NCBI RefSeq assembly: GCF_000243155.2 | Contig: NC_018017.1 | Span: 806,001 to 870,000 of the forward strand | Direction of reading: 5' to 3' | Origin: Desulfitobacterium dehalogenans ATCC 51507 | Lineage (GTDB): Bacteria > Bacillota > Desulfitobacteriia > Desulfitobacteriales > Desulfitobacteriaceae | DNA length: 64,000 nucleotides | Shown: positions 1 through 64,000 of the stretch, in pieces | Numbering within the stretch: position 1 is the first letter of the stretch | Layout of the letters: each line of letters begins with the position of its first letter | Program-made: the position numbers and the translations under genes | Notes under the pieces: model-generated | The model's database searches: none | The model's input: the letters and a program-made list of their open reading frames with translations, nothing else | Told to the model about the DNA's origin: nothing

Positions 1-737
1 TTGCCCAAGGATTATCCATGGGAGACGAAGTCCATGTTCGCTGCCAGGCAACCACCGCTTTAGTGATCAAGGAGCTTGTTCCTCTCATGGCTGAAGCCGG
101 TGTGGACGGCAAGGATATTGCCGATATGGTGCGTTTTATGGCCCGCAATAATACCTTCAGCTTAAACTTGGCTATGGCTGCTTCGAAATCTGTTTTGGAT
201 GCCGCTCATGGAGTGCCCAACAGCACCATCGTTACCGCTATGACCCGGAATGGTACGGATTTTGGAATTCGAGTGGGCGGGATGGGTAATCAATGGTTTA
301 TCACCGCTGCGCCTGCACTGGATGACTGCCTATACTATGCCGGTTTTAGTGTGGAGGATGCAGTAGCGGATATCGGAGACAGTGCCATTATCGAAACCGT
401 AGGTTTTGGCGGTATGACCTTTGCCTGCGCTCCCACCATTGCATCGTTTGTCGGCGGGGGAGTGAAAGATGCTATTGAGTTGAATAAACAAATGGCTTCG
501 ATCGCCCATGGCCGCAACAAGACTTTTGCTATTCCTAATATGGATTTTGCCGGTTCACCTACTGGAATTGATATCCGCAAAGTGGTTGAATCCCGAATCG
601 TACCCATTATCGATACGGGTGTTATTCATAAGGAAGCAGGTATTGGGCAGATCGGGGCAGGAGTAGCACGCGCCCCCATCAGTATCTTCGAGGAAGCCGT
701 GCTGGCTATGGCAAAAACCATGTCAACCAAACAATAA
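1..737 (+). CDS. DUF1116 (YlbE/YahG/AllG-like) protein, C-terminal part
   Basis: The reading frame is open from the left edge (codons begin at base 3), so this is the C-terminal half of a protein of about 420-470 residues, cut by the window. It reads MGDEVHVR followed by a long alanine/glycine-rich catalytic-looking region (RVGGMGNQWFITAAPALDD; TGVIHKEAGIGQIGAG) typical of DUF1116. In E. coli the DUF1116 protein YlbE, with FdrA and the DUF2877 protein YlbF, forms oxamate carbamoyltransferase, the step that makes carbamoyl phosphate from oxalurate in allantoin breakdown. An FdrA gene follows 12 bases downstream and DUF2877 lies at 3476-4447, so the full three-part set is present. The role is by homology; the substrate here is not proven. 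Confidence 0.85.
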   Translation, partial: AQGLSMGDEVHVRCQATTALVIKELVPLMAEAGVDGKDIADMVRFMARNNTFSLNLAMAASKSVLDAAHGVPNSTIVTAMTRNGTDFGIRVGGMGNQWFITAAPALDDCLYYAGFSVEDAVADIGDSAIIETVGFGGMTFACAPTIASFVGGGVKDAIELNKQMASIAHGRNKTFAIPNMDFAGSPTGIDIRKVVESRIVPIIDTGVIHKEAGIGQIGAGVARAPISIFEEAVLAMAKTMSTKQ

Positions 738-749
738 GGAGGGGCAACG

Positions 750-2327
750 ATGAGTGTCAAAAATAGTGTCAAGAAAAACAGCTACCAAGATTCAGTACGC
801 TTAATGCGGATTTCCGGCCAATTAAAAAAGATTGCCGGGGTTGTCAATGCGTCCGTCATGATGGCCACCGACGCCAATAAACGAGTTATGGAAATGGCTG
901 GACTGCTGGGGCCTGAGGCGGCTGCCGCCGGAGCGAATGACTTGGTCATCGCAGTAGATGGAGAAACGCCGGAAGTGGCTGAGGAAGCACTTCAGGCAGC
1001 AGAAAATGCCCTTACCGAATCCACCGGTTCAGGAAAGGCAGAAGCTCAAAAAGCCAAAAATTTAGAGTTGGCCCTGGAAGAAATGCCAGGGGCCAATATG
1101 GTTACCATCTCTGTACCAGGTGCTTTTGCCAAAATCGAAGTAGCCAAGGCTTTAGCCAAAGGGGTGAATGTCTTCCTCTTCAGCGACAATGTAACCATTG
1201 AGGAAGAAGTCGAACTGAAGACAATGGCTCTGGAGAAGGGTCTGCTCATGATGGGGCCGGATTGCGGTACGTCCATTATTAATGGTGCTTGCCTGGGATT
1301 CGCCAATGTCATCAACCGCGGCAACATCGGGATTGTCGGGGCTTCCGGTACAGGGGTTCAAGAGGTCACTGTTCAAATCGAACGTTGGGGCGGCGGTTGC
1401 TCCCAAGTCATTGGGGTTGGAGGCCGTGATCTGAAGGAAAAAGTCGGCGGACTCATGTTCCTGGAAGTCATGCGCCGCCTGGATGAAGACCCGGCTACAG
1501 AGGTCATTGTCCTTATCTCCAAACCCCCCGCACAGGCCGTTATGGCTAAGGTCCGTGAGACCATTGCTCAGATGAAAAAGCCTGTGGTGGTTAATCTTCT
1601 TGGCGGAGAAGCCTCGGATAATCCTACCGCCAATGAATATTTTGCCGGATCATTGGAAGAAGCGGCGGCAATGGCCGTTGCACTTGCCAATGGCACCAAT
1701 CCTTATGCCTGGCAAGAAGACATTCCCAAAATCGAGATGGATATCGTCATGAGGGCCGAGGATCTGGCTCATAACCTTAATCCGTCACAAAAATATGTTA
1801 GGGGCTTGTTTTCCGGAGGTACCTTGTGTTATGAGGCCATGCTTCTCATGGAAAAGATCATTGGCCCTGTCAATTCCAATGTCCCCTTAAAACCGGAACA
1901 AAAACTGAGAGATTCCCTGTTTAGCTCGGAAAATACCTGTATTGACCTGGGTGAAGATGAGTTCACGGTAGGGCGCCCACACCCCATGATTGATTTCCAA
2001 TTACGCAATGAGCGTATTCTAATCGAAGCCGCTGATCCGGAAACGGCAGTCATTTTACTGGATGTGGTCCTGGGTTATGGATCCAATCCTGATCCGGCTG
2101 CCGAATTAGTGCCTGTCATTAAAGAAGCTCAGGTACTTGCCCAGTCCAATGAGCGTAACATTCAATTCATCGGTTATGTGTGCGGCACGGATAAAGACCC
2201 TCAAGGAAAGGAAGAACAGATTAAAAAACTTCAGGAATGCGGGGTGGAAATTCTCCCGACCAATGCCCACGCAGCTTTGCTGGCTTCTTACACTGCAGCT
2301 AAGGTGGCAAGGGATTCAGCACATTAG
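750..2327 (+). CDS. fdrA: FdrA family acyl-CoA synthetase-like protein
   Basis: A 525-residue protein of the FdrA family, related to the succinyl-CoA ligase fold. GLLMMGPDCGTSIING and GNIGIVGASGTGVQEV (about residues 165-205) form the nucleotide/CoA-binding-like core, and a second ligase-like domain runs through KYVRGLFSGGTLCYEAM to the end. In E. coli, FdrA (AllF) is one subunit of oxamate carbamoyltransferase together with DUF1116 and DUF2877 proteins. A strong AAGGAGG ribosome binding site precedes the ATG, and the 12-base gap to the DUF1116 gene makes an operon very likely. The glycosyltransferase that follows starts 12 bases downstream, probably in the same transcript. Confidence 0.87.
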   Translation: MSVKNSVKKNSYQDSVRLMRISGQLKKIAGVVNASVMMATDANKRVMEMAGLLGPEAAAAGANDLVIAVDGETPEVAEEALQAAENALTESTGSGKAEAQKAKNLELALEEMPGANMVTISVPGAFAKIEVAKALAKGVNVFLFSDNVTIEEEVELKTMALEKGLLMMGPDCGTSIINGACLGFANVINRGNIGIVGASGTGVQEVTVQIERWGGGCSQVIGVGGRDLKEKVGGLMFLEVMRRLDEDPATEVIVLISKPPAQAVMAKVRETIAQMKKPVVVNLLGGEASDNPTANEYFAGSLEEAAAMAVALANGTNPYAWQEDIPKIEMDIVMRAEDLAHNLNPSQKYVRGLFSGGTLCYEAMLLMEKIIGPVNSNVPLKPEQKLRDSLFSSENTCIDLGEDEFTVGRPHPMIDFQLRNERILIEAADPETAVILLDVVLGYGSNPDPAAELVPVIKEAQVLAQSNERNIQFIGYVCGTDKDPQGKEEQIKKLQECGVEILPTNAHAALLASYTAAKVARDSAH

Positions 2328-2339
2328 GAGGCTAGCCCA

Positions 2340-3512
2340 ATGTTAAAAATTGCAATTCTCACGTACTCAACCAAACCACGAGGTGGTGTCGTTCACTCTC
2401 TTTGTCTAGCTGAGAATCTTGCAAAACGAGGGCATGAAGTGCGAATCATCGCTCTGGATAAAAAAGAAGGGGGCGGATTTTTCCGCACCCCTCAGGTTCC
2501 TCATGAAATTATTCGATTTGGCGCCTTGCCCGAGCACTTCGATGACAAGATTGAAGCGTATATTCAGACCTATACAGATTACTTTGTGGGCGGAAAGGCA
2601 GAGGGATTTGACATCTATCATGCCCAGGATTGCATCTCCGCTAATGCGCTGGCCAATTACCGGCTAAGTGGAGCGGATTTTCCCTTGGTCCGTACCGTTC
2701 ATCATCTGGACGATTTCACATCTCCGGTCTTAATTGACTGTCAGAATAAGTCCGTTCTTCGTCCTGATGCTCATATCGCCGTCAGTGAATTTTGGCAGAA
2801 ACGGTTGGCTGCGGAGTATGGGGTAAAGGCTGGAATCATCCACAATGGTTTAGATACAAAACGCTTTAGCCCAGTAAAAAAGGGAGAGAAGCATAAGGTA
2901 AAGTTCGGCTTGGAAAATAAATTGGTCTTTTTAACCATTGGGGGAATTGAACCCCGTAAAAACACCAAGAAGCTACTTTCGGCCTTCGCCCATGTGCGGA
3001 AATATTTTGCAGAATCAGGAAAACAGGCAGTCTTGGTCATCGGCGGTGGACAAACATTGTTCGATTATCAGGCCTATCGTCAGGAATTCTTTCAAATGGT
3101 AGAGGGCTATAACCTGAAGATGGGGGAAGATGTCATTAATCTTGGCGTACTAAAAGAAGAGGAAGTCCCACTGATTTATCAGGCTGCGGATTGCTTTGCT
3201 TTCCCTTCTGTTCAAGAAGGCTGGGGGCTGGTCGCTCTGGAAGCTCTTCTATCGGGGACTCCAACTGTCGTGTCGGATATACCCGTTTTCCATGAATTCC
3301 TGACCCCCGGTGAAGATGCCTTATTCGTCAACCCGGACAATGCAGAACAGTTTGCAGCAGCAATGATCGAGACGATCATGGATACCAACTTGCGACGCCG
3401 ACTGATTAGCGGCGGGCTTATGACCGCATCCAACTTTAGTTGGGAGGATACAGCCCGCAAACATGAACAATTTTACTATGAGATCCTGGAAGGCGCCCAA
3501 ACCAATAAATGA
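2340..3512 (+). CDS. GT4-family glycosyltransferase (MSMEG_0565-like)
   Basis: A 390-residue GT-B fold glycosyltransferase. The N-terminal acceptor domain starts MLKIAILTYSTKPRGGVVHS, with HAQDCISANAL in the middle. The C-terminal donor domain has the GT4 signature FAFPSVQEGWGLVALEALLSGTPTVVSD (about residues 284-311) with the paired glutamates that bind the nucleotide sugar. It resembles the family annotated as MSMEG_0565 glycosyltransferase, which sits in amidohydrolase/nitrilase-type clusters in other bacteria. Its place directly behind fdrA is unusual and suggests that something made or used by this operon is glycosylated, but no acceptor can be named. Its last 37 bases overlap the convergent DUF2877 gene. 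Confidence 0.8.
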   Translation: MLKIAILTYSTKPRGGVVHSLCLAENLAKRGHEVRIIALDKKEGGGFFRTPQVPHEIIRFGALPEHFDDKIEAYIQTYTDYFVGGKAEGFDIYHAQDCISANALANYRLSGADFPLVRTVHHLDDFTSPVLIDCQNKSVLRPDAHIAVSEFWQKRLAAEYGVKAGIIHNGLDTKRFSPVKKGEKHKVKFGLENKLVFLTIGGIEPRKNTKKLLSAFAHVRKYFAESGKQAVLVIGGGQTLFDYQAYRQEFFQMVEGYNLKMGEDVINLGVLKEEEVPLIYQAADCFAFPSVQEGWGLVALEALLSGTPTVVSDIPVFHEFLTPGEDALFVNPDNAEQFAAAMIETIMDTNLRRRLISGGLMTASNFSWEDTARKHEQFYYEILEGAQTNK

Positions 3513-4447
3513 GCCCCCAAAAGAATCCCTAAAAGTTGATCAAAGCCCGAACTGGCTCCTACAGAACATAATTCTTGGGCTGTCCGGGCAGGAGTGATTT
3601 TGGGGAGCCCATAGTACAAAGCACACACCATATTCTCCATAAGCTCACTGCCGGTGCCTTGAGATGCTAAGAAGAGCATTTGAGAGCTGATCTCATTGGT
3701 TAGACTTGGAGAATGCTCCACAATAATATCACTCAGAACCTTATGAGCAAAGAGTAAGGCGGCGGCAGAGGTTACAGAAAATGCTCTTTTGGCCGCTGTC
3801 AAGCTTAACAGAAGGCCGGCTAAGAAATCATCCCCTGAGGGCGTAAGTCCAGGGCCCAGTCCTATCAGTGAACAAGCCCCCTCTTCAATCATGGCTCTGT
3901 CAGAAGAATAAATCCCCTTCACGAGGCGACTAATGGATTGGCCCGCAAGAAGAACAACAGGATCTGCAGGGTGGGGAAGGGAAAAGCTCCCCTGTACTAA
4001 GGTAGTTAAGTGAGGGAAGAGTTTAGCCAGACCTGGGGATCTGGGGGAAAGGCGGAGCCAGCTTTCCACTTCCGATAGATTGTTCTTGATCAAGGCACTG
4101 GGAAGTAGGGAATTATTCTGAGATAAGGGGGGGTGCCAAAAAGCTGCCTTTTCCAGGGAGATAGAGAGGCGACCCAGAAGGAGTAATTCTTTGTTCTTCT
4201 CAAAACAAACCCAAGTTCCAGGTTCGATTCCATAAAGGGTAAAGTCCAATGAAATCGGCAGATTGGTGACGACATTTGCTGGACCATTACTGACGTCACT
4301 ACGAGAGATGCTCCATAAACCATCTGTCCAGAAAATATTAATCACCCGATGAAAGACAGAGTGTACCCTACCCTTATCCCTGGACCCACGCAAATAATCC
4401 AGCACGAATGGCCCTATGCTCAATGCCGACAGGAGATCAGAATTCAT
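3476..4447 (-). CDS. DUF2877 (YlbF/AllH-like) protein
   Basis: A 323-residue protein with the DUF2877 hallmark GLGPGLTPSGDDFLAGLLL in its C-terminal half. E. coli YlbF (AllH), the same family, is the third component needed for oxamate carbamoyltransferase with FdrA and DUF1116, so this gene completes the set although it lies on the opposite strand. I chose the ATG at 4447, which has AAGAAGGTG upstream; a GTG nine bases earlier (4456) is possible. It overlaps the 3' end of the glycosyltransferase tail to tail and diverges from the MBL-fold gene at 4529, so it has its own promoter and can be controlled separately from fdrA. Confidence 0.8.
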   Translation of the reverse strand: MNSDLLSALSIGPFVLDYLRGSRDKGRVHSVFHRVINIFWTDGLWSISRSDVSNGPANVVTNLPISLDFTLYGIEPGTWVCFEKNKELLLLGRLSISLEKAAFWHPPLSQNNSLLPSALIKNNLSEVESWLRLSPRSPGLAKLFPHLTTLVQGSFSLPHPADPVVLLAGQSISRLVKGIYSSDRAMIEEGACSLIGLGPGLTPSGDDFLAGLLLSLTAAKRAFSVTSAAALLFAHKVLSDIIVEHSPSLTNEISSQMLFLASQGTGSELMENMVCALYYGLPKITPARTAQELCSVGASSGFDQLLGILLGAHLLVWAPSRIS

Positions 4448-4528
4448 AGATGACACCTTCTTGAATAGTGTAACGTTTTTATTATGGTAACAATTTATTC
4501 AAGGGATGTAAATGGGAGAGGTGATCAC

Positions 4529-5197
4529 ATGGTGAGTAGCTCAGCTTTAATGGTAATTCCTTTGAATTGTGGACAATTGCAGTTTAACCGCAGTGTATTT
4601 ACGGGAAGCCCTAAAGACTCTATCTTGGAACTGCCGGTTTTTGCCTTTCTGATTCTTCATCCTCAAGGCATGATCCTTTTTGATACTGGGCTTCCGCCCC
4701 GGCTTTGGTCTGGTTCCACAATCATGGAGCTTATCCCCGGGCTTAGGGCAAAGCAAGGGAACAGTGAGGGCCTGGTTCGAGAAATTGAGAAGCAGGGTTA
4801 TTCACATAAGGATATCTCCATCATTGCGAATTCCCATAATCACCCCGATCACGCCGGGGGGAATACCCTAATCCCTGAGGCACACTGTATCTGGCAAGGA
4901 CATAGGGGAGATTATGATCTTTTTCGTGATGGTTCGATTCTTTTGCTGCCAACCCCAGGCCATTCCACTGATCACCGTTCCATGCTGGTCCGGGGAAATA
5001 ACAAGCAGGTACTTCTGACTGGGGATGCCTGTTTTCGGCCAAATAATCTTATTGATTTAAATCCGCCCTTGATTCTGGAGGATCGCCAAGAGGCCTTACA
5101 GTCTCTGGAACGTTTAAGAGATATAAGCGAAGAAAGGGAGACGGTGATCTTGACCAGCCATGATCCTTTAGTCAGAGGAGAAGCGGTTATTCTTTAA
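4529..5197 (+). CDS. MBL-fold metallohydrolase (N-acyl homoserine lactonase-like)
   Basis: A 222-residue metallo-beta-lactamase fold protein. The metal-binding motif is NSHNHPDHAGG (H-x-H-x-D-H), followed by PTPGHSTDHRS and LLTGDACF, which supply the further histidine and bridging aspartate, and a late histidine in LTSHDPL. The early PLNCGQLQFNRSVF and LFDTGLPP segments resemble the AttM/AiiA-like lactonase subgroup, but many members have other substrates, so lactonase activity is only a guess. The start at 4529 is preferred because GGGAGAGGTG lies just upstream; an in-frame ATG at 4484 would give 15 more residues. The lipoprotein gene begins 31 bases downstream, so these genes may be cotranscribed. 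Confidence 0.75.
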   Translation: MVSSSALMVIPLNCGQLQFNRSVFTGSPKDSILELPVFAFLILHPQGMILFDTGLPPRLWSGSTIMELIPGLRAKQGNSEGLVREIEKQGYSHKDISIIANSHNHPDHAGGNTLIPEAHCIWQGHRGDYDLFRDGSILLLPTPGHSTDHRSMLVRGNNKQVLLTGDACFRPNNLIDLNPPLILEDRQEALQSLERLRDISEERETVILTSHDPLVRGEAVIL

Positions 5198-5228
5198 TAG
5201 TTTACAAATGGAGAAAGAGGGGAAGAGA

Positions 5229-6299
5229 ATGAAAAAGGTGATCTCAGCTGTTCTCATGGTCACATTGCTGCTCAGTGGCTGTGCCACTAAAGATCAAAGA
5301 GATCAAGTCAATGGAACGAAGTCAGAACAGGGAACCATCTATTATGTACAGACTTCGCCGGCTAACATGCTGCAGCAATTAAGCACAGGAGAGATAGACG
5401 CCTTCGTCGCCTGGGAGCCCAATAATGCTCAAGCTGTCACGGAAGGAACAGGACGTTATCTTATGCAATCAGGTGAAGTCGCTGCAGAGCATCCTTGTTG
5501 TATCTTAGCACTGGCAGGAACTGAAGGAGACGAGGATTTGGCATTGGCCTTAGCTTGGGCCAATGTAAAAGCCGTCAACTTCATCAATGATGGCAACAAC
5601 CATGAAAAAATGCTTCAATATGCTATGGATTTTACAGGGAGAGACAAAGAATCCGTAGTGGAAGCATTGACCTATACGAAATATGTGAGCTTTCCGGATC
5701 GGGAACGGTTAGCAGATTTCCTGGGAGCCATGCGCCAAAACGGAACCTTGGTCAAGGAACCTGCTGCCTTGGGATATGCAAACGATGAAGCCTTCTTCCA
5801 GGCTTTTATGAATAAGGACTACGTGGAGCGGGTCAACGCTGAATTAGAGATGAATCCCTCATGGGTACCGCCGTCAGTCAGCGGAAAACAAATTACTTTA
5901 GGTTATATCAATCAGGATCTTCACCATCTTCCGATGTTCATTGCTTCTCAAGAAGGCTATTATGAGGCAGTAGGTCTGGTCCCCGGACAGAATCTCCAGC
6001 TTAAGGGGTACGCTAACGGTGTTGCTGTCATGGAAGCCTTCAAGGTGAAGGAATTAAATGCCTCTTATCTCGGCGTGGCTCCAGCCGTTCTTAAACAGCT
6101 CAATGACGGAATTGCCCTTCGGGGGATTGCGGGTGCTAATGATGAAGGCTCTGCTATCGTCGTGGCTAAGGGCTCAGATATCCAATCCATTAGTGATCTA
6201 AAGGGTAAAACGGTAGCTATTCCAGGGCTTGGGACGGTTCAGAGCTATATACTGGATTTGGTCGCCCGGAATAACACTATGAAACTCCAAGCTAAGTAA
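5229..6299 (+). CDS. ABC transporter substrate-binding lipoprotein, domains in swapped order
   Basis: A 356-residue lipoprotein (MKKVISAVLMVTLLLSGC; lipobox Cys18) of the nitrate/sulfonate/taurine NMT1/SsuA-like class, followed by its permease and ATPase. The order of its halves is odd. Residues 30-215 read like the C-terminal half of such a protein (LSTGEIDAFVAWEPNNAQ, normally near residue 200). Residues 222-356 read like the N-terminal half (KQITLGYINQDLHHLPMFIA ... SDLKGKTVAIPGLGTVQS), normally right after the signal peptide. The protein then stops just where the N-terminal half would pass into the other. This fits a circular permutation with the signal peptide kept. RBS GAGGGGAAG precedes the ATG at 5229; an ATG at 5208 is in frame. 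Confidence 0.8.
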   Translation: MKKVISAVLMVTLLLSGCATKDQRDQVNGTKSEQGTIYYVQTSPANMLQQLSTGEIDAFVAWEPNNAQAVTEGTGRYLMQSGEVAAEHPCCILALAGTEGDEDLALALAWANVKAVNFINDGNNHEKMLQYAMDFTGRDKESVVEALTYTKYVSFPDRERLADFLGAMRQNGTLVKEPAALGYANDEAFFQAFMNKDYVERVNAELEMNPSWVPPSVSGKQITLGYINQDLHHLPMFIASQEGYYEAVGLVPGQNLQLKGYANGVAVMEAFKVKELNASYLGVAPAVLKQLNDGIALRGIAGANDEGSAIVVAKGSDIQSISDLKGKTVAIPGLGTVQSYILDLVARNNTMKLQAK

Positions 6300-6379
6300 A
6301 AAACAAGTCAGGCAGCCTTCAACGTCTTAGGAAGGAACAGACCTTGTTGACAATGGAGAAACCTAAAGGAGAGGACAGA

Positions 6380-7186
6380 ATGAGTCGGCTTACCACGGAT
6401 CAGAACATAAAGAGGATGCAATTACCCCCTTGGGAAGGAATAGCCGCAGGGCTCTTTGCTCTGTCTATCTGGCAAATTTCAGCTAACTTAGAGTTCGTCG
6501 CCTCACCCTATATCCTGAGTCAGAAGTTTGCGGGCTTAGTCCTAGAGGGGGATCCTCTTTATAATTTGACCCTGCTCCAAATGCTGGGAACCAGTTTAAC
6601 TACACTTCTGGCGGGAGCAGGTTCAGCCTTTATCGTTGCTATTCCTTTAGGAATTTTGATGGGATATTTTCGTGGCCTGAGCCGTTTTCTCAATGTGTAT
6701 ATCAGTTTATGCCGTCCTATTCCTCCTATGGCTTGGATTCCGGTAGGATATATCTTATTTGCCGGGATGCCTCAACCTACCCTCTGGGTACAGATCATGG
6801 TTGTTTTCGTAGGAGCTTTTTTCCCCAGCTTTACTGCCACAGCCCACGCGGTCCAAAGCGTGGATCCCATCCTTATCGAGGCTGCCCAGACCTTAGGGGC
6901 CAGACATGAGAGACAGATTCTATGCAAAGTCCTCCTGCCTTCTGTGGTCCCAGCAGTCATTTCTGGTATTCGAAGCGGGCTGGGGGTAGGCTGGATGTGT
7001 ATTATCGGGGCGGAATTTGTCGGCGGGCGTATGGGGATTGGTGCTTATATCTGGTCGCTCTACACTATCGGGGGAAGGATGAGTGAGATTATGATCGCCA
7101 TTCTTTGTGTGGGGATCGTTGGCTTTATGATGAATGAAGGAATAAGCTTGATTGGGCGGAGGATAGCACGTTGGTACTCATGGTAG
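6380..7186 (+). CDS. ABC transporter permease (SsuC/TauC-like)
   Basis: A 268-residue inner-membrane permease of the BPD_transp_1 type with about six hydrophobic segments. The cytoplasmic EAA loop that contacts the ATPase is seen as EAAQTLGARHERQILCKVLLP. It pairs with the binding protein upstream and the ATPase that overlaps its 3' end, forming a nitrate/sulfonate/taurine-class importer. AAAGGAGAGG at 6365-6374 places the start at the ATG at 6380; an earlier TTG at 6344 has no such site. Ligand unknown; sulfonates or thiamine precursors are imported by relatives. Confidence 0.85.
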   Translation: MSRLTTDQNIKRMQLPPWEGIAAGLFALSIWQISANLEFVASPYILSQKFAGLVLEGDPLYNLTLLQMLGTSLTTLLAGAGSAFIVAIPLGILMGYFRGLSRFLNVYISLCRPIPPMAWIPVGYILFAGMPQPTLWVQIMVVFVGAFFPSFTATAHAVQSVDPILIEAAQTLGARHERQILCKVLLPSVVPAVISGIRSGLGVGWMCIIGAEFVGGRMGIGAYIWSLYTIGGRMSEIMIAILCVGIVGFMMNEGISLIGRRIARWYSW

Positions 7187-7896
7187 AGAATGTATATAAA
7201 GAAATAGATGGGAAAAGCGTCCTGGAAGGGATCTCCTTTAATCTTCAGGAAGGGGACTTTACCTGCCTGACCGGACCCAGTGGCTGCGGCAAAACTACAC
7301 TCCTGCGGCTTGCAGCGGGTCTTACTCAACCTTCAGGAGGGCGGATATGCTTAAACGGAAGCCGGACAGGAACCAAGCCGGATAGTGGTTATGTCTTTCA
7401 GGAAGGGGCGCTCTTCCCTTGGCTCACAGCAGCACAAAATGTGGCATTCGGACTGAATCTTAGGGGAGTGCCCCCTGAGGAAACAAAGCAGCGTGTTCAT
7501 GATGCTCTGGAAATGGTGGAACTCAAGGGATTCGAAAATTATTATCCCAAAGAACTTTCAGGGGGAATGCGAATGCGGGCTGCGTTGGCCAGGGTCTTGG
7601 TTTACCAACCTAAGCTTATTCTCATGGACGAGCCTTTTGCAGCCTTGGATTCCCGAACCCGGAATAAACTTCAAAGTGATATGGTTGACCTATGGCAACG
7701 TTTAAGACCCACGATTTTGATGGTAACCCACAATATTGATGAGGCAGTATACCTTGGTAATAAGATTATCGTTCTTTCCGGACAACCGGGGAGAGTTGTG
7801 GAAGAAATAGAGGTGACCATGGAACGACCCCGGGACCGTACAGAAAGATCCTTTGGTCTGATTCGCAAGCATGTTTTATCGCTGTTGGGCGAGTAA
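7171..7896 (+). CDS. ABC transporter ATP-binding protein (SsuB/TauB-like)
   Basis: A 241-residue ATPase with Walker A GPSGCGKTT, Q-loop VFQEGALFPW, signature LSGGMRMRAALARVL, Walker B LILMDEPFAALD and switch histidine in VTHNIDEA. It energises the importer made with the preceding permease. The first in-frame start is TTG at 7171 with GGCGGAGGA about seven bases upstream, overlapping the permease gene by 16 bases; an ATG at 7180 is the alternative. The overlap points to translational coupling. Confidence 0.88.
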   Translation: MVLMVENVYKEIDGKSVLEGISFNLQEGDFTCLTGPSGCGKTTLLRLAAGLTQPSGGRICLNGSRTGTKPDSGYVFQEGALFPWLTAAQNVAFGLNLRGVPPEETKQRVHDALEMVELKGFENYYPKELSGGMRMRAALARVLVYQPKLILMDEPFAALDSRTRNKLQSDMVDLWQRLRPTILMVTHNIDEAVYLGNKIIVLSGQPGRVVEEIEVTMERPRDRTERSFGLIRKHVLSLLGE

Positions 7897-7964
7897 CTCT
7901 ATTTGAACAAAATGTCCAGAAAGAATTGAGAGTGCTAAACCCCGAACAGGTGGAGGAGTTATGG

Positions 7965-9338
7965 ATGGAAAAGGATATAGCCCGGGTTAAGCCCCTTGAG
8001 CTTATTCATAAATTAATGGATGAAGGTACCTTTGTTGAGTTGCAAGAGCGTATGCCGGAAACCAATGTCCTAACCGGGCTTGGGAAGGTGAATGGCCGGC
8101 GGGTATACGCCTTTGCCCAAAACTTTGAGACCAGAGGAGGCTCTATTGATTCAGCTCATGCCAATAAAATCATCGCTGTCATGGATATGGCGTTAAATGA
8201 TGGTGTTCCCATAGTTGGTTTTTATCATTCGGTTGGAGCCAGAATCCAAGATGGTATTCTAGCGCTGGATGCCGTTGGAAAGTTATTTAATCACCATGTG
8301 AAATTATCAGGAAAGATACCTCAGATTTCGGTTATTATGGGTTCTTGTGCCGGCGGCGCAGCTTATTGTCCGGCATTAACAGACTTTATATTTATGATTG
8401 AAGAAAAATCCAAACTTTTTGTCACAGGTCCTAAAGTTGTACAGGCAATTACCGGCGAGAGATCAACTGCGGAAGAATTAGGGGGAACAAAGATACATGG
8501 AAAAGTGAGCGGGGTTAACCATTTTGAATCCTCAGATGAGGAGTCTGCCATTAAAGATGTTCGCAGGCTGCTTTCTTACTTGCCACAGAATCACCGTGAA
8601 AAATCTCCACGGATGGTATCGGGCATTTCACCTAAATATTCAGATCCAAAAAACATTGTGCCGGTGGAATCGAATAAGCCTTATGACATGCTTAAGCTCA
8701 TCGAGAAAATCGTGGATAATGAATCATTTATAGAGATTCAGAAGCAGTATGCAAAGAATACGATTATTGGCTTCGGGAGATTCAATGGTATTGCTTGTGG
8801 ATTGATTGCCAATCAACCGAAACATCTTGCTGGAGCACTGGATGTCGATGCCTCCGAAAAAATTGCCTGCTTTATTCGGCTTTGTTCCAATTTTAATCTT
8901 CCTGTTATACTCCTTGAAGATACAGTTGGTTTTATGCCGGGAGTCCGGCAAGAATCCAGTGGGCTGCTCAGATATGGAGCAGATATCGTCAAGGCTTTTG
9001 CAGAAGCTTCGGCACCCAAAATCACGGTGATTATCAGAAAGGCATTTGGGGGAGCATATATCGCTCTTAATTCAAAAGCTATCGGAGCAACACGTGTCTA
9101 TGCCTGGACAACCGCAGAGATCGGCGTGATGGGAATTGGAGCTGCGGTGAATCTGTTGAAGAAGGATTCGGCTTCATCGGAGTCTCTGGAGAGGAGCCTG
9201 AGCCGCGGAATGGAAGCGAATCTGGAACTAGCCCTTTCTCATGGAGTGATCGATGAGGTAATAGAGCCCTATGAGACCCGGCAGAAGCTGATTGAAGCGA
9301 TCGAAGAGCTTAGGAAAAGAGAACAGCTTGCGGTTTAA
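7965..9338 (+). CDS. acyl-CoA carboxyltransferase (PccB/MmdA-like)
   Basis: A 457-residue carboxyltransferase of the propionyl-CoA carboxylase beta / methylmalonyl-CoA decarboxylase alpha family, two crotonase-like halves. The first half has GSCAGGAAYCPALTDF (oxyanion-type loop), the second PVILLEDTVGFMPGVRQE and RKAFGGAYIALNSK, which bind biotin and acyl-CoA in the family. No biotin carboxylase, biotin carrier or decarboxylase membrane subunit lies nearby, so partners must be encoded elsewhere. It is shorter than the usual 510-520 residues. GGAGGA at 7953 favours the ATG at 7965; a TTG at 7926 is also in frame. It follows the transporter by 68 bases. Confidence 0.83.
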   Translation: MEKDIARVKPLELIHKLMDEGTFVELQERMPETNVLTGLGKVNGRRVYAFAQNFETRGGSIDSAHANKIIAVMDMALNDGVPIVGFYHSVGARIQDGILALDAVGKLFNHHVKLSGKIPQISVIMGSCAGGAAYCPALTDFIFMIEEKSKLFVTGPKVVQAITGERSTAEELGGTKIHGKVSGVNHFESSDEESAIKDVRRLLSYLPQNHREKSPRMVSGISPKYSDPKNIVPVESNKPYDMLKLIEKIVDNESFIEIQKQYAKNTIIGFGRFNGIACGLIANQPKHLAGALDVDASEKIACFIRLCSNFNLPVILLEDTVGFMPGVRQESSGLLRYGADIVKAFAEASAPKITVIIRKAFGGAYIALNSKAIGATRVYAWTTAEIGVMGIGAAVNLLKKDSASSESLERSLSRGMEANLELALSHGVIDEVIEPYETRQKLIEAIEELRKREQLAV

Positions 9339-9361
9339 AGGATAAACCAAGATCCGGAGTT

Positions 9362-10846
9362 ATGTTCTGGGCAGATACATATGATGGCTATTTTATCGCT
9401 TCAGGTGTAGGAGGTACTGCACCGGGAACCTTGCGTACGGAATTTCAGGATGCCAAAGAGAATTACTTTGTCCAGACTTTTCTGGAAAATGCCCGGAAAC
9501 CTGAAGGGGGTTATTCAGAGTATTATTATCCACGCCCCAAAGATGTAGACCCCTCTCAGACTCCATTGCCCAAACGCTCATACTCCGCGGGATTTGATTC
9601 TTGGGGCTGGGCTATTGGGACGGGGAACTATGTGGATGATATCGAACAAAAAATCGCGAACTATGAAGTGGAATTGAATGCCGAACAAAATCGAGAACTA
9701 TGGTTTACTATCCTTGGTTATATCGCTATTCTTTTGACCTCAATACTATCTTCCCTGTATATCAATCACCGGATCACGAAGAGAATCACCCCTATGTCAG
9801 AAACGGCAAAAGCGATAGCTCAAGGAAAATTATCGGTGGAAAAGTTTAACATTACAGGGATGGATAGCATCAGTGAACTTGGAGAGTCCTTAAATCGTAT
9901 GGTCGATAATTTAAATGAAGTGGTTACTATGACTAAGGCATCTTCCGATAATGTGGCGGCTACCGCTGAGGAAATGAATCAGGGGCTGGACCAATCCGCT
10001 CAGACTTCTGAACAGATTGTTCGTTCGATCAGTGAGGTTGCGGAGGGGACAACCCGCCAGGAAGCACTGGTTCGTGATGCCTTTCAAGCGGTGGGTGAAG
10101 TTTCTGCCACGATGGCGACGATGATAGAAAGTTCCAAGCAAATGGCCGGCAAATCCCGTGAGGTGGCGGATTCAGCAAATAAAGGGGAAGAAAGTATACT
10201 GCGCACTATCGACCAAATGCACAGCATTGAGAAGACGGTGAGCAAATCGGCGGAAGTGGTTAAGATCCTCGGTGAAAATTCGACTCAGATCTCAGGCATT
10301 GTAGATACGATCGGGGGAATTGCGTCCCAAACCAACCTTCTGGCACTCAATGCGGCCATCGAGGCTGCACGGGCCGGAGAAGCAGGAAGTGGATTTGCTG
10401 TTGTGGCTGATGAAGTCCGCAAACTTGCTGAACAATCCACAGAGGCCACGGCTCAAATCGCCGACTTGATCCAACTTATTCAGACGGAGACTGAAAACGC
10501 TATCTCAGCAATGGATGACGGGATTAAAGAAGTCAAGACAGGGACCCTGGTGGTTAACGACGCGGGAGAGGCCTTTAAAGGAATCAAGGGGCTGATCGAG
10601 GAAATGTCCTCTGAAATAGAAAAGACTGTAGAACAAATCCAGTTCAGCTCCGAGGCCAATCAACATGTGGTCAGTATTATGGATGAAGTCAATGCTATCA
10701 CCGATGCGATTGCTTTTGAAGTCAGTCATATCTTAACTGGGACGGAAGAGCAATCCGCTTCTATGGAAGAAATCGCTTCCTCCAGTGAAGCTCTGGCCAC
10801 CATGGCAGAAGATTTGAAAAGAATTGTTTCCAAGTTCGAAAATTAA
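9362..10846 (+). CDS. methyl-accepting chemotaxis protein, N-terminally truncated
   Basis: A 494-residue chemoreceptor. It starts in the middle of a Cache sensory domain (MFWADTYDGYFIASG ... SWGWAIGTGNYVDDIE), has one membrane segment (about residues 118-138), a HAMP-like linker, and a full cytoplasmic signalling domain with the hairpin tip core IASQTNLLALNAAIEAARAG. Normal receptors have a first membrane helix and about 80 more sensory residues before this point; these are missing, and an in-frame stop lies 15 bases before the ATG. No good ribosome binding site is seen. It may be a remnant left when the upstream carboxyltransferase/transporter block was joined here, or a receptor with altered topology. 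Confidence 0.8.
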   Translation: MFWADTYDGYFIASGVGGTAPGTLRTEFQDAKENYFVQTFLENARKPEGGYSEYYYPRPKDVDPSQTPLPKRSYSAGFDSWGWAIGTGNYVDDIEQKIANYEVELNAEQNRELWFTILGYIAILLTSILSSLYINHRITKRITPMSETAKAIAQGKLSVEKFNITGMDSISELGESLNRMVDNLNEVVTMTKASSDNVAATAEEMNQGLDQSAQTSEQIVRSISEVAEGTTRQEALVRDAFQAVGEVSATMATMIESSKQMAGKSREVADSANKGEESILRTIDQMHSIEKTVSKSAEVVKILGENSTQISGIVDTIGGIASQTNLLALNAAIEAARAGEAGSGFAVVADEVRKLAEQSTEATAQIADLIQLIQTETENAISAMDDGIKEVKTGTLVVNDAGEAFKGIKGLIEEMSSEIEKTVEQIQFSSEANQHVVSIMDEVNAITDAIAFEVSHILTGTEEQSASMEEIASSSEALATMAEDLKRIVSKFEN

Positions 10847-10865
10847 GTGTGTTAAAGCGTCTTAA

Positions 10866-10896
10866 AGAATGGCCGAATCCATAGTTCGGCCATTCT
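10866..10896 (+). terminator. hairpin downstream of the chemoreceptor gene
   Basis: Perfect 11-bp arms GAATGGCCGAA / TTCGGCCATTC around a 7-base loop, 20 bases after the stop codon. The following T-run is short (TCTGT), so termination may be weak. Confidence 0.6.
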
Positions 10897-11039
10897 CTGT
10901 ACTCAGGTGTAAGCAATTATGGAGAAATTCGAAGGATTGTCCTTGAGCATTGGCTCAATGTGGGACTATAATAGACTCTATCAGACTTTAAAATAAGTTT
11001 TAAATTATCCGGAGTAAGCGGTATCAAGGAGATGCAGTA

Positions 11040-12227
11040 ATGATGGGGATAAGCATGAGCAGAATTAATAAAGCCGGTTTAAAGGACTTAAATCTACGGA
11101 ACTTTGCGGCGGGTATTGTATCGGCGTTGCTTGCAATAACAGGCCCGCCTGCCATTATCCTGGAGGCGGCCTCCAATGGTAACTTTACAACTTCACAAAC
11201 GATACTTTGGATGTTTTCCTGTTATGTTTTTGGGGGGATTTATAGTATTCTCATCCCTTGGTATTACAAGATGCCCATCGTCGGAGCCCACTCCATTACC
11301 GGGGTGGCTTTTCTAGCTACCGTCACAGCCCATTTTTCCTATTCGGAGCTTATCGGAGCATATATAGTCTCCGCCCTTTTAATGTTAGCAGTGGGAGTGT
11401 TCGGAATCTTTTCCAAGCTCCTTGACTATGTACCTAAGCAAATTATAGCAGTCATGCTGGCCGGTATGATTATACGTTATATGGTGAACTTTATTAACTC
11501 TATCACGGAGCTTCCCATAATCGGTGGGGTAGCTCTTTTAACCTTTTTAATTTTCAGCAAATGGAAAACCAAGATTCCACCTATGGTTGCAGGTATTGTA
11601 ACCGCAACGGTGCTCTTATTCCTGACTCAGCCTTTAGAAAGTTTAGCTCTGGGTTCCTCACCGGTTATGCCTGCTCTTCAGGTTCCTGTTTTTAATCCCT
11701 TAAGCTTTCTGTCGGTATCGATCCCCTTGGCCTTACTTATTCTCAGCAATGATGCTGCCGTTGGCTTAGGAGCCTTAGAGCAAAATGATTACCATCCGCC
11801 TATTAATAAGGTGATTTCCCTTAGCGGCCTTTTCTCTGTCCTTACCAGTTTTTTCGGCGGACAATCGGCCAATGTAGCCGGTATGATGTCGGCCATCTGT
11901 GCTGATCCTGAAGCGGGCCTTAAGGAAAAACGCTACATGGGTGCAGTAGTCTCGGGGGTTATTATCCTTCTCTTCGGCCTTTTTGCCTGGAAGCTGGTGC
12001 CCTTGATTCAGGTATTGCCTAAACCTTTCATTTCCCTGCTGGTGGGTTTTGCCCTCTTAGGTGTGTTTGGGAATAGCTTATCCACTGGATTTTCCAACCC
12101 TAAAATGAAATTAAGTGCTGCTTTGACCTTTGTCATTGCTTTGTCTAATATTACACTATTGAATATCAGTGCTCCGGTCTGGTCTTTGCTCGTTGGGACT
12201 TTAGTCGCACGATTTGTAGAGAATTGA
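11040..12227 (+). CDS. BenE-family benzoate/H+ symporter-like transporter
   Basis: A 395-residue membrane protein with about eleven hydrophobic helices, of the BenE family: ITGPPAIILEAASNGNFTTSQT near the start, VGAHSITGVAFLATV in helix 3, and LALLILSNDAAVGLGALEQNDYHPPINK with FGGQSANVAGMMSAICADPEAG in the second half. Known members import benzoate or related aromatic acids with protons. No aromatic degradation genes are adjacent, so the substrate is not known. AAGGAG lies nine bases before the ATG at 11040. The gene stands alone, with a hairpin upstream and about 190 AT-rich bases downstream. Confidence 0.85.
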   Translation: MMGISMSRINKAGLKDLNLRNFAAGIVSALLAITGPPAIILEAASNGNFTTSQTILWMFSCYVFGGIYSILIPWYYKMPIVGAHSITGVAFLATVTAHFSYSELIGAYIVSALLMLAVGVFGIFSKLLDYVPKQIIAVMLAGMIIRYMVNFINSITELPIIGGVALLTFLIFSKWKTKIPPMVAGIVTATVLLFLTQPLESLALGSSPVMPALQVPVFNPLSFLSVSIPLALLILSNDAAVGLGALEQNDYHPPINKVISLSGLFSVLTSFFGGQSANVAGMMSAICADPEAGLKEKRYMGAVVSGVIILLFGLFAWKLVPLIQVLPKPFISLLVGFALLGVFGNSLSTGFSNPKMKLSAALTFVIALSNITLLNISAPVWSLLVGTLVARFVEN

Positions 12228-12419
12228 TCTGGATTTCAAGACAATTTAAAGAATTTGAGTCAATTTTTGGTTAAAATTTTTTAAAATCTATAAGAGAAGA
12301 AGGACTTTTAATAGTTATGTAGAAAATTTATGAAATAATAGCTCTTTATCGTGAAAATAGTCATAGTATTTTGTCAGAATTGAAGTAGGTGAGTTATCAT
12401 AGGTATACCTTTAATTGTA

Positions 12420-12836
12420 TTGCTGTTACAGGGGATTCCGGAACAAATCGGAGTTATTACACTAGCCTATGCTATTGCTAAGTTGCCTATGCGAGGTAAA
12501 GAGATTATTCCGATAGGAATATTCTTGGGGGTTATTGCCTTCTTGATCAGAGTTTACAATATTCCTTTTGGGACCCATACAATTGTTTTAATGTTAATTT
12601 TATTTTTATGGTTGACTTTTAAAGGTAAAGAGATAACGGTATCTTTAGTGACGACGCTCATCTGCTTTGTTGCTCTTGCAGTATTTGAATTGGTTTTTAT
12701 TACCATTCTTACGGAGATATTTAATATCTCACAAGAAATGGTATTTTCCGATTCGGTAAAAAGAATTCTTTATACGGAACCTCAAGTGATTATGCTCTTT
12801 GTTACTGCGTTTATAATTAGGCAAAAAGGGAGATAA
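12420..12836 (+). CDS. small polytopic membrane protein of the agr locus
   Basis: A 138-residue protein made almost entirely of about four membrane helices, five bases ahead of agrB and so in the same operon. I do not recognise a named domain; proteins of this kind are seen next to agrB in related clostridia. The start is unclear. The first standard start in frame is TTG at 12420, but AGGTGAG at 12386-12392 is better spaced for a start near 12396-12405, where only ATC or ATA codons occur, and an in-frame TGA lies at 12390. A function in autoinducer export or sensing is only a guess from position. Confidence 0.65.
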   Translation: MLLQGIPEQIGVITLAYAIAKLPMRGKEIIPIGIFLGVIAFLIRVYNIPFGTHTIVLMLILFLWLTFKGKEITVSLVTTLICFVALAVFELVFITILTEIFNISQEMVFSDSVKRILYTEPQVIMLFVTAFIIRQKGR

Positions 12837-12840
12837 CAAG

Positions 12841-13422
12841 ATGAGCCTTAATGATATGAGTAATAATTTAACTGATATAATCACGAGGGATTTAGATTTT
12901 GATGAAGACAAGAAAGAAATTATTGCCTACGCTATAGAAACTTCTCTGCTTGCAATTTTGGGAACCCTCTTATTAATTTTGTTTGCATTGATAGTTGGGG
13001 CTTTAAAAGCAGCGCTGATTTCGGCCGTATCTGGTGTGCTACTTCGCAGATTTTCGGGAGGTGCTCATTTCGATTCGCCGACCAAATGCTTGGTTATCGG
13101 TGCTATCATATACAGTGCTTTAGGCGTTTTGGGGCAAAAGCTGGCGGAATTTAATCTTGTGAGTGATTATATGTTATGGATAAGCTTAGCTATTGCTTTA
13201 GGGATAGTTTGGATTTTGGCCCCAGTAGACAGTGAAAATAAACCTATTCATTCAAAAAAGTTAAAAAGGAATTTACGGGGATTATCTATCGGTGTTGTCT
13301 TAATTACTTTTGTGATCAGTATACTTTCATCCAATTCTTTATTAAGTATCAGCATGAGTTTGGGAGTTTTCTATCAATCCCTCACTTTGCTGCCAATATT
13401 CAATCGACGGGGAGGTGGATAA
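12841..13422 (+). CDS. agrB: AgrB-like autoinducer-processing membrane peptidase
   Basis: A 193-residue AgrB-family membrane cysteine peptidase. The catalytic pair is visible in RRFSGGAHFDSPTKC: the histidine after GGA and the cysteine seven residues later match the H and C of Staphylococcus AgrB. Several hydrophobic helices follow. AgrB cuts the C-terminal tail of the AgrD precursor and forms the thiolactone ring of the signal peptide. The AgrD gene begins two bases after its stop, under a GGGGAGGTGG ribosome binding site, so the pair is tightly coupled. Confidence 0.88.
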   Translation: MSLNDMSNNLTDIITRDLDFDEDKKEIIAYAIETSLLAILGTLLLILFALIVGALKAALISAVSGVLLRRFSGGAHFDSPTKCLVIGAIIYSALGVLGQKLAEFNLVSDYMLWISLAIALGIVWILAPVDSENKPIHSKKLKRNLRGLSIGVVLITFVISILSSNSLLSISMSLGVFYQSLTLLPIFNRRGGG

Positions 13423-13423
13423 T

Positions 13424-13546
13424 ATGAGAAAAACTATCTTCACTGCTCTAGCCACATCATTAATGGTCCTAGCCAGCGCGACATCCGTATTTGCATGTAC
13501 TTTCTGGGCATATCAACCCAAAGCACCAAAGTCATTGCAGAAATAA
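13424..13546 (+). CDS. agrD: AgrD-like cyclic lactone autoinducer precursor
   Basis: A 40-residue precursor. An N-terminal amphipathic/secretory stretch (MRKTIFTALATSLMVLASAT) precedes the core ACTFWAYQPKAPKSLQK. The single cysteine (Cys25) followed by aromatic residues and a proline-containing tail is the layout of clostridial cyclic lactone autoinducer precursors, in which Cys forms a thiolactone with a downstream carboxyl and AgrB removes the tail. The position right behind agrB and the strong GGGGAGGTGG site support translation. The exact ring residues cannot be read from the sequence. Confidence 0.85.
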   Translation: MRKTIFTALATSLMVLASATSVFACTFWAYQPKAPKSLQK

Positions 13547-13559
13547 ATCGTAGTTCCTT

Positions 13560-13589
13560 TTAAGAAGCTGGGGTACCCCAGCTTCTTAA
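13560..13589. promoter_or_regulatory. 30-bp perfect palindrome between agrD and the kinase gene
   Basis: An uninterrupted 30-base palindrome centred at 13574/13575, containing GAAGCTGGGGTACCCCAGC. It lies 13 bases after the agrD stop and 15 bases before the kinase start, just ahead of its GGAGG site. No T-run follows, so it is not a classical terminator. It could be a processing hairpin that sets different levels for agrD and kinase, or a protein binding site. Confidence 0.6.
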
Positions 13590-13604
13590 GGTTGGAGGCG
13601 GGAA

Positions 13605-15401
13605 ATGGATAAAATATCGTCTGAGCGATCAATTATTCAATCCACTTTATTTAATATCTCAATTAGTGTTTTTTTCCTAAGTATAATATTGATCTCTTTA
13701 TTTGGACAAAGCTTTTGGGAGAAGGAATCCATAAAATTGAATTATGGATTATTTAACACTGCCCTTATGGTAAAGGAGAGAATTGAAGGCTATTTTGATG
13801 ACCTTTATTTGGGTGTCGGAAATACTCAGGATTATTCGAGCAACTTTGGAGACCAAAGGCTTAATCGAGATATAAAAGCTCTGCTCGGAAATAGCGAGTC
13901 CCATTCTGTTGCTTACTATGATCTCAAAGCCCAGTGGTTGGTTTTAGAAAATGGAACTATGAATTTAAATATTGAGGAAATCCTTGACACTCTTGATGAG
14001 AGTCGAGGATTTCAGCAAATGTATTATGGCAATTATAGTTTGGTTAGTAGCCCTGTTACCCACGGCGGAGTTATATTGGGGTATGTCTGGGTTTATGCTG
14101 CGAATCCTGAAATTAACCTTATAACTTTCTCGAAATTTAATTTGTTTTTCATATCGATTTTTGCAATTCTTGGAACGATTATCCTACTAATTCGGAAACA
14201 TATGAGAAATATCCAAACTCAATTAGAAGAGTTTACAGAATCAATTGTTCATCCTGAATCAATATCGAAGCATAACTTCCGGAAGCTACCTGAGTTAGAA
14301 CCGGTTTTTGACAAAATTGCGGGGTATACCCAAGAGCTAAATTCTATTAATGATGAGCTTGGGGCTTCACAGCGGCGATTTAAACAAATCATGGAAGGGA
14401 TTTCCGATGGTTTATTTTCTATAGATAAAGAGTGGAGGCTTCTTTTCTATAATGATGTAGCTAAAAAGTATTTTGATAAGTCCGATGAAGAATTAAAAAT
14501 GAAAAATATCCTTGAGATTTTCCCGGACTTTTCTCATACAGTAACGTATCAATATATTTCTGAAGTCTTCATTAGTGCTGAGCCTGCCTATTTTGAAGGA
14601 GAGGGAATACTGACTCCTGAGAGAATCTTCCATACCAGTATTTATCCTTTTGAAGAGGGAATTACGGTCTTTTTCAGGGATATCACGGAGCAAAGGCAAC
14701 AGCAGCATGAAATGGCGCGGCTGGAAAGGCTGAACCTCGTTGGTCAAATGGCCGCTGGAATCAGCCATGAGATAAGAAATCCCCTCACTACAGTCAAGGG
14801 CTTCTTGCAGTTACGGGGCAGTAAGGTTTCGGATTCCGATGAAAGGGAATACAACGAACTGATGATTTCGGAGATTGATCGCGCCAATACCATTATTTCT
14901 GAGTTTTTATCTTTGGCAAAAAATAATATGGATTCTACTAAAGAACAGGATATCAATCAGATTATCTATAGAATTTTTCCAATGATTCAGGCTGATGCCA
15001 ATAACGGCAATAAAGAGCTCATATTAAACTTAAATCCATTGCCCAGCTTATGGCTGAATGAGAATGAAATCCGTCAACTGATCTTAAACTTTGTCCGCAA
15101 TGCCTTAGAGGTTACTCCTCCGGGCGGATGTGTCATTATACGGACCTACGAGGAAAGAAATCTTATCGTTTTGGCTGTTCAGGATCAAGGGTGCGGTATT
15201 CCTGAAGAGATTCGAGATAAGATTGGGACTCCGTTTTTTACAACCAAAGAAAGCGGAACGGGTCTGGGAATTGCTATCTCCATGGGGATAGCTCATCGCC
15301 ATAATGCTGAGCTGATTTTTGATACGGGGAATCAAGGGACAACGTTTAAAGTTATTTTTAAGAGAAGAAATATCCTAAGTAAAAAAGACGAAGTCATTTA
15401 A
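13605..15401 (+). CDS. PAS-domain sensor histidine kinase
   Basis: A 598-residue membrane sensor kinase: membrane helix (about residues 15-35), a 140-residue extracytoplasmic domain, a second helix (about 183-200), a PAS domain ([21 protein letters not shown] onward), the phosphoacceptor motif [17 protein letters not shown], and an ATPase domain with [24 protein letters not shown] and [14 protein letters not shown]. This is the NtrB/KinA type, not the AgrC type (HATPase_c_5), although it sits where agrC would be, 58 bases after agrD. No response regulator follows. It could read the AgrD peptide, or feed Spo0F/Spo0A as orphan clostridial kinases do. Confidence 0.85.
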
Positions 15402-15433
15402 TGGACAATATTAGGAATACTATTCATATCAAG

Positions 15434-15462
15434 TTGACAGGTAAATGGACATTTGGTTAAAT
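15434..15462 (+). promoter_or_regulatory. sigma-A type promoter for nadA
   Basis: TTGACA at 15434-15439, 17 bases, then TTAAAT at 15457-15462, about 45 bases ahead of the nadA start. A perfect -35 box with ideal spacing and a moderate -10 box. Confidence 0.5.
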
Positions 15463-15508
15463 AGAATAAATTCATCGCGAATAACATGCTTTTATGGAGG
15501 AATACAAA

Positions 15509-16591
15509 ATGTTCACCACGCAACAGCCTCTACCGGAAGAGTATCTTAACCTTAGCGAAGAAGAGATGGATCGGCGGATACGAAAGGTGAAAGAGGAGCT
15601 GGGTTCCCGGTTGATTATACTGGGCCATCATTATCAACGGGATGAGGTTGTCCGCTATGCTGATTACCGGGGGGATTCTCTGAGACTCTCTCAATTGGCG
15701 GCTCAAGCTGACGCGGAGTACATCGTCTTCTGTGGTGTCCACTTTATGGCGGAGACTGCTGACATCCTGACTGTTCCGGAGCAGAAGGTGATCTTGCCCG
15801 ATCTGGAGGCAGGGTGCCCTATGGCTGATATGGCAGATATCGAAGATGTTGAACGGTGCTGGGAACAGATCAGTGCCCAGTATAATGAAGAGTTCGTTCC
15901 TGTAACATACGTCAATTCCTCGGCAGAGGTGAAAGCCTTTTGCGGACGCCATGGAGGTCTGACTTGTACTTCCTCCAATGCTATGAAGATCCTCAAAACA
16001 TTGTTCAGTCAGGGGAAACATATCCTTTTCCTGCCGGATGAGCATCTTGGACGCAATTCAGCGATGCATCTGGGCCTAGAGGATAAGGACATGTTCTTAT
16101 GGCATCGGGAGGAATGGGAGATGGAGCTGCCGGAGGCTGCACCGAAGATTATCCTTTGGGATGGCTATTGCGGTGTCCATCAGAGATTCACGCCTGCCCA
16201 TGTGGATTATGTCCGGTCGAAATATCCTGGAGTTACGGTGATAGTTCACCCGGAATGCAGCCATGCAGTGGTTGAAAAGGCGGATCTGGACGGTTCTACA
16301 GATTTTATTATCCGTCAAATTACAGGCGCTCCGGAGGGGAGCATTTGGGCTGTGGGAACAGAGATCAATCTTGTAAGCCGGCTGGCCAAGGAGAACCCGG
16401 ATAAAAAGGTATTTAGTCTCAATGAGAACACTTGTCTCTGTGTCATGATGAGCCGCATCAGTCAACCTCATCTTCTCTGGGCTTTGGAGAATCTGCAGAA
16501 AGGTAATGTAGTGAATCAAATTACTGTGAAACCTGAGATTGCCAAGGATGCCATTGTAGCATTGGATCGAATGCTGGAGATGAGCAAATAG
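15509..16591 (+). CDS. nadA: quinolinate synthase
   Basis: A 360-residue NadA, which condenses iminoaspartate with dihydroxyacetone phosphate to make quinolinate for NAD synthesis, using a [4Fe-4S] cluster. The cluster cysteines are seen in FCGVHFMAET, HPECSHAV and ENTCLC. Other family motifs are LGHHYQRDEV at the start and DEHLGRN in the middle. TGGAGG at 15495 fixes the ATG at 15509. Unusually for clostridia, nadB and nadC are not next to it, so iminoaspartate must come from elsewhere. A hairpin follows the gene, which appears to be monocistronic. Confidence 0.93.
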   Translation: MFTTQQPLPEEYLNLSEEEMDRRIRKVKEELGSRLIILGHHYQRDEVVRYADYRGDSLRLSQLAAQADAEYIVFCGVHFMAETADILTVPEQKVILPDLEAGCPMADMADIEDVERCWEQISAQYNEEFVPVTYVNSSAEVKAFCGRHGGLTCTSSNAMKILKTLFSQGKHILFLPDEHLGRNSAMHLGLEDKDMFLWHREEWEMELPEAAPKIILWDGYCGVHQRFTPAHVDYVRSKYPGVTVIVHPECSHAVVEKADLDGSTDFIIRQITGAPEGSIWAVGTEINLVSRLAKENPDKKVFSLNENTCLCVMMSRISQPHLLWALENLQKGNVVNQITVKPEIAKDAIVALDRMLEMSK

Positions 16592-16607
16592 ATGAGATTC
16601 CGCAATG

Positions 16608-16641
16608 GATCCAAGGAAGGATTTGCTTTCTTGGATCTTTC
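16608..16641 (+). terminator. rho-independent terminator after nadA
   Basis: Arms GATCCAAGGAAG / CTTTCTTGGATC (one mismatch region) followed by TTTCT, 16 bases after the nadA stop. Confidence 0.7.
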
Positions 16642-16733
16642 TATCTCTTTGACCTATTGTTATTATCAGAAAATTCTTGTAACATAAGAGAATAGAAAGA
16701 AAATAGGGCCTAGGGCCTGGGAGGGGTAATTCA

Positions 16734-17348
16734 ATGGATGTAAAAACCGCAATGCTGGAAAGGCACAGTATCCGCAAATTCAAGCCAGATCCTGTACCTG
16801 AGGAGATGCTGAGAGAATTGCTGGAGGCTGCCCGTTTGGCACCTTCGGGAACCAATCAACAGCCTTGGCGTTTTATCGTGGTTAAAAATCAGGAGGTTAA
16901 AGAAAAAATCCAGGGAGCTGCTTTCAATAATAGATTTCTGAGTGAAGCTCCTGTGCTTTTGGTGTGCTGTGCCGATCTCTCAACCTATGCCACCAACACT
17001 CGCAAGAGGCTTCAGGAATTAGTGGATGCCGGAGTATTTAGAGAAGAGGATGTAAGCAACTATCCCAATGCGGATAAGCCTATGGATGCTGAGACCTTAA
17101 AGGGGTATAAGCCTCATGCCATGCTGAATGTGGCCATTGCCATTGAGCATATTGCCCTGCGCGCTGTGTCTTTGGGCTTAGGTACCTGTTGGGTACAATT
17201 AATGAAGGCCAGAGAGATCAGCAAGATCCTGGACTTGCCGGAAAACCTCATCATTACAGCTCTGATGCCTGTGGGCTTTCCGGACCAAAGTCCCGGCATG
17301 CGGCCTCGCTTAAAGCTTGAGGAGATTATCTATAAGGTTATCGAATAG
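16734..17348 (+). CDS. nitroreductase family protein
   Basis: A 204-residue FMN-dependent nitroreductase-fold protein. The FMN phosphate-binding start RHSIRKFKPDPVP and the APSGTNQQPWRF motif are clear, and the C-terminal GLGTCWVQL ... GFPDQSPGMRPR completes the fold. Members reduce nitro compounds, quinones or flavins with NAD(P)H; the physiological substrate is not evident. GGGAGGGG lies nine bases before the ATG at 16734. It stands alone between nadA and glnN. Confidence 0.83.
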   Translation: MDVKTAMLERHSIRKFKPDPVPEEMLRELLEAARLAPSGTNQQPWRFIVVKNQEVKEKIQGAAFNNRFLSEAPVLLVCCADLSTYATNTRKRLQELVDAGVFREEDVSNYPNADKPMDAETLKGYKPHAMLNVAIAIEHIALRAVSLGLGTCWVQLMKAREISKILDLPENLIITALMPVGFPDQSPGMRPRLKLEEIIYKVIE

Positions 17349-17370
17349 AGTGCTCAGGGTGGAATGAGAG

Positions 17371-17515
17371 GTATAAATATTGTATACATCTAAAAAAACC
17401 GTTGTCATGATCCCTTGTTCTGTGTTATTTTTAATTCAGTAATTTTATAAAAGAAGAGCAAAGGCGCTCATAAGGAATGTACCTGGTACATTTCTTAGGG
17501 CGCTTTTTTTATTTG
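17371..17515 (+). promoter_or_regulatory. glnN leader: TGTATACA element, A1/G4 hexaloop hairpin and overlapping terminator
   Basis: Three elements shared with the gltB leader (39041-39184): an AAATATTGTATACAT block (17375-17389); a small hairpin GAGC-AAAGGC-GCTC (17456-17469) with A at loop position 1 and G at position 4, the loop pattern recognised by ANTAR proteins; and a terminator whose left arm begins inside that hairpin (AAGGCGC ... GAATGTAC CTG GTACATTT ... GGGCGCTTTTTTT, to 17510). The small hairpin and the terminator cannot form together, so an RNA-binding protein stabilising the first would switch glnN on. No ANTAR gene is in the window, and the usual second upstream hairpin is not obvious. 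Confidence 0.6.
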
Positions 17516-17539
17516 CTGTAGTTGAAAGGGGAAAAAGGG

Positions 17540-19627
17540 ATGAAGATCTTCGGAATGAATGTGTTTAATGACAGTGTGATGCGTGAAAGGCTTCCCAAAA
17601 ACATGTATAAATCTTTAAAGAATACCATCGAAAATGGACTCCCTCTGGAACCCAGTGTGGCTGAAGTGGTGGCCAGTGCCATGAAGGATTGGGCTATTGA
17701 AAAGGGAGCCACCCATTATACTCATTGGTTCCAACCCTTAACAGGGTTAACTGCTGAGAAACATGACTCTTTTATAGCCCCAACCAGCGATGGTCGGGTG
17801 ATTATGGAGTTTTCCGGCAAAGAACTCATTAAAGGTGAGCCGGATGCCTCTTCTTTTCCCAATGGGGGGATTCGTTCCACCTTTGAAGCCCGTGGTTATA
17901 CAGCCTGGGATTGCACGTCACCGGCCTTTTTAAGGGAAGAAGGAGTCAATATCGTGCTGTGTATCCCTACCGCTTTCTGCGCTTATACCGGCGAAGCCTT
18001 AGATAATAAAACTCCCTTGCTCCGTTCTATGGAGGCATTATCCAAGCAAGCGGTGCGGATTCTCAGACTTTTTGGGGATGAGGAAACCACTCGTGTCTCC
18101 AGCACTGTAGGTCCGGAACAAGAGTACTTCCTTATCGACAATGCCTACTACGAAAAGAGAATGGACCTTGTCCTTACAGGCCGTACCCTCTTTGGAGCGA
18201 GGCCTCCCAAGGGTCAGGAAATGGAAGACCAGTATTTTGGCAGCATCAATGAGCGGGTATCGGCTTTTATGCATGAAGTGAATGTGGAAGCCTGGAAGCT
18301 GGGCATCGCTGCCAAGACTCAGCATAAAGAAGTGGCCCCCGGTCAGTATGAAATCGCGCCTATTTTCAGCGTGACCAATGTGGCTACGGATCATAATCAA
18401 TTGATCATGGATATCCTGAAAAAAGTGGCCAACCGCCATGGTTTGGTCTGTCTCCTCCATGAAAAACCCTTCGCCGGTGTCAATGGCTCCGGCAAGCATA
18501 ACAATTGGGCTTTAGGAACCAATACCGGAAAGAATCTCCTGGATCCCGGTCGCACACCCCATGAGAATGCTCAATTCCTTACCTTTCTTTGTGCGGTGTT
18601 GAAAGCTGTGGATGAGCACGCGGATTTGCTCCGGGCTTCCGCCGCTAACTCAGGCAACGATCATCGCCTGGGTGCTAATGAAGCCCCCCCCGCCATTATC
18701 TCTGTCTTCTTAGGAGATCAATTGAGCGATATTTTAGCTCAATTGCAAAATGGCGGCTTGACCCGCTCAAAATCTGAAAGCCGCATGAATATTGGGGTCT
18801 CCACTTTACCTGTTTTGAGGAAGGATTCCACCGACCGGAACCGGACTTCCCCCTTTGCCTTTACCGGCAATAAATTTGAATTCAGGATGGTTCCTTCCTC
18901 GCTTTCGATCGCCGGACCTAACATTGTTCTGAATTCTATTGTGGCGGAGGCCCTTTGTCACATGGCGGACCGGCTGGAGCAGGCGGAAGATTTTAACGCC
19001 GATTTGAAGAAGCTGCTTAAGGAGATTGCGGTGAAGCATTCCCGTATCGTCTTCGACGGCAATAACTATTCGGATGAATGGGTGGAAGAAGCAGAGCGCC
19101 GGAGATTACCCAATATCTGTTCCACTGTGGATGCAATCCCTGCCTGGATCACGGAAAAAGCAGTGACACTCTTTGTCAAACACGGTGTTCTCAGTAGAAC
19201 AGAGCTCCATTCCCGTTATGAGATTCTCCTTGAGCAATACAATAAAATTATTAATATTGAAGCGCAAACCATGCTCACTATGGTCAAACGGCAGATTATG
19301 CCCGCCGGTTTGAAAATGATTCAAAGCCTGGCCGCCGGTATTTCGGCAGTGAAAGCGGTTTCCAGCGCTCCTGTCTCTGTTCAGGAAGGACTTTTGAACC
19401 GAGTCTCTTCAATAGTGGTGGCCGTGGATGAAAGCCTTCGGGCTCTGGAAGGGAAGGCCAAGGAAGCGCTGGCTATGGATGATGTCTTTGCGCAAGGCGT
19501 GTTTTATCGGGATGAAGTATTCACCGCTATGAATGCTCTCCGGGTGGCTGTGGATCAGCTGGAGGAACTGGTGGATAAGGAATACTGGCCTCTGCCCAGT
19601 TATGCGGACATGCTGTTTAAGCTGTAA
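17540..19627 (+). CDS. glnN: type III glutamine synthetase
   Basis: A 695-residue GSIII, much longer than the usual 440-470 residue GlnA, making glutamine from glutamate and ammonia with ATP. The family-specific N-terminus [20 protein letters not shown] and [23 protein letters not shown] are clear, with active-site motifs [31 protein letters not shown], and [17 protein letters not shown]. The ATG at 17540 follows AAAGGGG and AAAGGG. Expression appears to be controlled by the conserved leader upstream, shared with gltB, the partner enzyme of the GS-GOGAT cycle at 39232. Confidence 0.95.
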
Positions 19628-19679
19628 TGGGTTGGTTCAGGTATAAATACTTCTGATTTTATCATGGAAGAAGCATGGA

Positions 19680-19724
19680 AAAGGCCACTAATACATCTTT
19701 GTGGAGTGTATTGGTGGCCTTCTT
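19680..19724 (+). terminator. terminator after glnN
   Basis: Long arms AAGGCCACtAATACA / TGTATTgGTGGCCTT followed by CTTTC, about 50 bases after the glnN stop. Confidence 0.7.
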
Positions 19725-19823
19725 TCAATGGCTAAATAGGCAAAGTCGCTTTTAAGAAATGAATGGTGGTTCAAATTACGCACTGGTGCACAATTTGAAC
19801 TCTCTTCCCCGTGGAGTCTTGTC

Positions 19824-20534
19824 TCATCCCTGGTTTTGGGCAGTGTTGCTATCCCAATCGTAGATAAGGCCGCAGATAAGTGATGTTAATGGGGATACCA
19901 GGACCAGTCCGATACAGCCGACAAAGGTGTGCAATATTTCTGCTGCAATAGGCTTTGAATTGAGGATATTCATAAATGGTGTGCCTTGTGCCATAATGAC
20001 CATCATCACGGTGATGTAGCTCCCCATATAGGCCAGCAGCAGAGTAGTAGTTTGGCCGCCGACTACGGATTTTCCGATGTTAAGTCCTGATTTCATAAGG
20101 GCCGTCTTGGTTACATGGGGATTACCGCGCCGTGGATATTAAATAGACTGCCAAAGAGAATGGCCAGAAGGTAGGTTGCGATGGAACAAGTAACAGCACT
20201 GATAATAGAGGCATAGGCTTTTCTAGTGAATCCTGCCACCGAGAGCAGGGTAACAACGGTAAGTACATTTCCCACAATGAGGGCAACTATGAGTGGATTA
20301 AAGCCGTAAAGCATTGCCGGTATCAAAATCTTCCAGATACCCCAGTTTAAAAATTCCGGAGCTATGGATTCCTATATTATTGACAGAAATGACTTTAGCC
20401 CGTACGCCCTCGGTAAAGTGGTATTCTTGCTTCTGAAATCCCGTAGGCAATAGTGTGAGAATCCCTATCGCTATTAAAACGGTAATTATAAACACAACTT
20501 CTTTTCTGTTAATATTCCGAAGCATCTTCTTCAA
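19824..20534 (-). pseudogene. YibE/F family membrane protein, broken
   Basis: Three pieces of one YibE/F protein read in order on the minus strand in changing frames. 20534-20298 is the N-terminal signal/anchor part (MKKMLRNINRKEVVFIITVL ... HFTEGVRAKVISVNN). 20326-20111 is a central membrane part (MIPAMLYGFNPLIVALIVGN). 20096-19824 is the C-terminal part (KSGLNIGKSVVGGQTTTLLLAYMGS ... LHTFVGCIGLVLVSPLTS). Intact relatives have about 370 residues; here roughly 240 remain and the loops joining the parts are gone, so at least two deletions or frameshifts have occurred. Function of the family is not well defined. Confidence 0.75.
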
Positions 20535-20620
20535 GTAGCGCTCAAAGGCGATACCATAACCAGGCAGAGCAATGATGCCAGTAATCTCTTAGGCATTTTA
20601 AGGTTCTTAAACATTAACAT
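20531..20620 (-). pseudogene. 29-residue signal-peptide remnant ahead of the YibE/F fragments
   Basis: GGAGGT on the minus strand (20621-20626) leads to an ATG at 20620 and a 29-codon frame, MLMFKNLKMPKRLLASLLCL and then VMVSPLSAT, ending in TGA at 20531. It looks like the signal peptide of a secreted protein whose body has been deleted, so that the remnant now abuts the YibE/F fragment (overlap of four bases). A short real peptide cannot be excluded. Confidence 0.4.
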
Positions 20621-20741
20621 ACCTCCAAAATTATTTTATTTCTCGCCTATAAGTATAAGACGTATATGTTAAAACCAAATCATGGAAAGGTTAAAGATGA
20701 TTAAATTATTTTAAGGTACATCTTGAAGCGAAAGAGCAGAT

Positions 20742-20777
20742 TTGATATTCTATATATGAACAGATATTCATATATAG
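20742..20777 (+). promoter_or_regulatory. ArsR/SmtB-type operator over the cadA promoter
   Basis: Perfect inverted repeat CTATATATGAA - 6 bases - TTCATATATAG (20750-20777), similar in layout to CadC/CzrA operators. It overlaps a likely promoter (TTGATA at 20742-20747, 17 bases, TATTCA at 20765-20770). The ArsR regulator at 23325 is the obvious ligand-released repressor. Confidence 0.65.
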
Positions 20778-20841
20778 AAATGAACAAATAAGAGGAACCG
20801 TGAATATGTAGAAACATAAGTGAGGTTTGGAGGGAAAGGGA

Positions 20842-23244
20842 ATGCCTGATAGAAATCGTAATCAATCAGAAGAACGGGTGAAATTTTGTATCGAAGGCGA
20901 ATTCTGTGCCAATTGTTCGGCCAAAATGGAAAGGGCATTAAGCGTAACGGAAGGAATAGGGGAGACGACCATCAATTATGCCATGAAAACGGTTTTCTTA
21001 CCCCCTGGGATGGTCGGCCAGGCCCAAGCTATCATTGAGAAAATCGAACCCGGAGTTAAACTTGTGGCAGCGAAGGAGAAAAAGTCGGTAAACTCTCCGG
21101 CAAAAGTTCAATATCGAATTGAAGGGGAGTTTTGCCCTAACTGCTCGGCTAAGATGGAGCAGGCGCTCAGTGCAACGGAGGGTATAGGTGAAACAACGAT
21201 CAACTATGCCATGAAGACTGTTTTTCTGCCTCCTGCGATGATGAGCAAAGCGCAGGAAATCATGGAGAGAATAGAACCAGGGGTAAAGCTTGTGCCCATG
21301 GAGAAAAAAGCGGTAAAGAACAATGTTCATAGCGAGGAAGAGGAAGCAAAGGAAACAAGGCAAAAGCTATTGAAAATTCTAGTAGCCGGTATTTTCCTGG
21401 CCATCGGGCTGATTTTTGGCTCACGTTGGCATAATACCTCCCTGGAGGTTCTTGAATATCTTGTTTTTCTACTGGCTTATGGCTTGGTCGGGTATGAAGT
21501 TCTGGGAAAGGCCTTCCGGAATATTCTTCGTGGCTCAGTTTTCGATGAAAACTTTTTAATGAGTATAGCGACACTGGGGGCCATTGCTATTCATGAGCTT
21601 CCGGAAGCGGTAGGGGTTATGCTCTTCTACGCTGTGGGAGAATACTTTGAAGATCGGGCAGTCAACCGCTCCAGGCGTTCAATTCAAGCGGTGCTCAACA
21701 TTCGCCCGGATTATGCGAATCTGGTGAATGGATTGGATGTTAACAAAGTTGATCCGGAAGATGTTCATATTGGACAACAGATTTTGATTCGCCCCGGAGA
21801 AAAGGTTCCCTTGGATGGTGAAATTGTTCATGGGTCTTCCTATGTGGATACATCGGCTTTGACGGGCGAATCCGTACCACGGTCAGTTAAAGTCGGGGAT
21901 GGGGTTCTGGCGGGAATGATCAACACGTCGGGAGTGATTACCGTTCGTGTGACCCGGGAGTTTGCCGATTCTTCAGTTCAGAAGATCCTTGACCTGGTGG
22001 AGAATGCAAGTGCTCGGAAGGCTAAAACGGAAAAATTCATTACGACATTTGCCCGGTACTATACACCGGCCGTAGTGGTTATAGCTTTAGGGATTGCCTT
22101 GATACCCCCTCTCTTTATGGGAGGCGATTTTCGGGAATGGCTCTATCGGGCCATGACGATTCTCGTAATCTCCTGCCCCTGTGCCTTGGTGATTTCTGTA
22201 CCTCTCGGTTATTTTGGCGGAATCGGCGGGGCTTCTCGTCATGGGATTCTGGTTAAAGGAGCGAATTATCTGGAAGCTCTGACCTCAGTAAAAACAGTGA
22301 TATTCGATAAGACGGGAACTCTAACTCAAGGGGTATTTGAAGTAAACAAAATAGAAACAAGCAAGCATTATACTGAGGAACAACTGCTCGAAATTGCTGC
22401 CACTGCTGAAGTTCATTCCAGCCATCCCATTGCCAAATCCATTCGGGATAAATGGGGTAAAGCAATTGACTCCGCTTCGATCACTCATTACGAAGAAATC
22501 AGCGGCAAGGGAATTCGCTCAGAATTCAAAGGTAAAGTAGTATTAGCGGGTAAAAAAGATCTCCTGCTTCAGAACTCCATAGAAGTTCCCGAACTGAAAA
22601 CGAAGGGCGTCGGCACTCAAGTCTATATTGCGGTGGATGGCGAATACGCAGGGCTTCTTATTATTTCCGACCGCTCAAAAGAAGGAGCCAAAGAAACAGT
22701 GGCTCAGTTAAATCAGGCGGGGATTGCCACAGTTATGCTCACTGGGGATCAGCACAACGTTGCCGAGGCTGTGGCTGAACAGTTAGGAATCCAGGAATAT
22801 CATGGCGATTTGCTTCCTGAAGATAAAGTCACTTGGCTTGAGAATTACCAACAGAAGCTTAAGGGGAAAGGGAAGGTTGTATTTGTTGGGGACGGGATTA
22901 ATGATGCACCGGTCTTAATCCGGGCTGATATTGGAGTAGCCATGGGCGGTTTGGGTTCCGACGCAGCTATCGAAGCGGCAGATGTCGTTCTGATGGAAGA
23001 CCGTCCTGATAAATTGGTAAGTGCCATGGATATCGCACGGTTTACGAAAAAGGTGATCTGGCAGAACATTGGGTTCGCATTGATCATCAAACTTGGATTC
23101 ATTGTGCTGGGCATGTTGGGCGTGGCAAGCATGTGGGAAGCTGTTTTCGCCGATGTTGGAGTGGCTTTGCTGGCGATTTTGAATGCAACCCGTGTCAGAC
23201 GTTATACCCGCCTTGAGAAAGCCGCTGCTCTTCCGAGTCTTTGA
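20842..23244 (+). CDS. cadA: heavy-metal translocating P-type ATPase (Cd/Zn/Pb type)
   Basis: An 800-residue P1B ATPase exporting soft divalent metals. Two near-identical N-terminal metal-binding repeats (EGEFCANCSAKMERALS and EGEFCPNCSAKMEQALS) each carry CxNC; between and after them are matching GETTINYAMKTVFLPP units, so the repeat was recently duplicated. Then come the CPC membrane motif (ISCPCALVIS), DKTGTLTQG phosphorylation site, HSSHPIAKSI, GDGINDAPVLIRADIG. CPC with this layout fits Zn2+/Cd2+/Pb2+ rather than Cu+. The ATG at 20842 follows GGAGGGAAAGG. It is controlled by the palindrome upstream and followed 80 bases later by its ArsR regulator. Confidence 0.92.
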   Translation: MPDRNRNQSEERVKFCIEGEFCANCSAKMERALSVTEGIGETTINYAMKTVFLPPGMVGQAQAIIEKIEPGVKLVAAKEKKSVNSPAKVQYRIEGEFCPNCSAKMEQALSATEGIGETTINYAMKTVFLPPAMMSKAQEIMERIEPGVKLVPMEKKAVKNNVHSEEEEAKETRQKLLKILVAGIFLAIGLIFGSRWHNTSLEVLEYLVFLLAYGLVGYEVLGKAFRNILRGSVFDENFLMSIATLGAIAIHELPEAVGVMLFYAVGEYFEDRAVNRSRRSIQAVLNIRPDYANLVNGLDVNKVDPEDVHIGQQILIRPGEKVPLDGEIVHGSSYVDTSALTGESVPRSVKVGDGVLAGMINTSGVITVRVTREFADSSVQKILDLVENASARKAKTEKFITTFARYYTPAVVVIALGIALIPPLFMGGDFREWLYRAMTILVISCPCALVISVPLGYFGGIGGASRHGILVKGANYLEALTSVKTVIFDKTGTLTQGVFEVNKIETSKHYTEEQLLEIAATAEVHSSHPIAKSIRDKWGKAIDSASITHYEEISGKGIRSEFKGKVVLAGKKDLLLQNSIEVPELKTKGVGTQVYIAVDGEYAGLLIISDRSKEGAKETVAQLNQAGIATVMLTGDQHNVAEAVAEQLGIQEYHGDLLPEDKVTWLENYQQKLKGKGKVVFVGDGINDAPVLIRADIGVAMGGLGSDAAIEAADVVLMEDRPDKLVSAMDIARFTKKVIWQNIGFALIIKLGFIVLGMLGVASMWEAVFADVGVALLAILNATRVRRYTRLEKAAALPSL

Positions 23245-23324
23245 TCTCCCCTCCCTTGTCAGGCTGCAGATTTACTGATATAGTACTAATCAGCAGGGAT
23301 TAGCATAATGGGGTGAAGCTGACA

Positions 23325-23702
23325 ATGACTTCTAATAAGCGCCATGAAAACAATGAAAACATTTCATGTGAGGTGGTTTGTACCCACCCGGATGTGATTC
23401 GTGCTTATGCTCATCAGCTTCTGAGCCTGGATCGGGCGACTAAACTGGCGGATTTATTCAAGACTCTGGGAGATCCCACCCGGGTACGGATTATGGATGC
23501 GCTTGCGAAGGCCGAGGTTTGTGTCTGTGATCTCGCTGAACTCCTGGGTTTAAGCCAGTCTGCAACATCCCATCAGCTCAGAGTTTTGCGGAGCAGCAAT
23601 CTTGTCAAGTACCGGCGGGAGGGGAAAATGGTCTATTATTCCCTTCATGATAATCATGTTCAGGAACTTTACCGCCAGGGCTTAGAGCATATTGATGAAT
23701 GA
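23325..23702 (+). CDS. ArsR/SmtB family metal-responsive repressor (CadC-like)
   Basis: A 125-residue winged-helix repressor. The N-terminal CEVVCTHPD and the alpha-3 region KAEVCVCDLAELLG supply the cysteines of the CadC-type metal site. The DNA-recognition helix is LSQSATSHQLRVLRSSNLV followed by the wing YRREGKMVYYSL. Such proteins leave DNA when Cd2+, Pb2+ or Zn2+ binds. GGGGTGA lies eight bases before the ATG at 23325 (a GTG at 23313 is also in frame). It most likely controls the upstream cadA and itself through the palindrome at 20750-20777. Confidence 0.9.
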   Translation: MTSNKRHENNENISCEVVCTHPDVIRAYAHQLLSLDRATKLADLFKTLGDPTRVRIMDALAKAEVCVCDLAELLGLSQSATSHQLRVLRSSNLVKYRREGKMVYYSLHDNHVQELYRQGLEHIDE

Positions 23703-23752
23703 ATTGTCCCGGATAGGACGAAGGATATGGATGAACGCAAGGGCAAATAGCC

Positions 23753-23798
23753 AAAGGCGTACTCTCATTCACTATAATAGTGGAGAGAGTACGCCTTT
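23753..23798 (+). terminator. terminator after the ArsR gene
   Basis: Arms AAAGGCGTACTCTC / GAGAGTACGCCTTT (perfect 14 bp) with trailing CTTT, about 50 bases after the regulator stop. Confidence 0.75.
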
Positions 23799-24000
23799 CT
23801 TTGCAAGAGCATTTGCAGCTTCTGTCCTCATTGCATGAGATGTATGATGAGGGCGGCGGCTCTCCAGCTTTGCTGACGGATAGTCTGGAAAAGATTGTTG
23901 CTCTAATCATTCCGTCCCACCCATGTCCGAGAAGGAGAAGCGCAAGCTGCTGGACGACATTACGGATTATTGTGAAAAGAGAGGCTATGTCTATCGATAA
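23796..24000 (+). pseudogene. remnant of an unknown small gene
   Basis: The stretch reads HLQLLSSLHEMYDEGGGSPA ... LEKIVALIIPSH in one frame, then MSEKEKRKLLDDITDYCEKR in another, suggesting one frameshifted gene without a proper start. I do not recognise the family. The rest of the 23,703-24,162 interval holds the hairpin above and no other gene that I can support. Confidence 0.4.
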
Positions 24001-24162
24001 GATGTGGGGTGTTATGCGGGATAAGGCTTTTCCGGAAAGGATAGAATTATAGCTGTGGGGAAAGATGATAATGAAAGAGTTGACAGGAACCGTAGTATAA
24101 TTTAAAGTTTTATTAAAATGCGAGCCTTGATGACAAAGAACATTGGAAAGGATAAGTGAGAG

Positions 24163-24390
24163 ATGAACCAAGGTCAGGAACTGTTCTACAACTTTTTTAT
24201 GGAAAGAGTAAAAGAGGATAAGCAAGATGAGGCTAAAGCGCTGCTTGAAAAGGGTTTTGCCAAGCAGGCTGAAGGTACCTTTGACCAGAGTTATTTGCAG
24301 GAAGTCATGCCAAAGTATTTTGAGCTGCTTAAGCCGGAAGCCGTTGAGGAATTTAAGAAAGCTATGGCGCATTTTTCCTCGACACTATAG
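24163..24390 (+). CDS. small conserved-looking hypothetical protein
   Basis: A 75-residue soluble, helix-rich acidic/basic protein (MNQGQELFYNFFMERVKEDK ... LLKPEAVEEFKKAMAHFSSTL) behind a weak GATAAGTGAGAG site. No domain recognised. It is followed by a clear terminator and faces the rdhK gene tail to tail. Confidence 0.6.
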   Translation: MNQGQELFYNFFMERVKEDKQDEAKALLEKGFAKQAEGTFDQSYLQEVMPKYFELLKPEAVEEFKKAMAHFSSTL

Positions 24391-24410
24391 TATCCGAGGC
24401 CCAGGACATA

Positions 24411-24459
24411 AAAACACGACGCTTATCACCAGGAATTGGAGATGAGGGTCGTGTTTTTT
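24411..24459. terminator. bidirectional terminator between the small protein and rdhK
   Basis: Arms AAAACACGAC / GTCGTGTTTT with T-runs on both strands, lying between two converging genes. Confidence 0.75.
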
Positions 24460-24466
24460 GCTATAT

Positions 24467-25135
24467 TTATGGGTCGGTATATTTGATTTCGATCTTATGA
24501 TTAACCATCCTGATGACTTCTTCTTTACAGAGTTCGGAAATCAGTCTTGTCACCGTAATTCTGGTTGCACCGATGATTTTACCGATATCTTCCTGAGTGT
24601 ATTGAATTTTAAGCTGATACCAATTCTGATCTACAGGGTTTTCCTTATCGATGGAAGCCAATAAAAGTTCTAATAACCGCTCCCTATTGTTGTAAAACAA
24701 TAAGCTCTCAATTTGATTTAATAATTCATTACCAAAGTGGGCTAGTCCTTTGATGATGGATAAATTAAATTCCGGGAAGGTATTTAAAATATCTAAAAAA
24801 CAATCCTTTTCTATTTTATAAATTGTCGTGGGTGTCTCTGTAATCACGAATACCCCACAGGAGGGATCGAGTAAAAGGATCGGGATCAGCCCGAAGAAAG
24901 AGTCTTCCGTTAAAATTCCCCAAATGTGTTCATCCCCTTGGGGGCTGATGGATACATATCTTACTCGGCCCTGTTCAATATAATAGACAGAGTGGACAGG
25001 CATTTCGGGTGTCAAAATAATATGATGTTTAGGATAGAGTACTTTTTCCCCATGTTGGTGGGCTAAAGAAGCGAGCTGGGGACATTCATAACATAAAAAC
25101 GGGGAATATTTAAATGAGTTTAATAAAGTGGACAT
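24467..25135 (-). CDS. Crp/Fnr family regulator, CprK/RdhK-like
   Basis: A 222-residue Crp/Fnr regulator: cyclic-nucleotide-type effector domain (GRVRYVSISPQGDEHIWGIL), long dimer helix, and C-terminal helix-turn-helix TQEDIGKIIGATRITVTRLI. It is divergent from the rdhBA dehalogenase genes 258 bases away, the usual position of CprK-type activators, which bind chlorinated aromatics and switch on dehalogenase operons. Cysteines near the start (FLCYECPQ) recall the redox-active cysteines of some CprK proteins. GGAGGA sits six bases before the ATG. The effector is unknown; the TGTAA-N6-TTACA palindrome at 25275-25290 is its likely site. Confidence 0.88.
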   Translation of the reverse strand: MSTLLNSFKYSPFLCYECPQLASLAHQHGEKVLYPKHHIILTPEMPVHSVYYIEQGRVRYVSISPQGDEHIWGILTEDSFFGLIPILLLDPSCGVFVITETPTTIYKIEKDCFLDILNTFPEFNLSIIKGLAHFGNELLNQIESLLFYNNRERLLELLLASIDKENPVDQNWYQLKIQYTQEDIGKIIGATRITVTRLISELCKEEVIRMVNHKIEIKYTDP

Positions 25136-25274
25136 AGGGATCCTCCTTAACTATAAAATTACAAGCTAAATAATTGGCTTGGCTTTGCCCGTACCCAGAA
25201 CTTAGTGCAGATTTTATTACGAGGTTAACCACTTAAGTGACGGAATCCCAATCAACGCGATATAAAACCAGGTA

Positions 25275-25290
25275 TGTAATCTATGTTACA
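25275..25290. promoter_or_regulatory. Crp/Fnr-type palindrome upstream of rdhB
   Basis: TGTAATCTATGTTACA, a perfect TGTAA-N6-TTACA repeat with 6-bp outer arms (ATGTAA/TTACAT at 25274-25291). Its spacing is that of Crp family sites, centred about 111 bases before the rdhB start. A canonical dehalobox (TTAAT-N4-ATTAA) is not found in this gap. Confidence 0.6.
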
Positions 25291-25393
25291 TTGTAGCGTG
25301 TGAACTATTCAGAATAGTAGGGACACTGATACCATTATAAAGTGAAAAGTATAACTAATCAAATGTTCAAGGGTAAACAAGGAGGTGATATTG

Positions 25394-25681
25394 ATGTATA
25401 CCCTATGGATTTTTCTATTAGGTGTTATTGCGACAATCGGCATACAATGGCTCAAACCCCAGATTCACAAATGGTATATGTGGCTGGCATTCGCAGTATG
25501 GTTTTTCTGGACACTATTGGGGATTTCTTTTGTCCGAGTGAACTTATCAGGTAATCATGTTCAAGCTGCTACCGTTGGAGCATTTCTCTTTTTCATAATT
25601 TCAATCGCCGCGGGGATTTATCTGGCCAGGATATCGGGGTTAAAACCAGCTTCGAAAATTACTGCAAAAATCAATAATTAA
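25394..25681 (+). CDS. rdhB: reductive dehalogenase membrane anchor
   Basis: A 95-residue protein with three membrane helices (TLWIFLLGVIATIGIQWL; MWLAFAVWFFWTLLGISFV; GAFLFFIISIAAGIYLA) typical of RdhB/PceB/CprB anchors, which hold the Tat-exported catalytic subunit on the outer face of the membrane. Placed ahead of rdhA, as in the cprBA order. AAGGAGGTG six bases upstream fixes the ATG at 25394. Confidence 0.88.
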   Translation: MYTLWIFLLGVIATIGIQWLKPQIHKWYMWLAFAVWFFWTLLGISFVRVNLSGNHVQAATVGAFLFFIISIAAGIYLARISGLKPASKITAKINN

Positions 25682-25699
25682 GGGTAAGAAGGTGTGGAG

Positions 25700-27055
25700 A
25701 TGGATTCGAATCAGGAACCTAAACCAGCTTTAAAAACAAGCCGGCGCACTTTTTTGAAAGCCGGAGCCGCTTTAGTCGCCGCTGCAGGGACATCAGCGGT
25801 ATTTAGCCCCAACATAGTTCTGGGAGCAGATTCAACAAATAGCAAAATTTTAAGCAAGGCCCATGTAACCGGGGCCTCCATTAAAAAAATAGGGTATCAG
25901 GATGGCTGGTTGGGTACATCTAAACTTGTTGCTCCAGTGCAAAGAACCATGGAAAAGGATCATGGGTTTAACAGAGCGATCAGAGGTCTGCTTGGCGAGG
26001 ATGCGGAGAGTCAGGTCATGAACTTTATCGGCAAGCACCCCTTAGGCAGTGCTTTTGAGTTTATGTCCATGTATTTAGGGGTACCGGAGGCGGTGGACGG
26101 TGAACCCAGCCCGGAAAAATTAGCGTTGCCTGATATTGAAAAGTTAACTCAGCATATCAAGGATGTTTGCTACTATGCCGGAGCCGATGAAGTCGGGGTA
26201 GGTAAACTTTTCCCCTGGATGATGTATTCCGAGCAGGCTCCTGTGCCCACGGGGACAGATTGGGAACAGTATAAAATTGAGCTGGCTACAAAGCCGGGTA
26301 CTCCTGTCCATTCGGAAAAGTACCAATATTGCATTGGGGTACTGGTAGACCAAGGGCTGGAAACCCTTTTAGGAACTACAGGTTATGATGGAATCAGTGG
26401 TTCTATGAGTATGATGGCTTATTCCAGATCAGCCTTTGTGGCGGATATTTTAGCACGCTACATCCGGAATCTGGGTTACAATGCCCGGTCAAACCATAAT
26501 GGGAACTACGCCATGCCCCTTCCTCCAGCATTGATTTCCTGCGGATTGGGGGAAATGAGCAGAACGGGAGATTGCATTATACACCCGCGGTTAGGGTTCC
26601 GGCATAAGGCTGCTGTTGTGGTGACAGATTTGCCTCTGGTCCCGGATGGACCTATTGATTTTGGCTTAAGGGAGTTTTGTTCCAATTGCAGAAAATGTGC
26701 TGAAAACTGCCCGGGTGAGGCCATCGGAAGTGATAAAGATCAAATTGCCTTTAAGGATCAATATATGAGATGGGCGGCTGATTCGGATAAATGCACTATT
26801 TTCCGGACGACAAACCGGGAAGGTTCCTCCTGCGGCCGCTGCCTGAAGGTATGTCCCTGGAATAATAAAGAGGAGTCATGGGTGCACAGTGCGGGAGTGT
26901 ATGCTGCTTCGAAAGCCGGGTTTGCAGGCAGTTTACTCCGGGACATTGATGATATGTTTGGTTATGGTACGGAGATAGTGGAGAAGAATCGTTGGTGGTT
27001 GGAATGGCCCGAATATTATACGGATTGGACAAAAGCGCCTTGGTTAAGGGGATAG
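25700..27055 (+). CDS. rdhA: reductive dehalogenase catalytic subunit
   Basis: A 451-residue corrinoid/iron-sulfur enzyme that removes halogen from organohalides at the end of a respiratory chain. A twin-arginine signal (SRRTFLKAGAALVAAAGTS) is followed by the RDase core (GYDGISGSMSMMAYSRSAFVADI; GNYAMPLPPALISCGLGEM, the corrinoid region) and two ferredoxin clusters, CSNCRKCAENCPGEAI and CTIFRTT...CGRCLKVCP. The length fits the CprA type (about 450), shorter than PceA. rdhB is 18 bases upstream. No rdhC or trigger factor gene is present, so maturation must be supplied elsewhere. The start is the ATG at 25700 (GTG at 25694 possible). The substrate cannot be told from sequence. Confidence 0.95.
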   Translation: MDSNQEPKPALKTSRRTFLKAGAALVAAAGTSAVFSPNIVLGADSTNSKILSKAHVTGASIKKIGYQDGWLGTSKLVAPVQRTMEKDHGFNRAIRGLLGEDAESQVMNFIGKHPLGSAFEFMSMYLGVPEAVDGEPSPEKLALPDIEKLTQHIKDVCYYAGADEVGVGKLFPWMMYSEQAPVPTGTDWEQYKIELATKPGTPVHSEKYQYCIGVLVDQGLETLLGTTGYDGISGSMSMMAYSRSAFVADILARYIRNLGYNARSNHNGNYAMPLPPALISCGLGEMSRTGDCIIHPRLGFRHKAAVVVTDLPLVPDGPIDFGLREFCSNCRKCAENCPGEAIGSDKDQIAFKDQYMRWAADSDKCTIFRTTNREGSSCGRCLKVCPWNNKEESWVHSAGVYAASKAGFAGSLLRDIDDMFGYGTEIVEKNRWWLEWPEYYTDWTKAPWLRG

Positions 27056-27079
27056 AAAGTTAAATAAGTCAATTTTGAA

Positions 27080-27108
27080 AAGGGATTGCCTTGCTGTGGC
27101 AGTCCCTT
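27080..27108 (+). terminator. terminator after rdhA
   Basis: Arms AAGGGAtTGCC / GGCAgTCCCTT followed by CTT, 25 bases after the rdhA stop. Confidence 0.65.
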
Positions 27109-27268
27109 CTTGCTGCTTCCCAAACTGAAATCAGTGAGCATCCCAACACAACGTTCATCATCATATGAGAAATATGGGACAAATAAAGCTGGGAAAGGAG
27201 AACCACTTGGCTTATAATTAATTTAGTATGGTTCTATTGCTATATGGATGATAGGATGGGTGCTGTTT

Positions 27269-28189
27269 ATGCGTATCGAGCAGCTATATTATCTTGTTGA
27301 AGTGAGCAAAAATAAGTCCTTAACTGTTGCGGCTGGGCAAATTCATGTGTCACAACAGAATCTTAGTGTCGCCATTCGTAATTTGGAAAAGGAGTTCGGC
27401 GTCGAGCTTTTAGTGCGTTCTTATAAGGGGGTAGCCCTTACGAAGGAAGGGGAGGAATTTGTCAATAAAGCACAGGAGATCTTAACCAAGATTGACGAAC
27501 TCTATTCCCAATTTAGCCGGGAACCACTCGCTAAAAAGGTCCTAAAAGGCAAGCTGCGCATTGATGTGGTTCCTTACATGACCCTGCCGGATATCCTGGT
27601 TTCCTTTTATAAGCTGCATCCCCAGGTCAATGTGGTTTTAAAGGAGCACAGCCCCCAAGAAATTATGAGTAATGTAGCCGAGGGGATAAGCGATATTGGT
27701 ATTATCTTTCGGACAAGTGAGGATCCGGGATTTTCTGAGACCATCCATGATCTGAGTTTGGGCTACGAAAACATATTTGACGATAAGATTTTTGTGTGTG
27801 CCGGGAAAAAGTCCCCCCTTAAAAACAAGCGTATGATCTCCCATACTGAACTCTTTAAGCAAAAACTGATCGTTTCCGAGGATCTTTATGGATGGATTCT
27901 GGAGATTATCAAGCGATATCAGGACCCTGCTCATATGCAAATCCAAAAATCAAACAGTATGCAGATTTATAAAAAGGTGATTGAAGAGGGTCTGGCGGTG
28001 GGGTTTGTCACTGGAATTGGTTTGGAAAAGGAGCTTATCTTCAAGAAAGGGGAAGTGGTCCCCATAGCTATCGAAAAGCACAATAATATCACCATTGGGG
28101 TGGTGTATCCCATGGCTAATTTCCAAACCGAAATCAGTAAGGAATTTATTGACTATCTTAAATTAACCACTCAGGATTACCGTTGCTGA
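27269..28189 (+). CDS. LysR family transcriptional regulator
   Basis: A 306-residue LysR regulator: helix-turn-helix MRIEQLYYLVEVSKNKSLTV AAGQIHVSQQNLSVAIRNLE, then a two-lobe effector domain (GKLRIDVVPYMTLPDILVSF). It precedes and points the same way as the dehydrogenase-MFS-ALDH-TPP-Xsc cluster from 28392, so it is the likely regulator of that cluster, though a terminator separates them. The ATG at 27269 gives the standard LysR N-terminus; an ATG-less extension to 27248 is unlikely. Confidence 0.87.
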   Translation: MRIEQLYYLVEVSKNKSLTVAAGQIHVSQQNLSVAIRNLEKEFGVELLVRSYKGVALTKEGEEFVNKAQEILTKIDELYSQFSREPLAKKVLKGKLRIDVVPYMTLPDILVSFYKLHPQVNVVLKEHSPQEIMSNVAEGISDIGIIFRTSEDPGFSETIHDLSLGYENIFDDKIFVCAGKKSPLKNKRMISHTELFKQKLIVSEDLYGWILEIIKRYQDPAHMQIQKSNSMQIYKKVIEEGLAVGFVTGIGLEKELIFKKGEVVPIAIEKHNNITIGVVYPMANFQTEISKEFIDYLKLTTQDYRC

Positions 28190-28228
28190 TCATGGCCACT
28201 GCTTATGAGTAAAAACCGATTATTCTTC

Positions 28229-28256
28229 CGAGAGATGCTCTCGGAATTTTTTTATA
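28229..28256 (+). terminator. terminator after the LysR gene
   Basis: CCGAGAG-atg-CTCTCGG stem followed by AATTTTTTT. Confidence 0.8.
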
Positions 28257-28391
28257 TAGGGCTACAAATGGGGTTTGTGGCCGATAGCAGAATATTCAAA
28301 ACTATGTGTTAGTCAAAACTGATCAAGGGGACTACAATTAAGACAAAGGTTCACAAACTGTCGATCTCATAATTAAAAGGGGGCATAAGGA

Positions 28392-29321
28392 ATGAACGTG
28401 GTTGTTATTGGTTCAGGTGTCATGGGACCTGGCATCGCCCAGGTATTCCTCATGGGCGGACATCATGTAATTATGTCAGACATTAAAGTGGAAGCCTTAG
28501 CGGAAGGAACCAAGGAAATCCGCAATAGTCTTACCTTAATGGTATCTAAGGGTATCACAGATCAGGATGTCATAACCCTTATGAGCAATTTCCAAACCAT
28601 GACCAGCTTAGAAGAAGCAGTAAAAGATGCGGATCTGGTGATAGAAGCTATTCCTGAAGTGATCAGCATAAAGCAAAAGGTTTATGAAGATCTGGACCGG
28701 TTCTGTCCCAAAGAGACCGTCATTGTCAGCAATACCTCTGCATTACCATTGCCCGAGATATTCCCTCATTTTCGCCCGGGAAACTTCTTCGTGGCTCACT
28801 TTATGAATCCACCCCAAATCATCCCTTTAGTCGAAATCGTCAAAAATGACAAAACCAATCCCGAAAAAGTTGCCTGGCTCAGAGAAGAATTGGAGAAATG
28901 CGGGAAAAAGCCCATTGTCATTAACCAATTTATCAAAGGTTTTCTCACCAATCGCATGCAGACCGCCATGGCCCGGGAAGCCTTGTACCTCTATGAAAAA
29001 GGAATTGTTTCTCTTGAGGATCTGGATACCGCCAATACAGCTTGCATCGGCTTTAAATCAGCATGGCAAGGAACCTTTGAAACCATGGATTACATCGGTT
29101 TGGACACCTGCGCCTTTGCCTATAATGTCATTTTCCCTGATCTTTGCAATGACACGGCAGTTCCCGCTGTGATCACCCAAAAAGTTAAGGAAGGAAAATT
29201 GGGCTTAAAATCAGGAGAAGGTTTCTTTAGCTATCCGGAGGATTCCGAAGAGGTTTCCATGCAGAGGCAGGCAGGCCTCTTGGAGCAACTTAAACTTTTC
29301 AATTCTTACATTAATAAATAA
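28392..29321 (+). CDS. 3-hydroxyacyl-CoA dehydrogenase family protein
   Basis: A 309-residue NAD-dependent dehydrogenase of the 3-hydroxybutyryl/3-hydroxyacyl-CoA family. Rossmann motif VVIGSGVMGPGIAQVF at the N-terminus; NTSALPLPEI and VAHFMNPPQIIPLVEIV (catalytic His) in the middle; the C-terminal helical domain GFLTNRMQTAMAREALYLYEKG with GFFSYPEDSEE. First gene of a likely six-gene run (to 35911), all on the plus strand with short gaps. Other hydroxy-acid substrates are possible in this family, so the substrate may follow from the neighbouring Xsc-like enzyme. Confidence 0.85.
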   Translation: MNVVVIGSGVMGPGIAQVFLMGGHHVIMSDIKVEALAEGTKEIRNSLTLMVSKGITDQDVITLMSNFQTMTSLEEAVKDADLVIEAIPEVISIKQKVYEDLDRFCPKETVIVSNTSALPLPEIFPHFRPGNFFVAHFMNPPQIIPLVEIVKNDKTNPEKVAWLREELEKCGKKPIVINQFIKGFLTNRMQTAMAREALYLYEKGIVSLEDLDTANTACIGFKSAWQGTFETMDYIGLDTCAFAYNVIFPDLCNDTAVPAVITQKVKEGKLGLKSGEGFFSYPEDSEEVSMQRQAGLLEQLKLFNSYINK

Positions 29322-29383
29322 GTGGCAAAAGGAATTCGCTGGTCTCCTGTAGTTAGGAACTTTTTACTCGGGAGGAAGTGGAG

Positions 29384-30640
29384 ATGAGCAGAAAATTTGT
29401 ATTGACCCCGCGTCAAAAGGCCATGTGGCCCATCCTTATATTGGGGGCCTTTTTCGAAGGCTTTGATGATGCACTGATCAATATTGCTTTACCCTATATT
29501 AAAGCGGATTTTGCTCTAAGTACCCAGATGTCAGGTTATGCACTGTCCATTATTGCCTTTGGTACCATGGTGGCCTTCTTCGTTTCGCGGATGGCGGACA
29601 CCATCGGCCGCCGCAAAATCTTTTTATCCTGTGTGTATATGTACTCCCTTTGCAGCTTTTTTACAGCCTTTTCTCCGACTATCCAAGTGTTTATCTTCTT
29701 TCAATTCGTAGCCCGGATCTTTTTAATCGGGTGTTGGTCCGTAGGGTATGTCATCCTCTGTGAGGAGTTCTCCACAGAGCATCGAGGCAAAGCCGTAGGA
29801 AGATTCCAGTTGACCGCAGTATTCGGGGCTTTGCTGATTGGTATTCTGCTCCCCGTCTTCACCAGTGTCGGCTTAAGCTGGAGAGCCCTTTATGTAGTGG
29901 GTTCTCTACCGATGATCCCCGTTTTTCTCATGAGAAACCGCCTGCCAGAAACAGAGGCCTTCCTGCAAGTGCAAGAAGAGAAGAAACAAGGCAAACGGCT
30001 TCAGAAAGAAGACCTTTTCGGCCCTTGGCGAAATCCCTTTGCCAAGTATATGGTGGTCATGTGCCTGGTATGGGTATTCCTCTATTTCGGAGTGAAAGGA
30101 ACTCTAAATTTCTTCTCCCTGAGGGTTGTTAACGAATTAAGCTGGACTCCCAATATGGTGAGCTTAGGTCTTGTTCTCCAAACCCTTACCGGAATCTTCG
30201 TCATTGCCATGAATGGAAAAATGATGGACGTCATCGGGCGCAAGCGTGCTGCTGCCATCATCATTGTCGTAGGTTGTGTCTTTAGTGTATTAACCTTTAC
30301 CTTAAAGAGTTTCTATCCGGTACTGGTGTGCAGCATCATTTCCGCGGGATTTGTTAATTCTTTCTTGATTGTAGGCTCCACGTTAACCAATGAACTTTTC
30401 CCCACGGAAATCCGCGCCAATGCCATGGCTTGGTCCAACAATATCGTCGGTCGTTTGGGACAGATTATCGTTCCTACCGCAGTGACCACTATGGCCCTCT
30501 GGCTTGGTTTGGGAAATGCTGCAGCTGTCGCCGTCGCCTTGCCACTGCTTTCCCTCATCTTAATCCTGATATTTCTACCGGAAACCGGTAAAAAGAACGA
30601 TACTCTGGTCCCCCCGAACCCTAAGGTTATTTCCAAGTAG
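29384..30640 (+). CDS. MFS transporter (sugar/aromatic acid/sulfonate-type)
   Basis: A 418-residue 12-helix major facilitator. The helix 2-3 loop signature VSRMADTIGRRKIFLSC and its repeat GKMMDVIGRKRAAAIII in the second half are clear; EEFSTEHRGKAVGRFQ and NELFPTEIRANAMAWS match the sugar-porter-like subgroup that also includes organic acid importers. Likely imports the substrate of the surrounding catabolic genes. GGAGG lies eight bases before the ATG at 29384. Confidence 0.83.
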   Translation: MSRKFVLTPRQKAMWPILILGAFFEGFDDALINIALPYIKADFALSTQMSGYALSIIAFGTMVAFFVSRMADTIGRRKIFLSCVYMYSLCSFFTAFSPTIQVFIFFQFVARIFLIGCWSVGYVILCEEFSTEHRGKAVGRFQLTAVFGALLIGILLPVFTSVGLSWRALYVVGSLPMIPVFLMRNRLPETEAFLQVQEEKKQGKRLQKEDLFGPWRNPFAKYMVVMCLVWVFLYFGVKGTLNFFSLRVVNELSWTPNMVSLGLVLQTLTGIFVIAMNGKMMDVIGRKRAAAIIIVVGCVFSVLTFTLKSFYPVLVCSIISAGFVNSFLIVGSTLTNELFPTEIRANAMAWSNNIVGRLGQIIVPTAVTTMALWLGLGNAAAVAVALPLLSLILILIFLPETGKKNDTLVPPNPKVISK

Positions 30641-30703
30641 CAATTAAAGTAGCGCGGTAAGGGTTAGGTTAAGAAAACGGAAGGAAGTGAAAACTGAACA
30701 GCC

Positions 30704-32074
30704 ATGAGAACGATCAAAGAAATTGTCAAGAGTCAAAGAGATTTTTTTAACACCAGTCAAACTTTAGAGCTGTCCTTCCGAATGGATCAACTTCGACGCT
30801 TAAAATCCGGTATCCAAGCTCATGAAGAGGAAATCCTCAATGCCTTAAAAGAAGATCTGAACAAGGCACACTTCGAAAGCTATGGAACGGAGGTGGGGTT
30901 GGTCCTAGAGGAAATCTGCTATATCTTAAAGCATTTGAAGGACTGGGCTCAGCCCCAGAAAGTAAGAACGCCCTTAACCAGTTTCCCGGCGAAAAGTTAT
31001 ATCTATCCCGAACCTTATGGAGTCACTTTAATCATGTCACCCTGGAACTATCCTTTTATGCTTTCTCTGATTCCCCTTATCGGCGCCCTAGCCGCCGGAA
31101 ACTGTGCAGTGCTGAAACCTTCGGCTTATTCTGCTCATACCTCGGCCATACTGAGCATGATCTTAAGGGAAAATTTCTCTGAAGATTACATTGCTGTGAT
31201 TGAAGGGGGAAGAGAAGTCAATCATGCCCTTCTTGAAGAGAAGTTTGACTATATCTTCTTTACGGGAAGCGTTGAAGTGGGGAAAAAGGTGATGCATGCC
31301 GCGGCGGAACACCTCACCCCCATTACCCTGGAGCTAGGGGGGAAGAGTCCCTGCATTGTGGATCAAGATGCCAATTTGGAGCTGGCAGCCAAGCGCATTA
31401 TTTGGGGTAAGTTCTTAAATGCCGGTCAGACCTGTGTCGCTCCCGATTATCTGCTCGTTCATCGGCAGGTTAAGGAAAATCTGATCAGCAGGATGTGCCA
31501 GGTGATCGGCGACTTCTATGGAGAGAATCCGCTGGAAAATCCCGATTTACCTAAGATTATCAACGACAAGCATTTTGAACGATTGCTGGGCTATTTATCC
31601 TCGGGGAGAATACGTTGCGGCGGTACATCCCACAAGGAGAAGCGGCTCATAGCACCTACCCTTCTGGACCGGGTGCAATGGGAAGAACCAGTCATGCAGG
31701 AAGAGATATTTGGGCCGCTTCTGCCTATTCTGGAATTTGAATCCTTAGACGAGGTGATCCGCCTGGTCAACAATAGACCCAAACCCTTAGCCTGCTATTA
31801 CTTTACCCAGAGCAAGGAGAAGGAAGAGGAGCTCATCCGCCGGATTTCCTTTGGGGGCGGGTGCATCAATGATACGGTGATCCACGTGGCCTCCTCCCAC
31901 TTACCCTTCGGGGGAGTCGGGGAAAGCGGTATGGGCGGGTATCATGGCAAAGCCAGCTTCAATACCTTCTCCCACCGGAAAAGCATAATCAAGCAATCCC
32001 TTAAGTCCGATATCCCCGTCCGTTACCCGCCCTATAAAGGAAAGTTTTATTTACTTAAAAAGATTATGAAGTGA
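30704..32074 (+). CDS. NAD(P)-dependent aldehyde dehydrogenase
   Basis: A 456-residue aldehyde dehydrogenase of the short class 3 type (YwdH/ALDH3-like). Motifs: MSPWNYPFMLSLIPLIGALAAGN (cofactor), FFTGSVEVGKKVMHAAAEHL, TLELGGKSPCIVD (general base Glu), NAGQTCVAPDYLL (catalytic Cys), and QEEIFGPLLPILEF. It sits between the MFS transporter and the first TPP enzyme. In a sulfonate or hydroxy-acid pathway it would oxidise an aldehyde intermediate; the substrate is not known. Confidence 0.88.
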   Translation: MRTIKEIVKSQRDFFNTSQTLELSFRMDQLRRLKSGIQAHEEEILNALKEDLNKAHFESYGTEVGLVLEEICYILKHLKDWAQPQKVRTPLTSFPAKSYIYPEPYGVTLIMSPWNYPFMLSLIPLIGALAAGNCAVLKPSAYSAHTSAILSMILRENFSEDYIAVIEGGREVNHALLEEKFDYIFFTGSVEVGKKVMHAAAEHLTPITLELGGKSPCIVDQDANLELAAKRIIWGKFLNAGQTCVAPDYLLVHRQVKENLISRMCQVIGDFYGENPLENPDLPKIINDKHFERLLGYLSSGRIRCGGTSHKEKRLIAPTLLDRVQWEEPVMQEEIFGPLLPILEFESLDEVIRLVNNRPKPLACYYFTQSKEKEEELIRRISFGGGCINDTVIHVASSHLPFGGVGESGMGGYHGKASFNTFSHRKSIIKQSLKSDIPVRYPPYKGKFYLLKKIMK

Positions 32075-32110
32075 GGATTGACTCAACCAGAATAAAAGGA
32101 GGTTTCACTA

Positions 32111-33757
32111 ATGGAAGATAAATGCAGAGCAGGAGCTCTTGTTGCCGAGGTCTTAAAAAAGGAAGGTGCTCAATATCTCTTTGGTATCCCAGGAGGGCAC
32201 ATCTATCCGACTATGGAGCGCTGTGAGGAACTGGGCATTCAATTCATCGGTGTTCGCCATGAAATGACTGCTGCTTTTGCGGCAGAAGGTTGGGCCCTAA
32301 CCACCGGTAAACTGGGAGTATGCACAGGGACAGCCGGCCCAGGGGTTACTAATTTACTTACCGGCTTGGCCAATTCCTATGTGGGAGGATTTCCGGTCTT
32401 TGCACTCGGCGGCAAAGCCCGGGTTACGGAGAATGACCGCAACGAACTGCAGGATTTTAACCAAATGGCTATTCTCAGCCAAATGACCAAGCATTCCCGT
32501 GCCGTTACTGAGCCAAAACGGATCCCTGAATATGTGGGGAGGGCCATTGCTCATGCAACCACCGGCAGACCTGGACCGGTCTATATCGAAATCCCCAGGG
32601 ATCTTATGGAATTAGAAGTGGAACCCTTCGCTGTGGAATTCCAAGAAAAATATTGTGTTGGGAGCAAGCCTCAAGGGGATCCTGCCAGCATTCAGGCCGC
32701 CCTGGACCTGATTAAACAAGCTCACAAGCCGGTTATTATTGCCGGTTCCGGAGTATGGTTCTCCCAGGCTCACCACGAGCTCCATGAGTTCGTAGAGAAA
32801 ACCGGCATCCCCTTCGCAACCCGCAATGCAGCCAGAGGATGCATTACGGATAAACATCCTTTATTCATTAGTCCCGGTTATGATCACCCAATACTCCAAG
32901 CTCTTATGGCCGAGGCGGATCTGGCCATCGTTATCGGCACAAGGCCTGGCTTTACCTTAGGACGGGGAATTTTCCGTAAAGATCTGAAAATTATCCGCAT
33001 CGATATCGACGCTGCTGAGCTTACCAATCAGCTGGACATCACAGTCGGTATCCACGGCGATGCCAGGGAAGTTCTGAGGCAGCTTAACGAGGGAGTGGAT
33101 CAAGGAAGTCACCCCCAATGGGCCGGATTCCTTAATGCTGTAAAACAACAATTTGCCGGTCTTTTTGGCCAAATGTGTGACCCCGCCCATACACCGATTC
33201 ATCCTGTTCACCTGATGAACCAAATTGCTCAACGGGTGGATGAAGAGACCATCGTAGTCATAGATGGAGGAGATACAGCTACTTGGGCAACCTTAGTTCT
33301 TCCGGCCTATGGTCCAGGACAAATGCTCTCCATTGCCAGCACAAGTTTCGGTCCTTTAGGTGTGGGCATGGGTTACGCCATCGCCGCTAAACTGGCTCAT
33401 CCTGAGAAGAAAGTCATCATGGTCACCGGCGATGGAGCCTTTGGTTATGGCTCGGCAGAATTCGATACTTTAAAACGTTATGGACTGGGCATCACTACAA
33501 TCATCCTTAACGATGGCCTCTGGGGAATGATCAAACGCTCTGAAGCCAAAAAAGCCAGTGGCAAAGCCAGATTCGTCGGTGTGGATTTGATGGAGCAAGT
33601 CCACTACGAAAAGGTGGTGGAAGGTTTAGGCGGCTATGGTGAATTTGTCACCGATCCCGCAGAAGTCGGTCATGCTATCGACCGCGCACTAGCCTCCGGC
33701 AAGATGTCTTGTGTCAACGTCATCACCGACCCCCAATTTGGCCCTCCCAGCAGATAG
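32111..33757 (+). CDS. thiamine pyrophosphate enzyme, acetolactate-synthase-like
   Basis: A 548-residue TPP enzyme with PYR domain (FGIPGGHIYPTMERCEELGI; RHEMTAAFAAEGWALTTGK with the TPP-activating Glu), central FAD/nucleotide-like domain, and PP domain with VTGDGAFGYGSAEFDTLKRY ... IILND. It resembles the ilvB/benzoylformate-decarboxylase-like group but is not linked to an ilvN subunit, so branched-chain synthesis is unlikely. AAAGGAGG lies ten bases before the start. A second TPP enzyme follows at 34172 with only a small SCP2-type gene between. Confidence 0.85.
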   Translation: MEDKCRAGALVAEVLKKEGAQYLFGIPGGHIYPTMERCEELGIQFIGVRHEMTAAFAAEGWALTTGKLGVCTGTAGPGVTNLLTGLANSYVGGFPVFALGGKARVTENDRNELQDFNQMAILSQMTKHSRAVTEPKRIPEYVGRAIAHATTGRPGPVYIEIPRDLMELEVEPFAVEFQEKYCVGSKPQGDPASIQAALDLIKQAHKPVIIAGSGVWFSQAHHELHEFVEKTGIPFATRNAARGCITDKHPLFISPGYDHPILQALMAEADLAIVIGTRPGFTLGRGIFRKDLKIIRIDIDAAELTNQLDITVGIHGDAREVLRQLNEGVDQGSHPQWAGFLNAVKQQFAGLFGQMCDPAHTPIHPVHLMNQIAQRVDEETIVVIDGGDTATWATLVLPAYGPGQMLSIASTSFGPLGVGMGYAIAAKLAHPEKKVIMVTGDGAFGYGSAEFDTLKRYGLGITTIILNDGLWGMIKRSEAKKASGKARFVGVDLMEQVHYEKVVEGLGGYGEFVTDPAEVGHAIDRALASGKMSCVNVITDPQFGPPSR

Positions 33758-33804
33758 AACCAAGGAGACAAGTAAGCACTATTATAAATTGGAGGGACAA
33801 AGCA

Positions 33805-34125
33805 TTGAGTATCAAAGAAGAAATCTATGCATTTTGCGAAAAGATGAATGCCGACCCCGGTCATATGGAAGAGAAGGATCTCGTTTTCCAAGTTAATCTA
33901 AAAGAAAGCGGCCCCATCCAAATGGTGATCCAAGACAGCCGGATTACCGTCTATGAAGATTGTCCGCATATACCGGAGCTGACCATGACCATTTCCGATG
34001 AGGATTATTCAAAATTACTCAAGAATCAATTGAACACCACAGTAGCCCTTATGACTGGAAAAGTCAAAGTGGATCGTGTAGATAGGGCTTTAAAGCTTTT
34101 GGAAGTAGTAAAGCAATACTATTAG
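33805..34125 (+). CDS. SCP2 sterol-carrier-like small protein
   Basis: A 106-residue SCP2-fold protein (VFQVNLKESGPIQMVIQDSR ... LTMTISDEDYSKLLKNQLNT TVALMTGKVKVDRVDRALKLL). SCP2 proteins bind acyl chains or other hydrophobic ligands. I chose TTG at 33805, preceded by TGGAGGG; upstream in-frame codons to 33709 run inside the preceding gene. Placement between two TPP enzymes suggests a chaperone or ligand-carrier role in the same pathway, which is an inference. Confidence 0.78.
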   Translation: MSIKEEIYAFCEKMNADPGHMEEKDLVFQVNLKESGPIQMVIQDSRITVYEDCPHIPELTMTISDEDYSKLLKNQLNTTVALMTGKVKVDRVDRALKLLEVVKQYY

Positions 34126-34171
34126 ACAATAGTGCATTAAACATGCTGGAGTAGATTTGGAGGAAAGAACT

Positions 34172-35911
34172 ATGGCGAAAATGCGTATGACACCCAGTGA
34201 AGCCATCTGCGAAACCTTGCTGGCTGAACGAGTGGATCATGTAACGGGTATTGTAGGATCCGCTTTTATGGACCTCCTGGATCTCTTCCCCACGGCCGGG
34301 ATTCAATTCATCCCTGTCCGCCACGAACAATCCGCGGGTCATATGGAAGATGCCTATACCCGTGTAACCGGCCGTGCCGGCGTACTTATCGGTCAAAATG
34401 GCCCGGGCATTACCAACATGGTCACCTCTGTGGCGGCAGCCAATATGGCCCACACCCCCATGGTAGTGATCTGTCCTTCAGCCGGGACCCCTACAGTAGG
34501 CTGGGATGGCTTCCAGGAAGCGGACACCGTTCAGATTTTCAAGGCGATTACCAAAGAGACCATTCGCGTACCCCATCCTTCCCGGGCGGCGGATTGCTTA
34601 CGGACTGCTTTCCGCATTGCCTATGCCGAACGGGGACCTGTTCTTTATGATATTCCCCGGGATTATTTCTATGGCGAGATCGACGAGCAGATTCTTGAAC
34701 CTCATCAATACCGGGTTTCCCAACGGGGATGCGGTGATTTAAGCTCCATCGCTAAGGCGGTTGAGCTGCTGGCTTCCGCCAAACGCCCCGTAATCATCTC
34801 CGGTCGCGGGGTTGTCGATACAAAAGCCAAGGATATTGTTGCAAAAATCGCCGAGATTCTTACTGCTCCCGTAGCCTGTACTTATCTGCATAACGATGCT
34901 TTCCCATCCGATCACTCTCTGTGGTTAGGTCCTATCGGCTATATGGGATCAAAAGCAGCCATGAATACAGTGGCCGAGGCGGATGTGATCCTTGCCTTGG
35001 GAACCCGGCTTTCTGTCTTTGGCACCACACCTCAGTATGACATCAACTATTTCCCGGACAGTGCGAAGATTGTTCAAGTAGATATCAATCCCCGCCATAT
35101 CGGCAGGACTCACTCTGTTGAAGTCGGATTGATTGCCGATGCTAAAGAAGCAGCCAAAGAAATCCTTAAGGGTTTAGAAGCTAAATTCCCTAACCCCCAA
35201 GTGAGTGAGGAGTACTTAAGGATTATCAAGAGCCGGCAAGAAGCTTGGGATAAGGAAATCGTCGACCTGGCTATGGTGGATGGCGATCCCATCAACCCCC
35301 GCCGTGCTCTGTTAGAAATCCAAAAGGTACTGCCTGAGAATGCTATTGTGTCCACGGATATTGGTAATGTCTCTTCTACAGCCAATAGCTACCTGAGATT
35401 TAAAGGTGAAGGAATGCATATTGCGGCTCTGACCTTTGGTAATACGGGATTTGCTTATCCAGCAGCATTAGGTGCCCAAATGGCTGCTCCTGATGCTCCC
35501 GTGGTCGCCATCGTCGGGGATGGAGCGTGGGGAATGAGCCTCCATGAAGTGAGTACCGCTGTAGAACACAATCTCCCCGTGGTCGCCATTGTCTTCCGGA
35601 ACATGGCTTGGTGTGCAGAGAAGAAAAATCAAATCGACTTCTACAATAACCGTTTCATCGGTGCAGATATTCTCAATCCGGAAAGCTTTACCCCGGTAGC
35701 CATCGCTATGGGAGCTCAGGGTATTCGCGTTACAAACCCGGAGGAAGTCGGGCCCGCTCTGGAAAAAGCCTTGGCCTCCCGAAAACCCACCGTGCTGGAA
35801 ATCGTTTGTGACGGAACCCAACTGGCCCCACCTTTCAGGAAAGATGCTTTAAAAATGCCCACCCGCTTACTGCCTAAGTATCAGCACTTAGACGTAAGAA
35901 ACTGGCAGTAA
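34172..35911 (+). CDS. TPP enzyme, sulfoacetaldehyde acetyltransferase (Xsc)-like
   Basis: A 579-residue TPP enzyme. The N-terminus ([62 protein letters not shown]) matches Xsc, where GIIGSA and the HE motif are typical; [16 protein letters not shown] and [12 protein letters not shown] continue this, and the PP motif [19 protein letters not shown] is intact. Xsc cleaves sulfoacetaldehyde with phosphate to acetyl phosphate and sulfite. Desulfitobacteria are reported to use sulfonates as electron acceptors, which fits, but no phosphotransacetylase or sulfite reductase is adjacent, so other alpha-ketoacid substrates remain possible. TTGGAGG precedes the ATG at 34172. Confidence 0.8.
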
Positions 35912-35947
35912 GAAAACACATCTTTAGCCTATTGTGAAGAAACAAGA

Positions 35948-35989
35948 AAACCCGGATACATCTTATCCCAGGATGTATCTGGGTTTTTA
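35948..35989 (+). terminator. terminator after the Xsc-like gene
   Basis: Arms AAACCCgGATACATC / GATGTATCtGGGTTT followed by TTATTTT. Confidence 0.82.
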
Positions 35990-36179
35990 TTTTGGTTGAT
36001 TTTGAGTGTTGCCCCTATAATAACAGTCGGCACAGGCAGGGACTGGAAAGAAAATGAAGAAAACTGCAGATAATATGAAGAGCATGCCAGGGAGGGACCT
36101 TGAAGTATGGTATAATTTTTTAAGTGTAGTTTGTTGCTGCTTTCTAAGAATATTATGAAGAACTAAGTGGAGGTAAGAC

Positions 36180-37283
36180 ATGGGTCTACTGGATCTGCAA
36201 AATCAATGGGAATCTATAATTTATAGCGCCAGCCTAAAGAGAATTGGCGGAGCTATATTAATTCTGGTCTTGGCTTTTTTGCTGAAAAAGATATTTTCTA
36301 AAGTGATCATTGTCTTACTACAGAAATTGACCCAAAAGACGAAGAGTGCCGTCGATGATAATATCGTGGAAGTGCTGGATAAGCCGGTACAGCTAGCCTT
36401 TATTATCATAGGCTTACAGATCGCGACACAGATGCTGCTCCTGCCCCCGGAGGTCAGTTTATTTATCAACAAGGTCATTCGCTCTTTGGTTTTATATACT
36501 TTATTTTGGGCGGCTTATCGGGCGACGGATGTTTTTACAGCTTTGTTTGAAAAACGGGCCTTGCTCACAGCGGATAAATTTGACGATATGCTGGTTTCCT
36601 TTTTGAGCAAAGGGGCTAAAGCATTGATTATCGTTTTAGGGGCTATCACCATAGCTCAAGTCTGGTTTAAGGAAATTACCGGTGTTTTGACAGGTTTAGG
36701 ACTTGGCGGCCTGGCTTTTGCTCTCGCAGCTCAGGATACAGCTAAAAACTTATTCGGCAGTGTGACCATTATGCTGGATCGCCCTTTCAACATTGGAGAC
36801 TGGGTTCAGACCCCCAGTGTGGAAGGAACGATCGAAGAGATTGGTTTTAGAAGCACTAAGGTGAGAACCTTTGCGCAAGCGGTGGTAACCATCCCCAATT
36901 CAGTGATGAGCAATGAACCCATTACCAATTGGTCAAGGATGGGGAAGAGGAGAGTTAATTTTCAACTCAAAGTAAGTTACCAAACGACGGCTGAACAACT
37001 TCAACAATGTATCCAATCCTTACGAACCATCCTTGAGAATCATCCGGAAGTCCATCCCGAAACCATCCTGGTCTATTTTGAGCGGTTTGGGGATAATTCC
37101 CTTAACATATTCGTTTATTTCTTTACCAACAGCACCAATTGGAAAAAGTTCCTTGAGGTTCAGGAGGATGTAAACTTTAAGATTATGACCCTGCTTGAAG
37201 AGCTGGGGATAGTGGTAGCCCTTCCTTCGCGGAGCGTCTATATTGAAGGGGCCAAGAGTGAGGTGCCGAAAGAGGTGCTATAA
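36180..37283 (+). CDS. MscS family mechanosensitive channel
   Basis: A 367-residue MscS channel: N-terminal membrane helices, pore helix GLGLGGLAFALAAQDTAKNLFGSVTIMLDRPFNIGDWV (glycine/alanine packing followed by the beta-domain entry), then EEIGFRSTKVRTFAQAVVTI PNS and a C-terminal cytoplasmic domain. Opens under membrane tension to release solutes. GGAGG nine bases before ATG. It ends 14 bases from the converging azlD. Confidence 0.9.
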   Translation: MGLLDLQNQWESIIYSASLKRIGGAILILVLAFLLKKIFSKVIIVLLQKLTQKTKSAVDDNIVEVLDKPVQLAFIIIGLQIATQMLLLPPEVSLFINKVIRSLVLYTLFWAAYRATDVFTALFEKRALLTADKFDDMLVSFLSKGAKALIIVLGAITIAQVWFKEITGVLTGLGLGGLAFALAAQDTAKNLFGSVTIMLDRPFNIGDWVQTPSVEGTIEEIGFRSTKVRTFAQAVVTIPNSVMSNEPITNWSRMGKRRVNFQLKVSYQTTAEQLQQCIQSLRTILENHPEVHPETILVYFERFGDNSLNIFVYFFTNSTNWKKFLEVQEDVNFKIMTLLEELGIVVALPSRSVYIEGAKSEVPKEVL

Positions 37284-37297
37284 ATTCTGCGGAGCTT

Positions 37298-37600
37298 CTA
37301 TACTTGTAGAACGATAAATGCTGCAATGATGGAAATCAGCACGGATAAGACTAAACTGCCTCTCAGCCAGGAGCAGATACCGGCGGCAAGGATACCGACA
37401 ACGGTTGCTAATCTCATATCTGGTCCAGACTGCATGATTCCCCGGATAATCAAGGCACTTAAAGCCGTATAGGGTATATAGCGCAGGAATCTCTTCAAGA
37501 CAGGGGGCAGAGGTCTTCCCGTCATGATAAGCAGGGGAAGCAATCTGGGCAAATAGGTTACAACCATCATCCCGGTAATTAAAAGGAGATAGCTTTTCAT
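37298..37600 (-). CDS. azlD: AzlD family branched-chain amino acid export subunit
   Basis: A 100-residue protein with about four membrane helices (TYLPRLLPLLIMTGRPLPPV LKRFLRYIPYTALSALIIRG is the family motif). It forms the small partner of AzlC in branched-chain amino acid or azaleucine export. Overlaps azlC by four bases, so translationally coupled. Confidence 0.88.
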   Translation of the reverse strand: MKSYLLLITGMMVVTYLPRLLPLLIMTGRPLPPVLKRFLRYIPYTALSALIIRGIMQSGPDMRLATVVGILAAGICSWLRGSLVLSVLISIIAAFIVLQV

Positions 37601-38304
37601 GGGGAAACCTCCTCATCTTTAATAATGAAAGAACCCATTCCGGCCACCAGGATCACAGCGGCAATGAAAGACCAGGATGGGGGCAGGAGATTGAAGTGTG
37701 AGGCAGCCAGGTAAAAGATCCCGGACATCACCGCTAAAAACAAAACAGAAAAGGACTTTTTTATTTCAGGCGCCAATAAGGCCATAAACATAGCGTAAAG
37801 TCCTACCCCCAGGCTAAGTTGAACAGTCTCCGGCAGCATGGTACCCACAAGATACCCTGCAATCGTACCTATGACCCAGGAAAAATAGGGGATAATTTGC
37901 AGGGTGAGCAAAAATGGGACGTTCAAGGTTCTGTTTCTTAAAGAGATCAAGGAAAAGGCTTCGTCGGTAATGCCGAAAGCAATGACAAAAAGCCAATGTT
38001 TTTTAATTCCCTGCAGTCTGACCGACAAAGAAGCGCTCATGATAAAATGCCGTAAATTCAGAAGAAATGTGGCAAGGATGATGCTTCCTGCTGAAATGCC
38101 GTCTTTGATCATATCCAATGCCATAAATTGACTGGCTCCGGCAAAAACCATCACGGAAAACAAACTGGTGTCCTGTAACGAAATCCCAACATTTTTGGCA
38201 AGAAGCCCGAAGGCCATAGCCACAGGAAAAAAACCAAAGACAAGGGGAAGAGCAGCGATGAGTCCTTCTTTGATACTGTCTGCAATCTGATGTTCTCTGT
38301 TCAT
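37597..38304 (-). CDS. azlC: AzlC family branched-chain amino acid permease
   Basis: A 235-residue membrane protein of the AzlC family: EGLIAALPLVFGFFPVAMAFGLLAKNVG and VFAGASQFMALDMI near the start, GITDEAFSL mid-protein. With AzlD it exports branched-chain amino acids. GGAGGGAG lies before the ATG. Divergent from the XRE-cupin regulator at 38475, across an intergenic region with a 13-bp inverted repeat, so that regulator probably controls it. Confidence 0.9.
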   Translation of the reverse strand: MNREHQIADSIKEGLIAALPLVFGFFPVAMAFGLLAKNVGISLQDTSLFSVMVFAGASQFMALDMIKDGISAGSIILATFLLNLRHFIMSASLSVRLQGIKKHWLFVIAFGITDEAFSLISLRNRTLNVPFLLTLQIIPYFSWVIGTIAGYLVGTMLPETVQLSLGVGLYAMFMALLAPEIKKSFSVLFLAVMSGIFYLAASHFNLLPPSWSFIAAVILVAGMGSFIIKDEEVSP

Positions 38305-38382
38305 GTTTTCTCCCTCCGGCTCTGTGCGGTCTATCTATTCTTAAGTGCAGTGGTATAATGAAAAAGCATAGACTTTAAATAT

Positions 38383-38422
38383 CGTATGTTATATTGGACA
38401 AATAAGTATAATATAACATACG
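38383..38422. promoter_or_regulatory. inverted repeat in the azlC-regulator gap
   Basis: Perfect 13-bp arms CGTATGTTATATT / AATATAACATACG separated by 14 bases, between divergent azlC and the XRE-cupin gene. A likely operator for the XRE regulator. Confidence 0.6.
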
Positions 38423-38474
38423 AATGGATATAGTATATCCTGCCGGAGGATAAGATACAAGGGGGAAGACCTTT

Positions 38475-39029
38475 TTGAAGGATTTGAATCAGATTGTTGC
38501 CAATAACTTAAAACAAATCAGGGATGAGATGAAATTAAGCCTGGACAAGGTAGCGGATATGACGGGTGTCAGTAAAGGGATGTTAAGACAAATTGAGGCG
38601 GGTGAATCCAGCCCGACCATCAAAACCATCTGGAAGATCGCATCGGGCTTGAAAATACCTTATACATCAATCATCAATATTCCCCAGCCGGAGACCTTCC
38701 TTGTCCCAAGAGAGGATATGGAACCGCAGGTTGAGGACGACGGTAGATATAAGGTCTATTCAATCTTTCCCTCAGAAGATGGACGAAGAGTGGAAATCTA
38801 TACGATAGAACTTGAAAAGGGCTGTTCCTTTTCTTCAAATTCTCATGGAGAAAAGACTCAGGAATTTATTACGGTCTATGAGGGTGTTCTAACCATTCAG
38901 GTGGATGATGAAGAGTATAGTATAAAGGCAGGAGACTCCATTAAATTCATGGCGGATAGGCCCCATACTTATTCCAATAGATTGGAACAATTAACCAGGG
39001 CGAGTATGGTCATTTATTATTCGATATAG
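38475..39029 (+). CDS. XRE family regulator with cupin sensor domain
   Basis: A 184-residue regulator. N-terminal helix-turn-helix (MKLSLDKVADMTGVSKGMLRQIEAGESSPT), C-terminal cupin barrel (SFSSNSHGEKTQEFITVYEG ... GDSIKFMADRPHTYSN) that binds a small ligand. Such XRE-cupin genes divergent from azlCD are common and control amino-acid export. Start TTG at 38475 with GGGGGAAG six bases upstream. Confidence 0.85.
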   Translation: MKDLNQIVANNLKQIRDEMKLSLDKVADMTGVSKGMLRQIEAGESSPTIKTIWKIASGLKIPYTSIINIPQPETFLVPREDMEPQVEDDGRYKVYSIFPSEDGRRVEIYTIELEKGCSFSSNSHGEKTQEFITVYEGVLTIQVDDEEYSIKAGDSIKFMADRPHTYSNRLEQLTRASMVIYYSI

Positions 39030-39040
39030 TAAAGGGCTTA

Positions 39041-39184
39041 AACCTTAAATATTGTATACATTAGCGAAAACTGTTGAAATGCTAAGCCTTATTATGCTAA
39101 GTTAAACTTAATCGAGAAATGGAGCAAAGGCGCTCAAAAGGACAAGTACCTGATAAGTACGAGTCTTTTTGGAGCGCCTTTTTG
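39041..39184 (+). promoter_or_regulatory. gltB leader: same element as the glnN leader
   Basis: Contains TAAATATTGTATACATT (39046-39062), a hairpin GAGC-AAAGGC-GCTC (39122-39135; loop A1, G4) and an overlapping terminator (GGCGCTC ... GTACC TGATAAGTAC ... GGAGCGCCTTTTT, to 39183). The stretch around AGCAAAGGCGCTCA and GTACCTG is nearly identical to the glnN leader 21.7 kb away, and the TGTATACA to hairpin distance is similar (about 70 bases). The shared layout argues for one regulator of the GS-GOGAT cycle acting at the RNA level. Confidence 0.6.
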
Positions 39185-39231
39185 TTTGTGGGTTATTTTC
39201 AAAGCAGTATAGAACAAGAAGGAGGAGAACT

Positions 39232-42200
39232 ATGCAAAATTACGGTCTGCCGCAAAAACAGGGTCTTTACGACCCGGCATTAGAACATGATGCCTGCGGT
39301 ATGGGATTTGTGGTCAGCATCAAAGGTGAAACGTCCCATGAGATTATAGATGAAGCTCTAACGGTACTGGAGAATCTAAATCATAGGGGGGCCAGCGGAG
39401 CGGATGAAAACACAGGGGACGGCGCAGGGATTCTGGTCCAGATTCCCCATGCTTTTTTTCAGCGGGAATGTGAGGTGCTGGGATTCGCACTGCCGGAAAA
39501 GGGAAATTACGGGGTAGGAATGATTTTTGCACATCGTTATGCTGACTTTAGAGAAACCCAGATGGAGACCTTCGCAAGGATTGTAGGGGAGGAAGGTCAG
39601 AAGATTCTCGGGTGGAGAGAAGTCCCCATCGATAAAAGTACCATCGGAGAAAGTGCTCAAGCAGTGATGCCCCGCTTTATTCAAGTGTTCATCGAGAAGG
39701 ACCCCCTGCTTACGGATATCATGGACTTTGAAAGAAAGCTCTATGCCATTCGCAAAAGAGCGGAAAAAATCATTCTGCCTATGTGTGAGGATAAGGGCGG
39801 TACCTTCTATGTGGCCAGTCTGTCCGCCAAGACCATCGTCTACAAGGGGATGCTGACGGCGGAGCAGCTGCGTCATTTTTATCTGGATCTATCCGATTTG
39901 GATTTCGTCTCGGCCTTGGCGATGGTTCATTCCCGCTTCAGCACCAACACTTTTCCCAGCTGGGAAAGAGCTCACCCGAACCGCTATATCGTCCATAATG
40001 GGGAGATCAATACCATCCGGGGGAATGTGAACTGGATGAGAGCCCGGCAGAAAGGCATCGAATCTCCTTTATTTGAGGATATAGGCAAAGTCTATCCCAT
40101 TGTGGATGAATCCGGCAGTGATTCCGCTATGTTCGACAACAGCTTGGAGTTCCTGCACCTGACCGGAAGATATCTTCCCCATGCGGTGATGATGATGATT
40201 CCTGAACCTTGGGAAAACAACGACTTCATGCCTAAGGAGAAAAGGGATTTTTATGCTTACAACAGTTTTTTAATGGAACCCTGGGACGGTCCCGCCGCTA
40301 TGGGCTTTACCGATGGAGTGGTGATCGGCGGGGTACTGGACCGCAATGGGCTGCGCCCTTCCCGCTATTATGTCACCAAGGATGATAAGGTCATTCTGGC
40401 TTCCGAAGTGGGAGTTATCGATATCAAGCCGGAGAATGTTCAATACAAAGGCCGTTTGGAGCCCGGAAAAATGCTGCTCATTGACACTCAGGCCCAAAAG
40501 ATCATCTCCGACGAGGAGCTGAAAGCCGGCGTAGCCCGGAAAAATCCCTACGGTGAGTGGATTGAGAAGCACATCGTGAAGCTCAGCAGTTTACCTGAGG
40601 CAGCCCGGATGGAGCGGAGAGCTGAGTCAGTTGGGATAGTTGAGGAACCGAAAGAAAGCAGAGATCAGGGGCAGCTGATTCAGCAGCAAAAAGCCTTCGG
40701 CTATACTTTTGAAGATATTACGAAAACCATCCAACCTATGGCGTTAGAGGGTGGTGATCCTGTGGGAGCCATGGGTATGGACTCTCCGTTAGCGGTCTTG
40801 TCGGAAAAACCGCAGATGCTTTATTTGTATTTCAAACAGCTTTTTGCCCAGGTAACGAACCCTCCTATCGATGGCATCCGGGAAGAAATCGTCACGTCCT
40901 GCACGATGCTCCTGGGTAATTCCGGAAACCTGCTGGACCCCGACCAGGAGAATACGGCATCCCTTTTCCTGGAGCATCCCATTCTGACCAATGAACAGCT
41001 TAACACGATTAAACATTTGCAGCATGGACAGTTTAAAGCCGTGACCTTATCCATGCTTTATCCTGTAGGGGGCGGCTCGAAGGCTATGGAGCGGGCTTTG
41101 GAGCGGCTCTTCAAAGAAGCGGATAAGGTGATTGCTGAAGGAGCCAATATCATCATTCTCTCCGACCGGGGAGTGGATAAGGAGCAGGCGGCCATTCCGG
41201 CTCTCCTGGCTTCTTCAGGCCTTCACCACCACCTGATCCGCAAAGAAATCCGCACGAACCTGGGTATTGTGCTGGAATCCGCAGAACCCCGGGAAGTTCA
41301 TCACTTCTGTACTTTAGTGGGTTATGGAGTCACTGCGGTTAATCCTTATCTGGCCTATGAGACCGTTGAAGATCTGGCGGCTAAGGGCCTCCTTGATGGA
41401 CTGACCGCCCAGGAAGGGATCAAGAACTTCATTAAAGCTTCGGTGAAGGGAATGCTTAAAGTTCTCACCAAGATGGGGATCTCCACCATGCACAGCTACC
41501 ATGGGGCCCAAATCTTTGAAGCGGTGGGGTTGCGGAAGGACTTGATCGACAAATATTTCACCATGACTCCCTCCCGTCTGGAAGGGATCGGTCTGGAAGA
41601 GATTGCCCTGGAGAACCAAATGCGCCATGAAAGCGCCTACGATGAGAACTCCCTTTATGCAGACAGTCTGGAGGTAGGCGGTTACTTCCAATGTAAGGAA
41701 GATGGAGAAAAGCATCTTTATAATCCGGAGACCATCTATCTGATCCAAAGGGCCTGCCGGGAAGGCAATTATGCCCTCTTTAAAGAGTACACCAAAAAGA
41801 TCAATGAAGAAGAAGTCTATACCTTAAGACATCTTTTGGACTTCAACTATAATGCCGGAGATACCATCCCCATCGAAGAAGTGGAGTCCGTGGATTCCAT
41901 CGTCAAGCGCTTTAAAACCGGGGCTATGTCCTATGGCTCCATCAGCAAGGAAGCTCATGAAGCTTTGGCTATTGCCATGAACCGGCTGGGGGGCAAGAGC
42001 AATACCGGTGAAGGCGGGGAAGACCCGGAGCGGTTCAAGGTGTTGTCTCATTGTGGAGGAGAGGGTAAGGATGCCTTGGGGAATGGGGACAGCAAAAACA
42101 GTGCCATTAAGCAGGTGGCTTCCGGACGCTTCGGTGTCACCAGTCATTATCTGGTCAATGCCCAGGAGATTCAGATCAAGATGGCTCAGGGAGCCAAGCC

Positions 42201-43884
42201 CGGCGAAGGGGGACAGCTGCCGGGACGTAAGGTTTATCCCTGGGTGGCTAAGACCCGGCACTCCACACCAGGTGTGGACCTGATTTCTCCCCCTCCTCAT
42301 CATGATATTTACTCCATCGAAGATTTGGCGGAGCTGATCCATGACCTGAAGAATGCCAACCGGGATGCCCGTATTAACGTCAAATTGGTATCTGAAGTAG
42401 GAGTCGGCACCATTGCCGCCGGAGTAGCCAAAGGAAAGGCCGATGTGATTCTGATCAGCGGTTATGACGGAGGGACAGGAGCCTCGCCCCGAACCAGTAT
42501 CCGCAATGCGGGACTGCCCTGGGAGCTGGGCTTAGCCGAAACTCATCAGACTCTGGTCCTCAATAAACTGAGAGATCGGGTGGTGGTGGAAACAGACGGC
42601 AAGCTTTTGTCAGGACGTGATGTGGTCATCGCCGCCATGCTGGGGGCTGAAGAATTCGGCTTTGCCACCACTCCTCTGATCGCTTTGGGCTGTGTCATGA
42701 TGCGGGTCTGCAACCTGAATACCTGTCCTGTGGGCATCGCTACCCAGGATGAGGAACTAAGAAAGAACTTCACAGGCAAGCCTGAGCATGTAGAAAACTT
42801 CATGCGCTTTATCGCCCAGGAAATGCGGGAAATCATGGCCAAGCTGGGCTTCCGAACCATCAATGAAATGGTTGGCCGTACCGACCGCCTGAAAAGCAAA
42901 GAGACGATTAAGCACTGGAAAGCATCCCAGCTGGATCTTTCCCAGATTCTCTATCAGCCTTATGCCGGTTCTGATGTAAGCCGCTATAACACCCAAACCC
43001 AAAAACACCTGCTGGAAAAATCCCTGGATATGAAAAAGCTCCTGCGGGTTTGTCAGCCTGCTTTAGAAAACCAAAAGCCGATCCGTGCCAAATTGAAAAT
43101 CAACAATGTGGATCGTGTCGTGGGGACCATCATCGGCAGTGAAATCTCCAAACGCTATGGGGAACAAGGATTGCCTGAAGATACCATTAAACTGACCTTT
43201 GTGGGCTCAGCCGGTCAAAGCTTCGGGGCCTTTGTCCCAAAGGGACTGACTCTAGAGCTGGAAGGGGACTCCAACGATTATCTGGGCAAAGGACTTTCCG
43301 GCGGTAAAATCGCCGTTTACCCACCCAGGACTGCGGATTTTGTTCCTGAAGAGAATATTCTGATCGGCAATGTAGCCTTCTATGGAGCAACCTCAGGGGA
43401 AGCCTATATCAATGGGATTGCGGGGGAACGCTTCTGCGTCAGAAACAGTGGCGTTCATGCAGTAGTAGAAGGTGTAGGGGATCATGGCTGTGAATATATG
43501 ACCGGCGGCAAAGTGGTCATCCTGGGTAAGACAGGACGGAACTTTGCAGCGGGAATGTCCGGCGGGGTAGCTTATATCCTGGATTTTGATGAGAATTATT
43601 GCAATCAATCCATGGTGCTTTTGGAAAACATCCAATCCGAAGCCGAACTTAATGAAGTCAAGGAAATGATCCGCAAGCATGTGGAGTATACCCATAGTCC
43701 CCAGGGAGGAAAAATTCTCGCGGATTGGGAACGCTATGCAACCCGGTTTACCAAAGTGATTCCCAAGGACTACAAGCGGATGCTGGCCAATATCGATAAG
43801 GCTTTCCAAGACGGATACTCAGGGGATGAAGCGCTGATGGCAGCCTTTGCCGAGCATTTCAAAACGTCGGAAGCGGCTAAGTAA
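39232..43884 (+). CDS. gltB: glutamate synthase large subunit
   Basis: A 1550-residue GOGAT alpha subunit. The N-terminal glutamine amidotransferase begins after a 21-residue propeptide at Cys22 ([10 protein letters not shown]); central domain; FMN domain with [39 protein letters not shown], and the 3Fe-4S cluster [14 protein letters not shown]-terminal beta-helix ([34 protein letters not shown]). It makes two glutamates from glutamine and 2-oxoglutarate. GGAGGAG nine bases upstream fixes the ATG at 39232. gltD follows by 12 bases. Likely regulated by the leader upstream, in step with glnN. Confidence 0.97.
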
Positions 43885-43896
43885 GGGGGGACAAAC

Positions 43897-45414
43897 ATGG
43901 GAAAAGCAACAGGTTTTTTAGAGTATAAACGGATTGATCCCAAGAAGCGCGCCCCTGAGGAACGTATTCAGGACTGGCGGGAGATTAAACTGCCCAGAGA
44001 CCCTGAGGTGATGAAGACCCAGGGGGCCCGCTGTATGAATTGTGGCGTCCCCTTCTGCAATGGCGGGGTCATGCTCAACGGCATGGTTTCGGGCTGCCCT
44101 CTGCATAATTTGATTCCGGACTGGAATGAACTGATCTACAAAGGGCAATGGGAAGAAGCCTATCGGCGCTTAAGCCGTACCAGTCCTTTTTCGGAATTCA
44201 CCTCCCGGGTTTGCCCTGCACCCTGTGAAGGAGCCTGCACCGAAGGCTATATTATGGAGCCCGTAACCATCAACTGTATAGAGTATGAGATCATCGAGAA
44301 GGCTTTTGCCGAAGGATGGGTAAAGCCCCAAAAAGGAAAATCTACCGGTAAAACGGTGGCAGTGGTCGGTTCCGGCCCCGCGGGACTATCGGCAGCGAAT
44401 TATCTCAATGCCGTGGGTCATGAGGTCACCGTGTATGAGCGGGCCGACCGTCCCGGCGGACTCCTCATGTATGGCATTCCCAATATGAAGCTGGAGAAAA
44501 ATATAGTGGAGCGGCGCATAAACTTAATGAAGGAGTCCGGCATCAACTTTGTTCTCAATACCGAGGTGGGCAAGGATATCCCGGCGCAGGACCTGGTAAA
44601 TCAATATGATGCGGTCGTTCTCTGCATTGGTGCCACCAAAGCCCGAGGACTCAACGTGGAAGGCTGTGAACTGAAAGGTGTCCACTATGCAGTAGATTTT
44701 CTGAAGGCCAATACCAAAAGGCTGCTGGACTCCAATTTTGCCCATTTGGAAACCATGGATGAAAAAGATGGCCAGGGGAACGGATGGATCAATGCCCAAG
44801 GGAAAAACGTCATTATCATCGGCGGTGGAGACACGGGGACGGACTGTATCGCTACCTCCATCCGTTATGGCTGTAAAAGCGTCCACCAATTTGAGATCAT
44901 GCCCGAACCTCCTGTCAAGCGGATCGAGGCCGCCAATCCCTGGCCGGAATGGCCCAAAAAACTTAAAGTTGACTACGGTCAGGAAGAAGCCATCAGTCTC
45001 TACGGAAAAGATCCCCGTCATTACCTCATCAATACGAAAAAGATCGTGGGCAACGAGCAAGGTGAGGCTAAGGAAATTCATACCGTAGAAGTTCGCTGGA
45101 TTAAAGACTCCTCAGGAAGAATGGTTCCCCAAGAAGTGCCCGGCAGCAAAAAAGTATGGGAAGCAGATTTGGTCCTTTTGGCCATGGGCTTCCTCGGCCC
45201 GGAAGATGCGATACCCAATGAGCTGAACCTCGAGCGGGATGAGCGAAGTAATCTCAAAGCGGAGTATGAAGAATTTGAAACCAATGTGGAAAAGGTTTTT
45301 GCTGCGGGAGATGCCAGAAGGGGGCAGAGCCTTGTAGTATGGGCTCTCCAGGAAGGGAAGCTGGCAGCCCGTGAAGTGGATAAGTATCTGATGGGGAGGA
45401 GTGGGATTAGGTAA
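43897..45414 (+). CDS. gltD: glutamate synthase small subunit
   Basis: A 505-residue NAD(P)H-dependent GOGAT beta subunit: N-terminal cysteines for two 4Fe-4S clusters (ARCMNCGVPFCN, SGCPLHNLIPDWN, RVCPAPCEGACTEGY), FAD site TVAVVGSGPAGLSAANYL, NADPH site VIIIGGGDTGTDCIATS, and the closing FAD motif FAAGDARRGQSLVVWALQEG. Passes electrons to GltB. Starts 12 bases after gltB. Confidence 0.97.
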   Translation: MGKATGFLEYKRIDPKKRAPEERIQDWREIKLPRDPEVMKTQGARCMNCGVPFCNGGVMLNGMVSGCPLHNLIPDWNELIYKGQWEEAYRRLSRTSPFSEFTSRVCPAPCEGACTEGYIMEPVTINCIEYEIIEKAFAEGWVKPQKGKSTGKTVAVVGSGPAGLSAANYLNAVGHEVTVYERADRPGGLLMYGIPNMKLEKNIVERRINLMKESGINFVLNTEVGKDIPAQDLVNQYDAVVLCIGATKARGLNVEGCELKGVHYAVDFLKANTKRLLDSNFAHLETMDEKDGQGNGWINAQGKNVIIIGGGDTGTDCIATSIRYGCKSVHQFEIMPEPPVKRIEAANPWPEWPKKLKVDYGQEEAISLYGKDPRHYLINTKKIVGNEQGEAKEIHTVEVRWIKDSSGRMVPQEVPGSKKVWEADLVLLAMGFLGPEDAIPNELNLERDERSNLKAEYEEFETNVEKVFAAGDARRGQSLVVWALQEGKLAAREVDKYLMGRSGIR

Positions 45415-45465
45415 GAAGGGTGAAGTAAGAGGCGTGAAGTAAGTAGGAAATATGCAGTAAGTTTA

Positions 45466-45512
45466 AAGGGACGATTCATTTGACATGGTGTTGTCGATGA
45501 ATCGCCCCTTTG
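45466..45512 (+). terminator. terminator after gltD
   Basis: Arms AAAGGGaCGATTCAT / ATGAATCGcCCCTTT, 51 bases after the gltD stop. The remainder of 45,415-45,703 is AT-rich with no gene that I can support; it marks the boundary between chromosome and cassette platform. Confidence 0.7.
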
Positions 45513-45703
45513 TCATGTTGCATCATTTTATCTTTTGGTGCATTTGCGTAAAATGAAGTACCTCCTCTGTGCACAAAAGCAAGTAGATACATTATTTAGT
45601 ACAGCTTTGCAGGTTGTTGTGTAAGATGCAGGAAAATTAAGAGGAAATAGGTAGTTTGTGGAGAATAAAGTTATAAAAGCTAATTTTGTAAGAAGCAATC
45701 CAA

Positions 45704-45946
45704 ATGACGATATATTTGAATTGCGAAAAGGGAAACTCAAAAGAATTATTCGTTTATTTTTCCTATACTAAGGAAAGAGTGCAGAAGATCAAAACCATGT
45801 CTATAAGAAGTTGGAATCCTGAAAAAAGACTATGGGTTATTCCCTATACACCTGAATCAATACACGAATTGAAAAGAATTTTCTCAGATGAAACGGTAAT
45901 AATTGACCCTGCGATCAATCTTGAACAAACTGAATCATTATATTAA
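45704..45946 (+). CDS. N-terminal domain of the recombinase, or separate small protein
   Basis: An 80-residue protein (ELFVYFSYTKERVQKIKTMS IRSWNPEKRLWVIPYTPESI). In some XerD-like recombinases a very similar segment (ending in a DPA motif, here IIDPAINLEQ) forms an N-terminal extension directly joined to the core. Here it ends in a stop eight bases before the recombinase core and in another frame, so it is either a split-off domain of a decaying recombinase gene or a separate partner protein. The family memory is from recall, not a search. Confidence 0.5.
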   Translation: MTIYLNCEKGNSKELFVYFSYTKERVQKIKTMSIRSWNPEKRLWVIPYTPESIHELKRIFSDETVIIDPAINLEQTESLY

Positions 45947-45953
45947 TTAGGAA

Positions 45954-46806
45954 ATGTCTTTGCAGCAGGACCTAGAGGCCATGGAGCAGCAGTTAATTCT
46001 CAAGGGCTTTAGTGATAAGACAAGAAAGGTCTACCTTGGGCATGTAAGTAAATTTTTTCAAGCCATAAAGAAAGACCCAAGAAATATCTCAAAGGATGAC
46101 ATACGAAGCTATTTGGCTGCTCAGCTTGAAGAGCGAAAAAAAGCCCATGCCTACGTAAGCCAAGCCCTTAGCTCCATAAAATTTCTGTTCAAGCACATAT
46201 TACGGCAAAGTATTGACAGTATGGATATTCCCCGACCCAAAAAGGAACAAAAATTACCGCAAGTCCTTAGCCAGGCAGAAGTAGCTAAGATTCTCTCAAC
46301 CGTTAAGAATATTAAACACAGGTCTATTCTCATAATTACATATTCCTCAGGACTAAGGGTTAGTGAGGTTGTTACGCTAACATTAAATGATTTACATCCA
46401 GATAGGAAATTGGTCCGCATCAAGCAGGGAAAGGGGAGAAAAGACAGGTATACTCTGCTTTCTGATACAGCAATGGAGGTTGAATGAATACATTACCTAC
46501 TATAAACCCAATAAGTGGCTATTTAGCGGCGAAGATCCGGAAACCCACATATCAGAGCGGACAATACAGGTAATCTTTAAGAATGCCTTAGCCAAGTCGG
46601 GAATTAAGAAAGATCTATCGGTCCATTCTTTAAGACACTCCTTCGCTACTCACCTTTTGGAATCAGGGACGGATATAAGATATATCCAGGAGTTGCTAGG
46701 GCACAAAAGCTCGAAAACAACTGAGATATATACTCACGTCAGCAATAAAGATTTAGGAAAAATAAAGAATCCCTTGGATTCAATATGGAAAAATGACCAA
46801 AATTAG
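45954..46806 (+). pseudogene. XerD-like tyrosine recombinase at the integron-integrase position, frameshifted
   Basis: Two pieces of one tyrosine recombinase. 45954-46487 gives the SAM-like core-binding domain (LKGFSDKTRKVYLGHVSKFF) and the first catalytic part (YSSGLRVSEV, Arg135; [14 protein letters not shown], Lys). From about 46475 the next frame continues [39 protein letters not shown] (His224, Arg227), [17 protein letters not shown] (His and Tyr nucleophile) to 46806. All six catalytic residues survive. A one-base insertion or two-base loss near 46475-46480 separates the frames. Arg135 to His224 is 89 residues, the XerC/D spacing; IntI proteins have about 130 owing to their extra domain. 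It ends 91 bases before the first cassette junction and shares the cassette orientation. Confidence 0.85.
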
Positions 46807-46816
46807 AACTGTTGAT

Positions 46817-46903
46817 AGAGGTAGGATTACCGCAATAACATGCGGTAATCCCTCTGGGGTGGTAAAAAATGCGCATGGATATTACGGTAAAAAGGTGTTA
46901 GAC
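46817..46903 (+). other. attI-like primary recombination site
   Basis: The junction heptamer GTTAGAC (46897-46903) starts the first cassette; its reverse complement GTCTAAC is the R'' box of that cassette's attC (47651-47657), so 46897/46898 is a used G^TT crossover point. It lies immediately downstream of the recombinase. Upstream is a strong hairpin, GGATTACCGCA (46824-46834) and TGCGGTAATCC (46841-46851) around ATAACA, extended by AGAG/CTCT. The arm GATTACCGCAA recurs in attC14, so the hairpin could be a collapsed attC, an attI feature, or the recombinase terminator. Confidence 0.75.
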
Positions 46904-46976
46904 GACATACCCGTTGCATGCACTTCTTTTATACTATACCAGAAAATAATAAAACCTCCGGATAAGGAGGTCAAGC

Positions 46977-47318
46977 TTAGCTATTTACTTCAACTATTCT
47001 ATCCAGAATTCTATCGAAATCGGGGCCGGGTACTTCACCGACAAACTCCAAAAGTTTATCTTGCTCAATACGGTAAATCTTATGGGTTTTTACATAAGAT
47101 GGCTCATTTAAACCGGCCCGACGCCAATTAATGATGGGTTCTTTAAACCGGTCATGATAAGTAGGAGGAATCTTTGGCTTAGAACTGGTTATTTCTGTGA
47201 TTGTAAACAGTTCTGAATCAGAATCCACATCAATGATAAGGATGGGTCTTATTTTGAATCGAGAGGGATCATCTTCGAAAAATATTTTTACACGGTAAAC
47301 TTCTCTAATATCAGGCAT
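46977..47318 (-). CDS. cassette 1: PemK/MazF-like toxin
   Basis: A 112-residue protein (MPDIREVYRVKIFFEDDPSR FKIRPILIIDVDSDSELFTI TEITSS ... DRFKEPIINWRRAGLNEPSYV) that resembles the PemK/MazF-like endoribonuclease toxins of clostridia. Encoded opposite to the cassette orientation, ten bases after its presumed antitoxin. Reverse-oriented, self-promoted toxin-antitoxin cassettes are typical of large sedentary integrons. First cassette after the attI-like site. Confidence 0.75.
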   Translation of the reverse strand: MPDIREVYRVKIFFEDDPSRFKIRPILIIDVDSDSELFTITEITSSKPKIPPTYHDRFKEPIINWRRAGLNEPSYVKTHKIYRIEQDKLLEFVGEVPGPDFDRILDRIVEVNS

Positions 47319-47327
47319 AGCTTAGTT

Positions 47328-47537
47328 CTACTTACCATCTTTATACCAATCTTGGTGTGCTTGGTCTTTTGGATTTAACTTAATCATTCCCTGGGGACCT
47401 GTTAGAATTTGTGCTTTGGAGGTGATTTTACTCAGTGCCGAATTATTTTCTTGAGGCTTCTTCTTTGCAGTTGAAGGCATCCCGTATTCCTCCTCGGTAT
47501 GTTGTTTTTCAATTCTATCCCTATCCTTATTATCCAT
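47328..47537 (-). CDS. cassette 1: presumed antitoxin
   Basis: A 69-residue charged, probably disordered protein (RDRIEKQHTEEEYGMPSTAK KKPQENNSALSKITSKAQIL), just ahead of the PemK/MazF-like gene and on the same strand, so the expected antitoxin by position. No DNA-binding domain recognised. AAGGTGG lies upstream of its ATG. Confidence 0.65.
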   Translation of the reverse strand: MDNKDRDRIEKQHTEEEYGMPSTAKKKPQENNSALSKITSKAQILTGPQGMIKLNPKDQAHQDWYKDGK

Positions 47538-47650
47538 ATCATACCACCTTCAATAGGCTTATTCAATAATTATAGTATGCCCGAAAAGCTAAGGATAGAA
47601 GAGAATTAAGACGAATCCATAAGTAGGATTTGGGGTCAAACGGGTACATC

Positions 47651-47726
47651 GTCTAACAGAGGAGTCCCGCAACTAGAGGATGATGTATGCGGTTGGGACG
47701 CTGCGGGACTCCTCGAAACGTTATAT
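47651..47726 (+). repeat. attC1 (integron cassette recombination site)
   Basis: R'' GTCTAAC, stem GAGGAGTCCCGCA / TGCGGGACTCCTC (perfect 13 bp), R' GTTATAT. Closes cassette 1, whose start GTTAGAC is the complement of this R''. Core sequence of the main attC family of this array. Confidence 0.95.
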
Positions 47727-47745
47727 GACATTTCCTGCAGGAACG

Positions 47746-47763
47746 CCCGCCGTCCATGGCGGG
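47746..47763. repeat. GTCCAT hairpin, start of cassette 2
   Basis: CCCGCC-GTCCAT-GGCGGG, 6-bp stem, 25 bases after the cassette start. One of twelve such hairpins. Confidence 0.85.
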
Positions 47764-47829
47764 ATTTAGACAAGAGATTATTTCGTACTTGTAGGTTCTT
47801 ACGAAATAATGAATGGGGGTACCCTTTTA

Positions 47830-48488
47830 ATGCAAGTTCAGATCAGCCACGATCTAAAAGAACGATGGGATAATTATGTTTAGGCGTATTGATATATTCT
47901 GCCAACGTCGAGGGAAGTTCTCCTCAATTGGTCGAGTTCTTTCAGAGAACGATTGATCAATTGAATAATCAGTATTCGATGCCTGAAATTGCCGATATAC
48001 CACATATTCGGTCAACACGAAATGCCTATAAAGCGTTGGGCAAATCTCCTTCAGACTACAGAAATGCTGCCGAGGCAATGCTTCGTCGAATCGTAAAGAG
48101 TAATGGTCTTTATCATATCAATAATGTTATTGATATTAACAATTTGATGTCTGTCACAACAGGTTATTCCATTGGTTCGTATGATACTGAGCAGCTTTCG
48201 GAACTAGTGGAGTTAAGAAGGGCGCCCGACGGAGAAAACTACCAGGGAATAGGGAAGGAGGCAGTCAATATTGAGCATTTGCCAACGCTTTACGATAGGC
48301 TGAGTGCTTTTGGCAATCCTACAAGCGATAGTAGGAGAGCAATGATTCAGACGGGAAATCGAACGATTATGACCGTGATTTATTCATTCGATGGTAAAAG
48401 TGATTTGCAAGAGGTGATCGATAGGTATTGTGAATTACTAATACAATACTGTTGCGTTGAGGAAATTAATACTATATTTGTCCTTTAG
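47830..48488 (+). pseudogene. cassette 2: B3/B4 (tRNA-binding domain) protein, frameshifted
   Basis: The body from 47889 (LIYSANVEGSSPQLVEFFQR ... IPHIRSTRNAYKALGKSPSD YRNAAEAMLRRIVKSNGLYH INNVIDINNLMS) is a B3/B4-domain protein related to the editing-like module of phenylalanyl-tRNA synthetase beta. The N-terminus MQVQISHDLKERWDNYV starts at an ATG at 47830 behind GGGGG but is in another frame; loss of one T in a T-run at 47879-47881 would join it to LGVLIYSA, the normal family start. So the gene looks frameshifted, unless a TTG at 47889 is used. Confidence 0.75.
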
Positions 48489-48560
48489 AGAGCAAATCCA
48501 AATTGGCATGTATCGCATTATTCTTAAATTGTAAACTAGTTATAGGAGTTGTCTGGGGGC

Positions 48561-48576
48561 GCGCCGTCCATGGCGC
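48561..48576. repeat. GTCCAT hairpin, end of cassette 2
   Basis: GCGCC-GTCCAT-GGCGC, followed by CTCTGGCTTCGCGGGGCAGG, a trailer shared with cassettes 6, 7 and 19. Confidence 0.85.
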
Positions 48577-48603
48577 TCTGGCTTCGCGGGGCAGGGAAAC
48601 GTC

Positions 48604-48679
48604 ATATAACACAGAATTCCCCGCAACTAGAGAATGATGCATGTGGTTAGGACGCTGCGGGAATTCCTAAATGTTATAT
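48604..48679 (+). repeat. attC2
   Basis: R'' ATATAAC, arms GAATTCCCCGCA / TGCGGGAATTC with one extra C on the left arm (an unpaired base, as attC sites carry), R' GTTATAT. Cassette 2 start and R'' match. Confidence 0.95.
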
Positions 48680-48717
48680 GACATGGTGCTATGAAAGAAA
48701 TTTGAAGGAGAGATAGG

Positions 48718-49632
48718 ATGCCATTATTTCAGATTAGGGACAATCTTGTTAGCTTAATTAGACCTTGCAACTTTAATTTAGAGAAAGATCTCCAAACATT
48801 AATTGAGGCAAATCTAGAAACTATCTTCAATTGCAAATTTGTGGCTTCTGAGTTTTCAACAGGGTACGAACATGCAGGTCGAATTGATTCACTGGCATTA
48901 TCAGAGGATGGCAATCCAGTGATTATAGAGTACAAGAAGGTAGAGTCTTCAGAGTTGATCAATCAAAGTTTGTATTATTTATCTTGGATAAAAGATCATC
49001 GCGGAGATTTCCAGATGGCAGTAAATAAGAAATTGGGTAGCCATGTAGAAATAGATTGGTCTGATGTAAGGGTTATTTGCATAGCCCCAGGTTACAAGAA
49101 GTATGACCTTCATGCCGTTCAAATGATGGGTGCAAATATTGAACTATGGCAGTATCGTTTGTTTGAAAATGGAGCTTTTTATTTTGAAGAGGTGTTTAGG
49201 AAAGGAACTTCAGGGGCTTCAATTCCCAATAAGGCTAGTCAAGGTAAAAAGATCGGTGATCAAGATATTACTATCACGTATACCTTTGAGGATCATCTAA
49301 ATAAGGCAGCATCTCATTTAAAAGATGTTATTGTGGACTTAAGAGAATGTATTCTCAATATTGATGAGGGTGTAGAGGAATCCCCTAAAAAGCAATATGT
49401 TGCATATAAGGTTACTCAGAATTTTGCATGCATGGAAATCCAAAAGAACAAGATTTTACTCTTTCTTAAACTTAACCCGTTGGAATTTCAAGACCTACCC
49501 ACCAATGCTAGGGATGTTAGAAGCATTGGGCACTATGGAACTGGGGACGTGGAGTTTACATTAACTTCAAAGTCAGATATAGCCGCAATGGGTGAATTTA
49601 TTAGAAAGGCTTGGGAACGTGTCGGGGGTTAG
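48718..49632 (+). CDS. cassette 3: PD-(D/E)XK nuclease-like protein with DUF5655
   Basis: A 304-residue protein. The N-terminal half has a restriction-endonuclease-like pattern: GRIDSLALSEDGNPVIIEYKK gives Asp57 and Glu71-x-Lys73, with a helix SELINQSLYYLSWIKDH after. The C-terminal region (YKVTQNFACMEIQKNKILLFLKL ... GTGDVEFTLTSKSDI) matches DUF5655. GAAGGAGAG precedes the ATG. Such stand-alone nuclease-fold proteins are candidate defence factors, but no activity can be claimed. Confidence 0.75.
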   Translation: MPLFQIRDNLVSLIRPCNFNLEKDLQTLIEANLETIFNCKFVASEFSTGYEHAGRIDSLALSEDGNPVIIEYKKVESSELINQSLYYLSWIKDHRGDFQMAVNKKLGSHVEIDWSDVRVICIAPGYKKYDLHAVQMMGANIELWQYRLFENGAFYFEEVFRKGTSGASIPNKASQGKKIGDQDITITYTFEDHLNKAASHLKDVIVDLRECILNIDEGVEESPKKQYVAYKVTQNFACMEIQKNKILLFLKLNPLEFQDLPTNARDVRSIGHYGTGDVEFTLTSKSDIAAMGEFIRKAWERVGG

Positions 49633-49641
49633 CACCACGTC

Positions 49642-49719
49642 ATATAACAAGGCATTCCCGACACTTGGAGGATGATGAATGTGTGTTGGGACGCGTCGGG
49701 AATGCCCAGAACGTTAGGC
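49642..49719 (+). repeat. attC3
   Basis: R'' ATATAAC, perfect 12-bp arms GGCATTCCCGAC / GTCGGGAATGCC, R' GTTAGGC. Arms differ from attC1 on both sides together. Confidence 0.95.
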
Positions 49720-49824
49720 GACAGAAATTGATTTGGGGTCTGTTGAAGGAATGATCTGGGGGGATGGACCATTAGAACACCGATCAGAATTCACAAATCT
49801 ATATATCGTAGTATTGTTTATATC

Positions 49825-50328
49825 ATGTTTAGCGGATTAGTTGCCTTAACAGCTTGCTCTACTTTGGATACGACATCAATAGATTCGGCACATCAGTTTG
49901 TTGTAGATACTGATACTGGTGACCAGGGACCAGTGCTTCGACTTTTAACCCAGGATAGAAAGGCGAAAATTGAAATCTTTGATGGAGAGTTTGCTGACGG
50001 AACGAAGATTTTGGAATCGGTTGTTTACGAACTGCGATTTGATAAATGGAACCAGATAACCATAGGGCAATCACCTTACAAGTCTAACGACCCAGTGAGG
50101 ATATCTGGTGGAGGCCAATTCGGAATAATCGAAGTCATTGATCCAAACATCATTTACGTGGACTATGAAACGCAAAAGGATAAGATACAATTGACTATCA
50201 TTCAGGTGAAATCTCGTAGATTCGTTGTCTATCAAAAGGTACAAGGAAACAAGGAGTATTATCAAATTCGCGGCGTTAGTAAAGATGGCGAAACTATATG
50301 GCAACTCTTCCCTGAGGGGTATTGGTAA
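49825..50328 (+). CDS. cassette 4: lipoprotein of unknown function
   Basis: At least 167 residues with a lipobox (SGLVALTACSTLD). In-frame codons upstream of the ATG at 49825 read IRTPIRIHKSIYRSIVYI, a good positive start for a signal peptide, and GGGGGGAT lies eight bases before an ATT at 49771, so translation may begin there at a non-standard codon. The mature part (GPVLRLLTQDRKAKIEIFDG ...) is beta-rich and not recognised. Confidence 0.6.
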   Translation: MFSGLVALTACSTLDTTSIDSAHQFVVDTDTGDQGPVLRLLTQDRKAKIEIFDGEFADGTKILESVVYELRFDKWNQITIGQSPYKSNDPVRISGGGQFGIIEVIDPNIIYVDYETQKDKIQLTIIQVKSRRFVVYQKVQGNKEYYQIRGVSKDGETIWQLFPEGYW

Positions 50329-50367
50329 CAGTAAGTATTTGGAGAAAAGTAGCAAGTGATTTCCGTC

Positions 50368-50443
50368 GCCTAACACGTCCATTCCCGCAACTTAGAAAAT
50401 ATGAATGTAATATGACGCTGCGGGAATGGCGAAAACGTTATCC
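50368..50443 (+). repeat. attC4
   Basis: R'' GCCTAAC, arms CCATTCCCGCA / TGCGGGAATGG, R' GTTATCC. Cassette 4 start GTTAGGC matches R''. Confidence 0.95.
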
Positions 50444-50460
50444 GAAACCGCACGTAATGG

Positions 50461-50478
50461 CCGCGCGTCCATGCGCGG
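50461..50478. repeat. GTCCAT hairpin, start of cassette 5
   Basis: CCGCGC-GTCCAT-GCGCGG, perfect 6-bp stem, different bases from the cassette 2 stem but same loop. Confidence 0.88.
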
Positions 50479-50665
50479 AACGGAGTGTGGTTGTTACTGC
50501 GCTCTTGTAGCAAAAGCGCAATTACCAAGATGTTTTAATGTATAGAATTATATTTTACGAACCTATTTTGTAAATAATATCGGAATTATTGCTTTCCAGT
50601 AATTCTAAGATTAGACGGAATAGATCCTTTGAGTTGGACAAGATCAATGTGGAGGTGATATACGG

Positions 50666-51211
50666 ATGAGACGGGTGCGATACCAGGTCGCATGTAGCAT
50701 GGATGGCTACATTGCGGCACCGAATGATGATTTTGATTGGATTACGCCAGAACCTTCGTTCGACTTTGAGGCGCTATATGCGCAGTTCGACACATTGCTG
50801 ATGGGGCGACGCACGTACGAGATCGTACGCGCAACGGGCGAGAGTTTTCGCGGAAAGCAAGTGATCGTGGTCTCGCGGTCGCTTCGGCCGGTGGATCATC
50901 CCGATGTTGAGATCGTGAGCGGGGGCATAGAAGCACGAGTTCGAGAGCTTCGTGCGCAATCTGGTCGAGATATTTGGCTCTACGGCGGAGGAAATCTCTT
51001 CTCCCAACTTCTCGCCTGGAATCTGGTTGATACGTTCGAACCGGCGATTATACCGATTCTTCTGGGAGGAGGGGTGCAGTTGCTCCCCCCGCACGGAATA
51101 AGTCGGCGTTTAAAGCTCGTCCGACACAGCGCCTATCCCAGTGGGATGCTTCTCCTCGAATATGAGGTGCAGCATGATGTGGAAGGCACGAATGAATTTG
51201 CAAGAGGATAG
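50666..51211 (+). CDS. cassette 5: dihydrofolate reductase-like (RibD C-terminal) protein
   Basis: A 181-residue protein of the RibD_C/DHFR-like fold (YyaP type): VACSMDGYIAAPNDDFDWI at the start, DTLLMGRRTYEI, VIVVSRSL, and DIWLYGGGNLFSQLLAWNLVDTFEPAIIPILLGGG, the NADPH-binding end. It is clearly richer in G and C than every other cassette, suggesting another source. This is not the DfrA/DfrB family behind trimethoprim resistance, so no resistance role is implied. GGAGGTGA precedes the ATG. Confidence 0.85.
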   Translation: MRRVRYQVACSMDGYIAAPNDDFDWITPEPSFDFEALYAQFDTLLMGRRTYEIVRATGESFRGKQVIVVSRSLRPVDHPDVEIVSGGIEARVRELRAQSGRDIWLYGGGNLFSQLLAWNLVDTFEPAIIPILLGGGVQLLPPHGISRRLKLVRHSAYPSGMLLLEYEVQHDVEGTNEFARG

Positions 51212-51348
51212 TTATAGTGCCAAACAAAGTCACGTTTTTTCGGGGTTTATTCCAATGGAGTAGAGAAAGTTTATACTTCATGCCTTATTTCAAAAGTCGT
51301 TACGATTATCCTAATTCTTATATATCATAAATAGGTGGAGGTTTAAGG

Positions 51349-51368
51349 GGCCGCCGTCCATGGCGGCC
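51349..51368. repeat. GTCCAT hairpin, end of cassette 5
   Basis: GGCCGCC-GTCCAT-GGCGGCC, perfect 7-bp stem. Confidence 0.88.
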
Positions 51369-51393
51369 TCTGAATCTGTGGGCGTACGGCATC

Positions 51394-51469
51394 GGATAAC
51401 AGAGGAGTCCCGCAACTAAAGGATGATGCATGTGATTGGGACGCTGCGGGACTCCTCGAAACGTTATAT
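51394..51469 (+). repeat. attC5
   Basis: R'' GGATAAC (complement of the cassette start GTTATCC), main-family stem GAGGAGTCCCGCA, R' GTTATAT. Confidence 0.95.
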
Positions 51470-51488
51470 GACATTTCCTGCAAGACCG

Positions 51489-51506
51489 CCCGCCGTCCAT
51501 GGCGGG
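51489..51506. repeat. GTCCAT hairpin, start of cassette 6
   Basis: CCCGCC-GTCCAT-GGCGGG in a 5' leader nearly identical to those of cassettes 2, 7 and 19. Confidence 0.85.
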
Positions 51507-51632
51507 ATTTAGACTAGAAACTTAATTTCGTACTTGTAAGAAAGTGTGTAGCAAAGATTATCTATATTTGCTCTGGAATATTTTTTTGTTTTATTCGTCT
51601 AAATAGACACGAAAAAGAAGGGGGGCTCGCTT

Positions 51633-52376
51633 ATGAAACAGTGGATTGGGTTCATCATTATAGTGTCAATAATAGTAACTCTTGCTGCATGTGGTAGCCA
51701 GAGCGAGACAACAATCAACAATAATGCTCAGCAGGATGAAATTCAAAATAGTGCCGTAGAAATCGTTCCACAAGAAAAAACAGATAGCACCGTAAGTGGT
51801 GAAATTATAAAGGAATTCACATCAATTGCTGACTTTAACCATGATGGAGTCAAGGAAACAGCAAAAGTGGTAGCCTTCGGTGATAAGGAGTATTTTGAAT
51901 TACAAATCTGCAGCTCTGAAGAAAACATTCTCTGGAAAACAGAGGCCGCTACGGCTCACATGGGCTGGCTTTCCCTTTTTCTATGCCAGTCAGATGGGAA
52001 AGATTATCTTTTGAAATATACCCCTTATATGTCACAGGGAGCGTGCCACTATCAATATGACTTGTTTTCTCTTGATTCATCAGGCAACGAAATCATAACC
52101 GACAGCGGTTCTGTACAATTTGATATAAATTTTGGTAGCCCGGTTCACTATTCCTTTAACACAGATGAAATCGCAGCCTTTATGAATGAGGTAAATGCGT
52201 ATCTCGAAAACAGTGTTGTTCTGCTCAATACGGATGGAAATCTAAAATTTAAAGATGGATCTCATTTGAAAGATACTCTGTGGTGGTTAGATGTCGAAGA
52301 CGGGTTCACATACGATAAAACAGCTAATCTTAGTGATATCCTGGCATCTTATAAAAAATTCCGTGAAAGCAGATAA
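51633..52376 (+). CDS. cassette 6: lipoprotein with EF-hand-like loop
   Basis: A 247-residue lipoprotein (MKQWIGFIIIVSIIVTLAAC, Cys20). The mature part has DFNHDGVKETAKVV, a D-x-N-x-D-x calcium-loop-like motif of the FG-GAP/dockerin kind, then a beta-rich region with WKTEAATAHMGWLSLFLCQS. No domain name can be given. GAAGGGGGG precedes the ATG. Confidence 0.7.
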   Translation: MKQWIGFIIIVSIIVTLAACGSQSETTINNNAQQDEIQNSAVEIVPQEKTDSTVSGEIIKEFTSIADFNHDGVKETAKVVAFGDKEYFELQICSSEENILWKTEAATAHMGWLSLFLCQSDGKDYLLKYTPYMSQGACHYQYDLFSLDSSGNEIITDSGSVQFDINFGSPVHYSFNTDEIAAFMNEVNAYLENSVVLLNTDGNLKFKDGSHLKDTLWWLDVEDGFTYDKTANLSDILASYKKFRESR

Positions 52377-52462
52377 TCTTACAACGAAAAATGAGCATAG
52401 CTTAAGTTTTAGATATGTCGCATCATTAGTATAATGTGAAACAAACTGGAACTACCTGAGGG

Positions 52463-52482
52463 GAGCGCCGTCCATGGCGCTC
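52463..52482. repeat. GTCCAT hairpin, end of cassette 6
   Basis: GAGCGCC-GTCCAT-GGCGCTC, perfect 7-bp stem, then the shared trailer. Confidence 0.88.
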
Positions 52483-52506
52483 TGGCTCCGCAGGGCAGGA
52501 AACGTC

Positions 52507-52582
52507 ATATAACAGAGGAGTCCCGCAACTAGAGGATGATGCATGTGGTTGGGACACTGCGGGACTCCTCGAGACGTTATAT
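52507..52582 (+). repeat. attC6
   Basis: R'' ATATAAC, main-family stem, R' GTTATAT. Confidence 0.95.
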
Positions 52583-52601
52583 GACATTTCCTGCAAGACC
52601 G

Positions 52602-52619
52602 CCCGCCGTCCATGGCGGG
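52602..52619. repeat. GTCCAT hairpin, start of cassette 7
   Basis: CCCGCC-GTCCAT-GGCGGG in the shared 5' leader. Confidence 0.85.
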
Positions 52620-52713
52620 ATTTAAACGAGAGGAACTAACAGCCTTATCTCGCACATGTAGGGTACTGGGAAATAAATCTTCAAGGTTCCAAAGGAGGTG
52701 TCGGATTTTAAAT

Positions 52714-53238
52714 ATGCATAATTTAAGGGGTTATTTAAGAATAAATCGATGCTTACCTATACTTTTATTATCAGCATTTCTAATCTCTGGATGTAGCACC
52801 TTCATGGCCTCTGAACTTAAAGGGTACTATAAGCCTCTTGTGGCAAGCCAATGCTCGTTAAATAAAGATGACATAGATAATCAAGAACAATATGCACAAG
52901 CAATAATAAGTGGTAATGAGGCTGCATTAAAATATTACTTTCAGATAGATAGTAAGGTCTATTATGTTTTGAGAGATGTCTTATATTCAAGAGAGGGGTT
53001 AGAAATAATTGCTCTACAGCCCAAATCAGAAGGATATTTCACTAACAAAGACAACTTATATTATGTTTATGGTTATGAGAAAGAAAAGAAATCAAATACT
53101 CTTGGAGGACCCGTTTATTATACCTTAAAGGATTATAAATACAGAAAGATAGATTTATCAACAAATAAGGAAATCGAAGTTACAAAAGATGAATATGAAG
53201 CATTATATTTTAACTTAGAAAATGAATTGGCTAAATAA
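52714..53238 (+). CDS. cassette 7: lipoprotein of unknown function
   Basis: A 174-residue lipoprotein (INRCLPILLLSAFLISGCST, lipobox LISGC). AAAGGAGGTG at 52691-52700 points to the ATG at 52714; an upstream ATG at 52612 lies inside the GTCCAT hairpin and is not a good start. The mature part is charged and tyrosine-rich (QIDSKVYYVLRDVLYSREGL) and not recognised. Confidence 0.68.
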   Translation: MHNLRGYLRINRCLPILLLSAFLISGCSTFMASELKGYYKPLVASQCSLNKDDIDNQEQYAQAIISGNEAALKYYFQIDSKVYYVLRDVLYSREGLEIIALQPKSEGYFTNKDNLYYVYGYEKEKKSNTLGGPVYYTLKDYKYRKIDLSTNKEIEVTKDEYEALYFNLENELAK

Positions 53239-53285
53239 CATTTTTCTTAAATTGTGAATCGGTTGATTAGGAATTGTATAGGGGC

Positions 53286-53301
53286 GCGCCGTCCATGGCG
53301 C
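53286..53301. repeat. GTCCAT hairpin, end of cassette 7
   Basis: GCGCC-GTCCAT-GGCGC followed by the shared trailer; the preceding 45 bases also resemble the end of cassette 2. Confidence 0.85.
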
Positions 53302-53327
53302 TCTGGCTTCGCGGGGCAGGAAACGTC

Positions 53328-53494
53328 ATATAACACGAGGATTCCCGCGAGGGTGCGGTTAGGAAAGCTTTTGGAGCAAGTCGCACCACATGTCCTCTGT
53401 CACAAGCCTTGCAATTTAGAGTTGAATCAAGAGAAGCAAGTCTTGCGCTAGCCCTGGCGGGACAGACACGTCGGGAATCCCGGGGACGTTAGGC
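53328..53494 (+). repeat. attC7, long form
   Basis: 167 bp, twice the usual size. R'' ATATAAC, arms GGATTCCCG / CGGGAATCC, R' GTTAGGC. The extra length is in the central, normally looped part and contains no gene. Cassette 7 start GTTATAT matches R''. Confidence 0.88.
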
Positions 53495-53520
53495 GACATA
53501 CGTATTGGGGGAATGAAATA

Positions 53521-54423
53521 ATGAAAATTGAAGAGGCATATAGCTATGACTATATGGATGTTGTGGATGCAGAAAAAGCATATGAACTTTTTTGGGAGGG
53601 TGTGATAAAAGATAAGCGGAATTTTGAATGCCCCGCACAAAACTGCAAAGCACAGATAACATGCTCTAATATTGATAAACAAATTGAAGAAATGAAGAAT
53701 ACTCCGCATTTTAGAGTGTATGGTGAACACAGCGATGAATGTGATATTTATAAAGAGATTAAACTTGCCGAGTTGGATGTGTCCACTGAAAAAAATAAAA
53801 GTCGGACAAGTTATTTGGGGTCGGAAACTGATATTTTCACAACGGAAAGACCCAAAAATCATTATCATACGAGGAAAGAGTCAGTAAAAGATAATGATGA
53901 CAAACATAAAGGAATTAAAACATCAATTCAAACTAATAGAGATAATAGCTTAACTAAAAGAAGCCCTGAATTTTATTCGATTAGACCGCTAATTTCCAAA
54001 TTCCAGCGCCATAGTAAAGAAAACAATTTATCTCAACGATTTATTAAAATAAAGGGCTATGATGTTAGTTACAAAGAAATGTTCGTAAAGATTGATAACA
54101 ATGAACTGGACAAATTAAGCAAGTATCCAAGAATTTATTTTGGTGAAGCGACTGTATACAGGAAAAACAACTCGGATTTTGTTGTCAGATTCGCATCTTC
54201 TATTATTGACGCTGATGTGAAATACAAGCCCTCTCTATATATTTCGAACGAAATGATTAATAGCTATTACTGGAAGCACAAGCTACAAACCTGTTTAAAT
54301 GAATTAGCATCAAATAGGGAGAAGCAAGTACTTGTTTTTGTGTACTCGAAGCCGTATAAAAAGGATAGATTTTTAAACTTCTACATAGATACGTTGGACT
54401 TAATAGATTTTAGATATTTGTAG
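53521..54423 (+). CDS. cassette 8: unknown protein with N-terminal zinc-ribbon-like cysteines
   Basis: A 300-residue protein. FECPAQNCKAQITCSN and, about 30 residues on, HSDECDIYKEI give a C-x4-C-x4-C ... H-x3-C pattern that could bind zinc. A charged, low-complexity linker follows, then a beta/alpha C-terminal domain (FIKIKGYDVSYKEMFVKIDN ... QVLVFVYSKPYKKDRFLNFY). No family recognised. GGGGGAATG precedes the start. Confidence 0.65.
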   Translation: MKIEEAYSYDYMDVVDAEKAYELFWEGVIKDKRNFECPAQNCKAQITCSNIDKQIEEMKNTPHFRVYGEHSDECDIYKEIKLAELDVSTEKNKSRTSYLGSETDIFTTERPKNHYHTRKESVKDNDDKHKGIKTSIQTNRDNSLTKRSPEFYSIRPLISKFQRHSKENNLSQRFIKIKGYDVSYKEMFVKIDNNELDKLSKYPRIYFGEATVYRKNNSDFVVRFASSIIDADVKYKPSLYISNEMINSYYWKHKLQTCLNELASNREKQVLVFVYSKPYKKDRFLNFYIDTLDLIDFRYL

Positions 54424-54433
54424 TATGTACGTC

Positions 54434-54510
54434 GCCTAACACGACCATACCCGCAACTAGAGGATGATGCATGTGGTTGGGACGCCGCGGGAATGGCGGA
54501 AACGTTATCG
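54434..54510 (+). repeat. attC8
   Basis: R'' GCCTAAC (complement of cassette start GTTAGGC), arms CCATACCCGC / GCGGGAATGG with one mismatch, R' GTTATCG. Confidence 0.95.
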
Positions 54511-54584
54511 GAAATCCTAGTATAATTTGAGCTTAAAAGAATTAACTAAATACTTTTCTAATGCGTTACAGAGAGAGGGATTTT

Positions 54585-54788
54585 ATGGTGTTATTTATCT
54601 GTTTACTACTAATTATATTAATAATTATAGTAATAGTGGATTGTAAAAAAAACAAAATTACCAAAATAGAAATTGTAAATCAATTCAAAAAAACACATAT
54701 TTTTAAATTCAAAAAACCAACAGCATTTACTGTTTTAGAAATGGTTACTGGGATATATTTTATGCTTCCAATTATAGGTTTTTTTTAA
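54585..54788 (+). CDS. cassette 9: small membrane protein a
   Basis: A 67-residue protein, if the ATG at 54585 (behind AGAGAGGGA) is the start: helix VLFICLLLIILIIIVIVDCK, basic linker, second helix. Followed by two more membrane ORFs in the same cassette. Unknown. Confidence 0.5.
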   Translation: MVLFICLLLIILIIIVIVDCKKNKITKIEIVNQFKKTHIFKFKKPTAFTVLEMVTGIYFMLPIIGFF

Positions 54789-54793
54789 GAATA

Positions 54794-55114
54794 TTGGGTG
54801 AGGAATATTTCAATTTTGTCTTAATAGCATTATTTCTGCCAGTAGCAATTTGTTTTTTAAATGTATGGTCGCAGTATAAATACGCAAAACTAGAAATTGG
54901 ATCTATGAAAATATTGTTTTCAGTTATTATTGTACCGTTTCTAATTTTGCTTAATTATATATTCTCGTCTCAGGATGCGTTAGAGACATACCATCTAAGT
55001 ATGTTTATCATTATAATTCCAGCAACTTTTTTTATCTCTGATGGAATATCTGATTTAGTTGAAGCTTTCAAAGAAGTAGGTTTAGAAAAAAATATCAGGA
55101 GAAAATATTTATAA
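54794..55114 (+). CDS. cassette 9: small membrane protein b
   Basis: A 106-residue hydrophobic protein with three membrane helices (FVLIALFLPVAICFLNVWS; ILFSVIIVPFLILLNYIFS; MFIIIIPATFFISDGISD). Five bases after protein a. Start is TTG with no clear ribosome binding site, so coupling or a frameshift fusion with a is possible. Confidence 0.5.
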   Translation: MGEEYFNFVLIALFLPVAICFLNVWSQYKYAKLEIGSMKILFSVIIVPFLILLNYIFSSQDALETYHLSMFIIIIPATFFISDGISDLVEAFKEVGLEKNIRRKYL

Positions 55115-55134
55115 AACTAATTAACAGGTATGTA

Positions 55135-55581
55135 TTGGGTAATTTTTTGTCGATTTACTCCTTCACCGCATTTATTTACTTGTTAGTTTATCAATCAAAG
55201 AGAAATGGTTCAATTTTCATAGATGAGTCGTTATTAATAGTCCTTCAAACAACATTCTTTTTAGCCTATTGGGGGGCAGCTTGGTTCTATTTGTCACAGA
55301 TATCTTTTACGAAGTTGAAGAATATTTTTTCTTCTTCAACAGTATATGGAAAAGATATTCCATGGAATGAAATGACGGAAATTAGTAAAATAGAGAAGAT
55401 TTTAATAACTAATATGCCATTATACTTATCTTTATTTCAAATATTACTTATTAATTTACAAATTAATTTTAAATTTGAGGTCGGATTCCAATTTGACTTA
55501 GTAATTGAATTGGTTGGAATTGTATTGGCTTGGGTCTCAGTTCGATATTTACAAAAAAAAGCTTTTGCTAAATTACTTTAA
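55135..55581 (+). CDS. cassette 9: small membrane protein c
   Basis: A 148-residue protein with about four membrane helices (FTAFIYLLVYQSK; VLQTTFFLAYWGAAWFYLS; PLYLSLFQILLINLQIN; LVIELVGIVLAWVSVRYL). Start appears to be TTG at 55135. With a and b it fills one cassette; the three may form one complex. Confidence 0.5.
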   Translation: MGNFLSIYSFTAFIYLLVYQSKRNGSIFIDESLLIVLQTTFFLAYWGAAWFYLSQISFTKLKNIFSSSTVYGKDIPWNEMTEISKIEKILITNMPLYLSLFQILLINLQINFKFEVGFQFDLVIELVGIVLAWVSVRYLQKKAFAKLL

Positions 55582-55646
55582 TAGGTTTTTTATCAAAAAC
55601 GACTGCATTTAATCAAAAATAAGAGCAGTTTATTTCAACGGACTTC

Positions 55647-55721
55647 CGATAACACAGAGTTCCCACAACTAGAGGATGATGAATGTGGTTGGGACGCTGC
55701 GGGAACTCCTAAACGTTATCT
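55647..55721 (+). repeat. attC9
   Basis: R'' CGATAAC (complement of cassette start GTTATCG), arms GAGTTCCCACA / TGCGGGAACTC, R' GTTATCT. Confidence 0.95.
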
Positions 55722-55757
55722 GAAAGTCGGCGGAACGAAAAAAGTAGCTGGTTAAGG

Positions 55758-56036
55758 CTACTTTGGTGGGAATACATCATCGTGAGTACCGATGATATAT
55801 AGTGTGTTGATTTGATCACTCGCTTTTGAAGTTACTTCAATGATAATACGTATCGACATATTGACACTGATTTCATAGAAGTTATCTGTCCCTTGAATTT
55901 TTTTGTATCGTAATGATGGATGAGTTGGGTCAGACATGAATAGCTCAATGGCTTTCTGGGCTTGTTTTAATGTTTTTGAGTCAAGCTGCCTGAATTGCTT
56001 ATCAAACTTTCGGGTAGATCTGAAGCACCTAGTCAT
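55758..56036 (-). CDS. cassette 10: RelE/ParE-superfamily toxin
   Basis: A 92-residue RelE-like protein (CFRSTRKFDKQFRQLDSKTL KQAQKAIELF ... NFYEISVNMSIRIIIEVTS ... LYIIGTHDDVF). The family includes ribosome-dependent mRNA interferases. It overlaps the AbrB-type antitoxin gene by four bases and is reversed relative to the cassette, so it must use its own promoter. Confidence 0.82.
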   Translation of the reverse strand: MTRCFRSTRKFDKQFRQLDSKTLKQAQKAIELFMSDPTHPSLRYKKIQGTDNFYEISVNMSIRIIIEVTSKASDQINTLYIIGTHDDVFPPK

Positions 56037-56317
56037 TGTTCAATACCATTGAGGAATTCGCGAATTGTACTAAACTCACGAACGTTACCTGATTCAACGT
56101 CATTTTTGGCTTCGAGCATATCGTTTTGGACTTTGTCAGACCAAAAATATGCTTGGTCGGAGGGGACTAGTTTCATAGGCTCAATGATGATTTTATTGTT
56201 ATCCATCCTAATGTCGAGAACATCACCTACAGAAATATTGAGTTTTTCTCTGATATCTCTTGGTAGGCTTATAAGGTTTCGTTTTTGGACGAAGATTCTA
56301 CGGGAGATAGCGGACAT
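56033..56317 (-). CDS. cassette 10: AbrB/MazE-type antitoxin
   Basis: A 94-residue protein with an N-terminal swapped-hairpin AbrB domain (LISLPRDIREKLNISVGDVL DIRMDNNKIIIEPM) that binds DNA and a C-terminal acidic tail that would cover the toxin. The ATG at 56317 follows AAAGGGTGA; a GTG at 56326 is also possible. Confidence 0.82.
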   Translation of the reverse strand: MSAISRRIFVQKRNLISLPRDIREKLNISVGDVLDIRMDNNKIIIEPMKLVPSDQAYFWSDKVQNDMLEAKNDVESGNVREFSTIREFLNGIEQ

Positions 56318-56422
56318 GAATATCACCCTTTCAGCTCTTTCTAATTACAGTATATGCGTAATTACGTAATAATGCAAATAAGGGAACAATTAATTGGGTA
56401 TTCCTATGGGGCGCCGACCTTC

Positions 56423-56498
56423 AGATAACAGAGGAGTCCCGCAACTAGAGGATGATGCATGCGGTAAGGACGCTGCGGGACTCCTCGGGACGTTATAT
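56423..56498 (+). repeat. attC10
   Basis: R'' AGATAAC (complement of cassette start GTTATCT), main-family stem, R' GTTATAT. Confidence 0.95.
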
Positions 56499-56573
56499 GT
56501 CATTCGCATATCGGGGCTGTTTTTTGGGTCACATTATAATTAATACGAATCTTTTGAGCAGAGTGGTGATTTT

Positions 56574-57074
56574 ATGACTAAGGATGAGCTTATAAATGTT
56601 CTTATCACCGGTCGTACAGAGTGTTATGTCAAGAAAAGTTCCTCTTACAATCCATACGTTCCGGGTGGTAAATATGATTGGGATTTTCAGGTTGCATGTG
56701 GAAATTATCTATTTACAGATTCGTACCGCGGTTTTAATCCATATAGCGGAGTCGAGTATATCTATGTAAAAGACCAGTCTAAGCCAATTTGGTCATGTGA
56801 TTATGTAGGATATGCATTTTCAAATGCAGGAGTTTCCGAGAAGGAGATTTATGGATTTCTGAAGAAGGGAAGAAGTAAGCACTTAACAGATTGTGCTGGA
56901 AATCTGTTAGCTGATTATTCCTTTAGAGACGGTAATTTTGATTATCAAACTAGGTTCAGTGGGGATCTCAAAGCAATCTTACAAATAGAGGAACTGTATT
57001 ATCATGGTACATTGGTCGGGATCCAAACATCTGCAGGCTATTTGAAGGTGCAAGAACGTGCGAACGACATATAA
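56574..57074 (+). CDS. cassette 11: DUF5680-like protein
   Basis: A 166-residue protein (GGKYDWDFQVACGNYLFTDS YRGFNPYSGVEYIYVKDQSK PIWSCDYVGYAF ... IEELYYHGTLVGIQTSAGYL) that resembles DUF5680. Its TAA stop (57072-57074) lies inside the R'' box of attC11, so the gene fills the cassette to the last base. Function unknown. Confidence 0.72.
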   Translation: MTKDELINVLITGRTECYVKKSSSYNPYVPGGKYDWDFQVACGNYLFTDSYRGFNPYSGVEYIYVKDQSKPIWSCDYVGYAFSNAGVSEKEIYGFLKKGRSKHLTDCAGNLLADYSFRDGNFDYQTRFSGDLKAILQIEELYYHGTLVGIQTSAGYLKVQERANDI

Positions 57075-57144
57075 CAGAGGAGTCCCGCAACTAGAGGATG
57101 ATGCATGTGGCTAGGACGCTGCGGAACTCCTCGAAACGTTATAT
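57069..57144 (+). repeat. attC11
   Basis: R'' ATATAAC, main-family stem with one change (TGCGGAACTCC), R' GTTATAT. The bases before R'' are GAC rather than the usual GTC, and pair with the unusual GTC following the preceding R' (56492-56501), extending the match to ten bases. Confidence 0.95.
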
Positions 57145-57239
57145 GAAATCGGTTTGCTTGATAATTTTAAGGGTCGAACAAATTATCTCATGTATTCATG
57201 GTTCCATATGTGGTATCATATAATTAGAGGGGAGATATA

Positions 57240-57491
57240 ATGACTAAACTAGACAAGCTATTTGCAGAGATAGTCAATAATCCAAAAGATGTTAAATTTG
57301 AAGATATTGATAAAGTTTTGAAGTACTATGGTTTTGAGCGCAGGAATGCTAAGGGTGGATCGAGTCATTACACATATTTTCATAGCTTACTACCCGATAT
57401 TTTGACTATACCGAAGAACAGACCCATTAAGGCAGTTTATGTAAAGAAAGCGATTAGTGCGATCCAACGATTAGATAGGGGCGAAGAATGA
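57240..57491 (+). CDS. hicA: cassette 12: HicA-like toxin
   Basis: An 83-residue HicA mRNA interferase (ferredoxin/dsRBD-like fold): FEDIDKVLKYYGFERRNAKG GSSHYTYFH with the catalytic histidine after GSS, then KAVYVKKAISAIQ. GGGGAG before ATG. Overlaps hicB by four bases. Confidence 0.87.
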   Translation: MTKLDKLFAEIVNNPKDVKFEDIDKVLKYYGFERRNAKGGSSHYTYFHSLLPDILTIPKNRPIKAVYVKKAISAIQRLDRGEE

Positions 57492-57856
57492 TGGGTAAAG
57501 ATTTAGAGTATTACCTCAACCTAGAATATGAAATTAAACTTAAGAAGCTTTCCCAAGAAGAAGGTGACGGGTGGTTTGCAGAAATACCTTTACTTCCTGG
57601 TTGCATGTCAGACGGTGAATCTTTAGAAGAAGCAGTTGAGAATCTAGGCGGTGCGAAAAGGGAATGGATTGAGGCCAGCTTGGAATTAGGCAGAGAAATT
57701 CCTGAACCCACAACTGATGAATTTTCGGGGCAATTGAGAGTTAGGATGCCTAAATCATTACATCGTACTCTTTCACAAATGGCTAAGGATGAAAATGTAA
57801 GTTTGAATCAGTTGATAATTCATCAATTATCTAAAGGAATTGGGTATAGATTATAA
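57488..57856 (+). CDS. hicB: cassette 12: HicB-like antitoxin
   Basis: A 122-residue HicB antitoxin: partial RNase-H-like domain (DGWFAEIPLLPGCMSDGESL EEAVENL) and C-terminal ribbon-helix-helix (LRVRMPKSLHRTLSQMAKDE NVSLNQLI) that binds the operon promoter. Same strand as the cassette, unlike the two other toxin-antitoxin cassettes here. Confidence 0.88.
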   Translation: MMGKDLEYYLNLEYEIKLKKLSQEEGDGWFAEIPLLPGCMSDGESLEEAVENLGGAKREWIEASLELGREIPEPTTDEFSGQLRVRMPKSLHRTLSQMAKDENVSLNQLIIHQLSKGIGYRL

Positions 57857-57869
57857 GATAGCCGACTTC

Positions 57870-57947
57870 ATATAACAGAGGGTTTGCGACATCGGGGAAT
57901 ACATCTTGGGTATTATTCCGACGTCGCAAACCCTCAAAACGTTAGGC
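57870..57947 (+). repeat. attC12, divergent stem
   Basis: R'' ATATAAC, perfect 13-bp arms GAGGGTTTGCGAC / GTCGCAAACCCTC, an inner GGAATA / TATTATTCC pairing, R' GTTAGGC. Sequence unlike the main family but same architecture. Confidence 0.95.
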
Positions 57948-57985
57948 GACAGACCTAGGTCATCTTTGAATGGGGGTAAAATGCA

Positions 57986-58585
57986 TTGACTTATATGTTT
58001 GACGATACTCAAGAAATGTCGTTAAAAGAGGTAGTCGGAAGAATAATCGATTTTAATTATAGCCTGAGGGATTTTTGGTCCAGTGCGAAAGGATGGGCAC
58101 CACCTGAAGCGGCAGATTTATTAACTCGTTCGAGGCTGGATTGGCAAGTATCGCTCTCCCATTGTCTTAATCTATGGTTAGAGGAAACGGTTAGTGAAGA
58201 GGCGGATGGACGATTAATTTTGGCTTGGTCAAATTTGGGAAGTTTGGTTGAAGGGACAATGAAATTATTATTATCTGTATTTTATAAGGACTATCTTAAT
58301 GATGTAGAGCAAGTCAAAAAGAGAGGGAAGTTAGTAGAGCCTGATCAACTCGAATTGGAACAGATGCGACAGTTTTTTAATAAAAGGATTTGGAAACCGG
58401 AAGATTCTTGGGATGAATGGATTTTACATATTCAATGGAGACGAAATGCGATTCATGCGTTCAAAGATCGTGAAATCGGATCGTTTGACGAATATCGAAA
58501 TGATTTACGGATGTACCTTAAATTCATGAGGTATGTAAACTTTAGACTTCCTTATCCTGATGAAATATTTATGCCGAGGTTTTAA
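57986..58585 (+). CDS. cassette 13: HEPN-like helical protein
   Basis: A 199-residue helical protein. WRRNAIHAFKDREIG (Arg152-x4-His157) fits the R-x4-6-H motif of HEPN RNases, preceded by helices WSNLGSLVEGTMKLLLSVFY. TTG at 57986 behind TGGGGGTA is the likely start. The HEPN match is based on one motif and overall helicity. Confidence 0.6.
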   Translation: MTYMFDDTQEMSLKEVVGRIIDFNYSLRDFWSSAKGWAPPEAADLLTRSRLDWQVSLSHCLNLWLEETVSEEADGRLILAWSNLGSLVEGTMKLLLSVFYKDYLNDVEQVKKRGKLVEPDQLELEQMRQFFNKRIWKPEDSWDEWILHIQWRRNAIHAFKDREIGSFDEYRNDLRMYLKFMRYVNFRLPYPDEIFMPRF

Positions 58586-58608
58586 TTGTGATGCTTTGCC
58601 GGTCCATC

Positions 58609-58684
58609 GCCTAACACAGAATTCCCCGCAACTAGAGGATGATGCATGTGGTTGGGACGCTGCGGGAATTCCTAAACGTTATCT
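58609..58684 (+). repeat. attC13
   Basis: R'' GCCTAAC (complement of cassette start GTTAGGC), arms GAATTCCCCGCA / TGCGGGAATTC with an extra C, R' GTTATCT. Confidence 0.95.
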
Positions 58685-58735
58685 ACAACTGGGCATGCAA
58701 GATAAAAAAAGTTTATCCTGTTTCGCTCGGACTAG

Positions 58736-58939
58736 ATGCAAGTAATTTTTATTGTCGCAAGGCAAGAGAACTATTACAGAGGTAGCTTAAATCCAGAACA
58801 AAGAGGGTTGTGGGCAGTCACTAAGGAGGAAAGTCTGGGGTACTCTATTTTATTACAACTGAGTATAGGATTTGCTGGGGCAGTCAGTTTTGGGTATTCC
58901 TATGAAGTGGTCAGTCTGTGGAGTCTCCGCTGTAGATAA
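58736..58939 (+). CDS. cassette 14: possible 67-residue protein
   Basis: The only open frame of the smallest cassette (324 bp): MQVIFIVARQENYYRGSLNP ... SILLQLSIGFAGAVSFGYSY. No ribosome binding site. Its TAA stop lies inside R'' of attC14, as in cassette 11. The cassette could instead be non-coding. Confidence 0.35.
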   Translation: MQVIFIVARQENYYRGSLNPEQRGLWAVTKEESLGYSILLQLSIGFAGAVSFGYSYEVVSLWSLRCR

Positions 58940-59008
58940 CACAAGATTACCGCAACTAGAGGACGATGCATGCGGTGAGGACGCTGCGGGAATCCCCGTC
59001 CGTTATCT
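58934..59008 (+). repeat. attC14
   Basis: R'' AGATAAC (complement of cassette start GTTATCT), arms GATTACCGCA / TGCGGGAATC with one mismatch, R' GTTATCT. The left arm resembles the hairpin near the attI-like site. Confidence 0.95.
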
Positions 59009-59063
59009 GAAACAGCCTGAAAGAAGACATGTTGTTATTATGGGCGGGAAATGCTTTAGCGGT

Positions 59064-59303
59064 TTATTTTTGCCAAAAAGCTTTAGCTTCTCTCTCCAGT
59101 TTCGCTAATCTCGTGTAGTAGTCTGGGAACTCATTTAAATGGGCCAAGGCAATTTTGCCAGTCGTAATTGGGTCATCATCAGTTACATTTGTAGTGGCAT
59201 CGCGCCTGCCGTGTTCCAATTCTACGCCCAGACCTGTTCGAAACTGGCCAACGTCAAATGGACTATGACTCCAATCAATGCCAAGGTACTCACCGATAAT
59301 CAT
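59064..59303 (-). CDS. cassette 15: DUF5661-like protein
   Basis: At least 79 residues (GEYLGIDWSHSPFDVGQFRT GLGVELEHGRRDATTNVTDD DPITTGKIALAHLNEFPDYY TRLAKLEREA), a strong resemblance to DUF5661. In-frame codons before the ATG read TSFTIQES, which fits the usual family start, but no standard start codon is there, so translation may be coupled to the upstream YmaF-like gene. Opposite to the cassette orientation. Confidence 0.75.
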   Translation of the reverse strand: MIIGEYLGIDWSHSPFDVGQFRTGLGVELEHGRRDATTNVTDDDPITTGKIALAHLNEFPDYYTRLAKLEREAKAFWQK

Positions 59304-59327
59304 AGATTCTTGTATAGTGAAGCTGGT

Positions 59328-59627
59328 TCAGACAATGGGTACATAGTTATTTGTAAAGGTATTACTAGATAAGGAATGACAATGTTTCTGATCGATAGTG
59401 GTTAAACCTTGGTAGGAATGAATATGGCCTCCCGGAACTTCAATAGCGAATCCAGAAAAAACATTAATGTAGTGTCTATGTCTATCATCTTTTGTGGAAC
59501 AACCAGATATCTCATGAACATGATTCGGTAAATTCGGTGCTTCGCTACTTTCACCATAGTACCTGTGGTGATGACCAAGTATTTCGTTAGTCGTTCCTTG
59601 AAAGTAATGCTTATGATTCGTATTCAT
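59328..59627 (-). CDS. cassette 15: YmaF-like histidine-rich protein
   Basis: A 99-residue protein with repeated histidine motifs (NHKHYFQGTT, GHHHRYYGES, PNHVHEISG, DRHRHYINV, GHIHSYQGLT, KHCHSL), as in Bacillus YmaF. Likely binds metal through the H-x-H pairs; physiological role unknown. Minus strand, with GAGGTGG before its ATG, upstream of the DUF5661 gene. Confidence 0.8.
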   Translation of the reverse strand: MNTNHKHYFQGTTNEILGHHHRYYGESSEAPNLPNHVHEISGCSTKDDRHRHYINVFSGFAIEVPGGHIHSYQGLTTIDQKHCHSLSSNTFTNNYVPIV

Positions 59628-59696
59628 GTAACCACCTCACTATTATCTTATTCAGAGGTGGAAGAGTGTGAGTTTTTGTTTGAGGTCGGCTGCATC

Positions 59697-59772
59697 AGAT
59701 AACAGCGAATTTGCAAAATCTGAGAGGGTATGAATGGATAACCAGACTTCGCAAATTCACAGAACGTTAGGC
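59697..59772 (+). repeat. attC15, divergent stem
   Basis: R'' AGATAAC (complement of cassette start GTTATCT), arms GAATTTGC / GCAAATTC plus CTG / CAG, R' GTTAGGC. Confidence 0.92.
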
Positions 59773-59835
59773 GAAAGACCATTTTTAGATAGATTTCACG
59801 TCTGGAGGTAGGTTTTTGAGAAGGGGGAAGAAAAT

Positions 59836-60363
59836 ATGGCTAGCAGAGTGAGCAAAAGAGAAAGAAATATTTGGCTTTCACTATTGACGGTCATTATAGC
59901 AATTTCCGTTTTTGTCATAATGAAATATCAAACAACCTTAACTTTACTTAATCAAAAAGTTATAGATTATGAAGCTGAGAAAAAGACATGGATACAAAGT
60001 GAGGCAAATTTGACTTCACAGGTTTCAGACCTTAAAGCTCAGACAGAAAAGTATTCAAGACTAATTAGCACCTTTGCGACAAATAATCCAAATATTATTA
60101 ACACTTTAAAACGGCAGGGATTTAATGGTAGCGTCCAAGATATTGTAGACGATCTCTTAAAACATAACGAATTGATTCCTTATGATGGAGTTTTAGGTGG
60201 AAAAATGGGTTTCTATAGCAAAGATAATATATACGTGCTTTCGGACAAATGGGTTTATGCATATTTTGATGATGGTCACATTAATGGATATATGTTGCTT
60301 AATTATAGCGTAAATAACGAAGATATTTCATGGAAAGTAATCGATTCCTATTTAGCGGAATAA
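59836..60363 (+). CDS. cassette 16: membrane-anchored coiled-coil protein
   Basis: A 175-residue protein: N-terminal membrane helix (IWLSLLTVIIAISVFVIMKY), then a coiled coil (LLNQKVIDYEAEKKTWIQSE ANLTSQVSDLKAQTEKYSRL), then an alpha/beta C-terminal domain (YDGVLGGKMGFYSKDNIYVL SDKWVYAYFDDGHINGYMLL). No domain name. GAAGGGGGAAG precedes ATG. Confidence 0.65.
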   Translation: MASRVSKRERNIWLSLLTVIIAISVFVIMKYQTTLTLLNQKVIDYEAEKKTWIQSEANLTSQVSDLKAQTEKYSRLISTFATNNPNIINTLKRQGFNGSVQDIVDDLLKHNELIPYDGVLGGKMGFYSKDNIYVLSDKWVYAYFDDGHINGYMLLNYSVNNEDISWKVIDSYLAE

Positions 60364-60406
60364 TAACAACCATTCTTTTATAGGATGTCTTAAAAGATGG
60401 TCCTTC

Positions 60407-60481
60407 GCCTAACAGAGGAGTCCCGCAACTAGAGGATGATGAATGTGGTTGGGCGCTGCGGGACTCCTCGAAACGTTCTAC
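60407..60481 (+). repeat. attC16
   Basis: R'' GCCTAAC (complement of cassette start GTTAGGC), main-family stem, R' GTTCTAC, a new R' type passed on to the next cassette. Confidence 0.95.
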
Positions 60482-60498
60482 GACATATCATGCAAAGG

Positions 60499-60518
60499 CC
60501 GCGCCGTCTATGGCGCGG
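60499..60518. repeat. GTCTAT hairpin, start of cassette 17
   Basis: CCGCGCC-GTCTAT-GGCGCGG, perfect 7-bp stem, one base different in the loop. Confidence 0.85.
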
Positions 60519-60943
60519 GAAACAACTTGGAGTATTTTTTCATTAGAAAGATAATGTGAACTAAATTTTAGGCTCAAATTAAGCTACTAAACGTCTATAT
60601 AAATAAGAAATGAATTACCCAATTTAGAATTGTTAGGGGGAGCATGAATTGAAGAGGATTTATTTTCTGGCATCATCGTACCGTTGTTCTTGATAGGCTC
60701 ATAATGATAACCTTTTAAACAGTAATTCAATTGAAGTTGCCGACAAAACCACTACAGTATAGATAACATTGGACCTGAAATAAAGCAATATTGTATTGAA
60801 TTGATATTGTGTTTTACATATGGCAAACAAAAAATTGAAGAACCCTAGAAATTTGGATACCCGTGGTAAGGAGTCATAAGTGATAGTTCATCCTATAGTC
60901 ATTATATATAGTAATGAGGGTATTACTTTGGGGGTGAGAAAAT
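60519..60943. other. cassette 17: 425 bases without a supportable gene
   Basis: AT-rich stretch between the start hairpin and the small secreted protein. The only short frame with a ribosome binding site (GGGGGAGC, then a TTG near 60651) stops after about 14 codons (KRIYFLASSYRCS). May hold a decayed gene, a promoter, or a regulatory RNA. Confidence 0.4.
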
Positions 60944-61240
60944 TTGATAAAAACTATGATTTTAACAGCTTCGGTTTTGGTATTAAGTTCAGTTTTAGTT
61001 TGTAGTAATGTAGAAGTAAGTGTAAAAGAAAAGGATCAAAGTACTTTATCTGTAGAAAGCGGACAGTTAAAACGAAAAGTTATTATCAGAAATTCCATAT
61101 ACGATCCTTTGCCCGCAGGGGCTCAAAAAGCTCTGTCTCTGCCAGATAAAGCTGGTCCACAGCAACTGCCAAATGTTGATTTAAGCACTCCAATCATAAT
61201 TACTAAAATGCCTTATCATGAAAGAAAGAAATCTCAATAA
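60944..61240 (+). CDS. cassette 17: small secreted protein
   Basis: A 98-residue protein with a signal peptide (IKTMILTASVLVLSSVLVCS) and a short proline-rich mature part (SIYDPLPAGAQKALSLPDKA). TTG start behind GGGGGTGAG. Unknown function. Confidence 0.58.
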   Translation: MIKTMILTASVLVLSSVLVCSNVEVSVKEKDQSTLSVESGQLKRKVIIRNSIYDPLPAGAQKALSLPDKAGPQQLPNVDLSTPIIITKMPYHERKKSQ

Positions 61241-61335
61241 ATTTTACATTATCCCGGCGTTAGTCTATGCTTATCAGCATCATACTACTTCTTATTATTT
61301 TTTATGCCGCAGAAATCTTTGACTCTGCTCAAGGG

Positions 61336-61353
61336 AGCGCCGTCCATGGCACT
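61336..61353. repeat. GTCCAT hairpin, end of cassette 17
   Basis: AGCGCC-GTCCAT-GGCACT, one C-A mismatch in the stem. Confidence 0.7.
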
Positions 61354-61378
61354 GCTGAGTCTGGGGGCACGATACGTC

Positions 61379-61453
61379 GTAGAACAGAGGAGTCCCGCAA
61401 CTAGAGGATGATGCATGTTGTTAGGACGCTGCGGGACTCCTCGGATGTTCTAC
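61379..61453 (+). repeat. attC17
   Basis: R'' GTAGAAC (complement of cassette start GTTCTAC), main-family stem, R' GTTCTAC. Confidence 0.95.
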
Positions 61454-61632
61454 GAAATCCCACATAGCTGTGTTCAAACGCTTATGAGTACTTAATACTG
61501 CAAGGCAATGTAAGTTTGAAGAGTGGGTACTTTAGTATACAAAAAGCATATCGTTAAGTTGTTTGAAAATTCCGGCGGTGTAGCCGTGCTTTTTAATTTA
61601 ATCTTAAAATTCAAGTATACAGGAGGTGTTAT

Positions 61633-62898
61633 ATGGCAACTATATTCAAAGTATTATCTACTGGGCTCAAAGTTTTAGGTTTTTTGACAAAAGCATGGAA
61701 AAAGCTTCTTGATTTACTATTTATCAAAGCAGGAGTTTGGGGGCATTTAATATTCTCTTTTCTAGGTTTGTTTATCTTTTCATTATTTAAAACAAAACCT
61801 ACGTTTATTTTTTTATTCTCCATATTTCTAATGAGTTTTTTTTATTTAAATTATAAATTTATTTGTTCGATTCATAGTGCTCACAAGAATATCAATTCCC
61901 TTGTGGGTTTTGAAATAAATAATAAAAATGAAGATCAGAGAAAACGAGCACATACAGTCGGGATGTTACTGGGTATGATATACTCTTTAATTCTAATTTT
62001 TTCATTATTACTACCAGAATGGCAAACTGCAAATATTACAAATGTACTTATGTATATCCTATTAATAATATTTGCTATATATTTGATGTTAAGATTTTGC
62101 AGTATTTTTGCTACTATTCTTCTTATATATAGTTCGACCCTTGTAGGAATTATATCGCTGTTATATATAATTGTAGCTGTAGCATTTGTTTTAAATTACA
62201 TAATAAACATGGGCAGTGTCTCTACATTACCTCCATTGGGGGAGGAAAGTCTAATACTCTTGGCAATATATATACCTCAATATTATCCATTTATATGGAT
62301 GAGTGTCGTTGTATCCTTGTTAATTCAAATCACAATAATACTAATAAGACCAGCTTATACACTTTCCAAAACAAAAAGCTCTTTTAAGGTTCTTAGTGTT
62401 GCTTTTTCAATAGCAACAATTACCCTTTTTCTATTTACTGAGGAGATTCGGAATTACTTCATCCATTTTATACAAACTTTTAAAATTGAACCTGAAGATT
62501 TATCAGAATTAACTAAAGTGTTAGGAAATCTTGATTCGGCAATTACAGATAATTTCATTCAGCGTATGATTACAGTTGTATTCTTACCTTATACCATTGG
62601 TTCGTACATCTGCTTATATATTATTGAGCTAATCGAAAATCAGCATAAAGAAAAGGCTTGTAAATATTATTATGCTGCACTTTACTATCATTCAAAGAAA
62701 TTTGAAGAGAAAACATATAGTAACCTTCGTAAGTGCTTATATTTTGGTGGAGATAACTACGAGATAATAATTTTAAACACCCTCGAACTAAAACCATACT
62801 TGGAGAAACTTGGATATTTCAAGAAAATAGAAAATTCTGTTAGTAAAGAAAACAGATTTAAGAAATTGCTTGACTTGATTAAAAGTATAGCGCAATAG
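61633..62898 (+). CDS. cassette 18: large multi-pass membrane protein
   Basis: A 421-residue protein with about nine membrane helices (for example HLIFSFLGLFIFSLF, MLLGMIYSLILIFSLLL, LMYILLIIFAIYLMLRF, LLYIIVAVAFVLNYIINM) and a soluble C-terminal end (EKACKYYYAALYYHSKKFEE KTYSNLRKCLYF). No family recognised. A strong AGGAGGTG precedes the ATG. The longest cassette gene here. Confidence 0.68.
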   Translation: MATIFKVLSTGLKVLGFLTKAWKKLLDLLFIKAGVWGHLIFSFLGLFIFSLFKTKPTFIFLFSIFLMSFFYLNYKFICSIHSAHKNINSLVGFEINNKNEDQRKRAHTVGMLLGMIYSLILIFSLLLPEWQTANITNVLMYILLIIFAIYLMLRFCSIFATILLIYSSTLVGIISLLYIIVAVAFVLNYIINMGSVSTLPPLGEESLILLAIYIPQYYPFIWMSVVVSLLIQITIILIRPAYTLSKTKSSFKVLSVAFSIATITLFLFTEEIRNYFIHFIQTFKIEPEDLSELTKVLGNLDSAITDNFIQRMITVVFLPYTIGSYICLYIIELIENQHKEKACKYYYAALYYHSKKFEEKTYSNLRKCLYFGGDNYEIIILNTLELKPYLEKLGYFKKIENSVSKENRFKKLLDLIKSIAQ

Positions 62899-62951
62899 AT
62901 TAATGTGTAACGTCATCAATTTGGCTTTGGCTTCGAGTAGCGTGGGACTTC

Positions 62952-63026
62952 GTAGAACAAGGTGTTCCCGTAACTTAGTCTATATGTATGTATTTTGACG
63001 CTACGGGAACACCCAGGACGTTATAT
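62952..63026 (+). repeat. attC18, divergent stem
   Basis: R'' GTAGAAC (complement of cassette start GTTCTAC), perfect arms GGTGTTCCCGTA / TACGGGAACACC, R' GTTATAT. Confidence 0.95.
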
Positions 63027-63046
63027 GCCATTTCCTGCAAGACCGC

Positions 63047-63062
63047 CCGCCGTCCATGGCGG
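63047..63062. repeat. GTCCAT hairpin, start of cassette 19
   Basis: CCGCC-GTCCAT-GGCGG in the shared 5' leader. Confidence 0.85.
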
Positions 63063-63140
63063 AATTTAGACGAGAACTTAATTTCGTACTTGTAGAAAAT
63101 GTGCAGTAGAATAGTTTTGTTTTTTTAAGGTTGTGAAAAG

Positions 63141-63563
63141 ATGAAAAAAATAATCAAGCAGTATATTCTTCCAGTGGTTTTAAGCATGGTATTCGTTTCT
63201 ATTGGTTTCTTTTGGTTGCATGGTGTTCCATTAATTGGGCAGCCCAAAAAGGAAGATGTTTCTTACATTGAGATAGCTGACACTAATTTGACTGATGATA
63301 TACGGACATTTACTGAATACGAAGATATCGAAAAGACTGTAAATATGCTAAATTTTTTGAATTATCAATTAGGGACGCCTGAACAAGAAGCTCCGTTTAT
63401 AACTATTACATATCACTTAAAAAACGGTGAAAAGGTGGATATTTTTGCGAATAAAGATACTGTATATTGGGGAGGCAAAGGCTATACCATTAAAGACGAT
63501 AACGGAACTATTTTTGTAAATATAATCGAAGGTATGTTTTTCTCTGATTTATTAGTTGACTAA
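63141..63563 (+). CDS. cassette 19: membrane-anchored unknown protein
   Basis: A 140-residue protein with an N-terminal anchor (IIKQYILPVVLSMVFVSIGF FWL) and an extracytoplasmic part rich in beta strands (ITYHLKNGEKVDIFANKDTV YWGGKGYTIKDDNG). No family recognised. Confidence 0.65.
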   Translation: MKKIIKQYILPVVLSMVFVSIGFFWLHGVPLIGQPKKEDVSYIEIADTNLTDDIRTFTEYEDIEKTVNMLNFLNYQLGTPEQEAPFITITYHLKNGEKVDIFANKDTVYWGGKGYTIKDDNGTIFVNIIEGMFFSDLLVD

Positions 63564-63666
63564 AGTAAAAGCAATAAAATCAGATTTGAAGTAGGATTAC
63601 GAACATAATTTGCATTTTAGTTATGACTTCTTCTTATAATGTGCGACAGCTTGAACACCTAGGGGC

Positions 63667-63682
63667 GCGCCTTCCATGGCGC
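63667..63682. repeat. TTCCAT hairpin, end of cassette 19
   Basis: GCGCC-TTCCAT-GGCGC then the shared trailer ending in GGCAGGAAACGTCATATAAC. Confidence 0.82.
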
Positions 63683-63708
63683 TCTGGCTTCGCGGGGCAG
63701 GAAACGTC

Positions 63709-63783
63709 ATATAACAGAGGAGTCCCGCAACTAGAGGATGATGAATGTAGTATGACGCTGCGGGACTCCTCGAGACGTTAAAT
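63709..63783 (+). repeat. attC19
   Basis: R'' ATATAAC (complement of cassette start GTTATAT), main-family stem, R' GTTAAAT. Confidence 0.95.
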
Positions 63784-63815
63784 GAAAGTCCTAGCAACTA
63801 ATAGGAGGTTTTTCG

Positions 63816-64000
63816 ATGCATAAATCGTTATCAAATATCTTTGGAGGGTTTTTACTATCTGAAGATATTACTTCTGATGCATTAGGCCTTCTTAATCATC
63901 ATGGGCGACAAGACGTAGCTAAACATGTTTTAACAGTTGCTATTACAGCCCAGCATCTAGCCAAAATTTATAATGTTGATTTGGAACTCGCATATTGTGC
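63816..64000 (+). CDS. cassette 20: HD-domain protein, cut by the window
   Basis: First 61 residues: MHKSLSNIFGGFLLSEDITS DALGLLNHHGRQDVAKHVLT VAITAQHLAKIYNVDLELAY. The NHHG and KHVLTVAITAQHLA spacing is that of the first metal histidines and helix of HD phosphohydrolases (YqeK-like start). AGGAGG precedes the ATG. The array continues past the right edge. Confidence 0.7.
   Translation, partial: MHKSLSNIFGGFLLSEDITSDALGLLNHHGRQDVAKHVLTVAITAQHLAKIYNVDLELAYC

Follow-up and report, generated by a model that had tools for sequence, protein, structure and literature searches.

In the available text of PMC8946536, canonical attI sites are described as recognised in the form of duplex DNA by their sequence. 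The direct repeats DR1 and DR2 of attI1 are said there to be dispensable for recombination of attI1 with attI1 and to favour that of attI1 with attC, while the V. cholerae attIA has no such repeats, accessory sites not being universal. The I2 helix has been described as necessary for cassette capture and as absent from any other protein, and intermediates between Xer-type recombinases and IntI have been reported to be lacking, according to the available part of PMC7790495. The same text has the folded single strand of the CTX phage integrated by Xer proteins that carry no I2; thus, on that account, a missing I2 alone is no bar to folded substrates. In Firmicutes, one complete integron and a few CALIN are reported in the available text of PMC9024848. 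Among the titles and abstract openings of the open-licence PMC literature we recognised no description of an I2-less integron family or of double palindromes in attI, which is weak evidence, since subscription journals and preprints lie outside that body.

The present study concerns a cassette array of Desulfitobacterium dehalogenans ATCC 51507 and the site at its head, both found in a stretch of 64,000 nucleotides that is hereafter called the window. The relevant features of the window are as follows.

45704-45946 (+): integrase piece 1 of a broken gene, the N-terminal HARP-like domain (80 aa), ended by a stop codon
45954-46487 (+): integrase piece 2, the core-binding and first catalytic part, in another frame (similarity from 45921)
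46480-46806 (+): integrase piece 3, the C-terminal catalytic part, in the third frame
46810-46903 (+): attI module, matched by model R2 at 107.3 bits, which is the highest score among the genome's three copies (the training set of R2 includes the one in the window)
46824-46851 (+): inverted box A (GGATTACCGCA) and direct box B (TGCGGTAATCC), a hairpin with a 6-nt loop (sequence, fold, motif scan)
46871-46876 (-): GCGCAT element at the position of box A' in relatives, CG at -13 (homologue comparison)
46881-46893 (+): L box (B') as scanned, core CG at 46885, 12 nt 5' of GTT (profile scan)
46897-46903 (+): R box and first cassette junction, GTTAGAC (sequence, complementarity to attC1)
47648-47729 (+): attC1, whose R'' is complementary to the attI junction (model R1)
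47648-63786 (+): the 19 attC sites of the array that lie in the window, more following to 909.6 kb of the chromosome (model R1)
58931-59011 (+): attC14, which carries the GATTACCGCAA arm (model R1)

We consider 46810-46903 to be probably a genuine double attI, in which boxes A and B would be accessory integrase boxes comparable to DR1 and DR2 of attI1, a reading drawn from sequence comparison. The evidence speaks more for a true attI than for an attC site that has collapsed. The only cognate integrase gene found in the genome is frame-broken; therefore, the attI of the window is probably inactive now.

The hairpin reads GGATTACCGCA-ATAACA-TGCGGTAATCC, a perfect 11-6-11 structure at 46824-46851, and the junction GTTAGAC at 46897 lies 45 nt 3' of its end. 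Counted from the core of the L box, the core CG positions in the window are -54 for box A and -42 for box B, while box A' gave no match above threshold in the L-box profile scan. An earlier note on this DNA had pointed to a perfect 11-bp stem ahead of the first junction, and such a stem is indeed present and rare: perfect hairpins with arms of at least 11 and loops of 3-10 occur at four distinct places in the 64 kb (nine overlapping matches), against 0, 0, 0, 0, 0, 0, 0, 1, 4 and 0 overlapping matches in ten dinucleotide shuffles. The note's junction is borne out as well by R'' of attC1, since 46896-46915 and 47639-47658 are complementary at 18 of 20 positions (90%). So is the match of the left arm of the stem to attC14, the 11-mer GATTACCGCAA having just two occurrences in the window, at 46825 and 58945, the latter inside attC14. 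We also agree with it that the site is the primary insertion site and that the hairpin motif is common to attC. Folded as DNA, 46811-46903 has a z-score of -3.38, equalled by none of 200 shuffles. An Rfam search returned two chance-level matches, neither of them at the attI site.

The further claim that typical attI sites do not fold in this way stands only in part. In a small control of three canonical sites, the 88 nt before the junction folded about as well as their shuffles (z of +0.11 for class 1, -1.21 for class 2 and -0.79 for Shewanella), and none of the three has a perfect compact stem of 9. However, the class 2 and Shewanella sites do carry repeats or palindromes: in class 2 an AT-rich repeat (8 of 9) encloses a loop of 4 nt, both have a repeat with an 18-nt loop beside the L box, and the Shewanella-type region shows, by eye, a near-perfect palindrome further upstream.

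An integron attI has its insertion point, G/TTRRRY, where a cassette array starts, and GTTAGAC at 46897 is followed by 19 attC sites within the window. The covariance model for attC, R1, was built from 24 sites. At least 63 attC sites are present in the genome (150 of 1196 candidates scored), in three arrays: 52 at 853.6-909.6 kb (+), nine at 2679-2694 kb (-), and, in the smallest, two at 3368-3372 kb (-) plus one weaker site. The L helix is perfect and at least 6 long in 41 of the 52 sites, and in all those 41 the L'-R' side is 3-6 nt longer than the R''-L'' side, an asymmetry that resembles the spacer and extrahelical bases of canonical attC as given in the available text of PMC8946536. The first cassette holds a PemK/MazF-like gene that runs against the array direction (46977-47318, minus strand; PF02452, E 2.6e-6). 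A short hairpin around CCGTCCATGG (e.g., GCGCCGTCCATGGCGC) occurs 11 times near attC sites in the window, at 47743-47762, 48557-48576, 51347-51366 and eight more places, and similar ones are seen by eye at the same position in other genera (L055, L157).

Each of the three cassette arrays found in the genome (4,321,753 bases, one contig) is headed by an attI block some 90 bp long that contains the hairpin. A search of the genome with the integrase-attI DNA gave the second copy, with 86% identity to window positions 46813-46908, 2.5 Mb away and heading cassettes of its own. The third, with 73.6% identity over the aligned part, heads the array at 2.69 Mb. Model R2, run at E up to 0.01, adds no fourth copy to these in the genome. 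In the 20 and 26 kb examined at the second and third copies, nothing matched the integrase at E 1e-4. In arrays 2 and 3 the R'' of the first attC site is, by eye, an imperfect match to the junction. Also by eye, the second copy stands directly beside a CRISPR-like repeat array of the GTTTCAATTCCTCATAGGTAAGCTAAAAAC type (L003, about 10120-10310, near 3.373 Mb of the chromosome), and more such repeats lie near L003 6520-6680.

Two of three other genomes of the genus have one copy each of the attI (86% and 82% identity), and none was found in the remaining one, which is 82% complete. Genome G040, from another genus of the same order, has three attI-like sites (L156, L157, L158), each 5' of attC sites, and an integrase remnant at only one of the three in the 15-17 kb examined around each. 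The hairpin is thus kept at arrays without an integrase match, which indicates that it goes with the insertion site rather than the integrase gene. At E 0.01, R2 matches were obtained in 5 of 398 genomes of the phylum, R2 being specific to near relatives.

Beyond these near relatives, the same plan is found 3' of the integrase in the distant family, with an inverted box A, a direct box B (together the hairpin), an inverted box A', the L box and a GTT 12 or 13 nt further on. The hosts of this integrase family include Bacillota, archaea, Nitrospirota, Spirochaetota and others. In a search of 82 sources (loci L119-L140 lie outside it), R2 matches outside the training set fell just 3' of the integrase stop codon and on the same strand at L054/L075 (one locus entered twice), L059, L073, L081, L077, L058, L106, L113 and L064. 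These matches are mostly weak (E 0.00015 to 0.95), so it is their shared position that constitutes the evidence.

A scan for the boxes covered 80 loci, after removal of two duplicates and of loci without a stop codon, shorter than 110 bp or with runs of N. An R-box GTT with CG or CA 12 or 13 nt 5' of it was present in 64 loci, and 16 had no L and R box by this rule; as the rule demanded CG or CA, the L-box core is partly imposed. A profile (AgTTCGTAAATaA) trained on the L box alone was then run over the upstream DNA, where its matches on the minus strand gave box A (-42 to -55) and box A' (-7 to -14), and those on the plus strand box B (-35 to -43). With these ranges, which were chosen after the result had been viewed and were applied alike to shuffles, box A was in place in 49 of the 64 loci, B in 45, A' in 40, A and B together in 42 and all three in 30, the corresponding shuffled fractions being 0.046, 0.046, 0.028, 0.003 and 0.000. 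Boxes A and B were both in place in 33 of 46 loci when one Paenibacillus and one Saccharibacillus were retained, and in 28 of 38 when the order of the window was also removed. Furthermore, arm B is more similar to the L box of its own locus (0.588) than to those of other loci (0.526; 0 of 5000 permutations, 49 of 85 loci usable), a modest within-locus similarity among loci many of which are related. This likeness of arm and L box, together with the order of the boxes, fits a role like that of DR1 and DR2 for the hairpin arms. In 19 loci, many of them from Paenibacillus and Saccharibacillus, the scan gave an extra box on the plus strand (-71 to -75). In Paenibacillus-type loci such as L078, L082 and L123 it stands some 36 bp, or roughly one repeat period, 5' of B.

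Around 48 integrases of the family, a strict R''-L''-L'-R' finder gave 76 attC-like sites over the 330.0 kb that lie downstream and 23 over the 385.5 kb that lie upstream, some single matches, e.g., at L094, looking like chance. Two or more such sites lay downstream in 21 loci and upstream in three. Clear attC sites beside an uninterrupted integrase frame are present in Saccharibacillus (L120), Acididesulfobacillus (L073) and Nitrospirae (L110) and also at L057 and L059. L066 and L130 also have clear attC sites, but the adjoining integrase frames contain stops.

The site would belong to a type of integron with a XerA-like tyrosine recombinase that has no I2 helix and bears a HARP-like domain at its N terminus. 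In the genome of the window, the next best match to the integrase is a generic Xer-like protein with 36% identity. The open frames of relatives (n = 11) are 292 to 418 aa long, seven of them 362-384. The spacing between KGxxDR and HxLRH, which contains I2 where it exists, amounts to 58-61 residues in 73 rows out of 86, the other 13 being unscored (two loci entered twice, the broken copy of the window not included), as against 100 in IntI1, 99 in the Shewanella phage IntI and 100 in Rctr41k. Alignment with VchIntIA gives two blocks that are 56 residues apart in that protein and 14 in the family. The I2 (patch III) insertion that marks a canonical IntI is therefore absent from the family. With NCBIfam, relatives fall at XerA/integron-integrase models, L050 reaching 229.6 bits with NF040815, above its cut-off of 220 bits. 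With the IntI model TIGR02249 (cut-off 265 bits), all three proteins tested score below; no protein passed this cut-off in the six genomes checked, but neither did any in 14 control genomes, so that a positive control is missing.

In a tree, five I2-bearing IntI form one clade (100/100) without any of 39 family rows, and eleven Xer-like rows form another (100/99); the family rows lie outside both and need two changes. With midpoint rooting, the Xer clade branches from among the family rows and the IntI lie across a long branch, although the root is uncertain and the IntI rows are few. The closest folds to the integrase were archaeal Xer 4a8e (Z 22.1, rmsd 8.9, 258 aligned) and XerA 5hxy (Z 21.2, rmsd 11.6, 247 aligned); VchIntIA 2a3v gave Z 18.9 (rmsd 6.1, 256 aligned), the matches listed covering the recombinase part only. 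A 301-aa Xer-like recombinase frame also lies inside a cassette array of G003 (G003:C1:727445-728254, minus strand; L048), possibly as cassette cargo.

In 22 of 32 members, the N-terminal 80 or so residues match the Pfam HARP family (PF07443) with an E value of 0.1 or less, the best being 1.6e-5; the copy in the window gives E 0.053 and 13.5 bits, below the cut-off of 25 bits. A profile of the domain has the SMARCAL1 HARP structure 4o66 as its top PDB match (E 0.0039). The predicted fold (pLDDT 83) ranks T4 UvsW first (Z 8.2, rmsd 2.1, 67 aligned), followed by CASTOR1 (Z 7.1), eIF1 (Z 6.1) and XPB (Z 5.7, rmsd 2.8, 66 aligned), while the SMARCAL1 HARP fold, at Z 4.1 (rmsd 1.9, 48 aligned), comes below some unrelated proteins. 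Foldseek gave HARP as its best match at E 0.24 and nothing at E 0.001. Since the unrelated CASTOR1 and eIF1 stand above XPB and HARP and the Foldseek result is weak, the match of the predicted domain to a HARP/UvsW-like fold is suggestive only.

The architecture of the site, its recurrence and the lack of I2 are computed results; how the hairpin works admits of other explanations. The main one is that the hairpin acts in folded form, through cruciform or single-strand extrusion, and is read by shape, perhaps by the HARP-like domain, so that the attI would be recognised partly by structure. It takes this place by virtue of array 2, in which both hairpin arms have changed together while the L box is standard; such a paired change with a kept L box fits base pairing better than sequence-specific binding. 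In eight homologues the hairpin pairing holds in 91.9% of stem cells, against 24-44% in slid versions, and the compensatory pairs number two, both in array 2, with 14 of 500 shuffles as good. In addition, the stem of G003 is extended to 14 bp, four chosen family members (L157, L118, L096, L077) fold strongly, with z of -4.9 to -7.7, and the N-domain resembles domains of UvsW/HARP-type helicases, which bind branched DNA. We nevertheless regard this explanation as unlikely. The arms also match the L-box motif, which pure structure would not require, and the core spacing is not fixed within the family, running from about 7 to 13 nt. L157 and L077 fold best not as the A-B hairpin but as a long structure that spans both units. 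The poor hairpin of G050 and the best DNA folds of G047 and G049, which pair arm A with the L box instead of box B, weaken the case for folding further. Besides, quasi-palindrome correction during replication can create paired changes without selection. The long, attC-like fold of arm A with the L box was itself rejected as a candidate, as it is best in G047 and G049 but broken in array 2, where A-B is kept; A-B pairing is accordingly preferred over it.

Other explanations appear far less probable. The earlier note had proposed that the attI is an attC site with a collapsed middle, leaving an attC-by-attC array with no true attI, and the 11-mer common to the hairpin and attC14 speaks for this, as do the L-box-like arms that stand in the same order before GTT in attI and attC. 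Yet R1 gives no match at 46810-46903 at E up to 0.5, no conserved R'' is seen by eye upstream of the hairpin, and the block recurs as a unit at three arrays, evidence that largely contradicts such an origin. The double-palindrome attI is also found in distant phyla, and the same plan there makes the site look ancient rather than local; with this layout 3' of related integrases in many phyla, the denial of a true attI is not supported. We therefore deem the collapse very unlikely, while a common ancestry of attI and attC boxes is conceivable. That the hairpin is a rho-independent terminator or attenuator of the integrase gene is highly improbable. Its stem does contain G-C pairs and lies just 3' of the integrase stop codon, but a scan that required a T-run finds two terminator-like sites in 45600-47700, neither of which is the hairpin. 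The hairpin-to-GTT spacing is conserved, and arrays 2 and 3, like two of the three G040 sites, have the hairpin but no integrase match in the stretches examined. The note had named a terminator conserved with the recombinase in cassette-free genomes as what would overturn its reading; the opposite was observed, the hairpin being retained at cassette arrays that lack the recombinase or have it only in broken form. Equally improbable is a dif-like crossover site, in which the 28-bp palindrome would be the duplex substrate of a Xer-like integrase. The geometry of dif is 11-6-11, the same as here, and the recombinase fold is nearest to archaeal Xer/XerA. However, the arms face the wrong way, their outer ends corresponding to the crossover-side end of the L box, the spacing varies across the family, and the first junctions are located at GTT and not in the loop.

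If the site is, as we favour, a genuine attI with accessory boxes, it would be double, one inverted pair being A with B upstream (the hairpin) and the other A' with the L box. The R box GTTRRRY, 12 or 13 nt after the L-box core, would be the point of strand exchange. Boxes A and B may be bound by integrase protomers on double-stranded DNA and could aid the assembly of the synapse; in the window, 42 bp, or some four turns of the helix, separate box B from the L box. Solo attI copies would be served in trans, or their integrase may have been lost.

A broader proposal is made tentatively, our confidence in it being a little below even. The family may represent a distinct and ancient integron class in bacteria and archaea, in which an I2-less XerA-like integrase captures cassettes, its HARP/UvsW-like N-domain reads folded attC sites, and a double-palindrome attI occurs in several solo copies, each seeding an array and all served by one integrase in trans. 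If true, I2 would no longer be exclusive to, or required for, single-strand cassette recombination. The surprise would lie in cassette capture and not in folded DNA as such, because the Xer proteins of CTX integration already act on a folded single strand, according to the available text of PMC7790495. Widespread natural I2-less integrases adjoin attI sites and attC arrays, and the question of how integrons arose thus becomes directly testable. The two-palindrome attI also provides a sequence signature for insertion sites without an integrase gene, of which a genome may hold several, and suggests that some arrays filed as CALIN may belong to a different recombinase.

Compared with known systems, the site resembles attI1 in being a duplex site whose L/R core lies at GTTRRRY and which has two more integrase-binding sites 5' of it, as we read boxes A and B. 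It differs in that DR1 and DR2 are direct repeats, whereas the upstream boxes here stand inverted to each other and make up a compact hairpin; attI1 folds about as well as its shuffles and lies 5' of a divergent intI1, whereas the present site lies 3' of a codirectional integrase. The likeness to dif and its recombinases is in the catalytic fold, nearest to archaeal Xer/XerA, and the difference is in the neighbouring attC arrays, the extra N-terminal domain and the asymmetry of the attI. The archaeal integrons, as described in the available text of PMC9668308, likewise have an attI directly downstream of intI, cassette arrays and the canonical insertion point, but their IntIs are reported there to have the IntI-specific additional domain, which the present family does not. 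With CALIN, which the available text of PMC9024848 describes as attC clusters without a recognised IntI, our arrays share the attC clusters; in contrast to them, they have an attI and, in many relatives, an adjoining uninterrupted integrase frame that is not an IntI.
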